This document shows, in pieces, positions 1 through 51,726 of a stretch of DNA of 51,726 nucleotides. Both the position numbers and the translations under genes were made by a program. Under the pieces are notes generated by a model. The model searched no databases, had not been told where the DNA came from, and was given only the letters and a program-made list of their open reading frames with translations. Every line of letters starts with the position of its first letter. The first letter of the stretch is position 1. The stretch comes from a virus, in IMG/VR virus record IMGVR_UViG_3300025000_000140, positions 1-51,726 of that record, one strand, 5' to 3'.

Positions 1-645
1 TCTTAGCAGTAAATCTCAAAGCACTTGGAATCAAAAGAACATTAGGCATAAGGTTAATTTTCTTACCTTGTCCGTCAATGTTATTTGTAGAAACCATGTG
101 TAAATAAATTGTCTGCAAATTAGTTTCGCTTAAAGTAGAAGATGAAAAACCATTGTAATAAGCAGCAGTAGCACCGGGATATAATCCGCGTGTGTTGTTG
201 CTTAAATTAAAGAACGGCTTTCCATCATATAAAAGTGCGGTTGGTGCATCTGAAGGTGTTACCCCTGTTATATTAGCACTAAAACAGTCATGCCCTGCTG
301 TTTTAAATCCTTCATTGAAAAACTGTGCAGCAAATTCCTCTTTAGCACGAATGGTTTCTAATCCCCATCCTCTTGCATATTCAAGAACTATGTTTGCAAT
401 CTTTTCAGAAGGCATATCCTCAACCATTTCCATAGAAAACTCAACGCCATCGGCAAAGGTTCTGTTCTTACCATAAATGGTATAACCTTCCAACGGATTT
501 GAATAAAGGATTGGTTCGTTTTCTGCCTTTTCTTTTAGATCATTACCTCTTATTACAGAAGTAGATTGTTCGTAAGCCTTAGATGATCCGATTACCTCAA
601 ATATCTGTTCGTGAACAGGAGGCAGCGAATCGTAAGCCTCGAAAC
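1..645. repeat. Terminal overlap, left copy (pairs with 51082-51726)
   Basis: This segment aligns without gaps to 51082-51726 (offset 51081). About 33 of 645 positions differ, all between roughly 130 and 535; the first ~130 and last ~110 bases are identical. Most differences are silent third-position changes in the capsid gene. The simplest reading is that the sequence is a circular contig whose end ran onto a closely related strain. A true tandem duplication of the capsid gene is the alternative. Confidence 0.85.
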
Positions 646-703
646 CGTAAGCATACATATCGGCTTTCAAGCCCTCTGTAAATTGACTTCTTACAACTCC
701 CAT
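1..703 (-). CDS. Major capsid protein, N-terminal part (continues at 51081)
   Basis: The ATG at 703 follows an AAAGGGGGATAAATTAA leader, which fixes the start. The gene reads off the window at position 1 and is completed by 50801-51081 after circularisation, giving 327 aa. It lies after portal, scaffold and a small decoration candidate, the standard place for an HK97-fold major capsid protein. The fold itself is inferred from gene order, length and beta-rich composition; no signature motif was recognised. Upstream is a 16-nt gap to the 720-1202 gene, so the genes are probably cotranscribed. The overlapping copy at the other window end differs by about seven conservative residues in this N-terminal third. 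Confidence 0.75.
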   Translation of the reverse strand, partial: MGVVRSQFTEGLKADMYAYGFEAYDSLPPVHEQIFEVIGSSKAYEQSTSVIRGNDLKEKAENEPILYSNPLEGYTIYGKNRTFADGVEFSMEMVEDMPSEKIANIVLEYARGWGLETIRAKEEFAAQFFNEGFKTAGHDCFSANITGVTPSDAPTALLYDGKPFFNLSNNTRGLYPGATAAYYNGFSSSTLSETNLQTIYLHMVSTNNIDGQGKKINLMPNVLLIPSALRFTAK

Positions 704-719
704 TTAATTTATCCCCCTT

Positions 720-1202
720 TTAGTCTGCTTGATATTTGATTGGATTAATATGAACAAGTACATCGGTTGCCGAACCGCCGTATTTAGAACCGAGATCATC
801 AACTATAAATACATCAGTAGATGAAGTATCTAAGTCAACTGTAGTATCAGTTCCATCATTAACAGCGATTAAGTCCCAAGCCCCGCCCTTCATTGCTGCG
901 GTAACTGTGATGTTACCTGGAACTAAGAATTTTGCTTCGGGATCAGTGATTACGAAAATTTTATCTTTACCCGCAGTAGCACTTGAAAGCCAATAAGCAT
1001 CAGAAGCACCAACGCCGCGCCCTTTTGGAACTATTGCAAATCCCAAAAATGTTGCGGTTGCGGTTAATCCTAATAGAACGTGACCGCTTCCATCCAAGTA
1101 AACAGCGTTCACTCCATCATGCCTGAAATATTGACTTGCAGCTACAGGGTATTCTTTACCGTTTGCTTTAGGTGTTTTACACCCATAGATCAAATGTGCC
1201 AT
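720..1202 (-). CDS. Head decoration / stabilising protein candidate
   Basis: 160 aa, no signal peptide, rich in Gly, Thr, Val and Asp, with a beta-strand pattern throughout. The start ATG at 1202 has an AAAGGGGAA ribosome site. It sits between the scaffold gene (4 bp away) and the major capsid gene (16 bp away), where head-decoration proteins usually lie. Function is inferred from position, size and composition only; no family motif was recognised. It is probably translated at a high level like the capsid gene, since the two leaders are nearly the same. Confidence 0.5.
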   Translation of the reverse strand: MAHLIYGCKTPKANGKEYPVAASQYFRHDGVNAVYLDGSGHVLLGLTATATFLGFAIVPKGRGVGASDAYWLSSATAGKDKIFVITDPEAKFLVPGNITVTAAMKGGAWDLIAVNDGTDTTVDLDTSSTDVFIVDDLGSKYGGSATDVLVHINPIKYQAD

Positions 1203-1206
1203 TTAT

Positions 1207-1788
1207 TTAATTCCCCTTTAGTTTTGCACGTGTTTCTTTAAATTTGATATATCCTTCTTCGGATAATCCCATACGTTCAGCTTCTGCTTTCTCTGTAGCT
1301 GTTAGAGTAACGGAATTTGCTCCGGCTCCCGTGCCGTTATTTGTAGTTACCGCATTGGGAACTACTGAAAGTTTTTCACTTAAAACTTCTAAATCCGTAA
1401 GTGGTATGTTTGAAAAAGATTCAACCCATTTATCGCCAAGTTTTTCTTTTATTACATCACGCCTCTTGGTCTGAAATTCCTTAAACTCGCTTGCAAGTTT
1501 TAAGTCCTGTTCAATGGATTTTTTATATTCATCAAACTCTTTTTCTTTAGCTGAAAGGACTTCTTTCAATTTCCCTTCTTCTAAAAGTTTGGCTTCATCA
1601 GCCTCTTTCTGTTTTTGTTTAATAGCATCAAGCTCTTTCTGAAAGTCCTGCCTCTTTTTTCTTTCGGCTATTAAATCGGCTAATGGAACTGTTTTTACAT
1701 CACTATTTGGCGTGTCAGTGTTCACGTTATCATTACCGCCTTCCACACCATCCGGTATGTAAAACAGTAAATGTTTTGTTAAGAGCAT
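1207..1788 (-). CDS. Capsid scaffolding protein
   Basis: 193 aa, highly charged. A long Lys/Glu-rich coiled coil spans about residues 35-110, followed by a Thr/Gly/Asn linker and a basic C-terminus. This is the usual make-up of GP20-like scaffolds, which fill the prohead during assembly and then leave. The ATG overlaps the portal stop codon (TAATG), so translation is coupled. Order portal-scaffold-decoration-capsid supports the call. No protease gene is visible nearby, so scaffold release may not need cleavage, or the protease is not recognisable. Confidence 0.7.
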   Translation of the reverse strand: MLLTKHLLFYIPDGVEGGNDNVNTDTPNSDVKTVPLADLIAERKKRQDFQKELDAIKQKQKEADEAKLLEEGKLKEVLSAKEKEFDEYKKSIEQDLKLASEFKEFQTKRRDVIKEKLGDKWVESFSNIPLTDLEVLSEKLSVVPNAVTTNNGTGAGANSVTLTATEKAEAERMGLSEEGYIKFKETRAKLKGN

Positions 1789-3296
1789 TATTCTTCCCCT
1801 TGTTTGTTCATTGTGTTAACCATTTTATCGCTTAATTTCTCTTTTCTGATATTATCAACGTTATTCTGTGCTGTTTCTACAGGAACGTATTTATCGTTTA
1901 ATTCTTTATTCTCATCAAGTAGTTTTTTAAGCTGAATATCATCTAAATCAGGGTTTTCCCTTCGTATAACGTCTAAAACTGAAATGACGTGTCTCTTTAA
2001 TTTAAAGTCATCAACTAAGATCTGTGTCTCTGCATCTACAGGTGGTTTTATTTCGGCAAAGTCAACTGCTAATTCAAAATCATCGGGAATTTTCTCTAAC
2101 TTAAATTCCTTGCCTTCTTTGGTATCAGCGTAATAATTATTTACCGCTTTAGTAATCTCAAAACGCTGTGCTTCATACTCTCTGCAAGGCTCTAATGAAT
2201 CACGTCTTAATTCCATCTGTTCAATAGCGTCAACTATTTTAGCAAAGCCCGAAGCCTCTGTAAGTTTCCCTATAATCCTATTCGGGTCTAATCCTTTAAC
2301 CAAAGCAACTTTTGTAAACTGCCAGTCAATAACTTCCATTACTTCTTTTATAAGCGGATTGGCATTAACGTATTCTAATCCGGGTCTCATTTTACCATCA
2401 TTGGCGTTTTCAATTACAAGAGGATGTTTCGGTCCGAAACGGACACGCTGATGGTTCATGCTTCCATCCTGTCCTCTCTTTGCCAATTCAAGGTTTATAG
2501 CTACAGGCGTGCCCCATGACTGCATGATTACCCCACCGTTAATCAAATCAGTCATTAAGAAGTTTATCTGCTCATTAGCGTTAACTAAATCGTATTGTCC
2601 GTTTCCCCAAAAGTCATCCTGTTCTTCTTCCCTGCAAATTGCAAAGGGTAAAATTCCGTAAGGGTTTTTCTTTTGTTTATTATCCCCGATTACAAAGTCA
2701 TTTCCTAAAGAGGTTAATCCGTAATGGTCTTTCTCAGTCCATACTATTGTAACTAATTCAGGCTCTTTGTTAATGGTTAAATACTGTTGGTATCTTACTT
2801 CAATAGGTCTGTAAATATTATTCTCATCAAACAAAACATCGTATTGATGTGAACCCCTGTTATTGTAAACTATCTTTCCTGATTTTTTATCAAAGCCAAT
2901 TTGGGTTAATGCAGTGTTAAATAACTTTGCATATCTATTAATCTGCTTATCTTTTGAATTGATATTAGCAGGAAGGATTCTCTCGTAGTAATTTGTGTAT
3001 TTTCTCTTATCCTTCTTAGCATCGTATTCATTCTTAAAATATCTGTAAGCAGGGTCTCTGTAAACCACAGCAAGGGAATTGACAATCTTCTTAGTTATGT
3101 TCAAATAATTAAGCTGAAATTCCTCAATGTCCTTTTCATCAAAAGTAATAGAAAGAGCGTTTGAGAGATACTTCAATACTTCGTTCTGCTGCCCAACGTA
3201 GTAGTAATACAGTTTCTCCTGTTCTTTCACACGTCTCTTATTTTGATCTTCCAAATACGCTCCGTATAATAACTTCATTGTTGTTTGAACGTCCAT
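1788..3296 (-). CDS. Portal protein
   Basis: 502 aa, the usual length for a siphovirus portal (SPP1 gp6-like size). The N-terminus is helical and Tyr/Lys-rich, there is a central beta region with many aromatic residues, and the C-terminus is long, helical and acidic. It follows the terminase genes and precedes scaffold and capsid genes, which is decisive for the call. The portal forms the dodecameric ring through which DNA enters and leaves the head. Its ribosome site (AAGGGGAG) lies in the loop of a hairpin just before the ATG (see 3297-3320). Confidence 0.75.
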   Translation of the reverse strand: MDVQTTMKLLYGAYLEDQNKRRVKEQEKLYYYYVGQQNEVLKYLSNALSITFDEKDIEEFQLNYLNITKKIVNSLAVVYRDPAYRYFKNEYDAKKDKRKYTNYYERILPANINSKDKQINRYAKLFNTALTQIGFDKKSGKIVYNNRGSHQYDVLFDENNIYRPIEVRYQQYLTINKEPELVTIVWTEKDHYGLTSLGNDFVIGDNKQKKNPYGILPFAICREEEQDDFWGNGQYDLVNANEQINFLMTDLINGGVIMQSWGTPVAINLELAKRGQDGSMNHQRVRFGPKHPLVIENANDGKMRPGLEYVNANPLIKEVMEVIDWQFTKVALVKGLDPNRIIGKLTEASGFAKIVDAIEQMELRRDSLEPCREYEAQRFEITKAVNNYYADTKEGKEFKLEKIPDDFELAVDFAEIKPPVDAETQILVDDFKLKRHVISVLDVIRRENPDLDDIQLKKLLDENKELNDKYVPVETAQNNVDNIRKEKLSDKMVNTMNKQGEE

Positions 3297-3320
3297 AATA
3301 CCGCCTCCCCTTGCGGTATT
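3297..3320 (-). promoter_or_regulatory. Hairpin presenting the portal ribosome-binding site
   Basis: An 8-bp perfect inverted repeat (AATACCGC / GCGGTATT) surrounds an 8-nt loop. On the minus strand the loop reads AAGGGGAG, a strong Shine-Dalgarno sequence, and the right arm ends 1 nt before the portal ATG. The left arm overlaps the stop codon of the upstream 3319-3720 gene. This suggests translational coupling or dosage control of the portal; the role is inferred. Confidence 0.55.
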
Positions 3321-3720
3321 ATTTCAGTTCAAAAATCTTAACACGGTAATTAATATCGGCAGTAAGGGAATCTGGATCGGTATAAGTGCCTGAACGTATC
3401 TTTAGTGAATCCATGTTCACAAGTAAATCGGAATCAATAATGACAAACCTTGAAGCGGCAGCCGGAAAAGCTACCTGAACACCCTGGTTAAATACGTTAA
3501 ACCATGTTGAGCCTCCGCTGTTCTTAGCCTGAAATGAAAGACTATCACCATTAAAGCCTGATGGAATTTCAACTCCTATAACACTTCGCTTTACAGGCTG
3601 TGCAGTGCCTATCCAAAAAGCATCTGATAACGCAAGCCCTGAATCGGCACTTACGGTTTTGAAATCAACCTGCGCCAAAACAGAAAAACTCATTAAAAAC
3701 ACTATTGCTAATACTTTCAT
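3319..3720 (-). CDS. Secreted beta-rich protein of the late operon
   Basis: 133 aa. Residues 1-17 form a clear signal peptide (basic start, hydrophobic core, SVLAQ end), and cleavage would leave an N-terminal Gln. The mature part is beta-rich and Ser/Asp/Asn-rich with no recognisable domain. The AGGAG ribosome site directly follows the tRNA/terminator unit. It lies immediately before the portal gene. A Sec-exported protein in a head operon is unusual; it could be a cell-surface or periplasmic protein made late, or a virion protein processed in the host envelope. Confidence 0.6.
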   Translation of the reverse strand: MKVLAIVFLMSFSVLAQVDFKTVSADSGLALSDAFWIGTAQPVKRSVIGVEIPSGFNGDSLSFQAKNSGGSTWFNVFNQGVQVAFPAAASRFVIIDSDLLVNMDSLKIRSGTYTDPDSLTADINYRVKIFELK

Positions 3721-3735
3721 CTTTTCTCCTGATAA

Positions 3736-3793
3736 ATAAAAAAGCCGATATTCTTCGACCGGGGATACCCCAATCCTTTAAGAATATCGGCTT
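3736..3793 (-). terminator. Rho-independent terminator after tRNA
   Basis: A 14-bp perfect inverted repeat (3742-3755 with 3780-3793, minus strand AAGCCGATATTCTT) encloses a 24-nt loop, which itself contains GGGG-N3-CCCC (3761-3771). On the minus strand the stem is followed by TTTTTTATTTATC, a good U-tract. It lies between the tRNA-like gene and the 3720 start codon, so it would attenuate transcription between terminase and portal genes. Confidence 0.75.
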
Positions 3794-3846
3794 AACTTGC
3801 TTTCGTATTAAAACTACTTACTGGCTACTGCCTTGAAATATGTTAG

Positions 3847-3918
3847 TCGCGGGAAAGGGAATCGAACCCTCGTATCTTAGCTTATGAGACTAAGCGGGCA
3901 ACCAACAGCCACCCCACA
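3847..3918 (-). tRNA. tRNA with CAU anticodon (Met-type), weak D arm
   Basis: 72 nt without CCA. Acceptor strands TGTGGGG/TCCCGCG pair with three G-U wobbles. The anticodon stem TTAGT/GCTAA carries the loop CTCATAA (anticodon CAU). The T arm is GAGGG-TTCGATT-CCCTT. The D stem is only about 3 bp (GGC/GCC), and the 3' end is followed by CTA, not CCA. CAU could read Met, initiator Met, or Ile AUA after lysidine modification. The D arm is the weakest point, so a degenerate tRNA is possible. Confidence 0.65.
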
Positions 3919-3920
3919 AT

Positions 3921-4076
3921 TTAATTCAGTATAAGTGCTTCGTTCTTTGTTTCCTTAATGTGATAGATTTTTCTCTTGAATCTTTTAATGTAGTTAATAC
4001 TTAATGGAAATTTATCCATTTCAATAATGGCTATTACGTTTCCGTCTTTATCTTTTAGTTCGATAACTTCAATCAC
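3921..4076 (-). CDS. Small unknown protein
   Basis: 51 aa if started at the GTG at 4076, which has AGGAAG five bases upstream; a GTG at 4082 is closer to the purine tract and less likely. The protein is Lys/Ile/Glu-rich, with a beta-hairpin-like acidic start and a basic C-terminus. No family recognised. It overlaps the end of the small membrane-protein gene upstream, and its stop lies just before the tRNA. Confidence 0.45.
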   Translation of the reverse strand: MIEVIELKDKDGNVIAIIEMDKFPLSINYIKRFKRKIYHIKETKNEALILN

Positions 4077-4185
4077 GCTCACTTCCTTTATTCTCTTTAA
4101 TTGAGAGAGACGCAACAACAACACGAATCCCGATTACGGCAAAGACTGATATAATGATTGTTAAGATAATTCCCAAGACTGTCAT
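4069..4185 (-). CDS. 38-aa single-span membrane peptide
   Basis: Start ATG overlaps the stop of the 4182-4343 gene (ATGA), a coupled start. Residues 3-26 are a hydrophobic helix (Val/Ile/Leu-rich), followed by a short charged tail. No function recognised; it sits in a chain of overlapping small genes between the large terminase and the tRNA. Confidence 0.5.
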   Translation of the reverse strand: MTVLGIILTIIISVFAVIGIRVVVASLSIKENKGSERD

Positions 4186-4343
4186 TTAAGTAAAATTATC
4201 CCTTTATCTTTTTTATTAAGTTCAAGTTTTAATTTCCTTAACTCAAGCTCGCATCTTTGAGTATAAGGAACTAACTCATTTAACATTTCAATCAATGTTT
4301 TCTTTGAGTAGTCTGAAATTAACTTGCCTTTGAATTTAACCAT
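4182..4343 (-). CDS. 53-aa basic helical protein
   Basis: Start ATG at 4343 overlaps the end of the upstream gene by 8 nt. The product is Lys/Leu/Glu-rich and predicted helical or coiled-coil in its second half. No family recognised. Supported mainly by its overlap on both sides (ATGA with 4069-4185) and a codon pattern like the neighbours. Confidence 0.5.
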   Translation of the reverse strand: MVKFKGKLISDYSKKTLIEMLNELVPYTQRCELELRKLKLELNKKDKGIILLK

Positions 4344-4575
4344 TTAGATTTTCTTTAACCCTTGCAGATTCAAACTTAGTTTTACAAGCCTTCAAAGCAC
4401 CCTGAAGGTCTTCATACCCGTGATAAACTCTCAGGATATTTTCAATATCAACCCCATTACCCGTGGGAATGAGCCAAATATCATCCATCAGTGTATTTAA
4501 TTCTTTCAGCATATTATCAACCTTAATATCTGCTGATTGGAGATATGCTTTAAGGTAACTTTGGTCTCTGTTCAT
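4336..4575 (-). CDS. Small unknown protein after large terminase
   Basis: 79 aa. The ATG at 4575 is chosen because TAGGAG lies six bases upstream; the frame is open further upstream but only within the terminase gene. Helical and charged, with no motif recognised. It starts 7 bp after the terminase stop and is probably cotranscribed with it. Confidence 0.55.
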   Translation of the reverse strand: MNRDQSYLKAYLQSADIKVDNMLKELNTLMDDIWLIPTGNGVDIENILRVYHGYEDLQGALKACKTKFESARVKENLNG

Positions 4576-4582
4576 AAAACTC

Positions 4583-5902
4583 CTAAAACTGATGTGAATA
4601 AGATTTTTCTTGAACCGGATACTCGTAACTTGAAAAGTAATCCACAGAAGCCGCATTATGTGAATCTAAATCATTCGATTCATCTAAATCAACATTATTG
4701 TCTTTCCAGCTCATTCTATCCCAATCTCTTATTAAAGCCTTACATCCCCGCGGATCGGCAAACATTCTTCTAATGTCATTTGCGTTCTTCAGTAAAGCGT
4801 TTGTTGCGGCTACTCTATCCCTCACACTAACTGTTGGTTTAATCTTCTTTTCAATTAAAGGCTTAAAACCATCCTTATTCTTAAAGTAATTCTCTATAAT
4901 CTGCCAATCACTAACTGAAGAATTTGATGTTAATTTAGTTCCTGAATAATCACCATAAAAGTATATGATCTTAGGATATGATTCTAATGTCTTTAAATAA
5001 TCGTCTAATATTCCACTCATTTTTATCGTATTCGTATATTGATAGCTTAAAGACTTGAACCAGTAAATCAATTCACCTTGTCTTTGCCCTACCGTCCAGG
5101 ACATCGGCTTCTCGGTTGCGTTAAAATCACATGAAACTATAATAGGAAGATGTAAATTTAATCTGTAATCTATTCCTATTTTCTTCAAATTAGTTTCTTC
5201 ATACGCATAATAAGCTCTTTGCCCGCCAGTCTCAAAGGAAGCTAAATACTCTCTTTGATAATCAATTAATCCTAAATCATTCTTTGCTGCCTGAATCTGT
5301 AAAGGGCTTAATATCTCCTCTGAAGTCCAATGAAATGATTTCCATCTTTCGGGTTCTGTCTTTTCTCTTAAGAACTCATCGTAAAAGTGATTCTTTCCAA
5401 GTGGTCTCCCCTCCAAGATTGCCTCACCACCTGTATCATTCAAAATAGGCTGTAATGTCTGCGTTAAAAACTTCCCATCTACCTTCTGATACTCTGTTAC
5501 TCCGCATCCATCCCACCTTATGCCCTCAATCCTCTGAAACTCTTCCAAACCCACAACAACAATCGTATTATTCCCGCTAACCTTTACACTCAACTCACTC
5601 TCTTTAATGTCCTTTACAGGGTTTACAATAGCCCATTTGGGAATTAAAGCCTTTACATCATCCCAAAAGATTTCCTTCGCCTGAACCCTCGTTGGCGCAC
5701 CTAAGAAGTATCTTTTCCCCTTATGCCCGGTATTCAAAAGATTATCTATCATCCTTCGTTTCATTCGCTCCGTCTTATATGAACGCCTGCCCGCAGCTAC
5801 CACCTTAAACTGATGCTTGTCTGAATGAAATAAATTCCTTTGAACCGGGTGCTCCATTACCTTATCCGGTAATTGAAACCACCTGTCAGTTAATAAATAC
5901 AT
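4583..5902 (-). CDS. terL: Terminase large subunit
   Basis: 439 aa, normal length for TerL. The N-terminal ATPase has a Walker A-like loop AGRRSYKT at residues 37-44 and a Walker B-like stretch ending CGVTEYQ. The usual acidic pair is TE here. The C-terminal RNase H-like nuclease is suggested by Asp in VSCDFNA, Asp in FYGDYSG and the late SHNAASVDYF segment. It packages DNA into the prohead together with the small subunit. Start ATG at 5902 is preceded by GGGGGATC. Gene order with the 6454-6921 and portal genes supports the call. Confidence 0.88.
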   Translation of the reverse strand: MYLLTDRWFQLPDKVMEHPVQRNLFHSDKHQFKVVAAGRRSYKTERMKRRMIDNLLNTGHKGKRYFLGAPTRVQAKEIFWDDVKALIPKWAIVNPVKDIKESELSVKVSGNNTIVVVGLEEFQRIEGIRWDGCGVTEYQKVDGKFLTQTLQPILNDTGGEAILEGRPLGKNHFYDEFLREKTEPERWKSFHWTSEEILSPLQIQAAKNDLGLIDYQREYLASFETGGQRAYYAYEETNLKKIGIDYRLNLHLPIIVSCDFNATEKPMSWTVGQRQGELIYWFKSLSYQYTNTIKMSGILDDYLKTLESYPKIIYFYGDYSGTKLTSNSSVSDWQIIENYFKNKDGFKPLIEKKIKPTVSVRDRVAATNALLKNANDIRRMFADPRGCKALIRDWDRMSWKDNNVDLDESNDLDSHNAASVDYFSSYEYPVQEKSYSHQF

Positions 5903-5926
5903 GATCCCCCATTAAATCAAAGAACA

Positions 5927-6058
5927 TTAGTTCAACACAAAGTAAAAGAAATGCTTATTTTCATCAGTCCTTAAATGTAACTCAAACTTGTTGTTATATT
6001 TCTTAATCAACCAACTGAAATCAAAATCTAACATATCTATTACCCAATCCTCTATCAT
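5927..6058 (-). CDS. 43-aa unknown protein between terminase genes
   Basis: ATG at 6058 has AGGGG six to seven bases upstream (AAAAGGGGTTTGAG). The product is Asp/Phe/Lys-rich with no recognised family. It ends 24 bp before the large terminase start and is likely in the same transcript. Small size limits confidence. Confidence 0.45.
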   Translation of the reverse strand: MIEDWVIDMLDFDFSWLIKKYNNKFELHLRTDENKHFFYFVLN

Positions 6059-6453
6059 CTCAAACCCCTTTTGTATAGCCAAAACCTGTGAGAGGGATAG
6101 GGCGCTGTGCCAGTTTGAGATTTCCCCTCATAGGGGGTGGCTGTTAATCCTTTTATGTATAGGATTTTAATATTATTAAGTTGTTTAATTATATACATTT
6201 ATAGACTTTTAATCGTTATGCGCAAGGAATGCGCAAGGAATACGCAAGCATTAACCTGTATTTTAGTGATGATCTGATTATCTATTCTTTTAATCTGTGC
6301 TATTTTAAGACTTTTCACATTTACTCTTTTATATTTATTTTTGTGAAGGAAAAACGAATATCATATCTATTTATTGTTAGTAGTATTATTTGCCTGTTAC
6401 ATATCTATTATTATAGATGCCTATCATATCATCACATGACCGTCACATAAGAT
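6059..6453. other. Non-coding region between terminase genes; possible packaging or protein-binding site
   Basis: About 395 bp without a convincing gene. It holds a short hairpin (CCCCT-CAT-AGGGG, 6124-6136), a GC-richer stretch at 6090-6140, and three tandem 11-bp repeats at 6219-6251. Non-coding DNA next to terminase genes often holds the pac or cos site, and protein-binding repeats are common in such sites. No direct evidence of cleavage is visible. Confidence 0.4.
6219..6251 (+). repeat. Three tandem 11-bp repeats (TGCGCAAGGAA type)
   Basis: Copies are TGCGCAAGGAA (6219-6229), TGCGCAAGGAA (6230-6240) and TACGCAAGCAT (6241-6251). The 11-bp period is close to one DNA helical turn. An 18-bp stretch, 6231-6248, occurs as an exact inverted copy at 11715-11732 upstream of the integrase, so the two places probably bind the same protein. 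Confidence 0.75.
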
Positions 6454-6921
6454 TTAACTATTGCCTTTAATGACTTGCTTTGCTTGTGTCTTTAAGCTTT
6501 GAATTTCTTCTTGGTTTAATCCTGTTTCGCCTGGTTCACGATCCCTCATACCGAATTGCTTACCTAAGAAGATAACGCCTGCCGGATTACCCTTGGCAGT
6601 TGTTATTGCGTCTGCTATCTTAACATATTGCGTCTCTTTACATAGTTCTAATACTTGTGCAAAGTAATCATTCTTATGTGCAAACTCACTTATTCGTTGA
6701 TATGTGAAACCGTTTAATACTGCAAACTTCTTTAATAATAAGTTGCCGTTATTCTCGAATGCTTGCTGGTTAGTCTTTCCGTTTAAGTTAAGTCCAAACC
6801 ATTCCAGCATGTCAAGTGCTAACTTTTCTATAAATTCTTTAGTATATTTTTTAGGGCGTCCCACAATGCGTTTAACTTCTTGCTCTGTTCTCATGGGTAT
6901 TATTTGCGCTGCTTGTTTCAT
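6454..6921 (-). CDS. terS: Terminase small subunit
   Basis: 155 aa. Basic N-terminus with GRPKKYTKEFIEKLA, a pattern common in phage small terminases and their DNA-binding helices. It then continues helical, with an NPAGVIFLGKQFGMRD segment typical of DNA-packaging proteins of this type. It recognises the packaging site and regulates TerL. Start ATG at 6921 overlaps the stop of the 6918-7094 gene. Separation from terL by the repeat-bearing 395-bp region is notable. Confidence 0.72.
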   Translation of the reverse strand: MKQAAQIIPMRTEQEVKRIVGRPKKYTKEFIEKLALDMLEWFGLNLNGKTNQQAFENNGNLLLKKFAVLNGFTYQRISEFAHKNDYFAQVLELCKETQYVKIADAITTAKGNPAGVIFLGKQFGMRDREPGETGLNQEEIQSLKTQAKQVIKGNS

Positions 6922-7094
6922 ACTTCTTTAATTACTTTATCTTTAATCGGGAACTTTTCTTGACATTCAATACACGTTTCTTCTTTAGATTCCGTTCCAC
7001 ATATTAAGCACGTGTTTTCTTCTCTTAATTCAGGGCTTCCAAGAAAGTAGAACTTCTTTTCTATTATTCGTTCAATTTGGCTAATAGTTAGCAT
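6918..7094 (-). CDS. Small zinc-ribbon-like protein
   Basis: 58 aa with two Cys pairs, CLIC and CIEC, separated by 9 residues. This spacing fits a small zinc-binding knuckle. ATG at 7094 overlaps the end of the 7081-7326 gene, and the stop overlaps the terS start (ATGA). Probable nucleic-acid or protein-binding accessory protein; no family recognised. Confidence 0.55.
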   Translation of the reverse strand: MLTISQIERIIEKKFYFLGSPELREENTCLICGTESKEETCIECQEKFPIKDKVIKEV

Positions 7095-7326
7095 TTCGTC
7101 TTAATATCTTTGGCTTAACGTTGACTTGATCTTCATCATTAAAATCATATCGAATTGACTCCGCTTTAAAGTAAGCGTCTGAATTAAGTTTTAATTTCGA
7201 TTTTAGTTTACTTTGTTTCGTTCTTACTGAGTAAATTGTAAAGCCTGAGTTGAAAGTATCAAATAGAAACCGGTCTTCTTCTTTATCGCTCATGTATTGG
7301 TTTGTGATAATATTTCCCTTCTTCAT
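7081..7326 (-). CDS. Small unknown protein, first gene of late block
   Basis: 81 aa from ATG at 7326 (an in-frame TTG lies two codons upstream). Charged, Lys/Asn/Asp-rich, with no recognised motif. It is the most upstream gene seen on the minus strand, so the late promoter probably lies at 7330-7500. It overlaps the following zinc-ribbon gene. Confidence 0.5.
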   Translation of the reverse strand: MKKGNIITNQYMSDKEEDRFLFDTFNSGFTIYSVRTKQSKLKSKLKLNSDAYFKAESIRYDFNDEDQVNVKPKILRRNANY

Positions 7327-7469
7327 GTTCAAAACTACCTGAGATAGGCATTAATTTCAAGATTAGATTTGCATCACTATATTTTAGTCTATATTGCAAA
7401 TAAAAGGGCTTATTTCAGTGTTTTTATCTAAAATACTCAAAAATAATATAAAATACTTATAGTTATCAC

Positions 7470-7498
7470 TTGACATTCTCATGTAAGATTAGTAATTT
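7470..7498 (+). promoter_or_regulatory. Candidate promoter for the rightward small-gene region
   Basis: TTGACA at 7470-7475, a 17-bp spacer, then TAATTT at 7493-7498. The same arrangement (TCACTTGACA-N17-TAACTT) occurs at 13741-13769 in the lysogeny switch. The shared sequence and spacing support both as promoters. It lies in the divergent gap between left- and rightward genes. Confidence 0.5.
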
Positions 7499-7514
7499 AG
7501 GATTGAGCTTAAAA

Positions 7515-7979
7515 ATGAAAAATAAAATAAAAATATTAGATAAAAGGCTGAGCATACAATCAAATTCTATGCCGGTAATTTGTAAATGTGGATGTAAGGT
7601 ATTTTATCACTTCAATTCTTATAGTCAATCCGATTGTTATAACTGTGAGAAATGCAATCAATCTTATTTAGTTTATAATCTTAAAATCAATCAAAAAAAG
7701 GAAGTACAAATGAAAACAAGAAATGCGACAAACTTGTTTACTAACAAAACCTCAATTAAAGTTTTGAGATTTTGGGCAATCTATGATGGTAACTCAATGA
7801 TGATCGACAATGACGGCAACCAATCTTACATCCAAGATTGGGAAAGCTTTGAAGGTTTTGGATTTGAATACCTATCTAACGGCGACTACAAAACGGATAG
7901 TGTGAGTAGGAATGACTTGAGCGAGTTAGAGTATGAGCAACTATTAGAGATCGCTAACCACACGGATGATAAAATATGA
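7515..7979 (+). CDS. Zinc-finger-containing small protein, start uncertain
   Basis: 154 aa from ATG at 7515. Six Cys residues (CKCGC and CYNCEKC) in the first half suggest a zinc-binding module. The second half is acidic and Trp/Tyr-rich. An internal ATG at 7710 has a much better ribosome site (AAAAAAGGAAG) and would give an 89-aa protein without the Cys module, so two products or a shorter gene are possible. The predicted promoter at 7470-7498 excludes any start upstream. Confidence 0.5.
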   Translation: MKNKIKILDKRLSIQSNSMPVICKCGCKVFYHFNSYSQSDCYNCEKCNQSYLVYNLKINQKKEVQMKTRNATNLFTNKTSIKVLRFWAIYDGNSMMIDNDGNQSYIQDWESFEGFGFEYLSNGDYKTDSVSRNDLSELEYEQLLEIANHTDDKI

Positions 7980-8063
7980 CTACTCAAAATCTAACTTTAA
8001 TCAAATAAAGAAATAAAAAACATGCCATAAAAGGCATATAAATTTTTTAACGAAAGGCATAAA

Positions 8064-8279
8064 ATGAAAGAAAATAAAACAATTTCTCAAGCGGACTTTG
8101 CCCGTATGGTGGGAAAGACTCCGCAGTATATTAGTCTTGTTGTTAATAGGCGCGTTCCGCCGGTAGATGTCAGAATGATCTCAAATGTTATGTTTGTTGA
8201 ATTAACACAAAAGACTTTGTCTTGGATAGATCATAAGATTGCTCAAAACATTGCTAAACAGAATAAAACAGTATTATAA
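8064..8279 (+). CDS. Cro/XRE-like helix-turn-helix protein
   Basis: 71 aa. ISQADFARMVGKTPQYISLVVNR near residues 7-29 matches a lambda-type HTH (recognition helix around TPQYISLVV). The rest is a short helical tail. Probably a small DNA-binding regulator of the early region. ATG at 8064 follows the leader motif at 8041-8050 and AAAGG. Confidence 0.6.
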   Translation: MKENKTISQADFARMVGKTPQYISLVVNRRVPPVDVRMISNVMFVELTQKTLSWIDHKIAQNIAKQNKTVL

Positions 8280-8304
8280 ATTTTTTAACAAAGGAGTTTT
8301 TGAA

Positions 8305-8544
8305 ATGAATAATCATCGCATCTTAGCCCGTAAATCACCGAAAGGGATTATTGTAGAGGATGGGGATCATAATAATTATTATCAGGGAGCTTGTTATGGT
8401 TGGCGGGTATTACTTGTTGATCGCTTAGATATACCAGATAACCAGGAGAGAGATGTTGAGAGACAAACCACAAACCGAAACGACATACCTTTTTCCCATC
8501 GTAAAAATGCCCGGATTTTAAGGAGAGGTTATATACAATCCTAA
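8305..8544 (+). CDS. Small unknown protein with KGIIVED segment
   Basis: 79 aa. ATG at 8305 has AAGGAG upstream and follows leader copy 8279-8288; the frame is open further upstream but only inside the previous gene. Its KGIIVEDGDHNNYY segment resembles RKGIIVEDRGHYIGV in the 21735-22052 product, suggesting a shared small beta domain. Function unknown. Confidence 0.55.
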   Translation: MNNHRILARKSPKGIIVEDGDHNNYYQGACYGWRVLLVDRLDIPDNQERDVERQTTNRNDIPFSHRKNARILRRGYIQS

Positions 8545-8557
8545 ATTATAATTTCAT

Positions 8558-8592
8558 ACCGGCTCGCGGGTTTAAACTATCCCGGTTCCGGT
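8558..8592 (+). other. GC-rich hairpin between small genes
   Basis: Arms ACCGG (8558-8562) and CCGGT (8588-8592) with inner CGGG (8567-8570) and CCCG (8581-8584) can form a stem in a GC-rich island within AT-rich DNA. There is no U-tract, so a standard terminator is unlikely. It may be an RNA processing or folding element. Confidence 0.4.
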
Positions 8593-8635
8593 GCAAGTTC
8601 TAAACATATTTTTAATCAATTTGAAAGGTTCTACA

Positions 8636-8944
8636 ATGGAAAAAACAATTCAAATAATTGGTAAGCGCTGGTTTGATAAGAAAAACGGTAATACTTATCA
8701 TTCAGTAGAAGTTTATGAAGATAATAAATTCATTGGTAAAAATCCCTTTGAATATGGTTATGATGAACAATATATTCAAAGTGCATTTAAAATACTACAG
8801 AATGCTGGTATATATCCTAAAACAAATAAGCGCTTATTAAGCGGATTGAATGAGGATTATTATAATTTTCAACAGGAGCGGAGAAGCAATAGAGACAAAT
8901 TTTTAATTACGGTTTCTGATGTTTCACGTAGGAAAGACTTATAA
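8636..8944 (+). CDS. Small unknown protein
   Basis: 102 aa from ATG at 8636, with GAAAGG upstream. The N-terminal part looks like a beta-hairpin plus an alternating Tyr/Glu pattern (GNTYHSVEVYEDNKFIGKNPF), a pattern seen in many small phage proteins. No named family assigned. Its stop codon touches the next leader motif (8944-8953). Confidence 0.55.
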   Translation: MEKTIQIIGKRWFDKKNGNTYHSVEVYEDNKFIGKNPFEYGYDEQYIQSAFKILQNAGIYPKTNKRLLSGLNEDYYNFQQERRSNRDKFLITVSDVSRRKDL

Positions 8945-8972
8945 ATTTTTTAATTAAAGAAAGGGCTTTAAA

Positions 8973-9236
8973 ATGGAAAACGAAAAACTGATAAAAGCGA
9001 AAAGGTTAATTGAGAAAGGCGCCAGAGCATGGGAAAGGGGCAATAATTCAGGCAGCAATGAAATATTAACACAACAGGAAGCAAAAAGCGAAAAACATTA
9101 TAATGATGCCGAAAAGCTCATTAAAGACGTTTACCCAAATATCGAAATTGATTATCCTGGTTTATATCCATCATTTAAAATAAATGGTGCTTGGTTTTAT
9201 ACTTTGGAATCGTTGGAATTTCACGTTAAAATCTAA
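8973..9236 (+). CDS. Small unknown helical protein
   Basis: 87 aa, highly charged, helical at the N-terminus and aromatic-rich at the C-terminus. ATG at 8973 with GAAAGGG upstream after leader 8944-8953. No motif recognised. A further 100 bp downstream (9240-9335) contains a GGAGGG site but no clear start codon. Confidence 0.5.
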   Translation: MENEKLIKAKRLIEKGARAWERGNNSGSNEILTQQEAKSEKHYNDAEKLIKDVYPNIEIDYPGLYPSFKINGAWFYTLESLEFHVKI

Positions 9237-9405
9237 GGAGGGAAGTAATAAGAAATTATATTGAAGAGAAAAGTTTAGAAAAATTGCCAGAAGTAAACCC
9301 GTAGTTTACTTGCAAGGAAATAAATAAACCCATATAATTTTTTAACTAACTAAGGAATAAAAAAATGAAACAAAATAGTTTTTTAATTAAATAGAAAGGT
9401 TAATT

Positions 9406-9525
9406 ATGAAATTTTCAGCGGTAAAAATAGATCAAACATCCTCCTGGAATGATGAGATACAGGAGAAAGCGGGTAAAATTTTCCAGGTTTGTGTTTTCAA
9501 TCCGGAGGAACAAACTTTAATTTAA
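9406..9525 (+). CDS. 39-aa unknown protein
   Basis: ATG at 9406 with AGAAAGG upstream and leader variant 9377-9386. Just before it, a 9-codon frame (9365-9394) follows another leader copy; the two leaders stand only 41 bp apart, so the tiny frame may be a relic or an upstream reading frame. The protein is Glu/Lys-rich with no motif. Confidence 0.4.
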   Translation: MKFSAVKIDQTSSWNDEIQEKAGKIFQVCVFNPEEQTLI

Positions 9526-9556
9526 GATTAACTAACATAACTAAAAACTAAAAAGA

Positions 9557-9606
9557 CCGGCAGTATAATGAGTGTTAGGTTAAAGCACTTGTTATACGGA
9601 AACCGG
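9557..9606 (+). other. Long hairpin before 9621 gene
   Basis: Stem GTATAATGAGTG (9563-9574) pairs with CACTTGTTATAC (9586-9597) over 12 positions, two as G-U. Outer CCGG blocks at 9557-9560 and 9603-9606 extend it. Its right arm resembles the right arms of the attC-like elements at 28.6 and 29.4 kb (CTTGTTATAC, CACTTGTTAGGC), but the loop is only 11 nt. It may be a 5' leader hairpin or a degenerate attC-like site. Confidence 0.5.
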
Positions 9607-9620
9607 CGGGAGATGAGAAA

Positions 9621-9866
9621 ATGAACTATAAAATTTATGAGTTAGTGGGGAAAAGTAAGACAATACCAGATGGCTATAATATGAGAACTATTGAAACATA
9701 TAAATTGGAAGAGATAAGAGAATGGGATATGGAAAACGATTATGATAGCATTGATGCCGCTTATGCTGATATAGTAAAAAAGAAAGATGATTTAAAAATC
9801 AAAACATTAACAATTTTGCCCATTATAAATATCAATTGGGATGGCGAAATAAGTTATAAAAAATAA
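9621..9866 (+). CDS. Small unknown protein
   Basis: 81 aa, starting 15 bp after a long hairpin with GGGAGATGAGAAA as ribosome site. Charged N-terminus, Ile/Lys-rich C-terminus. No family recognised. It is followed at 9867-9899 by another inverted repeat (ACTCCC...GGGAGT), possibly a terminator without a clear U-tract. Confidence 0.5.
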   Translation: MNYKIYELVGKSKTIPDGYNMRTIETYKLEEIREWDMENDYDSIDAAYADIVKKKDDLKIKTLTILPIININWDGEISYKK

Positions 9867-9955
9867 ACTCCCTTTGATGCTGCAAACATCGCCGGGAGTG
9901 AAAGGGCTTCAATTAAGAAGCTCGTAAATATAAATAAATAAAATGAAAGGGTTCA

Positions 9956-10213
9956 ATGATGGAAGAAAAAACCTTGCTACAGGTTAAGAATTGGCGGTTA
10001 ACTGTCCGGCACGATTTTTCAACTAAGAAAAGTTTTCTCTTTGTTGAAAATACAAAAACAGGGTTTTGTGATTTTCCGGTTTTATTAGATGATAAAGTTG
10101 TTTATGATAAGCCCGAAAGAATCCCCCATTATTTTTTAATTAAAATCAATTCTCATTTCAGTTCACACTTTGCTTTTTACAGAATGATAAATAAAGTTGC
10201 AGGTGCACAGTGA
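9956..10213 (+). CDS. Small unknown protein
   Basis: 85 aa; either of two adjacent ATGs (9956, 9959) may be used after AAAGGG. Beta-rich, many Phe and His residues. Its TGA stop overlaps the GTG start of the next 29-codon gene. No family recognised. Confidence 0.5.
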   Translation: MMEEKTLLQVKNWRLTVRHDFSTKKSFLFVENTKTGFCDFPVLLDDKVVYDKPERIPHYFLIKINSHFSSHFAFYRMINKVAGAQ

Positions 10214-10299
10214 AACAAGATAACATTATAAACATCATATTTTATTCAAACATAGTTATTGTATCAGCATTATTATTATTAACAATTTTTAACAGGTGA
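10210..10299 (+). CDS. 29-aa membrane peptide
   Basis: GTG start overlaps the preceding TGA (GTGA). Residues 7-27 are a hydrophobic span rich in Ile, Leu and Val. It may be a small inner-membrane peptide. Evidence is overlap, hydrophobicity and the tight spacing to the 10304 gene (4 bp). Confidence 0.4.
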   Translation: MKQDNIINIIFYSNIVIVSALLLLTIFNR

Positions 10300-10303
10300 G
10301 GAA

Positions 10304-10489
10304 ATGAAAAAAACAAAGTATCTAAAATCCATTATTATTCAAGTTTGGGTTCCTGAAGAAGAAGAAGATGCCTTAGAGCTTATTGAAAACGATTTATCGT
10401 TCACCAATGAAGTTTGGAAGAAGATAAAAGATATTGAATATTCCGAAGGGGTAACCTTAGTAAGAGACACTACCAAAACACAAAGTTAA
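10304..10489 (+). CDS. Small acidic unknown protein
   Basis: 61 aa. ATG at 10304 with GGTGAGG upstream and a shortened leader motif (ATTTTTAA) nearby. Acidic central stretch EEEEDALELIEND. No recognised family; size and acidity would fit an inhibitor or DNA-mimic role but nothing proves that. Confidence 0.5.
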   Translation: MKKTKYLKSIIIQVWVPEEEEDALELIENDLSFTNEVWKKIKDIEYSEGVTLVRDTTKTQS

Positions 10490-10562
10490 GTTCTTTATTT
10501 AGGGCATAGGGATTTTTTAATTACTGGTAACTAAATTTTTTAACTAAACTAACGGAGTAAAA

Positions 10563-10688
10563 ATGAAAAGAAATATTCTTGTACGTCTAAACTCTCTGCA
10601 ACAAGTGCGGGGTAATTTTAGAATCAAACTACAAATTTTATTTTCTAAGGAATGCTACTATGAATTTTTACAGCATTTCCAATTGTAG
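10563..10688 (+). CDS. 41-aa unknown protein
   Basis: ATG at 10563 with ACGGAG upstream, after two leader copies (10511-10520 and 10534-10543). Basic and aromatic-rich, with no motif. Two leaders before one gene suggest a deletion or loss of an intervening gene. Confidence 0.4.
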   Translation: MKRNILVRLNSLQQVRGNFRIKLQILFSKECYYEFLQHFQL

Positions 10689-10736
10689 GAAAAAATAGAT
10701 TTTTTTAGGGTTATAATTTTTTAATAGGAGGTAAAA

Positions 10737-11027
10737 TTGAGACACAAAAAAATAATTAAACGTTCAGACGGTTCACAGGTAAAAATCGACGTTAGATTTT
10801 GGGCTGATTCATCGAGAGATGAATTTAACTACAGAATAAATGTTTCAACTTGTGCACCTAAAAAGCGGACTTGGAAATATTTAGGATTTGATGATAATTA
10901 TGAATATAGGCAATTAGATTTACAAGAAAGAATAAAGTTTGTTGAATCTAAGCAGCTTGAAATCGTTTCTTCTAAAGAAGTTCTTCAGGCAAAACTTGAA
11001 CTTTGGGAAAAGATTAAGCCCGTATAG
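10737..11027 (+). CDS. Small unknown protein
   Basis: 96 aa. TTG start at 10737 is chosen because AGGAGG lies 5 bp upstream and leader copy 10715-10724 precedes it. N-terminal beta-rich part (QVKIDVRFWADSS) followed by a charged helical C-terminus. No family recognised. Confidence 0.55.
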   Translation: MRHKKIIKRSDGSQVKIDVRFWADSSRDEFNYRINVSTCAPKKRTWKYLGFDDNYEYRQLDLQERIKFVESKQLEIVSSKEVLQAKLELWEKIKPV

Positions 11028-11158
11028 ATTTTTTAATCATCTTCCCGATGCCGGGAGAATGATAAATTTAGCTGATTTAACATTTTGTTGAAGTCAACGA
11101 AATGACAAATAAAGTAAAAAACAGGTGTGTAATTTTTTAACTAATCGGAGAAAAGGAA

Positions 11159-11230
11159 ATGATAGAAATATTAATAGTGCTCATCATTATTGCAGTTCTT
11201 ATTGCTAAATCAAATAAGAAAAGCAAATAA
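11159..11230 (+). CDS. 23-aa membrane peptide
   Basis: ATG at 11159 with AAAAGG upstream and leader copy 11131-11140. Residues 1-16 are hydrophobic, followed by a Lys/Ser tail. A tiny membrane peptide; supported by the leader and ribosome site rather than homology. Confidence 0.4.
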   Translation: MIEILIVLIIIAVLIAKSNKKSK

Positions 11231-11289
11231 ACATAGGGGCTTTAATATGCCCCTTATGAATTTTTTAACCGTATAGGAGAAAATGTCTT

Positions 11290-11514
11290 ATGAATCATTT
11301 AAGAAGAAGATTAATTGTTTGGTATTATAAAAATAAAGAACCATACAAAAGCAGAAGAGAAGAACGCAAACTGCTTAAATTTTTAAGAAACTTTCAATAT
11401 GGTCTTATGGCGATAGGAAACAATATTGAGCCTATGATAAAGGCTTTTAATGATGCAAAAGTGGCGATAGGAAATGTTGGAAAAGCATTTGAGAAACAAT
11501 CGGAAAACAATTAA
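11290..11514 (+). CDS. Small basic protein with a tape-measure-like motif
   Basis: 74 aa. N-terminus very basic (HLRRRL, SRREERK). Residues 37-49 read YGLMAIGNNIEPM, close to FGVLAIGNNLNPM in the tape measure protein at 43310-45844. No known family. It follows leader copy 11259-11268 and AGGAGAAA; a 15-codon frame starting at ATG 11283 competes for the same ribosome site. Confidence 0.5.
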   Translation: MNHLRRRLIVWYYKNKEPYKSRREERKLLKFLRNFQYGLMAIGNNIEPMIKAFNDAKVAIGNVGKAFEKQSENN

Positions 11515-11532
11515 ACCCGTATAGATTTTTTA

Positions 11533-11557
11533 ACTTGCACGTTACTTGCGTGCAAGT
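11533..11557. other. attP: Candidate attP core (9-bp inverted repeat, 7-bp spacer)
   Basis: ACTTGCACG - TTACTTG - CGTGCAAGT: perfect 9-bp inverted repeat around a 7-bp spacer. This is the form of a tyrosine-recombinase core site (two integrase-binding half-sites around a crossover region). It lies 220 bp upstream of the integrase gene, flanked on the integrase side by ACGCAAGT repeats that could be arm sites. Function is inferred from structure and position. Confidence 0.5.
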
Positions 11558-11711
11558 ATTAAACGCTTGTTATAAAAGGATTTGTGTTATATTAAATCCT
11601 TCCGGGCGTATTACCATTAAGTTAAAATATCTTCAAAAAATGAGTTTTTAAGCCCTTTCTGTAAATTTAAGTTTAATGTAGTTATTGATTTTTTAATATG
11701 TTTTAATTATT

Positions 11712-11786
11712 TTACTTGCGTATTCCTTGCGCGGTATTTCACGCAAGTAAAAAAAAGAAAGGACGCAAGTAATATGGCGCAAGTAA
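11712..11786 (+). repeat. ACGCAAGTAA repeats upstream of and inside integrase start
   Basis: TTACTTGCGT (11712-11721, inverted), ACGCAAGTAA (11741-11750), ACGCAAGTAA (11763-11772) and GCGCAAGTAA (11777-11786, inside the integrase coding start). Spacing between the direct copies is 22 and 14 bp. Likely integrase or excisionase arm sites; binding there would also block integrase expression (autoregulation). The segment 11715-11732 is an exact inverted copy of 6231-6248. Confidence 0.7.
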
Positions 11787-12835
11787 TCATCTACAAACAG
11801 GCACGTAAGAAGTTTCAAACGATCTATCTCATCATTAATAATAACGGTATTGAACGCTGGGAAAATACCGGATTAAAGTTATACGGCACTGGAAATGATA
11901 AGAACACAATCAAACAAGCTGAGGTTCTGCGGGCTAAAAGAATGATTGAAATTGTTGAAGGGAAATATGATGTTGTTCCGGTGAATTATGATATGTCATT
12001 TGTTGGGTATTATAAAAAGTTAATTGATTCAGTGCCGGAGTATGAACGCCGGTTAGCTTTGTATCAGCACTTACTTGATTTTAGTCCTAATCTAAAATTC
12101 AAAGATGTAAATGAAACCTGGTGGATGAACTTCAAAAAGTATCTTCAAACTAAAAAAAGACCTTACCAACAGAACACAATTCATCTTGCTTTGGTATTTT
12201 TGAAACATTCACTGAAAAGAGCAGTGAGAGAAAATATCATAAATAAAAATCCCTTGCAATTTATAATAGAAAAGAAAACTGAATCAACAGCAGAGTATCT
12301 TACCTTAGAAGAATTACAGTTACTTGAAAAAACTCCGTGTGAAAATGAGAACATAAAAAAGTTCTTCCTATTTGGCTGCTTGCACGGACAGCGAAGGGGC
12401 GATCAGCAAAGAATGACTAAGAAAAATATAGTTGAGGGACATTTAGTATTCTATACTGAAAAAAGTAAATTCAGGAAACTTGCAAAAGTTCCCTTGCATC
12501 CTTCTGCTTACGAATACCTACCGGATTTTTTTAATTTAAAAGATGATGACCTTTTATTTAACCTTCCTTCATGGAGCAGCATTTATCCAAGACTGAAATC
12601 ATGGGTGTGGAACGCTGGCATTCACAAAAAGGTTACGCCTCATACAAGCAGGCATACATACGCTACCTTGCTCCTCACTTACGGTGGTTCACTGGAACAA
12701 GTTAAAGAGTTGTTGCAGCATAGTGATTTTAAGATGACACAAATCTATGCAAAGATGATTGACAAGAAAAAAATAGAAGCGGTCAATAACATTCCTGCTA
12801 TCAGACCGCCGTTGAGGTTAGTTGAAAATCTCTAA
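11774..12835 (+). CDS. int: Tyrosine integrase
   Basis: 353 aa, full length for a phage tyrosine recombinase. The N-terminal SAM-like core-binding domain covers about residues 65-165. The catalytic domain has Arg207 (HGQRRGD), His290-x-x-Arg293 (PHTSRHTYA), His316 (LQHSDF) and Tyr325 (QIYAKM). It inserts and excises the phage genome at attP/attB. No extra helix patch typical of integron integrases is visible, so it is not an IntI. Start ATG overlaps a repeat that may be its own binding site. The 3' end overlaps the convergent 12832 gene. Confidence 0.93.
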   Translation: MAQVIIYKQARKKFQTIYLIINNNGIERWENTGLKLYGTGNDKNTIKQAEVLRAKRMIEIVEGKYDVVPVNYDMSFVGYYKKLIDSVPEYERRLALYQHLLDFSPNLKFKDVNETWWMNFKKYLQTKKRPYQQNTIHLALVFLKHSLKRAVRENIINKNPLQFIIEKKTESTAEYLTLEELQLLEKTPCENENIKKFFLFGCLHGQRRGDQQRMTKKNIVEGHLVFYTEKSKFRKLAKVPLHPSAYEYLPDFFNLKDDDLLFNLPSWSSIYPRLKSWVWNAGIHKKVTPHTSRHTYATLLLTYGGSLEQVKELLQHSDFKMTQIYAKMIDKKKIEAVNNIPAIRPPLRLVENL

Positions 12836-13182
12836 CTACCGAAATACAGACTAAGGGTCAATCCTACAGTATGGAGCGACCCTGATATTTTATCCGAATA
12901 AAAAACACTTGTCTTTGAATTAAACTCCGAATCAGTCTGCCTGTAATTGTAAAAACATTTAAATGAAAAACCCTTGCTAATAGGCGCTGCTATAACAACA
13001 GCCAAAGCTACGTTTGTGGGATAAGCAATATCGGCTACGCTTTTATTATCAATCATATATTCAGCGTTACCCATATCAATTATAGGTGATATGTGAAGTG
13101 AAAATCCTCCGATATATCCATCGGGATTCATTTGAGCGATTGTAGTAACGGAAAAGAATAGAACTATTAATATAGCTTTCAT
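12832..13182 (-). CDS. Secreted, outer-membrane-type protein (lysogenic conversion candidate)
   Basis: 116 aa. ATG at 13182 has AAAGGAG upstream. Residues 1-17 are a signal peptide ending TTIAQ. The mature part alternates hydrophobic residues and ends HTVGLTLSLYFGS, like a beta-barrel strand. It lies between integrase and repressor, where prophage-expressed conversion genes often sit, and is transcribed in the same direction as the repressor. A role in blocking superinfection at the cell surface is plausible but unproven. Confidence 0.6.
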   Translation of the reverse strand: MKAILIVLFFSVTTIAQMNPDGYIGGFSLHISPIIDMGNAEYMIDNKSVADIAYPTNVALAVVIAAPISKGFSFKCFYNYRQTDSEFNSKTSVFYSDKISGSLHTVGLTLSLYFGS

Positions 13183-13263
13183 TTTGCTCCTTTGCAAGTG
13201 TTATTTTTTACGAAATACCTGATACCCATCACACCGAAATTTTACTAAATTGATATTGGGAAG

Positions 13264-13686
13264 CTATGTTCTTGTTATTCCAAGTTGTTTTTTTAAATCG
13301 GCGTTTTGATTTTCAAGCATTATAATTTTTTGCTTTAAATGCATGTTCTCACCAACCACCGCATTAAATGTTTCCTGCAATGAATTAACAGCCTTTTCCG
13401 TAGTTTGAGTAATCTGGCTATTGTCTGCTCTTTTAATCTTCAATATTTCTATTGATGGTTTAGAGATATTACCGAGCTGTATTCCCCAACTGTTTCTTGA
13501 CAATGCTTCCTCTATTTTTGGTCTTGATCTTGAAATAGTCTTTCGGTTTTTATCTGAAACCCAATTACTTAAAGTTGTTGCAGAAACGCCTAACTTTTTT
13601 GCTAATTCACCCTTATTCTTGGACTTGCTTTCACGCATTAAAATATTAACAAATTCTTCAGGCGTTACCCTCTCTTTCTCTTCCAT
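13264..13686 (-). CDS. Repressor-like HTH protein with C-terminal coiled coil
   Basis: 140 aa. XRE-type helix-turn-helix at about residues 24-50 (KGELAKKLGVSATTLSNWVSD). From about residue 90 a leucine-zipper-like coiled coil follows, likely for dimerisation. There is no peptidase domain, so it is not cleaved like lambda CI. It is divergent from the 13812 gene across a repeat-rich operator region, the arrangement of a lysogeny switch. The call as main repressor is by position. Confidence 0.75.
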   Translation of the reverse strand: MEEKERVTPEEFVNILMRESKSKNKGELAKKLGVSATTLSNWVSDKNRKTISRSRPKIEEALSRNSWGIQLGNISKPSIEILKIKRADNSQITQTTEKAVNSLQETFNAVVGENMHLKQKIIMLENQNADLKKQLGITRT

Positions 13687-13699
13687 TTTGTTTTTTACC

Positions 13700-13790
13700 C
13701 ATTAAAGTTAAATATAGTTTGATATAGTTAGAAAAATCACTTGACAAGTTAGAATAAGTTTATTAACTTAGAATAAGTTAAATATGTTTT
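13700..13790. promoter_or_regulatory. Lysogeny switch: operators and rightward promoter
   Basis: Divergent gap between repressor and excisionase-like gene. Two TTAGAATAAGTT copies (13749-13760 and 13769-13780) stand 20 bp apart and related GTTAAATATAGTTTG/ATATAGTTAG sequences lie on the repressor side. TTGACA (13741-13746), 17 bp, TAACTT (13764-13769) forms the rightward promoter, so a protein on the repeats would cover it. Same promoter pattern as 7470-7498. Confidence 0.6.
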
Positions 13791-13811
13791 CTATCACAAT
13801 CGGAATATCCT

Positions 13812-14027
13812 ATGAAATTCATCACAGACGCAGTACGAACCGAACTACAGAAAAAATACTCAGACAGCATAGAAGAACCTTTAGGATACGATGAGGCAGC
13901 CCAATTTTTAGGATTAAAGAAATCAAGCCTTTACACCCTAAGAGAAAAATACCCTCACCACAAAGTTGGCAAAAGGGTTTACTTTTATAAGTCCGAGCTA
14001 AATGACTTCATAAGAAAAATAAATTAA
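13812..14027 (+). CDS. Excisionase-like / AlpA-type HTH protein
   Basis: 71 aa. The stretch YDEAAQFLGLKKSSLYTLREKYPHHKVGKRVYF... followed by ELNDFI matches the helix-turn-helix 'HTH_17' excisionase pattern (helix, KSSLY turn, wing KVGKRVYF). First gene of the rightward early operon. It may act as excisionase or early regulator. Confidence 0.7.
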   Translation: MKFITDAVRTELQKKYSDSIEEPLGYDEAAQFLGLKKSSLYTLREKYPHHKVGKRVYFYKSELNDFIRKIN

Positions 14028-14088
14028 ATAAAGTTTAAAAACAAATAATTCCGACCAACATACTTTATTAACCGATAAGAGGTATAAA

Positions 14089-14424
14089 ATGAATATATCA
14101 CTTGCAAACCGTTCCGAATCTTACCACTCCACGGAATACAATCATTTCAATCAGGACAAAAAAATTCTCAAATATATTGATGCACACCAGTGTGAACTAT
14201 CGGGTGTTACTGCACATGATCTTGAGATTGTATTTACTGAAATGCCTTTAACATCAATCAGAAGGTCTTTGACAAACCTATCCAGAAGGGATAAGTTTTT
14301 ACAAGCAGTTGGTAAAAGGCGTTACCCAAATCAGCCGTCAACAGTTTATTACACCACACCGCAGGGTGAAAATGAAATCAATTCACTTTTCTTTAATCAA
14401 AGGAGTAAAAAAAATGGCTATTGA
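14089..14424 (+). CDS. Winged-helix-like DNA-binding protein
   Basis: 111 aa. Residues about 25-95 contain a pattern like a winged helix (KILKYIDAH..., VTAHDLEIVF, TSIRRSLTNLSRR, then a YYTTPQGENEI wing). Likely a regulator of early genes. The 3' end overlaps the start of the 14414 gene by 11 nt. Confidence 0.5.
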   Translation: MNISLANRSESYHSTEYNHFNQDKKILKYIDAHQCELSGVTAHDLEIVFTEMPLTSIRRSLTNLSRRDKFLQAVGKRRYPNQPSTVYYTTPQGENEINSLFFNQRSKKNGY

Positions 14425-14980
14425 AACTTATCTAATCGAGGAATCGGAAAAAATGATTGCCGAACCGGAACACTTGGAAGAGTGGCTCAAAACAGTTGAA
14501 GAACTTGGACTGGAAGGACAAAAGAAGTTAACCAAAGAAGAAAAAAGTCCTATACCATTTCCAAAAATGAGAAGAGTTGAATATAGGGTTTATGAAACGC
14601 TTTGCCCCAACAAAGAAGACGTTTTAAAGTATTCAAACAATACTATTCCGCTAAGGGTTCTTTCTTTAATTGCACTTGCACAAAGAGAGCAGTATTTCGT
14701 AATTATAGAAATCTGGGATGACCATGCTTCCCCTGATCCGGTTGCCGTTGGGTTTGCAGACAGTTCTGGCTTATATGGCGAAAATAGAAATGCTTTTATC
14801 ATAGCCCGTTGGGGTGATGAATTGCGCTCGTTCCCAGAATTGCTCAAGATAGCAAAAGAAAAGTGGACAATAAAAAACACCACAGAACTAAAGAGCAGAA
14901 TTTCAGATGCACAAAAAAAATTAGAAACGATCCAGAATCAGGCTGATAAATATTTCATTGGTGAATTTGTATTTATTTAG
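14414..14980 (+). CDS. Unknown early protein
   Basis: 188 aa from ATG 14414, chosen for AGGAG at 14401-14405; the frame is open 105 bp upstream but inside the previous gene. Acidic, helical N-terminus, central beta part with WDDHASPDPVAVGFAD, C-terminal coiled coil. No family recognised. Confidence 0.55.
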   Translation: MAIETYLIEESEKMIAEPEHLEEWLKTVEELGLEGQKKLTKEEKSPIPFPKMRRVEYRVYETLCPNKEDVLKYSNNTIPLRVLSLIALAQREQYFVIIEIWDDHASPDPVAVGFADSSGLYGENRNAFIIARWGDELRSFPELLKIAKEKWTIKNTTELKSRISDAQKKLETIQNQADKYFIGEFVFI

Positions 14981-15047
14981 TTCTCCGAAAAATGGGGATT
15001 GAAGTCGAAAGCGATCCCCTTTATTAACTAACTAATTAGAGGGAAAA

Positions 15048-15245
15048 ATGAAAAATCAAGTTCTTGTTGAAGCGATTGTAGCAAGTATCCCTAATGTAAA
15101 ACCCGGACACGGTTCAAGACGTTATAGATGTTGTAATAATCCGGGATGTAAACTTAATCGTGGTAGCGAATCCCACCGTTATGGGACCGAAGAATTTCAA
15201 TCAGTGGTGAAAAAGCGTTATGAAGAAATTAGCGGGAGGTATTAA
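15048..15245 (+). CDS. Small Cys-rich protein
   Basis: 65 aa with RYRCCNNPGCK, three Cys in a short span near residues 28-34, which could bind zinc with nearby His. Basic. No family recognised. Followed after 2 bp by the 15248 gene, so cotranscribed. Confidence 0.5.
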   Translation: MKNQVLVEAIVASIPNVKPGHGSRRYRCCNNPGCKLNRGSESHRYGTEEFQSVVKKRYEEISGRY

Positions 15246-15247
15246 AA

Positions 15248-15808
15248 ATGGAAAAATTTTGTGTAGAAATACCGGACAAAGACGTATCAGAATTGATACA
15301 GAAGAAAGCATTTGAGGCGGGTTTTGAGTGGAGTAGCGCGGACAAAGAAATTAAGAGTTGGAAAATACGATTCCTTTATTTCGGTTGTTGGAATCCAAAT
15401 GGTATTACTTGGAGTTCTGCTCTTTCAGTAGGAAATACCCCACCAAAATACACCATTGACCAAGCACTCCAATATTTCCGTGAATTAAAAGCAGAAAATG
15501 AAAAGCCAAAATTTAAGGCTGGGGATTGGGTAGTTCCAAAGAACGGCGCTGATATAAAGGCGGAACAAATCATTGAGATAAATTCAGGGTTCGGACATAC
15601 ATCGTTTGTCTATGCCCCGGGTTGCCAATATACCCCCGATTATGTCCGCCATGCAACTCCCGCCGAAATTGAAGAAGCACAAAAGATTAAGAGTTGGCGA
15701 AGACTTTTACAGATCATGGAGTTGTTTGACCTTAAAAAGATTCAACATTTAGACGGAGCTACCGCAACGTTTGAAGACATTAAAAAAATAGTTGAGAGGT
15801 TAAAATGA
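15248..15808 (+). CDS. Unknown early protein
   Basis: 186 aa. Contains FKAGDWVVPKNG (residues ~91-103), a small beta-barrel-like motif (FKxGDWV) seen in many phage proteins, and helical ends. Function unknown. The stop overlaps the ATG of 15805 (ATGA). Confidence 0.5.
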   Translation: MEKFCVEIPDKDVSELIQKKAFEAGFEWSSADKEIKSWKIRFLYFGCWNPNGITWSSALSVGNTPPKYTIDQALQYFRELKAENEKPKFKAGDWVVPKNGADIKAEQIIEINSGFGHTSFVYAPGCQYTPDYVRHATPAEIEEAQKIKSWRRLLQIMELFDLKKIQHLDGATATFEDIKKIVERLK

Positions 15809-16128
15809 TAGACCTAACGCTCTTTTCAATCCATTGGCATTTGATACTTGGATTAGTTTTAGGTGCTTGTTTAGGCATGATTGTAACGAGTATGTGTGTA
15901 GCCGCTGGAAGTGCTGATGCTGATTTTTTTAGGATTGCATTAGAAAATGAGCGTGAGGAACGCAAGCAGGTTGAAGATGCACACTTGGAAACACGGGGTA
16001 AACTTAATGATGCTCAAAAGGAAGTTGAGTATGCTAAAGAAAAGATTCACTCACTGATAATTAAACTTGGTGAATTAAGAGCAAATCAAATTAAAGAAGA
16101 GAGGGAAAGATGCAAGTTAGCGAAATGA
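15805..16128 (+). CDS. Membrane-anchored coiled-coil protein
   Basis: 107 aa. One membrane span at about residues 10-33 (LILGLVLGACLGMIV...), then a Glu/Lys-rich coiled coil to the C-terminus. Overlaps both neighbours (ATGA upstream, 19 nt downstream). Role unknown; could anchor an early complex to the membrane. Confidence 0.5.
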   Translation: MIDLTLFSIHWHLILGLVLGACLGMIVTSMCVAAGSADADFFRIALENEREERKQVEDAHLETRGKLNDAQKEVEYAKEKIHSLIIKLGELRANQIKEERERCKLAK

Positions 16129-16412
16129 TAAAACAATCAGCTTATGAAGCTACCCTAAGGGAATATCCAAGAGCGTTACGGCTTCAAGAAAAGTTAGACC
16201 ATGATGAAACGGAACGTGAACCAACAACAGCACATGAAATGTTTGATTCATATAATGATAAGACACAACATGAAGTAATAGTTAAGATACTAAATCACTT
16301 CTTTGGAGATTATACTTTAGAAGAAGTTCACTCATTAGTTATCTCACAGTTTCCAAAGAGTGATGCAAAGTTTATTGAAGGTAAAATAAAAAAAATAGTA
16401 GGAGTAGAATAA
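16110..16412 (+). CDS. Unknown early protein
   Basis: 100 aa, acidic, helical. ATG at 16110 has GAGGGAAAG upstream. Stop/start overlap with the 16412 gene is 1 nt (TAATG). Neighbourhood suggests a recombination/replication module. No motif recognised. Confidence 0.5.
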   Translation: MQVSEMIKQSAYEATLREYPRALRLQEKLDHDETEREPTTAHEMFDSYNDKTQHEVIVKILNHFFGDYTLEEVHSLVISQFPKSDAKFIEGKIKKIVGVE

Positions 16413-16936
16413 TGGAACTAACAAGATATTCAAAAAATCTTTACGGTATAAATGCACACATAAAGGATATAACTCAAAATCCGATTGTTGACCATGAAAC
16501 AGGTGAAATTATATCCGATAGATACGATGAGCTTTCAGAGCTTGAAGCTACTAAGGATGAGATTGTAAGGCACGTTGCCTTATCATACAAAGATTTGAAT
16601 GGTGAAATAGATAAGTGGGATAAGGAATATAAAAGGCTTGGAGCTGAATTAGACAGGTTGAAAAGATTAAAAGAACGTGCATTAAGATATGTTTCAGAGA
16701 ATGTTGATAAAGAGAATGTGAAAACTCTTGAATACGAATTTAAGTGGACTAAATCAGAATCGGTTTATGTTGATGATATAAACGTTGACTTTGAAGAATT
16801 AAAAAGAATAAACCCTGATTTAGTTAGAATAAAAGAAGAGGTAAACAAAGTTAAAGTAAAAGAACTTTATAAGCAGATGAATATACTGCCAAAGGGTATC
16901 GAGATCAAACCAAAACAATCATTAACAATCAGATAG
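16412..16936 (+). CDS. Gp157-like protein
   Basis: 174 aa. Pattern of the Siphovirus Gp157 family: acidic helical start with DHETGEIISDRYDELSELE, a long coiled coil (residues ~55-110), then a beta segment (ESVYVDDINVDFEELKRINPDLVRIKEEVNK) and a C-terminus ending with an IEIKPKQSLTIR strand. Family members lie next to phage ssDNA-binding and recombination genes, as here. Biochemical role not established. Confidence 0.7.
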   Translation: MELTRYSKNLYGINAHIKDITQNPIVDHETGEIISDRYDELSELEATKDEIVRHVALSYKDLNGEIDKWDKEYKRLGAELDRLKRLKERALRYVSENVDKENVKTLEYEFKWTKSESVYVDDINVDFEELKRINPDLVRIKEEVNKVKVKELYKQMNILPKGIEIKPKQSLTIR

Positions 16937-16945
16937 GAGTTCAGT

Positions 16946-17551
16946 ATGATAGTAGCAAATTCAAGTCCTAAAGCAGACCCGGTACCTGCGGGAACGTATG
17001 CTGCAAGGTGCTTTTCAATGGTTCATCTTGGAACAAGAACTGAAAATATTTTAGGTGTAGATAAGGAATTAAATAAGGTTAGAATTGGATGGGAATTGCC
17101 GACTGAATTAAAAGTATTTAAAGAAGAAAATGGCGAACAGCCTTATTCAGTATCTAAAGAGTTCACTTTATCAATGCACGAAAAAGCTAATCTAAGAAAA
17201 TTCTTAGAATCATGGAGAGGAAAAGGCTTTACTGATGATGAAGCTAAGGCACTTGATATTACGGCACTTCTTGGCAAGCCATGTATGCTTTCAGTAATAC
17301 ATAAAACAACCAAGCAAGGCAATACCTATGCTGAAATAAGCAGTGTTTCAGCTTTACCTAAGGGAATGACCTGCCCTGATCTGATTAATCCTATTACTGA
17401 ATTTACCTTTACTCCGTTTGATCAAGAAACATTTAATAAACTGCCTGATTGGTTAAAGGATAAGATTAAGTCTTCAAAAGAATACAGGGAGATAAGCGAA
17501 CCGGCTCATGTTGAAGATAACAGTAAAGACGAAGATGAGCCTCCTTTTTAA
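16946..17551 (+). CDS. Candidate single-stranded-DNA-binding protein
   Basis: 201 aa. The N-terminal 150 residues are beta-rich (OB-fold-like pattern) and the C-terminus is an acidic tail ending DEDEPPF. An acidic tail ending in Pro-Phe is the hallmark of SSB proteins, used to recruit partners. It sits directly after Gp157, its usual neighbour. No SSB family motif in the core was recognised, so the call rests on tail and context. A second SSB-like tail lies in another frame just after it (see findings). Confidence 0.55.
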   Translation: MIVANSSPKADPVPAGTYAARCFSMVHLGTRTENILGVDKELNKVRIGWELPTELKVFKEENGEQPYSVSKEFTLSMHEKANLRKFLESWRGKGFTDDEAKALDITALLGKPCMLSVIHKTTKQGNTYAEISSVSALPKGMTCPDLINPITEFTFTPFDQETFNKLPDWLKDKIKSSKEYREISEPAHVEDNSKDEDEPPF

Positions 17552-17674
17552 TGAAGCTATATGTCACAATCCCGAAGTGCCTGAACAGCCCGAACAGAAT
17601 GATGATCTTCCATTTTAATATTTAACGGAGTGACCTAACGGTAATCAGTTTCATTAAACAATTTAGGAAAAACA

Positions 17675-17935
17675 ATGAGAAAACCAAAACTACCAAAAAG
17701 CGTAAGGCTGGAATTAACTGATAAACAGGCTAAAGAACTACAGGGGTTGTTTGATTATGCAGCTGCGAGATACAAGGCAAACAAGATGGGAGTAATATTT
17801 GCACAGCCAAAAGATGATTTCCTTCGAGGCAAAATTCTTGACGTTGGATTTGTGGAGCATGGGTTCGCAAAAATCATAACAGAAACCATTTGTGTAGCGA
17901 GGGATGCAAAACAGGCAAGTGCTGGTATGAAATGA
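17675..17935 (+). CDS. Small unknown protein
   Basis: 86 aa, basic, with an N-terminal helix and an Ala/Gly-rich C-terminus. Start ATG has AGGAAAAAC upstream. No family recognised. Immediately downstream (17938-17969) is an attC-arm-like sequence. Confidence 0.5.
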   Translation: MRKPKLPKSVRLELTDKQAKELQGLFDYAAARYKANKMGVIFAQPKDDFLRGKILDVGFVEHGFAKIITETICVARDAKQASAGMK

Positions 17936-17937
17936 AA

Positions 17938-17969
17938 GAACAACTACTGTAGCGGTTTAAGCTGCTGCG
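17938..17969 (+). repeat. Isolated attC-like left arm
   Basis: AACTACTGTAGCGGTTTAAGCTGCTGCG resembles the left arms at 28139 and 28848 (ATTGCGGTTAAGCTGCTG). No clear partner arm was found within 200 bp. It may be the remnant of an attC-like element, placed just after a gene end as in the 27-30 kb array. Confidence 0.45.
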
Positions 17970-17994
17970 TGAATAATTGAAAGGAAAATACATA

Positions 17995-18153
17995 ATGACA
18001 AAACCAGAAAAAGAAATTATTAAAATATTAAAAAAACATTCTATACCAGGTGGACAATGTTGGAAGCCATTTTTAATGGAAGAAGATTACCAAAAAATTG
18101 CTACGGAAATTAGCAGTCAACTTGGTTTAACCCGCACCGGCATTGATAAATAA
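17995..18153 (+). CDS. 52-aa unknown protein
   Basis: ATG at 17995 with AAAGGAAAA upstream. Helical, charged, with a Pro/Gly/Cys/Trp central turn. No family recognised. It sits directly after the isolated attC-like arm. Confidence 0.45.
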   Translation: MTKPEKEIIKILKKHSIPGGQCWKPFLMEEDYQKIATEISSQLGLTRTGIDK

Positions 18154-18174
18154 ATTTAATTGGAAGTAAAAAAA

Positions 18175-18411
18175 ATGGAAGAACAGAAAAACAAAAACAG
18201 CGAGACACCGCAAGGTGTCGGCGTTGAAACCGAAGTTATAAATTTTTTGGCGGGAGATGTAGTAGATACATATTTTGGCTGGGCTGGGCATATTACTTTG
18301 ATTGATGAGAGCCTATTTAAATTCGGACAAGGTATCTACATAATTAGATTAAGCGATCAGCATTGCTTTTGTATCGGGCCTGGTGACGTAATTAGCCAAA
18401 AAGATTTGTAA
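18175..18411 (+). CDS. Small unknown protein
   Basis: 78 aa. ATG at 18175 with GGAAG upstream; the in-frame TTG at 18160 overlaps that site. Hydrophilic N-terminus, then a beta-rich part. Function unknown. The next 145 bp hold a low-complexity frame (18438 onward) that I do not count as a gene. Confidence 0.5.
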   Translation: MEEQKNKNSETPQGVGVETEVINFLAGDVVDTYFGWAGHITLIDESLFKFGQGIYIIRLSDQHCFCIGPGDVISQKDL

Positions 18412-18556
18412 CTATCAACTAACCCGTAAAGAAAATAATGGGCAATTTTTATCCATATTGGAAGAAAAACAAGCACAAAAATTCAAGTGTGACACAAAAA
18501 AAAGTATCACAAAAAAGTAAGGTTATCCATGTCATTAACCAGCAAAGAAGGATAAA

Positions 18557-18766
18557 ATGCACTATAAAGAAACGCCATTTGGTTTTGAGTATGGGGATGT
18601 AAAAATAAGTAGATTCTTTTCTGATGATAAAAAGGGGTGGGTGACTATTGGATTGGAAACTTCTAAGCACAATCGGGACAAGAATACAGAGATACAAATT
18701 TATGTTACGAAAACAGGGAAAATAAGAATACACGATAGACGTGGAGAATGGAAGAAGCCACTATAA
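18557..18766 (+). CDS. Small unknown beta-rich protein
   Basis: 69 aa with alternating strands (KKGWVTIGLETS, EIQIYVTKTGKIRIHD). This pattern is common in small phage proteins of unknown role. AGAAGG upstream; overlaps the 18748 gene by 19 nt. Confidence 0.5.
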   Translation: MHYKETPFGFEYGDVKISRFFSDDKKGWVTIGLETSKHNRDKNTEIQIYVTKTGKIRIHDRRGEWKKPL

Positions 18767-18987
18767 AATTCTTACTAATAACAGACAGACAAAAACCGCA
18801 CAAATTAGCTCATAAACTTTTTGGCGGTGAAATGAAAACCGTATCAGGCAATGAGATTGAAAGAATTATTCAGTCTGAAATTCCCGATTATGTTTTCTTC
18901 AATTTAAAATCAGACCATGAAGAAATGGGAAAGATAATAGAGGCACTTGGTAAAGTAACCGTTCATTCGTTTGGGTTTGGGATATGA
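18748..18987 (+). CDS. Small unknown protein
   Basis: 79 aa, alpha/beta pattern. ATG at 18748 lies inside the end of the previous gene after GTGGAG. Stop overlaps the start of the 18984 gene (ATGA). No family recognised. Confidence 0.5.
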   Translation: MEEATIKFLLITDRQKPHKLAHKLFGGEMKTVSGNEIERIIQSEIPDYVFFNLKSDHEEMGKIIEALGKVTVHSFGFGI

Positions 18988-19529
18988 AACAAGCTGATTT
19001 GATTAAATATTATTTAATACGGAATCTGTTAGACAAGCAAACCTATGTTATACCAAATTATTATTTGGGTAATTGGGAATGTGATGTGTTAGAATTATCA
19101 AAAAATAATTATACCACAGAGTATGAAATAAAAATCAGCAAGCAGGATTTTAAAAAAGATTTTGACAAACAAAGAGTTAGCCACAAAGTTAATGGTAAGT
19201 GGGACTGGGGCAATCCGGTTGTTTGCAAAAAGCACGATGAAATATTGACAGGGAAAAGGGCTAACAGGTTTTATTTTGTTACTCCGGCGGGATTGTTGAC
19301 AAAGGACGATGTCCCTGAATATGCCGGATTGATTGAGATAGGCGATATGTGGCACGATGTGAAAATTATCAAACATGCCAAATGGCTGCATAAAAACATA
19401 GCGGGTGATAAAATATATAAAGGTATGATGAGCAAGTTTTACCAACGATACGTTTACAACAACTATTTTCCAAAGTTTAGGGAATTTTTAACCGTTCTTA
19501 ACACGATAACAAAAACTAATGAAAAATGA
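18984..19529 (+). CDS. MmcB-like PD-(D/E)xK nuclease
   Basis: 181 aa. Asp34 (WECDVLELS) and Glu48-Ile-Lys50 (TEYEIKIS) with a nearby SKQDFKKDF helix give the PD-(D/E)xK nuclease core, arranged like MmcB DNA-repair family proteins. Probably acts on phage or host DNA during replication or recombination. Coupled to the preceding gene by ATGA overlap. Family assignment is by motif only. Confidence 0.6.
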   Translation: MKQADLIKYYLIRNLLDKQTYVIPNYYLGNWECDVLELSKNNYTTEYEIKISKQDFKKDFDKQRVSHKVNGKWDWGNPVVCKKHDEILTGKRANRFYFVTPAGLLTKDDVPEYAGLIEIGDMWHDVKIIKHAKWLHKNIAGDKIYKGMMSKFYQRYVYNNYFPKFREFLTVLNTITKTNEK

Positions 19530-19564
19530 TAATAAATTTTGTGAGAGAAATCTAAGGGGCAATA

Positions 19565-20248
19565 ATGGCTAAAGACCCGGCGTTCCTATTATACTCAAGT
19601 GATTTTTTAACTGGAATTATGTTTATGAGTGATGAGCAAGTAGGTAAATATATAAAACTCCTTTGCGCCCAACACCAAAAAGGTATGCTTGCAGAAGAAG
19701 ATATGTTAAACATATGTAAAACATATGATAAGAAAATCTTTGAAAAATTCAAGAAAACGCAGGATGGTTTGTATTATAATGAAAGGCTAAGTGTAGAGGT
19801 TGAAAGAAGAAAATCATATTCTGAATCAAGAAGAAATAACAGAAATAGTAAAAAAAGTAAAGAACATATGTCAAACATATCTTCCACATATGTTAAACAT
19901 ATGGAAACTGTAACTATAAATAAAGATATAAATATAGATGGAATTACTGATGAACAAATGCAAACACTATGGATAAAAACATTTGGCAAAAATCCATCTT
20001 ACCCTGAACGTGAGGAAACGGAAAAGTTAATTGAGAAATTTGGTTATGAAAAAGTGTATGCAACATACAGAGATGCTAAACTTAAAAACTTCAAATCACT
20101 CAGCACACTTATAAACAATTTAAATGAAAACGGTGATATAAAACCATTGGAGAAAACAAATGGAACAAGCAGTAGTAAATCGAGCAGAGGTATTGTTACA
20201 AAAGAGGAACTTGAATCTTCCTTCAAAGCCCTTTATGGTAAAACATGA
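19565..20248 (+). CDS. Replication-initiator-like protein
   Basis: 227 aa. The first 60 residues (LLYSSDFLTGIMFMSDEQVGKYIKLLCAQHQKG) match the DUF1376/YdaU type of N-terminal domain found in phage replication proteins. A Ser/Arg/Asn-rich linker follows, then a helical C-terminus. The coding sequence has repeated CATATG/ACATATG motifs at 19705-19905. Likely starts phage DNA replication with the following gene. Confidence 0.65.
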   Translation: MAKDPAFLLYSSDFLTGIMFMSDEQVGKYIKLLCAQHQKGMLAEEDMLNICKTYDKKIFEKFKKTQDGLYYNERLSVEVERRKSYSESRRNNRNSKKSKEHMSNISSTYVKHMETVTINKDINIDGITDEQMQTLWIKTFGKNPSYPEREETEKLIEKFGYEKVYATYRDAKLKNFKSLSTLINNLNENGDIKPLEKTNGTSSSKSSRGIVTKEELESSFKALYGKT

Positions 20249-20912
20249 GAAAATGCCTGCTATTATTCACGGCTCTGAATTAACAGAAGCATATAACAGA
20301 ACGGATTTAGAGGCTGCTTATGTTTTGTTCAAATGCAAAGAGTTGAAAGTCTTGAAAGATATTCAGCTTGAAGATCAAAGGATATTCGCTTTTTACATTG
20401 AATTTATTCACATGGGATGGACTAAGAAAATATTTGACCAAAGATTTGAAGCGGTAAAAAGGGCGAAGTTATACGGAACTGTTTTAGACTTCTCAACCTG
20501 GATGGAAAGCGAAATTACCTATAACGAATCAGATTTTGAGCTTGAAGTTGACCGAAGGATTAACTCTCTCATTCAAAAAGGCGAAAGATTAAGCCGGATG
20601 GATATTGAACTTACAGATGAGGAAAAAAAATACGTCCAAATGGCGGCGGCAAAAAAAATAGAATATGAATTAAAAGTTAAAAGGATTGAAATAATGGAAA
20701 AAGCAATCGAGAGTTTAAGAGAAAAATATCTTAAAACATTAAAGGGCAAAAAACTAAAGATAGCAGAAATGGATTTAAGCAAAAGAACAGCTATTACAGA
20801 CAGGTTATTTGACTTAGGAATTTTAGAAGGAACAAAAGACGGCGTAGAATATTCAGCAGCACTTTTCAACTTAGAAGATTTTGCCGATTTAATACCGGAA
20901 GAATTGCTATGA
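20160..20912 (+). CDS. Unknown replication-region protein
   Basis: 250 aa. ATG at 20160 has GGAG 8 bp upstream and lies 89 nt inside the previous gene, in another frame; if a later ATG (20238 or 20250) is used the overlap is minor. Helical and charged, coiled-coil at 160-215. Position between a replication initiator and a methyltransferase suggests a helicase-loader or primosome partner, but no motif shows it. Confidence 0.5.
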   Translation: MEQAVVNRAEVLLQKRNLNLPSKPFMVKHEKMPAIIHGSELTEAYNRTDLEAAYVLFKCKELKVLKDIQLEDQRIFAFYIEFIHMGWTKKIFDQRFEAVKRAKLYGTVLDFSTWMESEITYNESDFELEVDRRINSLIQKGERLSRMDIELTDEEKKYVQMAAAKKIEYELKVKRIEIMEKAIESLREKYLKTLKGKKLKIAEMDLSKRTAITDRLFDLGILEGTKDGVEYSAALFNLEDFADLIPEELL

Positions 20913-21556
20913 TATTTCTTAACTGTGATTGCATGATTGGAATGAAAGAATACCCTGATAAGCATTTCGATTTAGCTATTGTTGATCCGCCGTATGGGAT
21001 AGGTTATTCTGCTTTGGTTGGTAGCAAAAAAGAATCTGATGGATGGAAAAGGCGGGACAAGAAAAATTGGGATAGCAACGTGCCTGACAAAAACTATTTT
21101 GATGAATTATTCAGGGTTAGTAAAAATCAAATTATTTGGGGTGGAAACTATTTTAATTTATCACCTTCAAGGTGCTATTTAATATGGGACAAGGTTCAAA
21201 GGATAGACCAAGCAGACTGTGAATTGGCGTGGACGAGCCTTAATGGCTCTGCAAGAATATTTAGTTATGCGAGGGGAAACGAAAGCGGATTCGCTCCGAA
21301 ACTTAAAGGCAGTGCAAAAGATTTTGCCAACATTCATCCCACTCAAAAACCCATTGCGCTTTACAAATGGATTCTATCCAAATACGCAAAACCAAATGAC
21401 AAAATTTTAGATACACACGTTGGCAGCGCAAGTTCTTTAATTGCTTGCGAAGATATGGGTTTTGATTACGTGGGCTTTGAGTTAGACAAAGATTATTACG
21501 AATCAGCAACGAAAAGAATATTGCAATACCGTTCACAATTAAAATTAGCTATATGA
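20909..21556 (+). CDS. DNA adenine-N6 methyltransferase
   Basis: 215 aa. Catalytic DPPY at residues 26-29 precedes the SAM-binding segment DTHVGSASSLIA near the C-terminus, the order of beta-class N6-adenine methyltransferases. Full length for the class and no restriction partner nearby, so it is probably an orphan enzyme that protects phage DNA or affects regulation. Coupled to both neighbours by ATGA overlaps. Confidence 0.88.
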   Translation: MIFLNCDCMIGMKEYPDKHFDLAIVDPPYGIGYSALVGSKKESDGWKRRDKKNWDSNVPDKNYFDELFRVSKNQIIWGGNYFNLSPSRCYLIWDKVQRIDQADCELAWTSLNGSARIFSYARGNESGFAPKLKGSAKDFANIHPTQKPIALYKWILSKYAKPNDKILDTHVGSASSLIACEDMGFDYVGFELDKDYYESATKRILQYRSQLKLAI

Positions 21557-21738
21557 ACTTCTTTCTTACCGATATAGAAACCAGCATAGAAACCTTGCAA
21601 AGAATGATTAAAGGGAATTTAACTCAAAAAGAAAGTATCAAAATAGTTTTAGAAGAGCTATGGGTAAGGCATAATTATGAAACAAACAGAAATGAAAAAT
21701 CAACAACAAACAAAAAAAAAGTTAAGGAGACAAAGTGA
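21553..21738 (+). CDS. Small unknown protein
   Basis: 61 aa, helical, Glu/Thr/Lys-rich with a basic tail. Overlaps the methyltransferase (ATGA) and the next gene (GTGA). No family recognised. Confidence 0.5.
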   Translation: MNFFLTDIETSIETLQRMIKGNLTQKESIKIVLEELWVRHNYETNRNEKSTTNKKKVKETK

Positions 21739-22052
21739 ATTTTGAATATGTGAAAAGCTATTACAAAGTGCCAGCCGAACTTGGAAGAGAGATAATGCTC
21801 CGGGATAGAAAAGGAATTATTGTAGAAGATAGAGGGCACTACATAGGGGTTACTTTTGATGATGAAAATCCGGGAACTATAAATAATCTCCATCCTACTT
21901 TTGAAGTAAAATATTTGGGTATAGGGAAAATACGCAAGGTGAAAAAATCTACTGCCAGATACAAACGCTACCTTGAATATGGTGATAGCTTTGATTCATT
22001 TTTGGAATATTGCAAGTGGGATGGCATGAAAGAAAGATCATGGAATATTTAA
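21735..22052 (+). CDS. Small unknown beta protein with KGIIVED segment
   Basis: 105 aa. GTG start with AAGGAG upstream. Segment RKGIIVEDRGHYIGVTFDDENPG and HPTF...YLG looks like a small beta-barrel domain found in several phage proteins; it resembles part of the 8305-8544 product. Function unknown. Confidence 0.55.
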   Translation: MNFEYVKSYYKVPAELGREIMLRDRKGIIVEDRGHYIGVTFDDENPGTINNLHPTFEVKYLGIGKIRKVKKSTARYKRYLEYGDSFDSFLEYCKWDGMKERSWNI

Positions 22053-22089
22053 TCTAATTATGAATCAAAAAACATAAAAAGGAAATAAT

Positions 22090-22674
22090 ATGAAAAGCCA
22101 AAATATAAAAGAACTTAATAAGTGGTTAAATAATTTATTAAAAGAAGAAAGGCATATCAATAAAGACGACATTATACAGATACTGAATGATTTTGATTGG
22201 GAAGAACCGAAAATTGCGGGTAGGGAATATGATACTATCACCGCAATAATATTGGAAGGTGTCTTTATCACCTACACAGAAAAAGAATATGGATATACAA
22301 GAGGCGGATTACCACAAGAATGTGTAAAAAAAATGATGGAGATATTGACTAAACGAGGATATGAACCACAGATTATAACTTGGAATGCAAGTATGCAGAA
22401 AACGGCGGACATTGACTTCTTGGTTAAAAGAACGATGGAAGCCGGAACTTGCAATTTTACAGACGAGAGAGATACAGGAAGTAGCAGTAATTCAATTGTG
22501 GCTATTGCTTACGGGGCACAAGAATTAAAAGACCAGATATTGCCGGGAGATATGGGCGATTTGAATGCTTGTAAAAATATGTGGAAGAAATTACCAGAGC
22601 ATAGGAAAACCGAAGATGCAAAAAAAGCGATGGAACGTGCTGAAAATTTTAGAAACGAAAAAACAATTTTTTAA
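22090..22674 (+). CDS. Unknown protein
   Basis: 194 aa, mixed alpha/beta, with no motif recognised. Preceded by AAAAGGAAATAAT. Lies alone between two regulatory-type small genes. Confidence 0.5.
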   Translation: MKSQNIKELNKWLNNLLKEERHINKDDIIQILNDFDWEEPKIAGREYDTITAIILEGVFITYTEKEYGYTRGGLPQECVKKMMEILTKRGYEPQIITWNASMQKTADIDFLVKRTMEAGTCNFTDERDTGSSSNSIVAIAYGAQELKDQILPGDMGDLNACKNMWKKLPEHRKTEDAKKAMERAENFRNEKTIF

Positions 22675-22693
22675 ATAATTGGAGATAGGGAAA

Positions 22694-23098
22694 ATGAAAA
22701 CAGATACAAGAAACATGTTAATGGAGGAAGATTACCTATACAACGGATTAACCCGAAAAGAAATATCAACAAAATATAATCTTTGCGTTGGCAGTGTTAA
22801 TAACCTAATCCAGGGTTCAAGTATTAAGAGACAAGAAATAATCGCCGGTCTATCAAAGACCATGACCATGACAGAGATAGCCGGGGTATATGGATTAACG
22901 ATTAACAGGATAAGGAAGATAATCCAAAAATTTAACGGAGTGCCGGAGAAGAAAAAACTTCTTTTCTGTAAAAACGGTGACGGTAACAAGCTGTATCACG
23001 GGAATCTTTGCCATGAGTGCCATAAGGAATATCAAACGGATGGATATCGCAGGCGCAAAAATATAAAATTACAAAACTCATATAGGAGGGCAGTGTGA
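22694..23098 (+). CDS. HTH protein with C-terminal zinc knuckle
   Basis: 134 aa from ATG 22694. Two helix-turn-helix-like segments (LTRKEISTKYNLCVGSVNNLI and MTMTEIAGVYGLTINRIRKII), then Cys residues in CKNGD and CHECHKEY that could bind zinc. Probably a DNA-binding regulator or homing-like DNA-binding protein without a nuclease part. The stop overlaps the GTG of the next gene. Confidence 0.6.
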   Translation: MKTDTRNMLMEEDYLYNGLTRKEISTKYNLCVGSVNNLIQGSSIKRQEIIAGLSKTMTMTEIAGVYGLTINRIRKIIQKFNGVPEKKKLLFCKNGDGNKLYHGNLCHECHKEYQTDGYRRRKNIKLQNSYRRAV

Positions 23099-23328
23099 AC
23101 GATAAAGTAGAGCTAAAATTTGTAATAGATTTAGTCGGACATGATGAATCAACAATCAGGCAAATGTATAATGATTGGCTCGGTAACAAACCAGATCCGC
23201 AGATTGAAATCCTTCTAAACAAATTCGATGATTTCAACAATGAGGAAAATATCGTTGAGCCGTTTACAGAAGAATATTACAAAATGAAAAAATGGCTTGT
23301 TGAAAATTTAATTCAAGAAGGAAAATAA
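23095..23328 (+). CDS. Small acidic unknown protein
   Basis: 77 aa. GTG start after TAGGAGGGCA. Acidic and helical, with no motif recognised. Overlaps the upstream stop (GTGA). Confidence 0.5.
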   Translation: MNDKVELKFVIDLVGHDESTIRQMYNDWLGNKPDPQIEILLNKFDDFNNEENIVEPFTEEYYKMKKWLVENLIQEGK

Positions 23329-23329
23329 A

Positions 23330-23407
23330 ATGAAAAACAAACAATTAAACTTTAGGGGCAAAAAGCCTCAAATTACAAATCATAAAGGAGTAAGCCATGA
23401 TAAATAA
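23330..23407 (+). CDS. 25-aa basic peptide
   Basis: ATG at 23330 with AGAAGGAAA upstream; the stop overlaps the start of the 23397 gene. Very basic and low in complexity. May be a leader peptide rather than a functional protein. Confidence 0.3.
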   Translation: MKNKQLNFRGKKPQITNHKGVSHDK

Positions 23408-23624
23408 AAGTTCTCACGAGTTCGCTGATATTTCAAGCGAGGCATATCGCCAATATACCTTTCCAAGCGGGAATGTAGTAATAATTAAAAACCCTACTTA
23501 CTTAGCCGTAAGCGAAAATGGACACAGGGTATTTGATGCAAGCGGTATTAGTCACTATATACCATTGGGTTGGGAACACCTCGAATGGAAATCGAAGGAA
23601 GGTCAACCCAATTTTATCAGATAA
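23397..23624 (+). CDS. Small unknown protein
   Basis: 75 aa. ATG at 23397 with AAAGGAG upstream. Beta-rich, with HEFADISSEAYRQYTFPSGNVVIIKNP and HRVFDASGISHYIPLGW; this looks like a small conserved phage protein of unknown role. Its 3' third overlaps the acetyltransferase-like frame. Confidence 0.55.
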   Translation: MINKSSHEFADISSEAYRQYTFPSGNVVIIKNPTYLAVSENGHRVFDASGISHYIPLGWEHLEWKSKEGQPNFIR

Positions 23625-24144
23625 GTTTGAACCGCTTGTTACGCCAAAACTTTTGGTAAAGCCCATTACTCTTAAACTTGCAAATAAATTTGTAACGGAA
23701 CATCACAGACATCACGGAACTGTGGTTGGCTATAAGTTTGCAATCGGTTGTTATACTAACGATAATTTGCTTGGTATAGCAATAGTGGGCAGACCCATAA
23801 GTCGAAGATTAGATAATGGCTTGACAGCGGAAGTAACACGCTTATGCACAAATGGGACAAAAAATGTTGCCAGCAAACTCTACTCAGCTTGCTGGCGCAT
23901 TGCTAAGGAAATGGGTTATAAAAAAATAATAACATATATACTTGCAAGCGAAACGGGTATTAGTTTGAAAGCAAGCGGGTGGGAGTGTGAAGATGAAAAG
24001 TGCGGTGGGCTTGCCTGGAATAGCGGGAAAGGAATTGTGAGAACGGATATAGTTACTGATTTATTTGGAACTAAAAAAAAATATCCAAATGAGTATAAGA
24101 GACGATACATAAAACAATTATCAAGAGATTGCACAAAAATATAA
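23518..24144 (+). CDS. XF1762-like GNAT-type acetyltransferase
   Basis: Up to 208 aa. The conserved part begins near residue 45 (ITLKLANKFVTEHHRHHG...) and includes LGIAIVGRP, EVTRLCTNGTKN and ASKLYSACWRIAKEMGYKKIITYIL, the pattern of the XF1762 family, which has a GNAT-type acetyltransferase fold. Target unknown. The true start is uncertain because 107 nt overlap the previous gene; ATG 23518 or 23536, or a non-ATG start near 23600, are possible. Confidence 0.65.
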   Translation: MDTGYLMQAVLVTIYHWVGNTSNGNRRKVNPILSDKFEPLVTPKLLVKPITLKLANKFVTEHHRHHGTVVGYKFAIGCYTNDNLLGIAIVGRPISRRLDNGLTAEVTRLCTNGTKNVASKLYSACWRIAKEMGYKKIITYILASETGISLKASGWECEDEKCGGLAWNSGKGIVRTDIVTDLFGTKKKYPNEYKRRYIKQLSRDCTKI

Positions 24145-24166
24145 ATCATATAGGAGGGCAATTTAA

Positions 24167-24400
24167 ATGTCCTATGAAGATTTTGAAAAACAAGTATTAG
24201 ACATTCACGGTTTGAAAAGCGAACACCCGAAACTTAGGAAGAAAATAAAAGCAATCTGGGATTTGACACAAAAAGATAATGAAGCGCTGAAAAGAACGCT
24301 AAGAGTAATATATACGTGGGCAAGCTATGATGAGGGGCAAGCATTAGAAGACAGCGTGATTAAACTTTTAGAAAAAAATAAAGATAAATTTTCAACATAG
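24167..24400 (+). CDS. Small helical unknown protein
   Basis: 77 aa, charged and helical. ATG with TAGGAGGGCA upstream. No family recognised. Confidence 0.5.
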   Translation: MSYEDFEKQVLDIHGLKSEHPKLRKKIKAIWDLTQKDNEALKRTLRVIYTWASYDEGQALEDSVIKLLEKNKDKFST

Positions 24401-24413
24401 GAAGGAAAGTAAA

Positions 24414-24608
24414 ATGAAGATCACAAAGTATAAAAAGAAAACAACTATCAGTCTTGGTAATAGGAAAATCGTTTTAGAACAACAGAATGAGGATTGGAAG
24501 GTAACTTCTATTCACAGTAACGAAGTAGTTAAAGAGCTTATTGTTTCAGATGAATCCTTATCAGCATTATTAGAGGCTTATAAAACAGCGAAAGGAGAAG
24601 GAAAATGA
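24414..24608 (+). CDS. Small unknown protein
   Basis: 64 aa, basic beta-rich N-terminus and helical C-terminus. GGAAGGAAA upstream. Stop overlaps the next start (ATGA). Confidence 0.5.
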   Translation: MKITKYKKKTTISLGNRKIVLEQQNEDWKVTSIHSNEVVKELIVSDESLSALLEAYKTAKGEGK

Positions 24609-24823
24609 ACCAAAAACCAGAATTTTTTACAATTATGAACTTAACCCAATGTCACTTAGAATTAAAATCTGCCGAATATAAGGGGTGGTTAAAACTTCCG
24701 CGCTACCAAGACCCTCAAAGTGATGAATATTATGCAGACATACAGGCAATTACAGAGGACTTGGATTTTCTGATTTCGGTTATTAGATCGGTAAAGGCAA
24801 TTAAAGTGAAAGCGGGTGAATAA
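24605..24823 (+). CDS. Small unknown protein
   Basis: 72 aa, mostly helical. Coupled to the preceding gene by ATGA. No motif recognised. Confidence 0.45.
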   Translation: MNQKPEFFTIMNLTQCHLELKSAEYKGWLKLPRYQDPQSDEYYADIQAITEDLDFLISVIRSVKAIKVKAGE

Positions 24824-24824
24824 A

Positions 24825-25049
24825 ATGAAAATAAAAATAAACAGATTTGAGATTGCCCTGTGCCGTTGGACTTTACCCTTTTCATATATCGGGTTTAAAC
24901 CAAGACCAAAGGAATATGGCTTTGAAGTTATGATTTCAAATCTATTCCAATTTTGGATAGCTATTGATTTCAACAAATATGATAAAAATGGTTTTTTGAT
25001 ATTTCCAAACAACGCAATTAAAAGCCCTCTAAGCGATTCAGGGGTATAA
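24825..25049 (+). CDS. Small unknown beta-rich protein
   Basis: 74 aa from ATG 24825 (an in-frame GTG at 24816 is possible). Aromatic and basic: RFEIALCRWTLPFSYIGFKPRPKEYGFEV. The pattern is typical of small conserved phage proteins, role unknown. Confidence 0.5.
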   Translation: MKIKINRFEIALCRWTLPFSYIGFKPRPKEYGFEVMISNLFQFWIAIDFNKYDKNGFLIFPNNAIKSPLSDSGV

Positions 25050-25133
25050 AGTATCAAGCAAGTATAGTAAATTGAACCTTGCACGGGTTCTGTTCGTTTG
25101 TGATAGAAATTACAACTACTTTGAAAGGGAAAA

Positions 25134-25376
25134 ATGAAATCTTTAGAAAATCTTAACATAAGTTTAAATGAATTAGCAGTTTCTTACTCACAGCTACCAG
25201 ACCATTCAGACGATTTAACCGATTTATCACAGGAAATTAAAATATTTACACGTGATGCCGGTGGTGGAATATATTTTGTAATTAAAACTGAACGCTGGGC
25301 ATTTGACAGCATAGAGGATTTTGTTGATTTATTAAAGGATTTTCAAAACAGACTGAATGTGGTGAAAAATGATTAA
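25134..25376 (+). CDS. Small acidic unknown protein
   Basis: 80 aa, acidic. GAAAGGG upstream. Overlaps the NinG-like gene by 8 nt, so it is cotranslated with it. Confidence 0.45.
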   Translation: MKSLENLNISLNELAVSYSQLPDHSDDLTDLSQEIKIFTRDAGGGIYFVIKTERWAFDSIEDFVDLLKDFQNRLNVVKND

Positions 25377-25776
25377 GAGTAAACCGAAACTTGGGAATCC
25401 GAAATTTAAAAGCATTCCTCAACTAAAAACTCAGTTAGATAAAGAGTTTAGCATATATATCCGCAATAGAGACAAGAAGTGTTTTACGTGTGATGCTGAA
25501 TTAGAATTTAAGAAATTACAGGCAGGGCACTTTGTTTCAAGAAAGCATACGGCGACAAGGTTTGATGAAGATAATACCCACGCTCAATGTATTTCGTGCA
25601 ATATCTTCAAAAAAGGCAACTATCCTGAATACTCTGCAAGGCTTATTAAGAAATATGGTGACGGAATTATAGAGGATTTAGTAATCAGGGGCAAACAACC
25701 GTTCAAGCTAACAAGGGAGTTTCTAAACGAACAAATTTCATATTACAAAAAGGCTAACCATGAAATCGAAGCCTGA
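25369..25776 (+). CDS. ninG: NinG/Rap-like recombination nuclease
   Basis: 135 aa. Pattern of the NinG (Rap) family: YIRNRDKKCFTC (Cys38, Cys41), LQAGHFVSRKHTATRFDEDNTHAQC and CISCN (Cys74, Cys77), then YGDGI. The His/Asn core and two Cys pairs form a zinc-bound HNH-like nuclease. Lambda Rap resolves branched recombination intermediates such as D-loops and Holliday junctions. Slightly shorter than lambda NinG (about 200 aa) but with all the metal ligands. Confidence 0.78.
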   Translation: MIKSKPKLGNPKFKSIPQLKTQLDKEFSIYIRNRDKKCFTCDAELEFKKLQAGHFVSRKHTATRFDEDNTHAQCISCNIFKKGNYPEYSARLIKKYGDGIIEDLVIRGKQPFKLTREFLNEQISYYKKANHEIEA

Positions 25777-25909
25777 AAAATCTGAAAAGATTACTGAAAA
25801 GATCACCGGCAAAATTGATGAAACTTGCCAGAAGTGTATTAAGACATGCAAGCAAATAAATGTTAAGGTTATGTATTGCCCTGATTTTAAGAAATTATTA
25901 ACAAAATAA
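25760..25909 (+). CDS. 49-aa zinc-binding protein
   Basis: ATG at 25760 overlaps the end of the NinG-like gene by 17 nt. The product is Lys/Glu-rich then has CQKCIKTCKQI and a further Cys (MYCPDF), four Cys that can bind one zinc. Small zinc proteins next to ninG are common. Function not known. Confidence 0.5.
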   Translation: MKSKPEKSEKITEKITGKIDETCQKCIKTCKQINVKVMYCPDFKKLLTK

Positions 25910-25924
25910 ACTTTAGGAGAAAAA

Positions 25925-26185
25925 ATGATACAGTTACGGGAAGATAACTTTACAAGTAAGTTCTTAATTGAATCTATTTGGTTTTTTAATGAACACGGCG
26001 ATACGATGATTGCCGTTAATTACAATCTTGATAAGAACAATGAAAAATTATATTACATAACAGAAGATCATGGTGACCATTCAGAGAATTGGGTTATTAA
26101 GGAAAGAGCTGGCAAAGAGATTGAAAGACACAACACAAAATTTATTGCGAGTATAATCTGGAGCGATAGGTTAAATCAAAATTAA
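25925..26185 (+). CDS. Small unknown protein
   Basis: 86 aa with alternating strands and many Asn, Glu and Trp residues. TAGGAGAAAA upstream. No family recognised. Confidence 0.5.
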   Translation: MIQLREDNFTSKFLIESIWFFNEHGDTMIAVNYNLDKNNEKLYYITEDHGDHSENWVIKERAGKEIERHNTKFIASIIWSDRLNQN

Positions 26186-26202
26186 AAGAAAGTGAGTTAT
26201 AA

Positions 26203-26313
26203 ATGGAAGAAAAGAATAAAGAAATTGAAATAGGCGAAAACCTAATGGCAGTATTAATATGCTTAATTATAATAATTGGAGTTGTGAGCGTAGTATTTAT
26301 CATTTCTCCCTAA
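26203..26313 (+). CDS. 36-aa membrane peptide
   Basis: Acidic N-terminus (EEKNKEIEIGEN) then a 22-residue hydrophobic span (AVLICLIIIIGVVSVVFII). ATG at 26203 has AGAAAGTGAG upstream. Likely a small inner-membrane protein; no family. Confidence 0.45.
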   Translation: MEEKNKEIEIGENLMAVLICLIIIIGVVSVVFIISP

Positions 26314-26342
26314 ATAACAAATCCACAAACAAAGGATAAATA

Positions 26343-26570
26343 ATGGAAATTACGATTGACCTTACCGGACTTACTTTATATCAGAGGCAGGCAATTCTTA
26401 AAATATATGAGCACAAAATTAAATATTTTATAGATATGATTGAATTTTATGAAGAAATAAAGAAAACAGACAGATACAATGCACTAAGATTAACGGCAGA
26501 GAAATTTAACATTTCAAGGGATGCAGTAAGAGGATATTTATATCCTTCAAAAAAAAGGCGCGGGATTTAG
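26343..26570 (+). CDS. HTH-like small protein
   Basis: 75 aa. C-terminal part RLTAEKFNISRDAVRGYLYPSKKRR resembles a helix-turn-helix with a basic end. Possible late-gene regulator; assigned by motif only. Confidence 0.5.
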   Translation: MEITIDLTGLTLYQRQAILKIYEHKIKYFIDMIEFYEEIKKTDRYNALRLTAEKFNISRDAVRGYLYPSKKRRGI

Positions 26571-26646
26571 ACAAAAAGTAAATCAGCTATTGACTATCAA
26601 TATAAATATACTTATGTTTGTATTAAACAAAATCAGGGAGTTGTCA

Positions 26647-26928
26647 ATGAGTGAAAAAACAAGTTATAAACCCCTAACAAAAAAAATAGCCAAAGATATA
26701 GCATTAACTTCTTTCGACTATGTTACGGACTGTTTGTTAGGAGTGTCTGATTCGGAGTATAATTTAGGAACAGATGTAAGCGAGTTTGAGACAAACTTTG
26801 AGGAAGATTTAGAAGAAAAGGGAATAAACCCAACGGCAGGCAAGATTAAACTTATTATGAAATATTTTGAAATTGAAAGAGCGAAATTAAAAAAAGTTAT
26901 TAACAAACCGAGAGTTAGACATGGCTAA
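26647..26928 (+). CDS. Small acidic unknown protein
   Basis: 93 aa from ATG 26647, chosen for AGGGAG upstream; the frame is open 57 bp further but with no ribosome site. Acidic middle (FETNFEEDLEEKG). Overlaps the next gene by 8 nt. No family. Confidence 0.5.
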   Translation: MSEKTSYKPLTKKIAKDIALTSFDYVTDCLLGVSDSEYNLGTDVSEFETNFEEDLEEKGINPTAGKIKLIMKYFEIERAKLKKVINKPRVRHG

Positions 26929-27073
26929 AAACGTCAACACCGCAACGGTATATATCCGAGATAAAGATTTAGAGAAGTGGAAAGAGATTGTTAATAAAAG
27001 TGATTTTGTAAGCTGGTGCTTGAATAAGAAGTTACCGGAGTATAAGAAGAAACAATCTTTGAGGGAGAAATGA
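26921..27073 (+). CDS. 50-aa ribbon-helix-helix-like protein
   Basis: ATG at 26921 overlaps the preceding gene, and the stop overlaps the next start (ATGA). Pattern TATVYIRDKDLEKWKEIV followed by SDFVSWCL resembles a ribbon-helix-helix DNA-binding protein (one strand, two helices). Would bind DNA as a dimer. Not proven. Confidence 0.5.
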   Translation: MAKNVNTATVYIRDKDLEKWKEIVNKSDFVSWCLNKKLPEYKKKQSLREK

Positions 27074-27408
27074 CACAACAGGAAATAATCATAATAAAAC
27101 TTGATGAACTCAGGTTGCAGCTAAAGGAAGAAAATAGACCAAGTGCCACAAAGATATGCCAAGAAGCTATTGACTACCTTAGCAGTCAACCGCAGGATAA
27201 AATTGCGGACGGGTGGAAAGATGCGAAGAAAGACCCTCCCGAATTATCAACAGCTATGGATAAAATGCTAAAAGAAATTGAGGAATATTTTGACGCACCA
27301 AACTATAAGAATAACGTTGTTAATTATAAATCATTTTATGATGGCGCATACCATTACTTAAAGACATTAGAAAATATTTTAATTATGAAAAGCAAGTTGT
27401 CAAACTAA
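27070..27408 (+). CDS. Unknown protein before first attC-like element
   Basis: 112 aa, helical; contains LSSQPQDKIADGWKDAKKDPPE. The KIA segment is similar to LEPQVMQKIAE in the 28202 and 28910 products. Its TAA stop lies in the left box (CTAAC) of the first attC-like element, the pattern of integron cassettes. Function unknown. Confidence 0.5.
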   Translation: MTQQEIIIIKLDELRLQLKEENRPSATKICQEAIDYLSSQPQDKIADGWKDAKKDPPELSTAMDKMLKEIEEYFDAPNYKNNVVNYKSFYDGAYHYLKTLENILIMKSKLSN

Positions 27409-27530
27409 CAGACAAAGCTAAGCCGCAAGCGGCATAAAATATAAATGATGAATGAAAAATTTAATTAACATAATTACAAAACATAAAATTAACAGCCAGC
27501 CCAAGCTTGTCGGCTTGAGCGGTAGTTAGC
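27405..27530. repeat. attC-like element 1
   Basis: Left arm: CTAAC (27405-27409) ... GCTAAGCCG (27417-27425). Right arm: CGGCTTGAGC (27511-27520) ... GTTAG (27525-27529). Arms pair, with one extra G in the right arm. The centre contains TTAATTAACATAATTACAAAA, almost shared with element 2. Length and layout match integron attC sites. Confidence 0.65.
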
Positions 27531-27547
27531 TTTTGAGGAGCGGGCAA

Positions 27548-27769
27548 TTGGATATTAAGAAATTATATGTAATACAAGATGATAAGAAAAAGCTATGGAG
27601 AGACACAGCATCCATAGATGAATCAACTTGCATAAGACGATTTGTGAAGGAGTGGCTATCAGTTTGCCATAGTTTGGATATTTATGACGCAAAACAAGTT
27701 TGGAGAATATTTACGAAAAATGGTTGGGAAATTCTTGAGCTAAATATTGAAGCGACTGAAGAAGCATAA
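27548..27769 (+). CDS. Small unknown protein in cassette-like unit
   Basis: 73 aa from TTG 27548, preceded by GAGGAG seven bases upstream. Starts 18 bp after the right box of element 1 and its stop is inside GCATAAC of element 2. Helical, with VWRIFTKNGWEILELN. No family recognised. Confidence 0.5.
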   Translation: MDIKKLYVIQDDKKKLWRDTASIDESTCIRRFVKEWLSVCHSLDIYDAKQVWRIFTKNGWEILELNIEATEEA

Positions 27770-27886
27770 CATTTATTGCGGTTAAGCTGCCCATAACGGA
27801 AAGAGAATTTTGAGAAACTTAATTAACATAATTTACAAACAAGCCCGAACTAATCTCGCAGTCTTGTTGAGTTGCGAGTTATAAAT
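27764..27886. repeat. attC-like element 2
   Basis: Left box GCATAAC (27764-27770), left arm TTGCGGTTAA (27776-27785). Right arm TTGAGTTGCGA (27867-27877) and box GTTATAA from 27879. The arms pair over 10 bp with G-U pairs and one extra G. The central spacer TTAATTAACATAATTTACAAAC matches element 1 closely. Confidence 0.65.
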
Positions 27887-27911
27887 TTTTGGGCGACATG
27901 GGAGAAAAGTA

Positions 27912-28127
27912 ATGGCAAACTTAATAACAGTTCCAAATTTTGTATTTCAGCAACAATCAGATGATGGCGCTGGTGAACAGCCTATTTGGGTGCAATATTA
28001 TAACGGCACTATCTCTCTTGAGCAAGATGATAATACCGTAAACATCCTCCCCGAAACAATGGACAAACTATTTAAGGAAATCAAAAAACATTTACCAGAG
28101 GCGGAGCATTGGTTGAAGAAACGGTAA
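27912..28127 (+). CDS. Small unknown protein in cassette-like unit
   Basis: 71 aa from ATG 27912 with GGGAGAAAA upstream. Beta N-terminus (VPNFVFQQQ, PIWVQYYNG) and a helical acidic end. The stop is 12 bp before the next attC-like box. No family. Confidence 0.5.
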   Translation: MANLITVPNFVFQQQSDDGAGEQPIWVQYYNGTISLEQDDNTVNILPETMDKLFKEIKKHLPEAEHWLKKR

Positions 28128-28138
28128 GCCCAAAAAGA

Positions 28139-28335
28139 TTTATAACATCATTGCGGTTAAGCTGCTGCGAAAGAAATAACAAAACTTAAAGGATGTAGAA
28201 AATGAATTTAGCAAAAAAATTATTAGATCAACACAAACAAAGAATTAAGTTTGACTATAGTGGTGAACTACCGGAATGGGCAATAACTATATGTAAAGAA
28301 AACCTCAGCAGTCTGCTTGAACCGCAAGTTATGCA
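28139..28335. repeat. attC-like element 3 (right arm inside a coding region)
   Basis: Left arm TTATAAC...TTGCGGTTAAGCTGC (28140-28164). The matching right arm is GCTTGAACCGCAAGTTATGC (28315-28334), inside the 28202-28486 gene: it pairs with the left arm and carries one extra G (TTGAACC vs GGTTAA). The box GTTATGC is at 28328-28334. Total length near 195 bp, longer than most attC sites. The same right arm occurs in element 5. Confidence 0.5.
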
Positions 28336-28486
28336 GAAAATTGCGGAAGTTGAAATAAACACACTTAAAAATTTGATGTATTACGAAACCATCCCTCTTG
28401 AAGAAAAAGAAAAATTAATAAACATCTTTGAGAAATTTGGGATAAAATTTACAGAAGAAGAAAAACAAATAATGTTTAATGTTTAG
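28202..28486 (+). CDS. Unknown protein spanning attC-like arm
   Basis: 94 aa. AAAGGATG leader and ATG 28202. LEPQVMQKIAE near residues 39-49 is encoded by a 45-bp stretch that is nearly identical in 28910-29224 (2 mismatches). The rest of the two proteins differs, so they look like chimeras joined at this point. Translation might also start at ATG 28331, right at the box GTTATGC. Confidence 0.5.
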   Translation: MNLAKKLLDQHKQRIKFDYSGELPEWAITICKENLSSLLEPQVMQKIAEVEINTLKNLMYYETIPLEEKEKLINIFEKFGIKFTEEEKQIMFNV

Positions 28487-28496
28487 CAATTTTTCT

Positions 28497-28623
28497 GCAT
28501 AACGCCTTTGCCGATAAGCTGCTTGCGGATAAAATAGAAAAATTAGGATGAAAAAATTAACTAAATATTACAAACAAAAATAGTCGAGACTGTTAGCAAG
28601 TCAGCTTGATTGGCTTGTTATAC
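28497..28623. repeat. attC-like element 4
   Basis: Left box GCATAAC (28497-28503), arm GCCGATAAGCTGC (28510-28522). Right arm GTCAGCTTGATTGGC (28600-28614), box GTTATAC (28617-28623). The arms pair as GCCGAT-AAGCTG with CAGCTTGATTGGC, leaving one extra G. 127 bp long. Confidence 0.68.
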
Positions 28624-28652
28624 GGATTTTGGCGGACATAGGAAAAACAAAA

Positions 28653-28853
28653 ATGAAAACACTTTATATTGAATTTGACGACCCCAAAACTGGAGAAAGA
28701 ATAGCAGGAGAAAAAGAAGTTGATAACGAAATAATTAACGAACAAATAATTTTAGAGATTGCTGAATTTGCACAAGAAAACGGAATTTGTGGAAGCTACG
28801 CAGCAGAACATTGTTTTTATAAATTTAAGGATGCGAGCCAAAATTCCGCATAA
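28653..28853 (+). CDS. Small unknown protein in cassette-like unit
   Basis: 66 aa from ATG 28653, chosen for TAGGAAAA upstream. N-terminus beta-rich (TLYIEFDDPKTGERIAGEKEV), C-terminus helical with Cys and His. Stop TAA lies in GCATAAC of element 5. No family recognised. Confidence 0.5.
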   Translation: MKTLYIEFDDPKTGERIAGEKEVDNEIINEQIILEIAEFAQENGICGSYAAEHCFYKFKDASQNSA

Positions 28854-29047
28854 CATTTATTGCGGTTAAGCTGCTGGCGACATTTACAAATAATTTAATG
28901 GAGTAAGAAATGGATAGAACAGAAATTTTAATAATAGTGAATGAATATTTATTACTTGATGTAATAAGTGGAGGGGTCACAAGCAATAAAGAACTGGTTA
29001 ATAAAATGGTAGATGAGTTAGCCAGTCAGCTTGAACCGCAAGTTATG
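28848..29047. repeat. attC-like element 5 (right arm inside a coding region)
   Basis: Left box GCATAAC (28848-28854), arm TTGCGGTTAAGCTGC (28860-28874), nearly identical to elements 2 and 3. The right arm CAGCTTGAACCGCAAGTTATGC (29028-29049) lies in the 28910-29224 gene, again with one extra G. Box GTTATGC at 29043-29049. Confidence 0.5.
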
Positions 29048-29224
29048 CAGAAAATTGCGGAAGATGAAAAAAAACTATTAGATATGTTATTCGCATCAAA
29101 AATAGCAGAGATACAAGCACACATAATTTATGGTGAACCATTAGAACAAAGAATGGGTAAAGTTAAGTTAGCTGAAAAGTTGGATGATTTACATAAAAAA
29201 CTTAAAAGCAATTTTTCGGCATAA
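28910..29224 (+). CDS. Unknown protein spanning attC-like arm
   Basis: 104 aa; ATG 28910 with GGAGTAAGAA upstream. Residues near 39-49 (LEPQVMQKIAE) match the 28202 product; the rest differs. Acidic and helical. Its stop TAA is within GCATAAC of element 6. An alternative start is ATG 29045 at the attC-like box. Confidence 0.5.
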   Translation: MDRTEILIIVNEYLLLDVISGGVTSNKELVNKMVDELASQLEPQVMQKIAEDEKKLLDMLFASKIAEIQAHIIYGEPLEQRMGKVKLAEKLDDLHKKLKSNFSA

Positions 29225-29404
29225 CGGCTATGTGGCTAAGGCGCAGCCCCAACAGGGATGTAGCAAGACCACAGATGATAAAAATTAGAAAATAATTTAA
29301 ACAATAGAACAACTTTGAACAAGACAGTAGAACAAAGTAAACAAACTAAAGAACAGCACAAAACCGGTGGAGTGTACGCTGTCGCCTTGAGCCACTTGTT
29401 AGGC
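29219..29404. repeat. attC-like element 6
   Basis: Left box GCATAAC (29219-29225), arm GTGGCTAAGGCG (29231-29242). Right arm CGCCTTGAGCCAC (29383-29395) and box GTTAGGC (29398-29404), an exact GTTRRRY match. The arms pair over 12 bp with one extra G in the right arm. This is the best-formed element; 186 bp with an AT-rich centre. Confidence 0.75.
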
Positions 29405-29428
29405 TACGTTTAGAATTAAGGCACAATT

Positions 29429-30418
29429 ATGAAAATTACAAAACATCTTAAAGTTCCTACTGGAGATATTTTAGTAGTACAAGGTGAAAAAGGTTATTTA
29501 GAAATGCTTTCTCTTGGAGATTATGGTAAAAATATAAACATTAAATGTGATGCAATGGGACTTACAAGAGATATTGAGAAAGTGCAACATACTAACCTTT
29601 TACCTTTAACCGAAAAATGGGTGATAACAATTTCTACGCAATATGGATGTTCGATGGGTTGCAGATTTTGTGATGTTCCAAAAGTTGGTTCTGGTAAAAA
29701 TGCAACATATAACGATTTAATAAAGCAAGTATTGACTGGAATAAAATTACATCCCGAAATTAAAACGACAAAAAGATTAAATATTCACTTTGCTCGAATG
29801 GGCGAACCTACTTGGAATCCCAATGTTTTAGATGCTACAAAATGGCTTAAAACACATATTGATCCAGAATACAAAATACATCCAGTTGTTTCTACGATGA
29901 TGCCAAAACACAATGAATGGCTTAAAACATTTATCCATACTTGGATGCGAATTAAAAATAGATTATTGCAAGGTGAAGCTGGTCTTCAATTAAGTATAAA
30001 TTCCACAAATGAATATGAACGCAATATAATGTTTAATAATAATTCTCTTTCTTTAGATGAAATCGCCAAAATATTAGAAGGAATAATCCCCAATGGAAGA
30101 AAGATAACATTGAACTTTGCGATTGCCAATTATGAAATTGATCCAAGTATTTTATTAAAGTATTTCGATCCAGATGATTACATAATAAAATTAACACCAA
30201 TGCACAAAACCGAAACTGCACTTAAAAATAATATCGAAACTATTGGAGACTATACTGCTTTCTATCCTTATAAGAGATACGAAGAAAATCTTAAGAAGGC
30301 TGGTTATGATGTATTGGTTTTTATTGCTTCTGCTGAAGAAGATTTAGGACGAATAACTTGTGGTAACGCAATTTTATCAGGAACTAAACCACTGATAAGT
30401 TACCAAGAAGTAGCCTAA
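29429..30418 (+). CDS. Radical SAM enzyme, RlmN/Cfr-like
   Basis: 329 aa. Cys74-x3-Cys78-x2-Cys81 (YGCSMGCRFCDVP) binds the 4Fe-4S cluster. A GEP-type motif follows (FARMGEPTWN), and a C-terminal Cys311 (GRITCGNAIL) stands where RlmN/Cfr enzymes carry the Cys that is methylated during catalysis. These enzymes methylate adenines in 23S rRNA or tRNA. It is shorter than RlmN (about 380 aa) and lacks a clear N-terminal helix-hairpin-helix part, so the substrate is uncertain. It sits alone between box GTTAGGC (29398) and GCCTAAC (30413), exactly like a gene cassette. Confidence 0.72.
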   Translation: MKITKHLKVPTGDILVVQGEKGYLEMLSLGDYGKNINIKCDAMGLTRDIEKVQHTNLLPLTEKWVITISTQYGCSMGCRFCDVPKVGSGKNATYNDLIKQVLTGIKLHPEIKTTKRLNIHFARMGEPTWNPNVLDATKWLKTHIDPEYKIHPVVSTMMPKHNEWLKTFIHTWMRIKNRLLQGEAGLQLSINSTNEYERNIMFNNNSLSLDEIAKILEGIIPNGRKITLNFAIANYEIDPSILLKYFDPDDYIIKLTPMHKTETALKNNIETIGDYTAFYPYKRYEENLKKAGYDVLVFIASAEEDLGRITCGNAILSGTKPLISYQEVA

Positions 30419-30440
30419 CTACTGTTTAACCTGCACACCA
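30413..30440 (+). repeat. attC-like left arm 7
   Basis: GCCTAAC at 30413-30419 is a perfect RYYYAAC box and contains the stop of the radical SAM gene. It is followed by TACTGTTTAACCTGC, similar to the left arms of other elements. No right arm was found before the 30465 gene, so the element is probably truncated. Confidence 0.5.
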
Positions 30441-30464
30441 TAAATGTAAAAGGGGTTTAACTCA

Positions 30465-30668
30465 TTGAAATACATAAAGATAAAAATTGAATTTGGGTGT
30501 TGCGGGAAAACGGAAAAAGTAATTAAACTTCGCTTAGAAAAAGGTATCTTCTCAAAAGGGGTTGATCTAATAATTAACGGTAAATTTGAAGGGCGTATGC
30601 CTGTTTCAAAGATTACCAATAGGATATTAAAAAGAGTAAGTGAATATTTAAAGGAGAAAGAAAAATGA
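30465..30668 (+). CDS. Small unknown protein
   Basis: 67 aa, TTG start with AAAGGGG upstream. Basic, beta-rich N-terminus and helical C-terminus. ATGA coupling with the next gene. No family recognised. Confidence 0.45.
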   Translation: MKYIKIKIEFGCCGKTEKVIKLRLEKGIFSKGVDLIINGKFEGRMPVSKITNRILKRVSEYLKEKEK

Positions 30669-30883
30669 AAATTGAAATAAGCGGAGAAAAATTTATCAAC
30701 ATCATTTGCGAAAGAATGAAAGAGATAGGTAAGGGAGACAGGCTTTATGATTCCAACATCTTACAAGCGATTAAAGAATTAACCGTTTATGAACTTCGGG
30801 AAATAATTTCTTTCGGCGATGTGCATACTTGGCATAATGAAAGAATAAAAAGATTAGAGGGCACTATTTCAGCACCTGACTAA
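30665..30883 (+). CDS. Small unknown protein, end of early block
   Basis: 72 aa, helical and charged. Coupled to the preceding gene. Its stop overlaps that of the convergent minus-strand gene by 4 nt, marking where early and late transcription meet. Confidence 0.5.
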   Translation: MKIEISGEKFINIICERMKEIGKGDRLYDSNILQAIKELTVYELREIISFGDVHTWHNERIKRLEGTISAPD

Positions 30884-31080
30884 TCATCCGTCAACAAAAT
30901 AACTTCCTTCAACCTTGCCATAACTTTCGGGTCTGTTATGGCACGCTCATATCCCTTCTGTTCTGCTTGTTCAAGTGCCTCTATTATCAGGGATTTAAGC
31001 TCATGTGTCTGGCTTTGATTAAGACGCTCCCCGACCTTCTCTACTATTAAGGTTGCCTGGTATAAATATGGGCTGTTCAT
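30880..31080 (-). CDS. Small helical protein, end of late block
   Basis: 66 aa from ATG 31080. The frame is open to 31173, but that part overlaps a zinc-ribbon-like gene in another frame. Helical and charged, with no family recognised. Last gene of the late block. Confidence 0.5.
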   Translation of the reverse strand: MNSPYLYQATLIVEKVGERLNQSQTHELKSLIIEALEQAEQKGYERAITDPKVMARLKEVILLTDD

Positions 31081-31210
31081 TTTTTTTCTTAATTGTTGGT
31101 AATACATAATATCCGCAGGTTGAGCATTTGTAAATTGGTTTTTTATTAAATAACTCTGCTTTGAGTAATCCATTGCAGGTTGATTCTATGTTGATTTCTT
31201 TGTGTGTCAT
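31019..31210 (-). CDS. Small zinc-ribbon-like protein
   Basis: 63 aa. YKCSTCGYYV near residues 28-37 looks like the second half of a zinc ribbon; the first half has only one Cys (STCNG). Overlaps the 30880 gene by 62 nt in another frame. Ribosome site weak. Either this or the longer reading of the neighbour may be the real product. Confidence 0.4.
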   Translation of the reverse strand: MTHKEINIESTCNGLLKAELFNKKPIYKCSTCGYYVLPTIKKKNEQPIFIPGNLNSREGRGAS

Positions 31211-31253
31211 ATTGCACTTTAAAAGTTATACCTTGATGTTATAATATTTAATC

Positions 31254-32426
31254 TTATAAGTTTGCCGAAAATTGAGCAACTAATCCCTTTTCCTTATGCC
31301 ATAAAAAAGCATCCATAGCCCTTAACGATCCGATATAACCTTTTGAATAATGCCATTGATCCGCGGGTGAAATGCTTCTTAAAATTCTTGTTGTTACACC
31401 ATTCTTTTCGTCAATGGAAATTGTATCAATTTTTTTGCTGTGGTGTTTATCTCCTAAGTGCCATTCTCTAAATTTTGCATTAGCATATAATTGAGGTTCT
31501 TCAATAGCCATTACTGTAGGTAAGTCCTGCATCTTTTCATCTTTGCCGTGTGCATATCCAATTAAACATTTTCCGTATGAATAATACTTCCTGCTTCTTG
31601 GTGAATTATCTATCTTAACCCCGGTAACTTTATTATACCAGCACTCTAAGGAATCACCTAAATAAAAAGCTCTTTCAACATCATGGTTTCCCGGGATAAC
31701 TAAAACGTCAACCGGTGCAACGACTCTAAGTTTGTCAATAATCTTTACGATTAATAATCTTCCTTGCTTAAATGTTTTCTTCCACCTGGTGTCCTCTTGC
31801 TGCGGAGTTCCGGCTGCTGTTGTATTCGCCTTATTATCTACATTGAAAAAATCATTTCCAACAATAAGAAGAAATTTTTCAACGTTAAATAATTTAGCCC
31901 TGCTTATATGTTCTTCTATACAAGTAATAGTATCCTTTTCTGCAATATCGATATCATAATCAATTCCGGTTTCTTTATTCCAAGTATGCTTTCCAAAGTG
32001 AATATCAAACGGATCAATTTCATATACATAAGGCTCTTTATCCTTCGAGTATTTAATAGCTAAATAATTAGGCTTATGTTTCTTTATCTCATATATTATT
32101 TCTTCTTTAACTGAATTAAGCTCAATCAAAGGATAGTTCTTCTTCAGGTATGCTTTAACCCTGAAAAGAGTATTGATAACCGCTTTATCTTTTCTTCTAC
32201 CTTCATCATAACTTCTTATCTTTGCCGGTGAACCCCAACTTGAACATTCCCACCTATCAACAGTCCATATACTTATATCTATTTTGCAAACTTTAATTAA
32301 TTCATCTAATGATTTTATTTCCCTGTTTACAAGTGTGTTAACTTCTGCCTTGCCGTCTTTTTCAGTAAACGAATAAAGCTGTTCCGGTTTTTGTTCTAAA
32401 GATTTTCCGTCAACTTGAAATCTCAT
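31254..32426 (-). CDS. Calcineurin-like metallophosphoesterase
   Basis: 390 aa. The C-terminal part has the metal-binding series of this superfamily: DxH (DPFDIHFGK), GND (IVGNDFF), PGNHD, AHG and a late HLGDKHH. The first 110 residues are an extra helical domain. It would hydrolyse phosphodiester bonds, in nucleic acids or nucleotides. Its start overlaps the stop of the HTH gene upstream (ATGA). Location at the end of the late block, after lysis genes, is unusual for a replication enzyme. Confidence 0.82.
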   Translation of the reverse strand: MRFQVDGKSLEQKPEQLYSFTEKDGKAEVNTLVNREIKSLDELIKVCKIDISIWTVDRWECSSWGSPAKIRSYDEGRRKDKAVINTLFRVKAYLKKNYPLIELNSVKEEIIYEIKKHKPNYLAIKYSKDKEPYVYEIDPFDIHFGKHTWNKETGIDYDIDIAEKDTITCIEEHISRAKLFNVEKFLLIVGNDFFNVDNKANTTAAGTPQQEDTRWKKTFKQGRLLIVKIIDKLRVVAPVDVLVIPGNHDVERAFYLGDSLECWYNKVTGVKIDNSPRSRKYYSYGKCLIGYAHGKDEKMQDLPTVMAIEEPQLYANAKFREWHLGDKHHSKKIDTISIDEKNGVTTRILRSISPADQWHYSKGYIGSLRAMDAFLWHKEKGLVAQFSANL

Positions 32427-32686
32427 GTTTTTTCTTTCAGATATGCTTGAATAGTTTTTTTATTTCCCCAAAGATTTCCAACATGACCGCCCTGCCTTAT
32501 AATAAATCCGTCTATTGAATTGTCTGTTGTATATTGTGCAATAGTTTTAGGGGAAGATTTAATTTGTTGAGCAAGGCTTTTTGTAGTAAATAAAACTCCG
32601 TCTTTTTGCTTGGCTAAAAATTCTCTCATTTTAATTAAAGATGGAGCCGAGCCGTTTGAAGCACCACCCATTATTTCAAATTTCAT
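32423..32686 (-). CDS. HTH DNA-binding protein
   Basis: 87 aa. FTTKSLAQQIKSSPKTIAQYTTDN resembles a helix-turn-helix, followed by a wing-like IIRQGGHVGNLWG. Coupled to the phosphoesterase gene, so the two may act together. The 129 bp upstream contain repeats (32756-32814) and a small hairpin. Confidence 0.5.
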   Translation of the reverse strand: MKFEIMGGASNGSAPSLIKMREFLAKQKDGVLFTTKSLAQQIKSSPKTIAQYTTDNSIDGFIIRQGGHVGNLWGNKKTIQAYLKEKT

Positions 32687-32735
32687 TTGTTATCCTTTTG
32701 ATTAATTCAACCGATATGTTTGAATTTCGCTTTCT

Positions 32736-32814
32736 CAACCATTTTGGTTGAATCATTAAAGTAAATTATAAATTTCCTTAATGGAGTTTAAAGGCGTTAA
32801 AGTAAATTATAAAT
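32736..32814. repeat. Direct 18-bp repeats and hairpin in a late-block gap
   Basis: TTAAAGTAAATTATAAAT occurs at 32756-32773 and 32797-32814, 41 bp apart (about four helical turns). CAACC-ATTTT-GGTTG (32736-32750) forms a small hairpin next to them. May be an operator or internal promoter for the HTH-phosphoesterase pair. Confidence 0.5.
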
Positions 32815-32815
32815 C

Positions 32816-33061
32816 TCAAAACTCCACATTAATCAATTCGTGCATATAAAACATATAAGTGCTGCAATAATTAGTATCGCTTAACGCTGAAACACTTGCC
32901 AAACATTTTATACCCCATCTATCAGGCAGTTCATGGTATGCTGCTCTAAATTGATTACCGTAATATTTTGATTTAGGGTTAATAACTCTTACAACATCAC
33001 CTTTGTTTAAGTGATAAGAAGAACATCCGCAAAACAATAAAGCTATTAGTAATATTCTCAT
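32816..33061 (-). CDS. Small lipoprotein of the lysis region
   Basis: 81 aa. Short signal (RILLIALLFCGCSS) with a lipobox-like CGC. Beta-rich mature part. Located right after the spanin-like gene, so an outer-membrane spanin subunit is possible, though size and fold do not prove it. ATG overlaps the end of the 26-aa peptide (ATGA). Confidence 0.5.
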   Translation of the reverse strand: MRILLIALLFCGCSSYHLNKGDVVRVINPKSKYYGNQFRAAYHELPDRWGIKCLASVSALSDTNYCSTYMFYMHELINVEF

Positions 33062-33138
33062 GTCTTACCTCTAAAAAATTGTATAATCTCTCTTATCAAT
33101 TCTGCTATTGCAAAGGCAATGAATTTTAGGATATTCAT
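33058..33138 (-). CDS. 26-aa hydrophobic peptide of the lysis region
   Basis: ATG overlaps the stop of the 33135 gene and its own stop overlaps the lipoprotein start (ATGA twice). NILKFIAFAIAELIREIIQFF is a hydrophobic or amphipathic helix. Could be a small membrane-active lysis peptide or merely a coupling leader. Confidence 0.45.
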   Translation of the reverse strand: MNILKFIAFAIAELIREIIQFFRGKT

Positions 33139-33665
33139 AAATTCTTTCCTGCGGTTATTATTTTATAAACTCCATAAGCAATAGCTACAATTACACCTGT
33201 TGCAATTATAATTCCTGTGTAAACGCCTTTTTCAAAATTCCAGAAAGGTGCATCAGGAACTTCCACTGTATCCATTTTGAAGTGCCTAAAAACGGTATCA
33301 ACTCTTACCACTTCATAAACAGGGATTACTATTTCATTCAACAATAAATCAAATGCGGAACGGTCTAAATCATGTATAATAGTTGCGTTGATTGTTATTG
33401 AATCTCTTATAATTCCTAAGTTATCTTTTAGTGCAACTTTCTTCTTTACTTTTCCTGTGAAAATATTCCCCTCTCGTATTGCAGGAATATCCGTTATCTC
33501 TACATCAGCCGTCCAATGACTTACGGTAGTATCAGGTAAGCCCACCACGAGGCTGTCGGGCGTGTGCTGAGTGATTTTAGGAACTGAACACTTTCCAGCG
33601 AAGAATGAAAGTGTAATTAAGATTAGTCCTGTAGCTACAATGTAAGCCCAAGTAGTTAGTTTCAT
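33135..33665 (-). CDS. Two-span membrane protein, spanin-like candidate
   Basis: 176 aa. N-terminal hydrophobic span (about residues 5-25, with Cys26 after FFAGK), a beta-rich Asp/Thr/Val middle, and a C-terminal span (about 148-170). An N-terminal anchor plus C-terminal membrane span around a periplasmic part resembles unimolecular spanins, which fuse inner and outer membranes at lysis, but the lipobox is not canonical. It directly follows the transglycosylase gene. Confidence 0.45.
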   Translation of the reverse strand: MKLTTWAYIVATGLILITLSFFAGKCSVPKITQHTPDSLVVGLPDTTVSHWTADVEITDIPAIREGNIFTGKVKKKVALKDNLGIIRDSITINATIIHDLDRSAFDLLLNEIVIPVYEVVRVDTVFRHFKMDTVEVPDAPFWNFEKGVYTGIIIATGVIVAIAYGVYKIITAGKNL

Positions 33666-33686
33666 AGTGCAAATTTACGGAACGTG

Positions 33687-34160
33687 TTAGGGGTGTTCAA
33701 GATGAGATTTGACAGGCGCATCTTTCTTATACTCCTGATAGTAGTTGTTAATCCTTCTTACATAGTCTTGTGTTTCTTTAGGATAGGGTTTGTTCTTCTT
33801 TACATTGCCAATACCAAAATTGTAAGCCGCCAGAGCTTTATCCATATCCTTAAGCTGCTTTAACAGCCAAGCCATATATCTTGCCTGTGCATTCAAATTA
33901 GATTCAGGGTCAAATACATCACCGTGCCCCCATTCATTCCATGTAGCGGGCATAAATTGAGAAAGCCCTTTAGCGCCAACTCTTGAAACTGCCTTTGTAT
34001 TAAATCTGCTTTCCTGCTTAACCTGTGCTTTCAGCAAAAGCCAATCAATGCTGTTAGCCTCTCCAAACTTTTTAAACAGATCATCATATACATTTTCTTT
34101 AGGTAGCATTAATAATATCCATAATGTTATTAAGTTTAAGTAAATAATAAGCCCCACCAC
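33687..34160 (-). CDS. Lytic transglycosylase endolysin with N-terminal membrane segment
   Basis: 157 aa from GTG 34160. Catalytic Glu50 in KQESRFN, with GAKGLSQFMPATW and AAYNFGIGNV, the full motif set of the SLT (Slt70-like) fold. It cleaves peptidoglycan. The first 18 residues are hydrophobic (VGLIIYLNLITLWILLM), like a signal-anchor endolysin. If ATG 34109 is used the protein lacks this anchor and would need the holin. The GTG has GAGAGG upstream. Confidence 0.85.
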   Translation of the reverse strand: MVGLIIYLNLITLWILLMLPKENVYDDLFKKFGEANSIDWLLLKAQVKQESRFNTKAVSRVGAKGLSQFMPATWNEWGHGDVFDPESNLNAQARYMAWLLKQLKDMDKALAAYNFGIGNVKKNKPYPKETQDYVRRINNYYQEYKKDAPVKSHLEHP

Positions 34161-34273
34161 TGCCTCTCATACGAGCTAAAGAGAGTTTTATCAGGTATAG
34201 TTTTTCTTTTGCTGTCATTATTTTTTTTCTGTAGTTAGTTAAGAAGTGCCCTTAATTAAAAGGGCGGTAAGAA

Positions 34274-34483
34274 TTATTCTCTTGGATTGCTTGTTGTTCC
34301 GGTCTGATTACCGTCTTTAGCAAATATTAATCCAAGTGATACTAAGAACCCTGTAAACGATAAAGCAACTTCATCAGGTATTTCAAACCCGAAAACGGAT
34401 TTAGCAAGCCAAAGAATCCCTGTTGCCAATCCTGTTACCGTTGTTTTCCAGTTCTTAATTACCAGATCAATTATAGTAGCCAT
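34274..34483 (-). CDS. Holin candidate
   Basis: 69 aa. Two hydrophobic segments (about residues 14-31 and 39-55) separated by an acidic turn, and a charged C-terminus. Size, topology and place before the transglycosylase gene fit a small holin. AAGGAG upstream of the ATG. Confidence 0.6.
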   Translation of the reverse strand: MATIIDLVIKNWKTTVTGLATGILWLAKSVFGFEIPDEVALSFTGFLVSLGLIFAKDGNQTGTTSNPRE

Positions 34484-34495
34484 GAATCACTCCTT

Positions 34496-34723
34496 TTATT
34501 TATTGTTTTCTAACAACGTTTCTATTCTCACTAAGCGTGAAATAGTCTCCTGCTTAAAATCGTTTATATTACAATTGACACGTTCAAATCTATCAAGGTA
34601 ATTTTCCTTAATTTCTTTAACCTCTGTTTCAATGTTGCCAACCCTTGTATCTCTCTTCTTCCATGAATAGAGAACCGCGCTGCTAATTAATCCACTGCCC
34701 AACAACGATATGATTATCTCCAT
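34496..34723 (-). CDS. Membrane protein with coiled coil, holin-associated candidate
   Basis: 75 aa. N-terminal span (residues 3-20) then a charged coiled coil (GNIETEVKEIKENYLDRFERV...). Resembles the XhlA/hemolysin-type proteins that accompany holins, although those have the span at the C-terminus. First gene of the lysis cassette. Confidence 0.5.
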   Translation of the reverse strand: MEIIISLLGSGLISSAVLYSWKKRDTRVGNIETEVKEIKENYLDRFERVNCNINDFKQETISRLVRIETLLENNK

Positions 34724-34857
34724 GTTCTTCTCTGTAGTAATTCTGTAAATTTAATTTTCCACTCCCGAAATAATTCGGGTAATGTTTTAAATGACTAACT
34801 AACTGTTCTTCCATCCCTTTCAGCTTTCCGCTTTCCTGTCAAAAATTTATTTATTAA

Positions 34858-37179
34858 TTAAAGTGTTAACGGCTTATTTAACAATAATGTGGTTTTAACC
34901 ATCTCGAACCAGAGATCAAAGCCCACAGCGTCTGGATGTTGCCCATCTTGTGTGTACCATAGACCGCCCTCACCACCTTCCAAAGTTCCGCCCCGATTCT
35001 CAATTTTTCGTCTAAAAAATTCGAATATATTTATATACGGAACCTTGTTGTCCCAGCAAGTTTGCTTAGTGGCTTCGCTATGATCTTCCATTGAGTACGT
35101 TTGATTAGGGGGGGCATACAATGTATAATAATTAGTACCAGAACCATTATCGCCCATAGGGTTGCAGCTCATAAAGGCATAATCTCTAATATCATTTGCA
35201 TCAAAGAAGTCTATAACTTCTTGAATTTGCGATTTCGTTTCCGCCGTTGTATGTTCGGCTGTGTTATTCATTAGTGGCAGTTGTAACAATACAGCATCAA
35301 CATCATTTTCTCCTATTTCTGCATTTAGATGTTCATCAATCAAAGTTCGTAATTCATGCCCGCTGTGTCCGCAACTCATTATCATTAGTGTATTGCCCGT
35401 CCAATACATTACCCCCCATACCATAAGCGTTTTAGTATTGTTTGCTTTGGTTAGCCTAATGGTATTAGCACCAGACCCAGTTGGGAGCCCAATATACTGC
35501 TCAACATAAAACGGATTGCCTGTGTCTAAGGCACTATCTTTTGTCCGGTAGGTGTCAATCGTTGCAGCGCCATAAGCAGAAGGGTCACTACCATTAATGG
35601 TCACAGTCACGGCATCGTCATAATCTTGACCGTTTTCGTTGTCATCAATGTGTATTATTAGACCAACATTATCCATTCCATCAGGTATGCTTATTTCCGC
35701 ATAAGCGTTAGCCTCTTGCGTATATTTAAAGTATTCACTTCCACCAGAGTTTACAAGAGTAGACCCGTTCTCATCAGCCCAAGTCCCGCTTAATGTCCAG
35801 TCTGTATGCCTTATTGCTCTGTAGGTTGGTGCGTTATATTTTAAATAATCATATACCCTCCTTGCAAAAGTATTATTATATAATCTTGGTGGCATTACAT
35901 CCAAATCGCCCTCGCCATCGACCACAGCCCCGCCGGAATTATATACCATCAAACTATCACCCATAATTGCTATTTTTGTAAGTTCCTTATCATCCTTACC
36001 TATTGCTTGTAAAAAATCCATTGTCCCCCAGCTTTCGCCTATTGGAGTTGTGACAGCTTCTAACGAGGCGATGTCTGCTTCTATTGAATCAATATCTGCG
36101 TTTATTGTTTCTATGTCCGCGTATATGGAATCTATTGACTCAAACAAGACTTCTTGAGAGGGAACAATTTCCCTTACTTTTACATCGTCAACCTCTATAC
36201 CTAAACCATTGTTGTCACCACTCAGAACACCAATGCTAACCACAGCTGTACTTGCTACAATATTCCCTCGGAAAAACTGTTCTGTGGGAGTCGGTGTTAC
36301 ATAAATAGACCCTGCATGGTTTGGAGTTGTTGAAAAACCACCAATTTGTATAGTGGTGGCAGTCCCTATGTTTAACCTTATTTTACCCTCAACCCTATAA
36401 GTTTTGCCAACTTCACAAATATCCGGTATTTGCACGTTTTGGTGCTGTGCTATACCGCTAAACTTAACATACATTTTTCCCGCAACAGTTGAATTTATAT
36501 CTAATGTTGGTGTGTTAAGATTAGCTACCCAATCATTCGCACCACTCATATCCGAATTTTCATCTGCCACCAGACTCTCGGCACTTGTAATAATATAAGG
36601 TTCGATTGCTAACAGTCTTTGGTGGTATTCTTTATCAAGCAAACCCGGGATATAAAAATTCCCATCGCTGTAAGCCGCCCCAAGAAAGAACCGTTGATAA
36701 CCCTCTGATAAATCCGGCACTTCTGTCATTCTCTTCATTTGTAAGGTTACTGTCTGACTTACGCCAACACCCAATATATCGACATACAACATTTTAATCG
36801 CAGAAGAATCATAATAAGTGAACCCGGTGATTAACCCGCTACCAACACCAGACCCTCCTTCAATTGTTATAGTCCTTTGGTCAGAGGTATAAAGTATTAC
36901 AGCGGAACTAACAGATAATGTTTTGGCGGAACGGTCTATTGTAACTGTCCCCGCCGTCCAAATTGTAAAATTAGAACTTATCCGCATCCAATTACCTGCG
37001 GAAGTACCGTAGGCAATATAAAATTCACCTTCAAATTTGCCTATTTGTCCTTTATAGTTTGGGACATCTGTTATATAAGACAAGGCTTTAATTTGGTCTT
37101 TTAATCCCGTCTGTTTTAATTTATAACTATCATTAGCGTCAAAATTATTCGCTATTTGCTCTAAACCTTTTATATTCAT
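34858..37179 (-). CDS. Tail fibre / receptor-binding protein with SGNH esterase domain
   Basis: 773 aa. N-terminus (1-200) probably attaches to the tail. Around 205-345 a beta-sandwich resembles a carbohydrate-binding module. At 350-385 a coiled coil has the repeating units ADIETINADIDSIEADI. C-terminal SGNH/GDSL hydrolase: GDS at 407-409 and Asp745-x2-His748 (DGQHP). Such domains remove acetyl groups from surface polysaccharides, so the phage may trim its receptor. Last of the tail genes, before the lysis cassette. Confidence 0.7.
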   Translation of the reverse strand: MNIKGLEQIANNFDANDSYKLKQTGLKDQIKALSYITDVPNYKGQIGKFEGEFYIAYGTSAGNWMRISSNFTIWTAGTVTIDRSAKTLSVSSAVILYTSDQRTITIEGGSGVGSGLITGFTYYDSSAIKMLYVDILGVGVSQTVTLQMKRMTEVPDLSEGYQRFFLGAAYSDGNFYIPGLLDKEYHQRLLAIEPYIITSAESLVADENSDMSGANDWVANLNTPTLDINSTVAGKMYVKFSGIAQHQNVQIPDICEVGKTYRVEGKIRLNIGTATTIQIGGFSTTPNHAGSIYVTPTPTEQFFRGNIVASTAVVSIGVLSGDNNGLGIEVDDVKVREIVPSQEVLFESIDSIYADIETINADIDSIEADIASLEAVTTPIGESWGTMDFLQAIGKDDKELTKIAIMGDSLMVYNSGGAVVDGEGDLDVMPPRLYNNTFARRVYDYLKYNAPTYRAIRHTDWTLSGTWADENGSTLVNSGGSEYFKYTQEANAYAEISIPDGMDNVGLIIHIDDNENGQDYDDAVTVTINGSDPSAYGAATIDTYRTKDSALDTGNPFYVEQYIGLPTGSGANTIRLTKANNTKTLMVWGVMYWTGNTLMIMSCGHSGHELRTLIDEHLNAEIGENDVDAVLLQLPLMNNTAEHTTAETKSQIQEVIDFFDANDIRDYAFMSCNPMGDNGSGTNYYTLYAPPNQTYSMEDHSEATKQTCWDNKVPYINIFEFFRRKIENRGGTLEGGEGGLWYTQDGQHPDAVGFDLWFEMVKTTLLLNKPLTL

Positions 37180-37188
37180 TTTTTCCCT

Positions 37189-38178
37189 CTAAAACAATAA
37201 ATAATTATTACCGCTCTTAACAAATGTATAAGCGGTATGTTGATAATAAATAGTCAGCGAAACATCTCCATCTATTGTGCCCCCGCCACTCACAACCACG
37301 ACCACATCGCCAGAACCGGAGTCTATCTTTTTTATATGAAAGGCAGTTCCGTCCGGGATATTAGCAATAGGTAATGTCACAGTCTTATTTGTGGTAGAGG
37401 TCGTTATTTGTACGTAATAATTATCAATCGTTAATATTTGGTCTGCGGAATATGAAGATAGAGTGTTATATCTGATAACATCTTCTGCCAAACTATCCAC
37501 GCCCGTGCGGAGTGAATCCACTCTTTGAGATAAATTAAGAGTATCAGCTTTATCAAGCTTTACATCTAATAAACTATTAACCTGACTTTCAGTATATATA
37601 TTATTTAACGAATCTATGATTGCTAAAATTCTATTGTTGTGTGAAAGTGAAGTATCACTGTGAACTGCAAGGCTGTCATCAATTCTATTTAATGAATCCG
37701 AAATTATATCGGCGTTGATTGCAACCCCGCTAACTGCTAAAGATAAACTTTCAGTATTGTAAGCTAAGGTTAAAGAACTAATCTGGGAACTTGAAGGTCT
37801 GTTGGTGTAATTGAATTTACCTGCTAACCAAGTCTTATCATTAGTTCCATCATTCAATATCAATTCATAAAAGAGTAATCTTGGCGCTCTTAATGAAGTT
37901 AAAGAATCGGCAAGTGATTCAATTATTATAACAGAATCCGTAAAAGATACGTCAATGGTTTTAAGTGCTGTTGACGAGCCTTCCGCGCTCTTAATTTTAA
38001 ATTCACCAGTGTAACCACTAAAATCAAAACCTATTCCGTCTGCATCCGCAACGCCTATTTCAAGCAGTAGTTTATCGGAATAATAATGCACCAAGTCTAA
38101 GCGTGTAGGTGCGCTTGTGGTTATTGTCTGAGCCTGAATTATAGTTGCAAAGAATAGGAATAATAAAATCTTTTTCAT
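37189..38178 (-). CDS. Tail fibre-like protein with signal peptide
   Basis: 329 aa. Signal peptide at 1-17 ending IIQAQ. Residues 20-130 form a beta domain with DFSGYTGEFKIKS, similar in style to BppU-like N-terminal domains of baseplate proteins. A coiled-coil Ser/Leu/Asp region and a C-terminal beta domain follow. Probably part of the host-recognition apparatus. A cleavable signal on a virion protein is not expected. Confidence 0.55.
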   Translation of the reverse strand: MKKILLFLFFATIIQAQTITTSAPTRLDLVHYYSDKLLLEIGVADADGIGFDFSGYTGEFKIKSAEGSSTALKTIDVSFTDSVIIIESLADSLTSLRAPRLLFYELILNDGTNDKTWLAGKFNYTNRPSSSQISSLTLAYNTESLSLAVSGVAINADIISDSLNRIDDSLAVHSDTSLSHNNRILAIIDSLNNIYTESQVNSLLDVKLDKADTLNLSQRVDSLRTGVDSLAEDVIRYNTLSSYSADQILTIDNYYVQITTSTTNKTVTLPIANIPDGTAFHIKKIDSGSGDVVVVVSGGGTIDGDVSLTIYYQHTAYTFVKSGNNYLLF

Positions 38179-38519
38179 TTAACTAACCTTTTGATTAAGT
38201 ATATCATTAAAAGCCATGTAAGTATTTCACAGATTAAATAATACGGTTGAATTACTCCGCCTGTTTTATAGTGTAAAAAATAATCTTCAGCTATGTGTAA
38301 ATTCCAAAACGGAATTAAATAGCAATACCAGGTATCGTGCGCCCATGTATAAAATAAATTCCATTCATTAGGATCACTCTGAAATAATCTTCCAATGTCA
38401 GGCAATCCGCTTAAAATCATTGCAAGTAAAACAATGTGAATTTTTTTATCCACTTTGAAGTAGTCTAAAATGTAATACGATATTACCGCACCTTGAATTA
38501 TGTGATTAGGTGTTGTCAA
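38175..38519 (-). CDS. Membrane protein resembling YdjM/DUF457-type metal-dependent hydrolases
   Basis: 114 aa with several hydrophobic segments. The residues NHIIQG near the start, SGLPD in the middle and later HD and LHIAEDYFLH recall the His/Asp pattern of the membrane-bound DUF457/YdjM family, but the protein is shorter. Embedded between two tail-fibre genes with overlapping starts on both sides. Function unknown; possibly modifies the host envelope. Confidence 0.45.
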   Translation of the reverse strand: MTTPNHIIQGAVISYYILDYFKVDKKIHIVLLAMILSGLPDIGRLFQSDPNEWNLFYTWAHDTWYCYLIPFWNLHIAEDYFLHYKTGGVIQPYYLICEILTWLLMIYLIKRLVK

Positions 38520-40705
38520 TTATTACTATGACTTTCCAGGAACCAAGCGTTCAATGATTTTACATATATAAACTTTGCAATGTCTCTATATCCAAGAACA
38601 ATATCTAAAAGCCCATCAGTTACATAAATATTAATTCCTAAATCATCAGGGTCGTAAATAGTTAATGTAGTAGTTGCGTGAATATTTATAATGGTTAACT
38701 CCTGACCGTCTTTCTTTCCAACAAGCGTTTGTAATGCTCCATTTGAACCGCCATTCCAGTAAACAATAGAACTTGTTGGAGTTAATGTATTACTTGTTAT
38801 GCTTGTAATTATTTGTGGTGTATTCGCAATAATTCCTTTAACTACAAAACCGGAATCTGTGGTAATTACAGTTGAATCCGTGCTTACTGATGTTACTTTT
38901 GCATTAATTTGTGTTTGAATGTTAGACGTAACATTATCTAAGTAATCCAATTCAGTAGTTGTAATATCTGAGGGCGTTAATTCAGCAGCACCATTTGAAG
39001 TCATCACTCGGTTTGCTGTGAAATTATTATTGATTAAAGCTAATGAGCCCAATCCAAGTAACGTATTGATTGCTGAATAGTTTGCAGCTCCTAAAATTGA
39101 TTGAACATTAACAGAAGGTGCTATACCTGCATAGGTTGTTAAATCAGCATCGTAGGCTTGAACATTTGTTCCTATTACTAACCCTAAATTACCCCTTGCC
39201 GTTGATGAGCTCTGCAGGTCTGATAAATTATTGCTTACTTTTAAAAGCTCATCAGCATTAAAGGATTCATCCGCACCCGCATTCCAGACTTCCAATGCAG
39301 TTGATGATGAGGTTGCATAGTCTGCGTTAAGCGTTACTAAAGGGTCTGAGAAATAATTATATATACCATTTTTTAACGTCCCTGTTGAATCAGAGTATGC
39401 AGTTGAACCGCCACTTGGGATAGTAATGCTTGATAAACTTGTATATTTAGAATTTCTCAAGGTTAAAGTTGTCCCCGAAACAGTTAATTTTTGCCCGAAA
39501 TCATCCGCATCATAAAGCGTATCTCCCGCAGCGTCATATAAATTATAAGCATCCCTTGCACCACCCTGGATGATGTTGGTAAAGTAATTAGCCCCTGTAA
39601 AAATATTGGCAGCTTGTTTGTGTGGAATTACAGTGGTGTCAATATTTGCACTTGATAAAGTATTATTATCAATATCTTTTAGGGAAAGTCCTATGCCCGA
39701 AGATGTAATTGAGCTTGCCAAATCATTCGCTGTAACAGCAACGGTTTCACCATCGTTAAATAATCCTTGCGCCCTTCTTACAGTTCCCTGAATCACCTGA
39801 GTGAAATACTTAGATCCTGTTAATACCTGAGTACTTGCCTTAGTGACAAACGTTGCGGTATCAGGGCTTGGACTTGTTGGAAGGATAGCAAAACCAATTA
39901 TATCTGCATCACCATTTTTTAAGAATAAGGTATCGTTTGAAACCGCTACAGAACTTCCAAAATCTTCAAAGGCACTTATCAAGTCACCCTGATTTGTTAT
40001 TACCCCCGTGATATTCCCCCACGTAGCCATTGAATCCCCATCTGTAATATCAGATAGAAAAGCAACTGAATCTTTTGTTGGGCTTGATTCCTCACTAAAA
40101 ATTATCCTTCCATTATTTACCCACAAAAGGTTATTCCATGTTTGATAATTTGTAGGCTCATAGGGTAATTCTAAAACTCCATTTATTCCGAATGTAACCA
40201 CCCCATCATGTTTCATCGAATCTTTCACGGTATATCTTCCGTGCATAATTTCAGTTCCGGTAGTCTTGACATAAGAGGTATCTATTGTCCTTGTTGACCT
40301 CTTAGAGGCTAAAGTATCATAAGTTCCTAATATGCTATTCCATATAATTACTACCGAATCAGCTAATGAAATATTCCCGATCATCGGGCTTTTTAATGCA
40401 GGTAAACTTAATTTTCCTGTAGGCGAAAACTTTAACGAATCTTTAATTACTTTTAACCCGCCAATTGAATCCAAGCCTTTTCTATGGACTGTGGAATCGC
40501 CCATATAACTTCTAAGCGCTACTAATGAATCTCTGTTTCTTTTATATCCTGAATCAATCTTAGCCATGTTATTGTTAAGATTAATTGCTCCCGGATTATC
40601 ATCTTGTCCCCATTGTAGAATATGAAGGTTATCAGTTGAATCTGTTGGCGCAGTGTATTGAGCAAATAAACTAATCGAAAATAAAAGAAAAAATAAAATC
40701 TTCAT
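38516..40705 (-). CDS. Long tail fibre with signal peptide and repeats
   Basis: 729 aa. Signal peptide at 1-15 (FFLLFSISLFAQ). Then an Asn/Ser/Thr-rich fibre with two related repeats: GSKYFTQVIQG...LSS and GANYFTNIIQG...LSS, about 68 residues each. Near 570-620 lies TTTELDYLDNVTSNIQTQI, the common phage fibre repeat. The C-terminus is a beta domain. Overlaps both neighbours by 1-4 nt. Confidence 0.7.
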   Translation of the reverse strand: MKILFFLLFSISLFAQYTAPTDSTDNLHILQWGQDDNPGAINLNNNMAKIDSGYKRNRDSLVALRSYMGDSTVHRKGLDSIGGLKVIKDSLKFSPTGKLSLPALKSPMIGNISLADSVVIIWNSILGTYDTLASKRSTRTIDTSYVKTTGTEIMHGRYTVKDSMKHDGVVTFGINGVLELPYEPTNYQTWNNLLWVNNGRIIFSEESSPTKDSVAFLSDITDGDSMATWGNITGVITNQGDLISAFEDFGSSVAVSNDTLFLKNGDADIIGFAILPTSPSPDTATFVTKASTQVLTGSKYFTQVIQGTVRRAQGLFNDGETVAVTANDLASSITSSGIGLSLKDIDNNTLSSANIDTTVIPHKQAANIFTGANYFTNIIQGGARDAYNLYDAAGDTLYDADDFGQKLTVSGTTLTLRNSKYTSLSSITIPSGGSTAYSDSTGTLKNGIYNYFSDPLVTLNADYATSSSTALEVWNAGADESFNADELLKVSNNLSDLQSSSTARGNLGLVIGTNVQAYDADLTTYAGIAPSVNVQSILGAANYSAINTLLGLGSLALINNNFTANRVMTSNGAAELTPSDITTTELDYLDNVTSNIQTQINAKVTSVSTDSTVITTDSGFVVKGIIANTPQIITSITSNTLTPTSSIVYWNGGSNGALQTLVGKKDGQELTIINIHATTTLTIYDPDDLGINIYVTDGLLDIVLGYRDIAKFIYVKSLNAWFLESHSNN

Positions 40706-41904
40706 TAATAGCCCCTTCCATAGCTTGAACCGTATCTTGAACCATATCCAAGAACTGAAATTCCTGCACCTACTTCTAATAGCTGAAATGTTACACTTGG
40801 CGTAAGCGGGTTAATCTCTTTAGAAAAGATTATGAATTTACTTGAGTTGTTTATCCCTGTGGGCACCATATTTGCATAGTTTAAAATAACCTGATCTCCT
40901 ATTTCATATTTTATATGTGAATTGAACTCACCAGCCCACGTAACTATTGCATATTGTTTCGTTAACCAGTTAACTAATTTTTGTAGTAAGTATTCAGCAG
41001 TGTTATCATCGTATATCCAATCGCTTGAATATTCAAAATATTTTTTTACTTTATAATCAGTTTCAGCATTTGCACATTTGGTTTTTTCAGTTGCACCAAG
41101 TATCGAAGCATTGCTTGAAACTACATCTCTGTTAACAAAAAATTCTTTCTTATAAGTTCCTGAAGCGTAATCAAAAGCATACTTTAATCTGAAATCAGTG
41201 TATATGTCTGACAAAGGGCTTAATCTTCCGCTTACCAATTCTCTTTCTGAATTTCTTGTTAAAGGAACAGTCCAAGTATCAGCCGAAGCAGCTTCATCAA
41301 GTGAAAGGAATTTATACCCATCATAAGTGTCTAATAGGATTGAATGACTTTCAAAACATAATTGTTCAATCAATGCCTGTGGAGTGCTGAATGAATTTAT
41401 TGACCTTCCGAATAGCCAATCTTTTCTCGTTCCGCTTGTAGTATTACCAATAACATCGAATGACTGATAATTAATTTTATTATCACCCTGAATGTTTGTT
41501 AAGTAAATGTTATCGGCTGCTGTTGCGCTTGTATCTGCTGCTGCTAAAGTTAGCGTCTTGGTTGAACCTGTATAATCAGAAACATAAGTTTTGTGCCCTG
41601 TGGTTACGTTATAATAAATAGCATTATTATAATAATCATCCACAGAACTTTTAAGCCCGCTTACAATTATTAAAGTTGTGCTTGTAACTGTTGAAACTCT
41701 TAAATCTCTTTCAACAAATACTTCATCTCTTAATATTGATTCAATAATGCCGGAAGGAGTTAATATTATTCCATTAACACTATGTCCTTCGTCTCTTGTA
41801 GCTCCACCAACAGAATCTATCCATCTCTCAAATTGTCTTCCGGCTGCATAAGCGAAAATGTCACCGTTAATTACATTTTCTATACCTTCAGGGAATCTTT
41901 TCAT
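40705..41904 (-). CDS. Tail tip / baseplate protein
   Basis: 399 aa, beta-rich, with a Gly/Tyr/Ser-rich C-terminal tail (GYGSRYGSSYGRGY). Located between the protein following the tape measure and the fibres, so a tail-tip hub or adapter is likely. No family motif recognised. Confidence 0.5.
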   Translation of the reverse strand: MKRFPEGIENVINGDIFAYAAGRQFERWIDSVGGATRDEGHSVNGIILTPSGIIESILRDEVFVERDLRVSTVTSTTLIIVSGLKSSVDDYYNNAIYYNVTTGHKTYVSDYTGSTKTLTLAAADTSATAADNIYLTNIQGDNKINYQSFDVIGNTTSGTRKDWLFGRSINSFSTPQALIEQLCFESHSILLDTYDGYKFLSLDEAASADTWTVPLTRNSERELVSGRLSPLSDIYTDFRLKYAFDYASGTYKKEFFVNRDVVSSNASILGATEKTKCANAETDYKVKKYFEYSSDWIYDDNTAEYLLQKLVNWLTKQYAIVTWAGEFNSHIKYEIGDQVILNYANMVPTGINNSSKFIIFSKEINPLTPSVTFQLLEVGAGISVLGYGSRYGSSYGRGY

Positions 41905-43310
41905 TAGTTCCTATTCCCCATATTATTCCTAATAGAGCCTCTGACACTTCTTACTGGAATTTTTGCAATAATGATATTATTCAATTGTAAATAGACATTG
42001 TGGATTCTTAAGTCACCGGATGCCGTGCTATTCAGCATTGTAAATTCAAGTGATAGTAATTCTTCAATAGTCCACGGTAGGTCTGTATTTATTTTCATAC
42101 CAGTATATTGTCCCCAAAACAGGAAGCTATTAACCGGAGTTATAAGGTCATTGGTATAACCAACTTCGCCATCAGTGTTACCCGAACCCACTCCGGGAAT
42201 GCTTGGATGGAAATAATTCATCATAATATTCCGCTGTGATGTGCCAACCGCTGAAGCCCAATTACAGACCTGTGTAACCTCACTCTCAAAGGCTTTGCCT
42301 AATATTCCAAGATCACCGGTTGCAATATTGCTTTCAGCTTTAACGGCTAATGTTTCGCCGGATGGAACTACTACATAAGTATCAGCATCACTATCGGCTG
42401 CATTCCCTATGTCATTTATGGTGCTTTTAGTTCCCAACTGATTAAACTGGATATAAAGTTGCCCATAGATAGTATCGTCAACTACGCGTCCGGGAGCATA
42501 TAGTCTTACTTCGCTTCTTGTATCAACATTAACAGTAGAGCCGTTCGAAGGCTGTAAAATCATGCAATTAAATATTTGAGGTAAATACTGATATAGATAA
42601 TCATCAGAGGTTGTAACATTTAACTTATGAGTAGCTATGATATATCTTAAAGAAGTTTTGTCAACACAAACTGTCGGAGCTAAAGAGAAACTTGTCAAGT
42701 GGAAATCAACGGTCGCGAATATACCGTATAATATTGGTAATGGTAATGAAAGGTTATCTTCCGGTGCATTTGTGAAATAACTAACTCCATTATTAAAATC
42801 CTTTTGAACCTTGTAATACGGAAGTTCAACCATTTCCAATTCACGATATTCAACACAATAAAGTTCTATCTGAGTTGGATTGTATAAGTAATCTTCTATG
42901 TAGTATTTTTTGAACCAGTTGACTTCACTTTCAGCAGTTGCACCAACCCAACAAAAGCCAACATTAACTTCCCTTGAAACTAACCTTGCTCCCGATGTAG
43001 CAGGATAAAATTCATTAAAGAATCCATCCACACCTGTGTTAGCTGAGTATCGTGCTATCTTTAATATGAATGAACTAACTTGCCCTATTCCACCACCAGA
43101 ACCCATGCCTATTGATTCTCTTATCGGTGAAACACCTTCATTGCCACCCCATATCACACCTGCATCATAAAGACGTCCTGTTCCACCTGCATCTGTTAAT
43201 GTAATTCCACCTACCCTTGTAGTAAATCTATAAGTAGTTGAATCACCTAAGATTTTAACAACCCATACAAGGTTTGAATCAGTCGAAACCGTTTGGTTCA
43301 GGACTAACAT
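41904..43310 (-). CDS. Tail tip protein following tape measure
   Basis: 468 aa, beta-rich, no signal peptide. Position right after the tape measure gene is that of distal tail and hub proteins. Starts 1 nt inside the tape measure stop. No motif recognised, so the exact role (distal tail vs hub) is open. Confidence 0.5.
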   Translation of the reverse strand: MLVLNQTVSTDSNLVWVVKILGDSTTYRFTTRVGGITLTDAGGTGRLYDAGVIWGGNEGVSPIRESIGMGSGGGIGQVSSFILKIARYSANTGVDGFFNEFYPATSGARLVSREVNVGFCWVGATAESEVNWFKKYYIEDYLYNPTQIELYCVEYRELEMVELPYYKVQKDFNNGVSYFTNAPEDNLSLPLPILYGIFATVDFHLTSFSLAPTVCVDKTSLRYIIATHKLNVTTSDDYLYQYLPQIFNCMILQPSNGSTVNVDTRSEVRLYAPGRVVDDTIYGQLYIQFNQLGTKSTINDIGNAADSDADTYVVVPSGETLAVKAESNIATGDLGILGKAFESEVTQVCNWASAVGTSQRNIMMNYFHPSIPGVGSGNTDGEVGYTNDLITPVNSFLFWGQYTGMKINTDLPWTIEELLSLEFTMLNSTASGDLRIHNVYLQLNNIIIAKIPVRSVRGSIRNNMGNRN

Positions 43311-45844
43311 TAATTCATATACCCTTCTCGTATCAACTGTCTTTGAACATCAGGTAATATTCTGTAAACCCTTGAATCTATTACTTTTCCATCCATTACA
43401 TTCTGCAAGGTAATGTTAATCGGCTGTGAGCCTTGCCTTGAACCGCCGTTATTTATCATGCTCCATAAATTTGATTGCTGGTCGTTATTTAATACCATTT
43501 CACCTTTTTTAGCAATGATATTTACTTCACTACCAACAATTCCACCGTCATGGAATTTCGGTATCATAGCCGTTGTTAGCGCAAGGCTGGCAGCTTCGGC
43601 ACTTATCGCAGCCGCAGCACCCGCAGCACCAAACGAGGCAATATTCACAGCTAAAGCGGCAGGGAAAGTTGCTGCTGCAAGTGCAACCATTTCAGCACCG
43701 ATAGTGGCTATTGAAGCCGTTGCGGTTGCGGTGGCAACGGCAGCCGTTGTTGCGGTCTCTGCCTTTTCAAATAAATGCTTTGCAAGAATATGTGTTAATT
43801 CTTCGGCGGCTACTTCTCCTAATACGGAAAGAACATTTTGTCCTAATTGCTCCACAAGTGAGTTTGCTTCACCAAAAACGTTTTCCCATAAACTTGAAAA
43901 ATTCGATTCAAGGATAGACGTTAACCCAGTCCACCTTTCTATTTCTTTTGCGTGTATATCAACCGCAAAATTTTCATAGTCTTGTAAGAGTGCTTTTCTA
44001 TAAGCATTAAGTTCATCTTCATTAATTATTTTTTCAGTAAGCATCTGCTCCGCAAAGGCAATTTCATCACTCATTTTTAATTTGAATAATGCCTTTTCAC
44101 GTTCCGCACTATCTTTTATCAGGTGGGCGTTTAATTCAGCAGCCATTCCTATAAACTTTTTATGTTCCTCAATTAATTTATCAGCCCTTAAGGATTCCTC
44201 TATTTTTTGCCCTCGTTTTTCTACTCCATTGGGCTTAAAATTATTAATCTCATTAAAAATCTGTTCTGCGGTTTTTCCCCAATTACCACCACCCTCAATA
44301 ATATCCTTATTTATTTCTTTTATTTTTTCATGCAGCGAAACCTGTTCATTTAATAACTTAACCCTATCAGCGTCCTTCATCTCTAATGAAAGAGCATTAC
44401 TTAACTGTTCCTTTTGTTTTTCCAGAAGGGCAAGCATGGGCTTATTCTGTAATTCAAGTAAATCTCTTTGGATTTTTAAATCATTGACAAAATCCCTACC
44501 CAGATTTTGAGTTCCTTTGTGTTTCCTTAGATATTCTTCTAAGTTTTTAATTGCAGGTGTTAGATATTCCCTCTCGGAAGGCTTTAGTTCATCATATCTT
44601 GTTTTGAGATTTTGTAAAGCATGTCCCAAGTCTATATTTGATATATTCAATTCGTCAATTGCAGAAACGCCATTTTTTGCCGCAATCTGTATGTCATTGA
44701 GCAAACCCAAGTAAGACTTAAATTCCGGTGTATCCGATGTTAATTGTTTAAGCCTCTCTCCATATTGTCGGGACATTTCTTGCAGAAACTTTAAGTCTTC
44801 TGGGTCAAGTTTTTGTCGGAATCCAAATCTCACATCCCCATTCTTTATTAAATCATCAACCAGTTTTTTGTCCGCGGTATACTTATCTATCATCCCCTGT
44901 TTTTGTTCTTTTATCAACTCTCTATTTAATCGGGTAGCTTCTTCATAAGAGGTGCTTAAATCCCTTAGTTTCTCTATCATTTTGGATATATTATCCAACT
45001 CTGTTTTATAAGCACTATCACCATCTTCCATTGTGGAGTTATTCTTAGCCATTGCAAACGTTAAAGCCTGAAACGCCGTAACTGCCACTGAAAGAAGAAG
45101 CACAATTCCACCCGGCCCCTTTAAGAAACCAAGCATCTCTTTCCCAAACGTGCTGTTTAATGATTTTGCTTCTTTATTAGCACGCATCATTGAATCAATC
45201 ATGGGATTCAAGTTATTACCGATTGCAAGCACACCAAAGGCAAAACTCTGACTGAAATACGCCGAATCCCTTACTACATAGTTAAGGTTCTGCATAGCAA
45301 CGCCCATGTTTGCCATGCCCCTTGTTGAGCCGTGTGCCGATGCACCAACGTTTTCAAGTTCCTGCTTTGCTAATGCAATTTTTTGTTTTAGAACAACAAA
45401 CGCTTCGCTTGTCGTGTCTATCCTAAGAAGCTGTTCGTTCAGCCCTGCCAAACGCCCCATCATAGCCTCAATGGAACCAAGGCTTGATGTTTGTCCGGTT
45501 AATCCTAAATCTCTTTGTGCATCTTTAATCGATTGTAAGGCACGTTTCTTTTCTAATGCAACATTTACTTTATTTATCGAATCTTCAAGTCTTCTTTGTT
45601 CTGCCTGCTCTAACTTAATTGCAGTCTGAATTTCTTTAGAACCGTTCTTAGCCTGATTAGCATAAGCGGTGATAGTGTTCTTTAATGAATCAACAGAGGT
45701 ATTAACATCCTTAAACCCTGCTGATAAAACAGGTATGCCCTCAAGTTCGGTTTTGAACTTTTTTAATTCAGCACGTAAACTTTTAAGGGTAGCATCTTCT
45801 GTTACTACCGTTAATTTTATCCGTTTTTCTATTTCATCAGCCAA
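43310..45844 (-). CDS. Tail tape measure protein
   Basis: 844 aa, TTG start with AAGGA upstream. Long coiled coils, hydrophobic segments near 245-270 and 715-770, and a C-terminal KFHDGGIVG...GEMVLN pattern typical of tape measures. Contains FGVLAIGNNLNPM near residue 205, echoed by the early protein at 11290. It sets tail length (844 aa would suggest a tail of roughly 120-130 nm). Overlaps the upstream gene by 8 nt. Confidence 0.88.
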   Translation of the reverse strand: MADEIEKRIKLTVVTEDATLKSLRAELKKFKTELEGIPVLSAGFKDVNTSVDSLKNTITAYANQAKNGSKEIQTAIKLEQAEQRRLEDSINKVNVALEKKRALQSIKDAQRDLGLTGQTSSLGSIEAMMGRLAGLNEQLLRIDTTSEAFVVLKQKIALAKQELENVGASAHGSTRGMANMGVAMQNLNYVVRDSAYFSQSFAFGVLAIGNNLNPMIDSMMRANKEAKSLNSTFGKEMLGFLKGPGGIVLLLSVAVTAFQALTFAMAKNNSTMEDGDSAYKTELDNISKMIEKLRDLSTSYEEATRLNRELIKEQKQGMIDKYTADKKLVDDLIKNGDVRFGFRQKLDPEDLKFLQEMSRQYGERLKQLTSDTPEFKSYLGLLNDIQIAAKNGVSAIDELNISNIDLGHALQNLKTRYDELKPSEREYLTPAIKNLEEYLRKHKGTQNLGRDFVNDLKIQRDLLELQNKPMLALLEKQKEQLSNALSLEMKDADRVKLLNEQVSLHEKIKEINKDIIEGGGNWGKTAEQIFNEINNFKPNGVEKRGQKIEESLRADKLIEEHKKFIGMAAELNAHLIKDSAEREKALFKLKMSDEIAFAEQMLTEKIINEDELNAYRKALLQDYENFAVDIHAKEIERWTGLTSILESNFSSLWENVFGEANSLVEQLGQNVLSVLGEVAAEELTHILAKHLFEKAETATTAAVATATATASIATIGAEMVALAAATFPAALAVNIASFGAAGAAAAISAEAASLALTTAMIPKFHDGGIVGSEVNIIAKKGEMVLNNDQQSNLWSMINNGGSRQGSQPINITLQNVMDGKVIDSRVYRILPDVQRQLIREGYMN

Positions 45845-46259
45845 AGTTTTTCCTTAAATAATCGAACACTTTATTGTCAAATCTTTTACTGAAACCAAAA
45901 AACACTCTTTTAAATCTTGGATATTTCGGGTCGGTCTGCCAGTGAAGTCCGTTTCCCCTTGCTACTATTATTGCTTCTGTTCCTTTATTCGTGCCCGTAA
46001 CGGATTCAACGGAAATTGAGTTGTAAAGTTTATTTGTCTTTCCCTTATAAACGGTTGAGTTCCCCTTTTTCTTAATCCATCTTTGTGTATTGGGAACAAA
46101 GGAACTGCCTTGTAAATCCTGCCCTGTATCAATGCCTTCCTTAATATCAACAACAGCCATTTCAGCAATTTCCCTCATCTGTTCGGGTGATATATAAGTA
46201 AGTGAATTTAGCTTTGCCTCAACCTCACGTTCAAAACCTTCCTGGTCAAAATCAGTCAT
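45837..46259 (-). CDS. Virion morphogenesis (neck/tail) protein
   Basis: 140 aa from ATG 46259, which overlaps the stop of the 48-aa gene by 8 nt; a TTG at 46271 with GGAG seven bases upstream is an alternative. Contains QWRI-like TQRWIKKKG and LYNSISVES, with RGNGLHWQ; similar in style to Mu gpG-like 'virion morphogenesis' proteins. Unusual position after the tail chaperone genes. Confidence 0.5.
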   Translation of the reverse strand: MTDFDQEGFEREVEAKLNSLTYISPEQMREIAEMAVVDIKEGIDTGQDLQGSSFVPNTQRWIKKKGNSTVYKGKTNKLYNSISVESVTGTNKGTEAIIVARGNGLHWQTDPKYPRFKRVFFGFSKRFDNKVFDYLRKNFG

Positions 46260-46398
46260 TATTGTTATCAAGCAACTGCTCCAATAATTCCGCTTTTACA
46301 ACTTCCATCACTCCGATTACTTCAACGTTCATCATTTCGCATGTTTCAATGTAATCCCAGATGATGTCATATAATTCGTTGATTTCTTTGACTGCCAT
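46252..46398 (-). CDS. 48-aa unknown protein
   Basis: ATG at 46398 has AGGA upstream and overlaps the end of the chaperone extension frame. Acidic, helical (NELYDIIWDYIE). Its stop overlaps the next start. No family recognised. Confidence 0.45.
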   Translation of the reverse strand: MAVKEINELYDIIWDYIETCEMMNVEVIGVMEVVKAELLEQLLDNNND

Positions 46399-46720
46399 AA
46401 ATCCTGTTCAATCTTTTTACTGATTCAAACCAAACTTTGTTATTTATTAAATGAGGCTGATACAGATAGAACCAATAAAAATCAATTACTTGTTCGGTTC
46501 GTTCATCTACCAGTTGAATGGGGTTTATTTCTTCTTCTAAGCCTATAACCAAAGTCCAGAGTATCTCTTCTAACTTTACGGCTTTAGTTAACTGCCTTCT
46601 TTCTGAAAACTTGCGGTCAACTAATTCTATAAGTTCATCACAATTATTTATAACAAACTTTTTCTTTTTCTCTGTATCGTTTATGGTTATGGGGTAAGGT
46701 TTTCTTACACCCAAAAGCAT
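46367..46720 (-). CDS. Tail chaperone extension (GT-like), probably made by -1 frameshift
   Basis: 117 aa if started at ATG 46720, but that ATG has GAGGGG directly against it, a poor spacing. The frame is open upstream without stops to the A9 run at 46753-46761 and is in the -1 frame relative to the 46750-47202 gene. A -1 slip would therefore fuse the two, as lambda gpG/gpGT. Helical and charged. Position between major tail protein and tape measure is right. Confidence 0.75.
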   Translation of the reverse strand: MLLGVRKPYPITINDTEKKKKFVINNCDELIELVDRKFSERRQLTKAVKLEEILWTLVIGLEEEINPIQLVDERTEQVIDFYWFYLYQPHLINNKVWFESVKRLNRIYGSQRNQRII

Positions 46721-46749
46721 CCCCTCATTACTTAGGTAAGAACAGTATT

Positions 46750-47202
46750 CTATTTTTTTTTATCAGCGTTTGTAAAACCTGTCTGCTCCTGAATTGCGGA
46801 GTATAAAAGGTTTGTCATCTCTTTGTCTTTACAGATGTTTTCAAACTGCTCTTTATCAAGCTCATTGTTTACTATCTTCAAAGGCTCATCAGAACCTTCA
46901 ACATCTTTTAATGAGTATTTAATGGAAAGACGTTTGAACTGATTGAATTTTTTTAAGTTAATATATCCCGCTGATTGGATATTTAACTCCTCATCTGAAA
47001 TATCGGGATTACCCTTCCTAAGCTCCCCTGCATGTCTTATTGCCCCCATCATAGCTTCTGAATATAAATCATCCAATTCATCCTGTTGTTCTAAGGTCGG
47101 GTAATCCACTTTAATTTTTAGTGCAAAGACATTTTCACCGTCTATCGTTTCGTTAACATCAACCCAATGTGATTCTGATTTTTTAAGTTTTAATGTCCGC
47201 AT
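46750..47202 (-). CDS. Tail assembly chaperone (G-like)
   Basis: 150 aa, ending NADKKK at an A9 run. Acidic/helical with an N-terminal beta segment. Lies between the major tail protein and the tape measure. In many siphoviruses this gene is translated alone or, by -1 frameshift, as a longer form; both bind the tape measure during tail assembly. Confidence 0.72.
   Translation of the reverse strand: MRTLKLKKSESHWVDVNETIDGENVFALKIKVDYPTLEQQDELDDLYSEAMMGAIRHAGELRKGNPDISDEELNIQSAGYINLKKFNQFKRLSIKYSLKDVEGSDEPLKIVNNELDKEQFENICKDKEMTNLLYSAIQEQTGFTNADKKK
46753..46761 (-). promoter_or_regulatory. -1 programmed frameshift slippery site (A9)
   Basis: On the minus strand GAT-AAA-AAA-AAA-TAG: nine A residues end one base before the stop, containing the canonical A AAA AAA. 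After a -1 slip the reading continues ATA GAA TAC TGT TCT TAC ... with no stop for 12 codons to the ATG of the next frame. Confidence 0.75.
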
Positions 47203-47230
47203 AACTCCCTTTTATTTTATAAGTCTTTAA

Positions 47231-48262
47231 TTATGGTGCTGGATAGCTTCTATCGTTTGCATCTGCTATTGTTACCTGTAATGATTTAGCTGCAGATGTG
47301 TTTAATTCTACAGTCTGGCTTAAAACTATTGATTCATATTGTCCGTCTGTTCCATGAGGCGTAGCAGTTAATCTTCCGTATGAAAGTATATTTAAATAAC
47401 CGGCTGCACCTGTTGAGCCACTTATTAATTCAATACCTCCAACCGTTCCCGCTCTATAATCCTCAAGAATTGAGTATGTAGTTGAATCATAAGGCAATGT
47501 TGCACTAACTGTAAAAGAAGGACTAAATTTATAGCTTCTTGGAACTCCCGCCGTTCTGCAATCAGATATAACATTGTTGTTTATTTGAAGCGAATAATTC
47601 TTGAAACAAACATCTGTTAATGAAGTATAACCAGTGATGTTAAGCGTGCAGGCGGTTGTATCGTTATAAAAATTACTGAGTGATTCCGCAACCCATGTTC
47701 CGCCACTAAGGTCTTGATTATATAGTATCGTTGCCCCAATCCAATTCCCTGATATTTGGGCTAACCTTGCAATTCCTTCTGCATTTGGAGTTAGCGAAAA
47801 AGTCATATCACCTACTACTGCTGTTTTTAAAAGCACTCCATCCGTACTATTGCTATTTGCATAACTTGCAAGTGTATGATAATACCCGGCTGAAGCTGTG
47901 TCTAATATGGTTGAGTTATAAACAGGTGTAATTATCTTTTGAAACGGAGTTGTTGCCACTTCGGTTACATTCTGTAAAGCAGCTACAAAGTGCAATGCAA
48001 GATGTTGTCTTGTGGCAAGTCCGGCAAAAGCCATTGATTTTAACCCGCTTGCCGTATCGGTATAATTTCTGCTTTCTTTTGGTATTAATCCTGATGTAGA
48101 TATTACATCAAGATTATTGATAATTGTGTTCGGATTAGTTATTACGCTGCCCGCGTTATAATTTAAAGTTTCATAAGCATCCGTATCTGCCTTTGGTGTT
48201 GCAAAGTTAGTCTGTTGTAAAACACCTACCACTCTTTGCCTTGAAGTTATTTCTGCTGCCAT
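47231..48262 (-). CDS. Major tail protein (tail tube)
   Basis: 343 aa, beta-rich, Thr/Ser/Asn/Gly-rich; C-terminal region has immunoglobulin-like strand pattern. Directly precedes the tail chaperone and tape measure genes in the standard siphovirus order. Start ATG overlaps no gene and has AAGGGGAGAAA upstream, as expected for a highly expressed tube subunit. Confidence 0.75.
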   Translation of the reverse strand: MAAEITSRQRVVGVLQQTNFATPKADTDAYETLNYNAGSVITNPNTIINNLDVISTSGLIPKESRNYTDTASGLKSMAFAGLATRQHLALHFVAALQNVTEVATTPFQKIITPVYNSTILDTASAGYYHTLASYANSNSTDGVLLKTAVVGDMTFSLTPNAEGIARLAQISGNWIGATILYNQDLSGGTWVAESLSNFYNDTTACTLNITGYTSLTDVCFKNYSLQINNNVISDCRTAGVPRSYKFSPSFTVSATLPYDSTTYSILEDYRAGTVGGIELISGSTGAAGYLNILSYGRLTATPHGTDGQYESIVLSQTVELNTSAAKSLQVTIADANDRSYPAP

Positions 48263-48490
48263 TTATTTCTCCCCTTTATAAATTTCTACCCACCCAAATT
48301 GTTTTAATATCTTTGTTTTTGATGTTGCAAGTTCTATAACTTCTCCATCAGCTAATTTTTTCTCTAACTCTTTGCCTATAAAGGGGACTGCATTGGAAGA
48401 ACCTTTGATATAGTTATCCGTTTTAACCAGCTTTTGTTTCCCCTCAACCTTTTTCGGAGCTTGCTCCTGCTCCACCTTTTCTAAATCCAT
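48263..48490 (-). CDS. Small unknown protein in tail operon
   Basis: 75 aa, Lys/Glu/Val-rich. The second half (PFIGKELEKKLADGEVIELATSKTKILKQFGWVEI) resembles the small C-terminal domain seen in a few head-tail proteins. Its stop abuts the major tail protein start codon. Role unknown. Confidence 0.5.
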   Translation of the reverse strand: MDLEKVEQEQAPKKVEGKQKLVKTDNYIKGSSNAVPFIGKELEKKLADGEVIELATSKTKILKQFGWVEIYKGEK

Positions 48491-48545
48491 ACATACACCT
48501 TATATTTATAACTAAAACTGTTTAATGTTGAGTTTGTGTAATACT

Positions 48546-48941
48546 CTATCCACATGATCTTACTCCCCAAAAAAATCTTAAAGTCCCTCTGCTGTGCTTA
48601 TCATGGTTTTTCATTCTTCCAAATAACCTTTTATCAGTCCAGTTCTTAAAAAGAGTATTGTTCTGAATTGCAAGCTCAAGTGCTAAGAACAAATCATAAT
48701 TAACAGATATATCACCATCATCATTATTCCTGTAAGAAACTTCCACCTGTATTTCATCTGTAGTTACGTAACTGCTGCTTGTTGTATTTACTTCATCACG
48801 GCTTCCTGTTGGCTTTAAGGTATATCCTTTATGCCCGTGTGATTTTATTGCCTCATCAATTTCAGCCGAACCGGGAACTCTCTTATATCCCAATGCTTCA
48901 ATAATCACAATCAATGCAGCTTCGTTGGAAACATAACTCAT
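48546..48941 (-). CDS. Tail terminator / neck protein candidate
   Basis: 131 aa, alpha/beta, with EIQVEVSYRNNDDGDISVNYDLFLALELAIQ. Size and position just before the major tail protein fit a tail terminator (gpU-like) or head-tail joining protein. No motif. Overlaps the upstream gene (ATGA). Confidence 0.5.
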   Translation of the reverse strand: MSYVSNEAALIVIIEALGYKRVPGSAEIDEAIKSHGHKGYTLKPTGSRDEVNTTSSSYVTTDEIQVEVSYRNNDDGDISVNYDLFLALELAIQNNTLFKNWTDKRLFGRMKNHDKHSRGTLRFFWGVRSCG

Positions 48942-49618
48942 CGTGAAAACCTTACATTAAATTGTGTAAAGTTCTCGCTTTCACTTATTGAACCGCTATC
49001 ATCTTTATCGTAAAAGAATCTCATTGTATCAAGTTTGGTTAAATACCTTTCACGGTATTCCAGGTATTTCTCTTTGAACTCATCATCACTCTGCCTGAAG
49101 CGTAAACGGTTATAAGCATCCATCAATGAACCTAAAGCATGAAGTTCCTCATACCCGGTTTCAATCAAATAACCTGAGTAAGTTACTGTTGATCCAATGC
49201 TGTCTAATTTCAAACGGTATTTTTTATAATAGCTGTTGAACTTAAACGTTACTTCTTCTACAGTGCTTGATACAACTGTTTCAATATCGTAATAAGTGGT
49301 TTCGTCATCAGTTCCCTGAAGTGTGAATGAAGCCTCCCCGCTTATAGCTGTAATTGCTATTACACACCTGTTTCTTTGTGCATAATCCTGCGATGTAACT
49401 GCACCTGTAAACGCGGCTGTCTTTGTTGCGCTTGCCTGTAGTTCAAGCCTCTTGCAAAGCCGCCTTACCTCATTTCCCCTGTCAACTATATCACTAACCA
49501 TGATGCTGAACCTTGTATCAATTATATACGTAAGGTCAGTTTCATCATCTCTTAATGAATCACCAAGAGTGATTTCACGGTTTAATAAATCCTGATTTGT
49601 TAAGTGCGATTCAATCAT
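48938..49618 (-). CDS. Head-tail connector-region protein with EF-hand-like loop
   Basis: 226 aa. N-terminal helices, a central beta domain and a helical C-terminus with a DKDDSGSISESE loop at 204-215, which fits the EF-hand/dockerin calcium loop (D1, D3, S5, G6, I8, E12). Located between small neck genes. The exact function is not known. Confidence 0.5.
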   Translation of the reverse strand: MIESHLTNQDLLNREITLGDSLRDDETDLTYIIDTRFSIMVSDIVDRGNEVRRLCKRLELQASATKTAAFTGAVTSQDYAQRNRCVIAITAISGEASFTLQGTDDETTYYDIETVVSSTVEEVTFKFNSYYKKYRLKLDSIGSTVTYSGYLIETGYEELHALGSLMDAYNRLRFRQSDDEFKEKYLEYRERYLTKLDTMRFFYDKDDSGSISESENFTQFNVRFSR

Positions 49619-49806
49619 AAAGTTGCTACAAATTTTTTATGTTTTTCCAACTCAATACGGTTTTTTTCGTTCTCTCTTTTTTCCTGTGGTGATTCTTTTT
49701 CATAATGATCGGCGCAATAATAATATTCGCCTCTCTTATACTTTTCACCAGTAGGCTGTAAGCATATCTTACATTCGGCAACCGTTTGTTCAAATATTGT
49801 TTTCAT
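49615..49806 (-). CDS. Small zinc-knuckle protein
   Basis: 63 aa from ATG 49806, overlapping the previous stop (TAATG). Cys pair CKIC and later CADHYE with His suggest a zinc knuckle. Charged C-terminal helix. Often found between head and neck genes; role unknown. Confidence 0.5.
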   Translation of the reverse strand: MKTIFEQTVAECKICLQPTGEKYKRGEYYYCADHYEKESPQEKRENEKNRIELEKHKKFVATL

Positions 49807-50117
49807 TAAAAATATCCCGGTAATACTTTCCTTAACCACCACATCGGATAAGCGTCTCTTAATTCAGTAATAAATAACAGTCCTTTGGGCAAATCCTGTT
49901 TCCACATTTTAATAGTTGCGTCCATCCAGTGCTTGCCTACCATATAACCGTTATACAATCCGTTATCTCTTTTTGTTGATACTGAAAGAGAACCCTTGCC
50001 GGTGCTTTCATGTATAAACATTTCCTCTGCTGCTTTTTCGGAAAAATCACATACATGATTCCAATCCTTCGCAAAGTGCTTATACATTTCAGCTATGTTA
50101 CGCCATTTTCTTGTCAT
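49806..50117 (-). CDS. Neck-region protein
   Basis: 103 aa, basic, Trp-rich, with HVCDFSEKAAEEMFIHE and WWLRKVLPGYF. Stop overlaps the next start. Position suggests a head completion or adaptor role. No family recognised. Confidence 0.5.
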   Translation of the reverse strand: MTRKWRNIAEMYKHFAKDWNHVCDFSEKAAEEMFIHESTGKGSLSVSTKRDNGLYNGYMVGKHWMDATIKMWKQDLPKGLLFITELRDAYPMWWLRKVLPGYF

Positions 50118-50145
50118 ATAATTGGCGGTGTTACCCGCCTTTGAA

Positions 50146-50580
50146 TTAACGTAATCTTATCCAGTTATAATTTAATGCACTCTCACCGCTTGCCATTCTC
50201 GTTACTATCAAAGTATCGGTCTTGGCTGTTACCTGTAAGACGTCCTGTTGATCCACCCCTGCCGTAAAAACTCCCGAAACAACAAATATATCAGAGCTTA
50301 ATGTTCCTGAAATAACAACCGTATCTGCTGAATCCGTTGTAGCAAAAACGTTAGTTCCGGCTACAGTAGCATTTACATTTAAGGTTGCTGCATTCAGCTC
50401 TATAACGCCGTCCGTGGCATTACTTATATATTCATCATTCTGCAAAGTAATATCAGCAGTTGTATTCGGGTCAGTACTGTAGTTTCCGCTTCCAAGAACA
50501 AGCCTGTCAAAGTTTGTTGCTCCTGCCGCAAGAATAACAACGGTAAAAACACCCAAAGCAAATGCAATTATTTTATTCAT
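50146..50580 (-). CDS. Beta-repeat protein with signal sequence in head module
   Basis: 144 aa. Residues 1-20 are a signal sequence (IIAFALGVFTVVILAAGA). The rest is a Thr/Asn/Asp-rich chain of short beta strands (VIELNAATLNVNATVAG...). Could be a surface decoration, exported rather than packaged. Lies directly after a small gene downstream of the capsid gene. Confidence 0.55.
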   Translation of the reverse strand: MNKIIAFALGVFTVVILAAGATNFDRLVLGSGNYSTDPNTTADITLQNDEYISNATDGVIELNAATLNVNATVAGTNVFATTDSADTVVISGTLSSDIFVVSGVFTAGVDQQDVLQVTAKTDTLIVTRMASGESALNYNWIRLR

Positions 50581-50801
50581 TTAACCACCTTATATACTTT
50601 CTTACCGTCTTTTAAATAAGAGCCTACACACTTATAGCCTTCCTTAATAAGCCCCTCTGCTTCTAACAGAGGGACTTCCTTAAAAGGTGTAGATTCAATC
50701 ACAGCCTCATCCTCAACTTCAACACTCTCTAAAATCACTTCTGATTCAGGGACGCTTTCGATGGGAACTTCGGTAATTGTGTTTTTGAATTTACTTTTCA
50801 T
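50577..50801 (-). CDS. Small acidic protein after capsid gene
   Basis: 74 aa from ATG 50801, overlapping the capsid stop (TAATG). Glu/Val/Pro-rich N-terminal half with EVPIESVPESEV-type repeats; C-terminus GYKCVGSYLKDGKKVYKVVK is a small beta unit. Role unknown. Confidence 0.55.
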   Translation of the reverse strand: MKSKFKNTITEVPIESVPESEVILESVEVEDEAVIESTPFKEVPLLEAEGLIKEGYKCVGSYLKDGKKVYKVVK

Positions 50802-51726
50802 TATGATGTAGCTCCGTTTGCACCTGCCCAGAATCTCCAATCATAAACATGAGCGCCCCATCTTACTACAACATCTGCACGGTAAGATTTATTGGTGTCA
50901 TTCTGATAGAAATCAAAGGTTAAAGGTTTTCTGTTATGAAACTTCATGCCTCTCTTTTGAGCACCTAAGAAGTAAGCATCAGTATCGGTTAAATACTGCC
51001 ACTCAATAGGTGTTAAAAGATTCTGAACGGTGTTTATATCGTTATTACCGCTTCCAACCACTCTGTCAGTCTCTAAGAGCTTCTTAGCAGTAAATCTCAA
51101 AGCACTTGGAATCAAAAGAACATTAGGCATAAGGTTAATTTTCTTACCTTGTCCGTCAATGTTATTTGTAGAAACCATGTGTAAATAAATTGTCTGCAAA
51201 TTAGTTTCACTTAAAGTTGAAGATGAGAAACCATTATAATAAGCAGCAGTAGCACCGGGATATAATCCACGTGTGTTGTTGCTTAAATTAAAGAACGGTT
51301 TTCCATCATATAAAAGCGCGGTTGGTGCGTCTGAAGGTGTTACCCCTGTTATATTAGCACTAAAACAGTCATGCCCTGCTGTTTTAAATCCTTCATTAAA
51401 AAACTGTGCAGCAAATTCCTCTTTAGCACGAATGGTTTCTAATCCCCATCCTCTTGCATATTCAAGAATTATGTTTGCAATCTTTTCGGCGGGCATATCC
51501 TCAACTAAATCCATAGAGAACTCAACGCCATCGGCATAGGTTCTGTTCTTTCCGTAAACTGTATATCCTTCCAATGGATTGGAATACAGGATAGGCTCAT
51601 TCTCTTTCTTTTCCTTTAGATCATTACCTCTTATTACAGAAGTAGATTGTTCGTAAGCCTTAGATGATCCGATTACCTCAAATATCTGTTCGTGAACAGG
51701 AGGCAGCGAATCGTAAGCCTCGAAAC
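50801..51726 (-). CDS. Major capsid protein, C-terminal part plus overlap
   Basis: The reading frame runs off the right end of the window. Residues from the join (51081) to the stop at 50801 complete the protein begun at position 703; 51082-51726 repeats the left-end copy with sequence differences. The C-terminal end is rich in Asn, Tyr, Trp and Ala and has no recognised motif. See the entry at 1-703 for the role. Confidence 0.75.
   Translation of the reverse strand, partial: FEAYDSLPPVHEQIFEVIGSSKAYEQSTSVIRGNDLKEKKENEPILYSNPLEGYTVYGKNRTYADGVEFSMDLVEDMPAEKIANIILEYARGWGLETIRAKEEFAAQFFNEGFKTAGHDCFSANITGVTPSDAPTALLYDGKPFFNLSNNTRGLYPGATAAYYNGFSSSTLSETNLQTIYLHMVSTNNIDGQGKKINLMPNVLLIPSALRFTAKKLLETDRVVGSGNNDINTVQNLLTPIEWQYLTDTDAYFLGAQKRGMKFHNRKPLTFDFYQNDTNKSYRADVVVRWGAHVYDWRFWAGANGATS

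Follow-up and report, generated by a model that had tools for sequence, protein, structure and literature searches.

Clusters of attC sites lacking an integron integrase (CALINs) have already been described in phages (Qi et al. 2023, PMC9892861). Temperate as well as virulent phages carry at least two attC sites without IntI, five of the six phage attC sites tested were used by IntI1 and the cargo includes DNA methyltransferases; in two of these phages the cassettes lie in one direction with the typical bacterial structure, and another phage has attC sites of divergent direction. Integrons of Ignavibacteria had been noted earlier in IntegronFinder 2.0 (PMC9024848), and attG insertion of cassettes into genomes is known from Loot et al. 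(2024), as cited in PMC12901181. The arrays studied here resemble the published phage CALINs in their clustered attC sites, absence of IntI and DNA methyltransferase cargo; they differ in systematic inversion and in start codons located in attC loops, neither of which appears, nor do Ignavibacteria, in the searched text of Qi et al. (PMC9892861). Neither feature was reported in the literature that we searched, most subscription journals being outside its scope.

The DNA analysed, hereafter the window, is a single IMG/VR virus record, 51,726 bases long. It contains terminase, tape-measure and head genes, which bears out the initial annotation in placing the locus in a phage. That annotation had described six elements at 27.4–30.4 kb, each formed by a left arm pairing with a right arm, as an integron-like cassette array. 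When the 51.7 kb were scanned for pairing arms in general, five of the six came among the top six candidates (scores 10–15; maxima of 8.5–12.5 in ten Markov-shuffled windows). A stricter detector, which demanded a pair of extra bases spaced by about 6 nt, scored the same five at 13–18; shuffled sequence reached 12 at most, and the rest of the window 9.5. The sixth element (E2), whose right arm is degenerate, lay outside the five raised by these two methods. The covariance model R1, trained on 20 attC sites of Ignavibacteria integrons and nothing else, matched exactly the six elements, all on the minus strand, with E-values from 4.5e-25 to 0.002; its next-best match in the window had E = 0.47, and 1 Mb of other phage loci used as a control gave no match. 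The elements are real and non-random, and all six came through the covariance check against shuffled sequence on which the annotation had staked its reading. They possess R'' and R' boxes, an L''/L' stem, extrahelical bases and a variable loop, together with the stem sequences and long R'-side spacer common to an Ignavibacteriota sub-type; as far as sequence permits, their membership among integron-type attC sites is settled, and their use by IntI is predicted.

Details of the earlier description had to be amended. One unpaired base had been reported in a constant place: the place is indeed constant, the right plus-strand arm in every element, but the extrahelical bases are two, about 6 nt apart, a C and an A in attC top-strand terms. 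The elements had also been placed between small genes, whereas elements 3 and 5 have their right arms within ORFs 28202–28486 and 28910–29224, so that these two elements are about 195–200 bp long. With six attC sites within 2 kb and no IntI, the region is, on its sequence features, a phage-borne CALIN. Of the two components of a complete integron, the intI gene is absent from the window record and the attI site has the terminal box at 30410–30419 as its sole candidate. The annotation rightly saw no integron integrase in the array's own genome: the best IntI match in the window, the product of 11774–12835, reaches 57.6 bits with TIGR02249 (cut-off 265). No tyrosine recombinase was found in eight phage records with the same type of site, records that are fragmentary and whose missing parts could hold one; an integrase acting on these arrays must therefore come from elsewhere. 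The features of the window are as follows, with cassette boundaries set by the AA/C crossover rule (the slash marks the crossover).

11774–12835, plus strand: ordinary phage tyrosine integrase, not IntI (Pfam Phage_int_SAM_5 and Phage_integrase)
17949–18135, minus strand: possible decayed attC outside the array (R1 E = 0.47 only); the ORF through the site reads SSQLGL
27403–27531, minus strand: attC E1 (R1 E = 1.7e-6; detector score 13.0), crossover after TAA, between 27408 and 27409
27409–27769, plus strand: cassette 1, E1 and small gene 27533–27769 with its stop at the crossover; end boxes match poorly
27764–27884, minus strand: attC E2 (R1 E = 0.0019), right arm degenerate and of another attC sub-type
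27770–28145, plus strand: cassette 2, E2 and gene 27912–28127; end boxes 6/6, plus 6/7 with bulge
28140–28334, minus strand: attC E3 (R1 E = 1.6e-10), loop holding the start codon of ORF 28202–28486
28146–28502, plus strand: cassette 3, E3 and ORF 28202–28486, which reads SSLLEPQVMQKIAE across the attC arm; end boxes 6/6, plus 7/7 with bulge
28497–28623, minus strand: attC E4 (R1 E = 4.4e-13)
28503–28853, plus strand: cassette 4, E4 and gene about 28653–28853; end boxes 5/6, plus 7/7 with bulge
28848–29048, minus strand: attC E5 (R1 E = 7.9e-9), loop holding the start codon of ORF 28910–29224
28854–29224, plus strand: cassette 5, E5 and ORF 28910–29224, which reads ASQLEPQVMQKIAE across the attC arm; end boxes 5/6, plus 7/7 with bulge
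29219–29404, minus strand: attC E6 (R1 E = 4.5e-25, 116 bits), loop still host-like
29225–30418, plus strand: cassette 6, E6 and RlmN/Cfr-like radical SAM gene 29429–30418; end boxes 6/6
30410–30419, minus strand: terminal crossover box GTAGCCTAAC (as read on the plus strand), attI- or attG-like array end

The origin of this site type was sought among bacteria. A search of 84,980 genomes with the right-arm pattern gave 15 loci, for the most part in Ignavibacteria or Ignavibacteriales MAGs; these carry arrays of sites of about 165–230 bp with the same stem sub-types as the phage sites. An integron integrase adjoins the array on one of these contigs (TIGR02249 412 bits, cut-off 265), and IntI above the cut-off was found in seven of the nine MAGs matched by the attC pattern; such sites are present in 27 of the 149 genomes of the class Ignavibacteria. 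The helix pairs of the 20 host attC sites covary strongly (86 cells with changes on both sides; 0 of 500 shuffles), and the R'-side spacer is longer in host and phage sites than in class 1 integrons (offset 6 vs 3). The phage sites therefore share with Ignavibacteriota chromosomal integrons the attC sub-types, the long R'-side spacer, the site length and the extrahelical C and A. Judged from the attC type only, an Ignavibacteriota bacterium is probably the host of the window phage. Contig L254 encodes, at 5212–6177, an Ignavibacteriales integron integrase whose transcription follows the direction of the cassettes. Such co-directional transcription is an arrangement reported for Spirochaetota.

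Orientation is where the phage arrays part from those of the host. The R' box of an attC site is where IntI cuts. In class 1 integrons examined with the same detector, the two extra bases lie, in gene sense, on the arm adjoining the gene stop; since they lie on the right plus-strand arm in the window, the attC top strand is there the minus strand and runs against the genes. It follows that the left box at the gene stops, which had been taken for R'', is instead the crossover box R', belonging to an attC on the other strand. The usual cassette layout proposed for the locus must also be given up, as the window genes run against their attC sites and two start inside one. The longest ORF before the site lies in the attC sense at 50 of 51 host sites, whereas in the arrays of seven phages the longest ORF is on the strand opposite to attC at all 33 sites; a gene preceding its attC in the same sense is thus found at 0/33 phage sites. 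The seven are the window, G001 (L108/L120), L332, L367 (= L346), L352, L216 and L201, the relatives having been located by attC patterns and the covariance model, which supports 30 of the 33 sites (the detector alone supports three). The count of 33 does not represent independent events, because the phages were sought by this attC type and share its sub-types, and it may be inflated by exclusions made by eye: gene-sense short-attC arrays in some IMG/VR contigs (L303, L305 and similar) and L362, all judged from attC type and gene orientation alone to be probable bacterial integron fragments, and L322, L355 and L306, where gene sense around the site is mixed or unclear.

At 22 of the 33 sites the upstream gene stops at the R' crossover box (TAA/C), and at 24 the next ORF begins inside the attC and continues across the R'' arm. 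In 16 of these 24 ORFs the frame is such that the R'' box GTT is read as a valine codon, as in SQLEPQV. With a stop at the crossover and a start inside the attC, a unit bounded by AA/C would hold one complete gene. Inversion in several phages suggests that they use the bacterial integron machinery in a dialect of their own.

One could also see in these hairpins translational or transcription-terminating structures of the mRNA that resemble attC by descent only. They do stand where genes meet, their loops contain start codons, and one strand is always the coding strand; arm mismatches, on the other hand, show no strand bias, coding-strand G-U being no more favoured than A-C (11 vs 12 cells), so that the sequence does not tell which strand folds. 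A search of Rfam gave no match for the window elements, and like host attC sites they retain the extrahelical bases and the crossover boxes. A local mRNA hairpin would have no use for the matched cassette ends described below, and we regard a purely RNA-level function as very unlikely.

The boxes at either end of an integron cassette form a pair, whereas a single attC of an array combines boxes from two adjacent cassettes. In host and phage arrays alike, the boxes at cassette ends match far better than re-paired boxes: 5.61 vs 3.18 in shuffles for the hosts and 4.88 of 6 vs 2.77 for the phages, with 0 of 2000 shuffles reaching the observed value in either case. They also match better than the boxes of the same attC. 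Host ends match over about 10–11 nt; in phages the agreement continues to about 17 nt, a single base bulging out after the ninth, and this bulged extension (4.16 of 7 vs 2.18 shuffled; 0 of 2000) is absent from the hosts, a further difference from the Ignavibacteriota integrons beside gene sense and the presence of IntI in the genome. Within the window the start box of a cassette matches its own R'' box in five of six cases, which upholds the initial reading of the units as gene cassettes. The last unit is closed by a further, seventh box, GTAGCCTAAC, whose end lies at 30419 and which agrees with the right box of E6, GTTAGGCTAC, over 10 nt. Such matching is a hallmark of IntI-type assembly. 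A stretch of G001 (L120, 12089–12219) is 94% identical over 128 bp to L332 5891–6021, the shared stretch being exactly one attC between unrelated flanks; E4 is 73% identical to an attC of G001 across its whole length. The matched ends and the sharing of a single attC are indirect evidence that units move. Terminase and exonuclease searches for a near-identical phage with this region returned no informative sister phage. The terminase of L299 (IMGVR_UViG_3300025010_000730, 18.5 kb) is 100% identical to that of the window over 327 residues, and L299 is probably the window phage in another assembly.

Part of the array may be fossil, because the ends of cassette 1 match poorly and E2 is degenerate. 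The left arm of E2 is identical to that of E5 over 27 nt, and E2 is probably a fusion of two attC sub-types. Extended to the whole array, this would mean that a host integron fragment entered a phage operon in antisense long ago, that its genes decayed while phage ORFs grew over the attC remnants, and that nothing moves in the phages today. The chimeric look of E2, possible relics at 17949–18135 and 23627–23645 and the host-like loop of E6 (116 bits) agree with such a history. It would leave unexplained why phage cassette ends 140–1000 bp apart match and extend beyond the host length with a bulge, why paired stems are intact in most attC sites of several phages and why Mom-like, Dam-like and DNA methylase genes, all from known families, share the reading frame of an attC arm; a wholly fossil array therefore appears unlikely.

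The locus might instead be an ordinary CALIN of the kind described by Qi et al. (2023), inverted once in an ancestor and then inherited, with nothing special in the overlap of genes and attC. Divergent attC directions within one published phage and the attC sub-types common to the present phages would fit; the inversion of all seven records, whose sites are each accompanied by different genes, the phage-specific bulged extension and the structural genes from different families make a single inherited inversion very unlikely.

Some observations concern sites outside the array. The possible decayed attC at 17949–18135 lies about 400 bp past gene 16946–17551, near the position of the array of G001; it is a likelier relic than the neighbouring, weaker hairpin at 18115–18241, which was considered as a seventh attC and dropped as the covariance model gave it no support. 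At 23627–23645 a single arm resembling attC R'' stands just before a gene similar to the Mom-like gene of L367, which is there a full cassette with an attC at 6873–7058. Gene 27070–27408 contains an apparent degenerate attC arm at 27183–27215 (SSQPQDKIA), so that it may be an older cassette. Six IMG/VR 'viral' contigs (L303, L305, L310, L312, L353 and L362) carry attC arrays of another type or in gene sense and look like bacterial integron pieces classed as viral. A Mu-like phage contig (L076, 7670–9251) has several attC-like sites of a different type, in gene sense.

The radical SAM gene 29429–30418 belongs to PHROG 24834 (E = 1.2e-123); its RlmN match (E = 1.9e-11) is below the cut-off. Its relatives in 60 other phage loci have no attC around them and no shared neighbourhood, which indicates a common phage gene packed as a cassette in the window and means that these 60 loci provide no empty site. 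Among the products of the other phage cassettes are a Mom-like protein, a Dam-like methylase and two N6/N4 DNA methylases, the rest being small unknown proteins; DNA-modification cargo would fit an anti-restriction role. Several of the related records also have portal, major head, Gam-like and Sak4-like genes and are clearly phage, their structural genes falling in different families.

Taking these results together, we consider it likely that the window phage carries a six-attC CALIN of Ignavibacteriota type whose reverse-sense, self-contained cassettes are served in trans by a host IntI. We infer that recombination does take place, with the host enzyme as its agent. Made in stress or infection, host IntI would act on the folded phage site. 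The mobile unit, on the coding strand, would extend from the C of one TAA/C box to the TAA of the next and comprise the attC (R', L', loop, L'', R'') followed by the remainder of the gene. Translation would start in the attC loop (as predicted for two window cassettes and most other phage attC sites), proceed through the R'' arm and usually end with TAA at the crossover, making a self-contained unit of opposite sense to its attC. Insertion at G/TTA on the non-coding strand, that is TAA/C on the coding strand, would take place directly behind a stop codon, leaving the neighbouring phage gene intact and bringing the newcomer into the operon in sense if it is reversed with respect to its attC. 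Such a mode of insertion would account for the reversed cassettes of phages and might be the selective reason for the inversion. As cited in PMC12901181, attG insertion offers a possible route for phage cassettes into non-integron targets; inverted cassettes at the stop codons of phage operons, as proposed here, would go beyond it.

More tentatively, and with somewhat less confidence than would make it probable, we propose that phages of Ignavibacteriota keep their own cassette dialect: reverse-sense, nearly all-coding units with a start in the attC loop, a stop at the crossover and extended, bulged ends. Such units might circulate among phages by means of a borrowed host integrase, target operon stop codons and graft N-terminal peptides onto proteins, several of which are DNA-modification enzymes that may counter restriction. 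As host IntI, host attC and phage attC sites are all identified, a direct assay is feasible. The origin of new cassettes becomes testable in a system where the gene is fused to its attC, as does the idea that integrons are of use to phages and not to bacterial defence alone. Our results suggest that phages are not merely accidental carriers of cassettes and may own an adapted cassette pool powered by the integrase of the infected cell.

Follow-up and report, generated by a model that had tools for sequence, protein, structure and literature searches.

Antiparallel attC sites in a phage cassette array that ends at an RlmN-related radical SAM gene

Results

An attC array in a temperate-phage contig

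The window analysed here, 51,726 bp, is the entire IMG/VR virus record IMGVR_UViG_3300025000_000140. It encodes a terminase large subunit (4583-5902, minus strand), a head protein/protease (50801-51574, minus strand), a tyrosine integrase of the Xer/phage type (11774-12835, plus strand) and an HTH repressor-like protein (13264-13686, minus strand), and by these four genes it reads as a temperate phage. No IntI-family integrase is present in the window, where the sole tyrosine recombinase scored 57.6 bits against TIGR02249 (cut-off 265), nor is the combination of an intI gene and attI that makes up a complete integron. Searches with the metallophosphatase gene, one cassette ORF and a 22-bp attC word returned no relatives of this phage. 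Elsewhere the window encodes a Mom-like DNA modification protein (23518-24144; XF1762 family, NF045478, 184 bits); a Mom-like gene also lies near the methyltransferases of Polaribacter phage P12002L, for which an integrase-less attC array (CALIN) has been published. A DNA methyltransferase gene (20909-21556) is homologous to the cassette-borne methyltransferases of loci L175 and L197 and of Tetrasphaera phage TJE1, and has no adjoining attC in the window.

Four clear and two weaker attC sites, with about six cassettes, lie between 27.4 and 29.4 kb. They were located with a simple detector of our own that requires R boxes, paired L arms and an extrahelical base, and that superseded earlier scans by arm complementarity alone, which were too weak. 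The sites read on the minus strand and the ORFs on the plus strand. An ORF at 27070-27408 has its stop codon within the AACTAAC box of the first attC-like site (27403-27531; AGCTAAC TACCGC TCAAGCCGAC ... CGGCTTAGC ... GTTAGTT), one of the weaker ones (score 4.6 in the first detector). Then follow an ORF of 78 residues (27533-27769) that stops in a GCATAAC box, a degenerate second site (27764-27884) recognised by eye, which needs G-T pairs and falls below the detector threshold, an ORF of 71 residues (27912-28127), the third site (28140-28334, score 10.0), an ORF of 94 residues (28202-28486) that starts within the attC loop, the fourth site (28497-28623, score 9.5), an ORF of 74 residues (28629-28853, stop in a GCATAAC box), the fifth site (28848-29048, score 13.0) and an ORF of 104 residues (28910-29224, stop in a GCATAAC box). 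The last site (29219-29404, 186 bp, score 11.5, both extrahelical bases) is the attC of the putative radical SAM cassette and precedes the RlmN-like radical SAM gene of PHROG 24834 (29429-30418, 329 residues), which exceeds all other ORFs of the array in size, as originally predicted.

The four best detector matches in the window (scores 9.5-13.0) all fall within 1.3 kb; shuffled windows gave 0.2 matches per window at scores of at least 9.5 and none at 11. Applied to a class 1 integron (L142) as a control, the detector found three attC sites, all parallel to the genes. The ORFs at 28202-28486 and 28910-29224 have the peptide LEPQVMQKIAE in common, encoded by an attC arm, and in these two ORFs the recombination site also serves as coding sequence.

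On the minus strand the site at 29219-29404 consists of R'' (GCCTAAC, 29404-29398), L'' (GCTCAAGGCGAC), L' (CGCCTTAGC) and R' (GTTATGC, 29225-29219). This is the box arrangement of an attC, the L arms being complementary and R' deviating from GTTRRRY at one position, and the extrahelical bases are confined to L'' (GCTCAAGGCGAC versus CGCCTTAGC), as in attC sites.

The boxes that frame the radical SAM gene

According to the original prediction, the radical SAM gene is framed by attC boxes. Both boxes are where they were said to be and are exact inverted copies: GTTAGGC at 29398-29404 lies 24 bp upstream of the ATG (29429), and GCCTAAC at 30413-30419, complementary in every base to the R'' box at 29398, includes the TAA stop. 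Bare 7-mers alone are no evidence, occurring at chance level (3 matches to the box in the window versus 3.45 expected; 123 to GTTRRRY versus 112 expected). The upstream box is real because it ends the structured 186-bp site, so on that side the frame is a true attC. The downstream box is a lone one; an L'/R' attC half was sought after it and none was found.

Stop codons lie inside a TAAC box in five of the seven array ORFs versus 5/77 other ORFs of the window (Fisher p = 1.5e-4), and inside a stricter box in 4/7 versus 0/77. Lone terminal boxes after the last gene recur at the ends of other phage arrays. Given this enrichment and recurrence, we take the box at 30413-30419 (G|TTAGGC on the minus strand), which is unlikely to be there by chance, as the far boundary of a cassette. 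Beyond 30419 the minus strand reads GGTTAAACAGTAGTTAGGC, which may be attI-like; beside the terminal GTTAGGC, GGTTAAACAGTA (30419-30430) resembles the attI1 core (CTAAAACAAAGTTAGGC).

An RlmN-related enzyme family

The radical SAM protein is a full-length member of PHROG 24834 (residues 1-328 aligned to 1-334 of 336, E 1.2e-123). Against the RlmN model TIGR00048, which has a cut-off of 290, it scored 43.5 bits, and against Cfr models, with cut-offs of 468-550, about 40 bits. The nearest solved structures by sequence, in profile matches of ~85 residues, are RlmN (E 5e-9) and Cfr (E 2e-8). The CxxxCxxC motif is present (C74, C78 and C81), and these cysteines, the GEP motif and C311 are invariant or nearly so in the family. 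C311, within ITCGNA, is invariant and stands at the expected place of Escherichia coli RlmN C355, in a region aligned to RlmN by motif. Seven residues before the cluster, where RlmN has C118 and Cfr has C105, stands an invariant threonine, T67 (61/61 rows); all ten RlmN sequences of our tree have the second catalytic cysteine. The two-cysteine RlmN mechanism is not to be assumed for this family. A chromosomal RlmN-like family (L102-L141; Elusimicrobia, Deltaproteobacteria, Thermoplasmata and others) has no second catalytic cysteine either.

In the tree, which included ten RlmN and left Cfr out, RlmN forms a clade with 100/100 support and the radical SAM family falls outside it. From these comparisons the enzyme appears to be RlmN-like, but neither RlmN nor Cfr. 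The phylogeny proposed as a check of RlmN membership speaks against it, and the low RlmN and Cfr scores together with T67 undercut the suggestion of an RlmN/Cfr-like enzyme that alters translation or antibiotic response; our analysis gave no supporting sign of ribosomal modification or a drug response. That this RlmN-related phage family modifies a nucleic acid is our guess from sequence.

Sixty viral homologues (49-80% identity) are spread over contigs that vary widely in composition, and bacterial genomes contain close homologues as well as a chromosomal branch at about 33% identity. In 1.2 Mb around 139 homologue loci there was one weak attC-like match of standard spacing (L040, score 8.6, about the level of shuffled DNA). 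A further match (score 11.4) beside the homologue at L034 was rejected for its non-standard spacing and lack of consensus-type boxes. The gene family as a whole consists of widespread phage genes not associated with attC. The original prediction had named homologues without adjacent boxes as evidence against exchange, and this is largely what the family presents, though not the copy in the window.

These homologues bring in the alternative of a radical SAM gene that is resident in the phage and happens to lie beside the last attC, with the array ending at 29404 and the box at 30413 being there by chance. A family found at 139 other loci without adjoining attC, a bare 7-mer at chance level and the lack of an attC half beyond 30419 are all as this account would have them. 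It accommodates less readily a stop codon placed in a box as in the other array genes (5/7 versus 5/77), a box exactly complementary to the R'' box at 29398, the recurrence of lone terminal boxes at other array ends and an ATG 24 bp past the attC, like those of other cassettes, and we consider a resident gene unlikely.

Genes antiparallel to their attC sites

The extrahelical bases of integron attC sites are found in L'', on the gene side. Read in this canonical way, every attC of the window is on the minus strand and every gene on the plus strand. All four scorable sites (4/4) are antiparallel to their genes, unlike canonical parallel cassettes; in bacterial cassettes, antisense genes are known in a minority. 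This opposite polarity had been missed in the original prediction.

We scored polarity in two samples of IMG/VR: 70 loci collected with a pattern for the left half of attC, and 81 stretches collected with an independent pattern for the right half. Both patterns bias the samples toward TCAAGC-type sites. Our scoring was a simple symmetric test of our own that considers Shine-Dalgarno-led ORFs with a start or stop at the site; it was used in place of longest-ORF calling, which gave wrong strands even for the class 1 control. Sites were counted at a threshold of 8.5 and with standard spacing only. The first sample contained 71 antiparallel versus 0 parallel sites (37 versus 0 loci) and the second 64 versus 3 (32 versus 2 loci), giving 135 antiparallel sites among 138 scorable ones. 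The two parallel loci (L325 and L328) are pieces of one isolate contig, the array of which has a true integron integrase. Sites beside integrase genes in bacterial integrons were parallel in nine cases, with one site counted twice (L247 and L257), and antiparallel in none. Phage and bacterial polarity differ with Fisher p = 3e-12 by sites and 1e-7 by loci; sites of related contigs are non-independent, and the p-value by loci is the fairer one, yet itself generous. The bacterial control is small and rests on loci adjacent to integrases, because a scan of 369 bacterial genomes with the left-half pattern gave eight places, few of which could be scored, and a single antiparallel call at a lowered threshold of 8.0.

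Genes for phage portal and tail proteins, primase and DnaB occur on the contigs with antiparallel cassettes. Some of the antiparallel genes themselves cannot be mistaken, namely DNA methylases (L175/L197), an SSB (L212) and the radical SAM gene of the window. IntI scored above the cut-off in 3/38 viral records. Isolate phages gave no BLAST matches to the attC sites. The Pseudoalteromonas isolate phage H101/PH101 has one site antiparallel to its annotated genes; in phage TJE1 the cassettes are parallel to attC, so the antiparallel rule is not universal. In the work of Qi et al., 2023 (PMC9892861), attC sites of PH101 and TJE1 recombined with IntI1, and the PH101 site concerned may be another than its antiparallel one.

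Two further viral records are of note. One contig (L345; G417, 15001-29764 of the record) encodes an integron integrase (428 bits) directly downstream of an antiparallel cassette and in the same direction. The other is a 57-kb phage record (that of L199; loci L348-L350) in which several antiparallel cassettes follow in succession; its attC sites are of an unusual spacing class (8,12), the same as in the window.

The contrast with bacterial integrons bears on the possibility that the array was captured from a bacterial chromosomal integron and is in no way specific to phages. CALINs are already known from phages (Qi et al., 2023; PMC9892861), and TJE1 carries ordinary parallel cassettes, as such a capture would predict. 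Nevertheless, bacterial cassettes were parallel in 9/9 cases and phage cassettes antiparallel in 135/138, and capture in either orientation leaves the polarity of a gene to its own attC unflipped, which makes a simple capture quite unlikely.

Boundaries and gain or loss of cassettes

The comparison of shared blocks covered 240 sites at 97 viral loci. Blocks of homology common to different phages mostly begin at the box beside the stop codon of the upstream gene and mostly end seven bases into the next stop-codon box; a few end at the 3' side. These boundaries identify the mobile unit as an attC plus the gene downstream of it. In attC polarity, this unit is the canonical cassette, cut at G|TTRRRY, and its gene is antisense. 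From the unit seen in shared blocks of other phage arrays we infer that the complete radical SAM cassette spans 29225-30418 (1194 bp, minus strand in attC polarity). This interval has the one attC per gene and the G|TTRRRY boundaries of a canonical cassette, the far boundary being the lone box. The radical SAM cassette would be the first in attC order, the usual entry point of new cassettes.

A cassette of ~353 bp is present in L288 and L342 and missing from L326, with flanks that are 99.6-100% identical; in the comparison of L326 with L342 the crossover lies at the opposite end of the site, an exception to the pattern above. A 381-bp unit is present in L179 and L180 and missing from L205, an event that could equally be homologous recombination over 51 identical bases. 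The evidence of presence and absence comes from the arrays of other phages, by which the radical SAM copy in the window is presumably mobile too. Its proposed role as exchangeable cargo is therefore plausible, the array being real and single cassettes coming and going elsewhere; the same does not extend to an effect on translation or antibiotic response.

These blocks also weigh on whether the hairpins are recombination sites at all, rather than regulatory elements of the phage (terminators or leader hairpins) that resemble attC. The sites precede genes within operons as 5' leaders do, and most of the records lack an integrase (IntI above the cut-off in only the 3/38 noted above). Regulatory hairpins would hardly conserve extrahelical bases and G|TTRRRY boxes as integrons do, or have block boundaries at the boxes and presence or absence of whole cassettes, and phage attC sites recombine with IntI1 (Qi et al., 2023; PMC9892861). 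We consider this explanation very unlikely.

Discussion

It is hardly credible that detector faults or ORF calling on the wrong strand produced the polarity signal: the ORF calls do depend on a Shine-Dalgarno heuristic, and simply calling the longest ORFs went wrong on the class 1 control, but the test is symmetric, the controls and TJE1 score parallel, and the antiparallel genes include such unmistakable ones as DNA methylases, SSB and the radical SAM gene.

We think it probable that the window is a temperate-phage contig with a CALIN of antiparallel cassettes, probably moved in trans, in which the radical SAM gene forms the terminal cassette. In such an array each gene would sit just downstream of its own attC, with its stop codon in the next box, and in attC polarity each cassette would run box, gene, R''-L''-L'-G|TTRRRY, with the gene antisense. 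An integrase supplied by the host or by a co-infecting integron probably moves these cassettes, and the folded strand on which it acts would here be the coding strand. The predicted folding of the site at 29219-29404 (plus strand, -20.1 kcal/mol, z -2.14, R boxes paired; minus strand, -17.4 kcal/mol, z -1.30) agrees with the coding strand as substrate, by a modest difference. At a bacterial attI, such a cassette would have its gene in reverse orientation to the Pc promoter; in the phage, the inserted cassette would join a co-directional transcription unit.

Two ideas might account for the polarity. With genes co-directional with the fork, it may place the folding strand on the lagging-strand template; excision is higher when the folding strand is the lagging-strand template (PMC5371416). 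Alternatively, an antiparallel cassette may be favoured for being silent behind a bacterial Pc promoter. A wider proposal is that phages have a cassette pool of their own, of inverted polarity, with the coding strand recombinogenic and genes silent at a bacterial attI, so that phage and bacterial pools would be largely separate while served by the same kind of integrase. We consider this proposal about as likely as not.

Phage attC sites were known before; a near-universal inversion of polarity in sampled viral contigs, or any rule of attC-versus-gene polarity, was not found in the open-licence literature and may be described elsewhere. The opposite gene direction in dozens of viral contigs suggests a pool of exchangeable cassettes that belongs to phages. 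If true, polarity would separate phage from bacterial cassettes in any metagenome, direct gene exchange between phages and integrons would become testable, and selection would be hinted at, for example for a folding strand on the lagging-strand template with genes co-directional with replication (PMC5371416). The known cargo would gain a family of enzymes related to RlmN in which the second catalytic cysteine is missing.

The window resembles the phage CALINs of Qi et al., 2023 (PMC9892861) in combining attC sites and small ORFs without an integron integrase. The ORFs of those CALINs are often DNA methyltransferases and their attC sites are functional with IntI1. ORF directions are compared with one another in that study and divergent attC directions are noted in one phage; a rule of attC-versus-gene polarity is absent from the sections consulted. 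The window differs from what is described there in genes that run antiparallel to attC and in a unit made up of attC and the gene downstream. It has in common with bacterial integron arrays the R''-L''-L'-R' order, two extrahelical bases, the stop codon at the box and short tandem cassettes, and differs from them in its reversed gene-to-attC polarity and in having no integrase and, in place of a recognised attI, a putative attI-like sequence. The enzyme shares with RlmN and Cfr (class A radical SAM methylases) the CxxxCxxC motif, the (M)GEP motif and, by motif, a putative counterpart of the C-terminal cysteine of CG(N/Q), and differs from them in a threonine for the second catalytic cysteine, a C-terminal half without a significant match and a separate clade. 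Within PHROG 24834, of which it is a full-length member, the sole difference is its attC setting.
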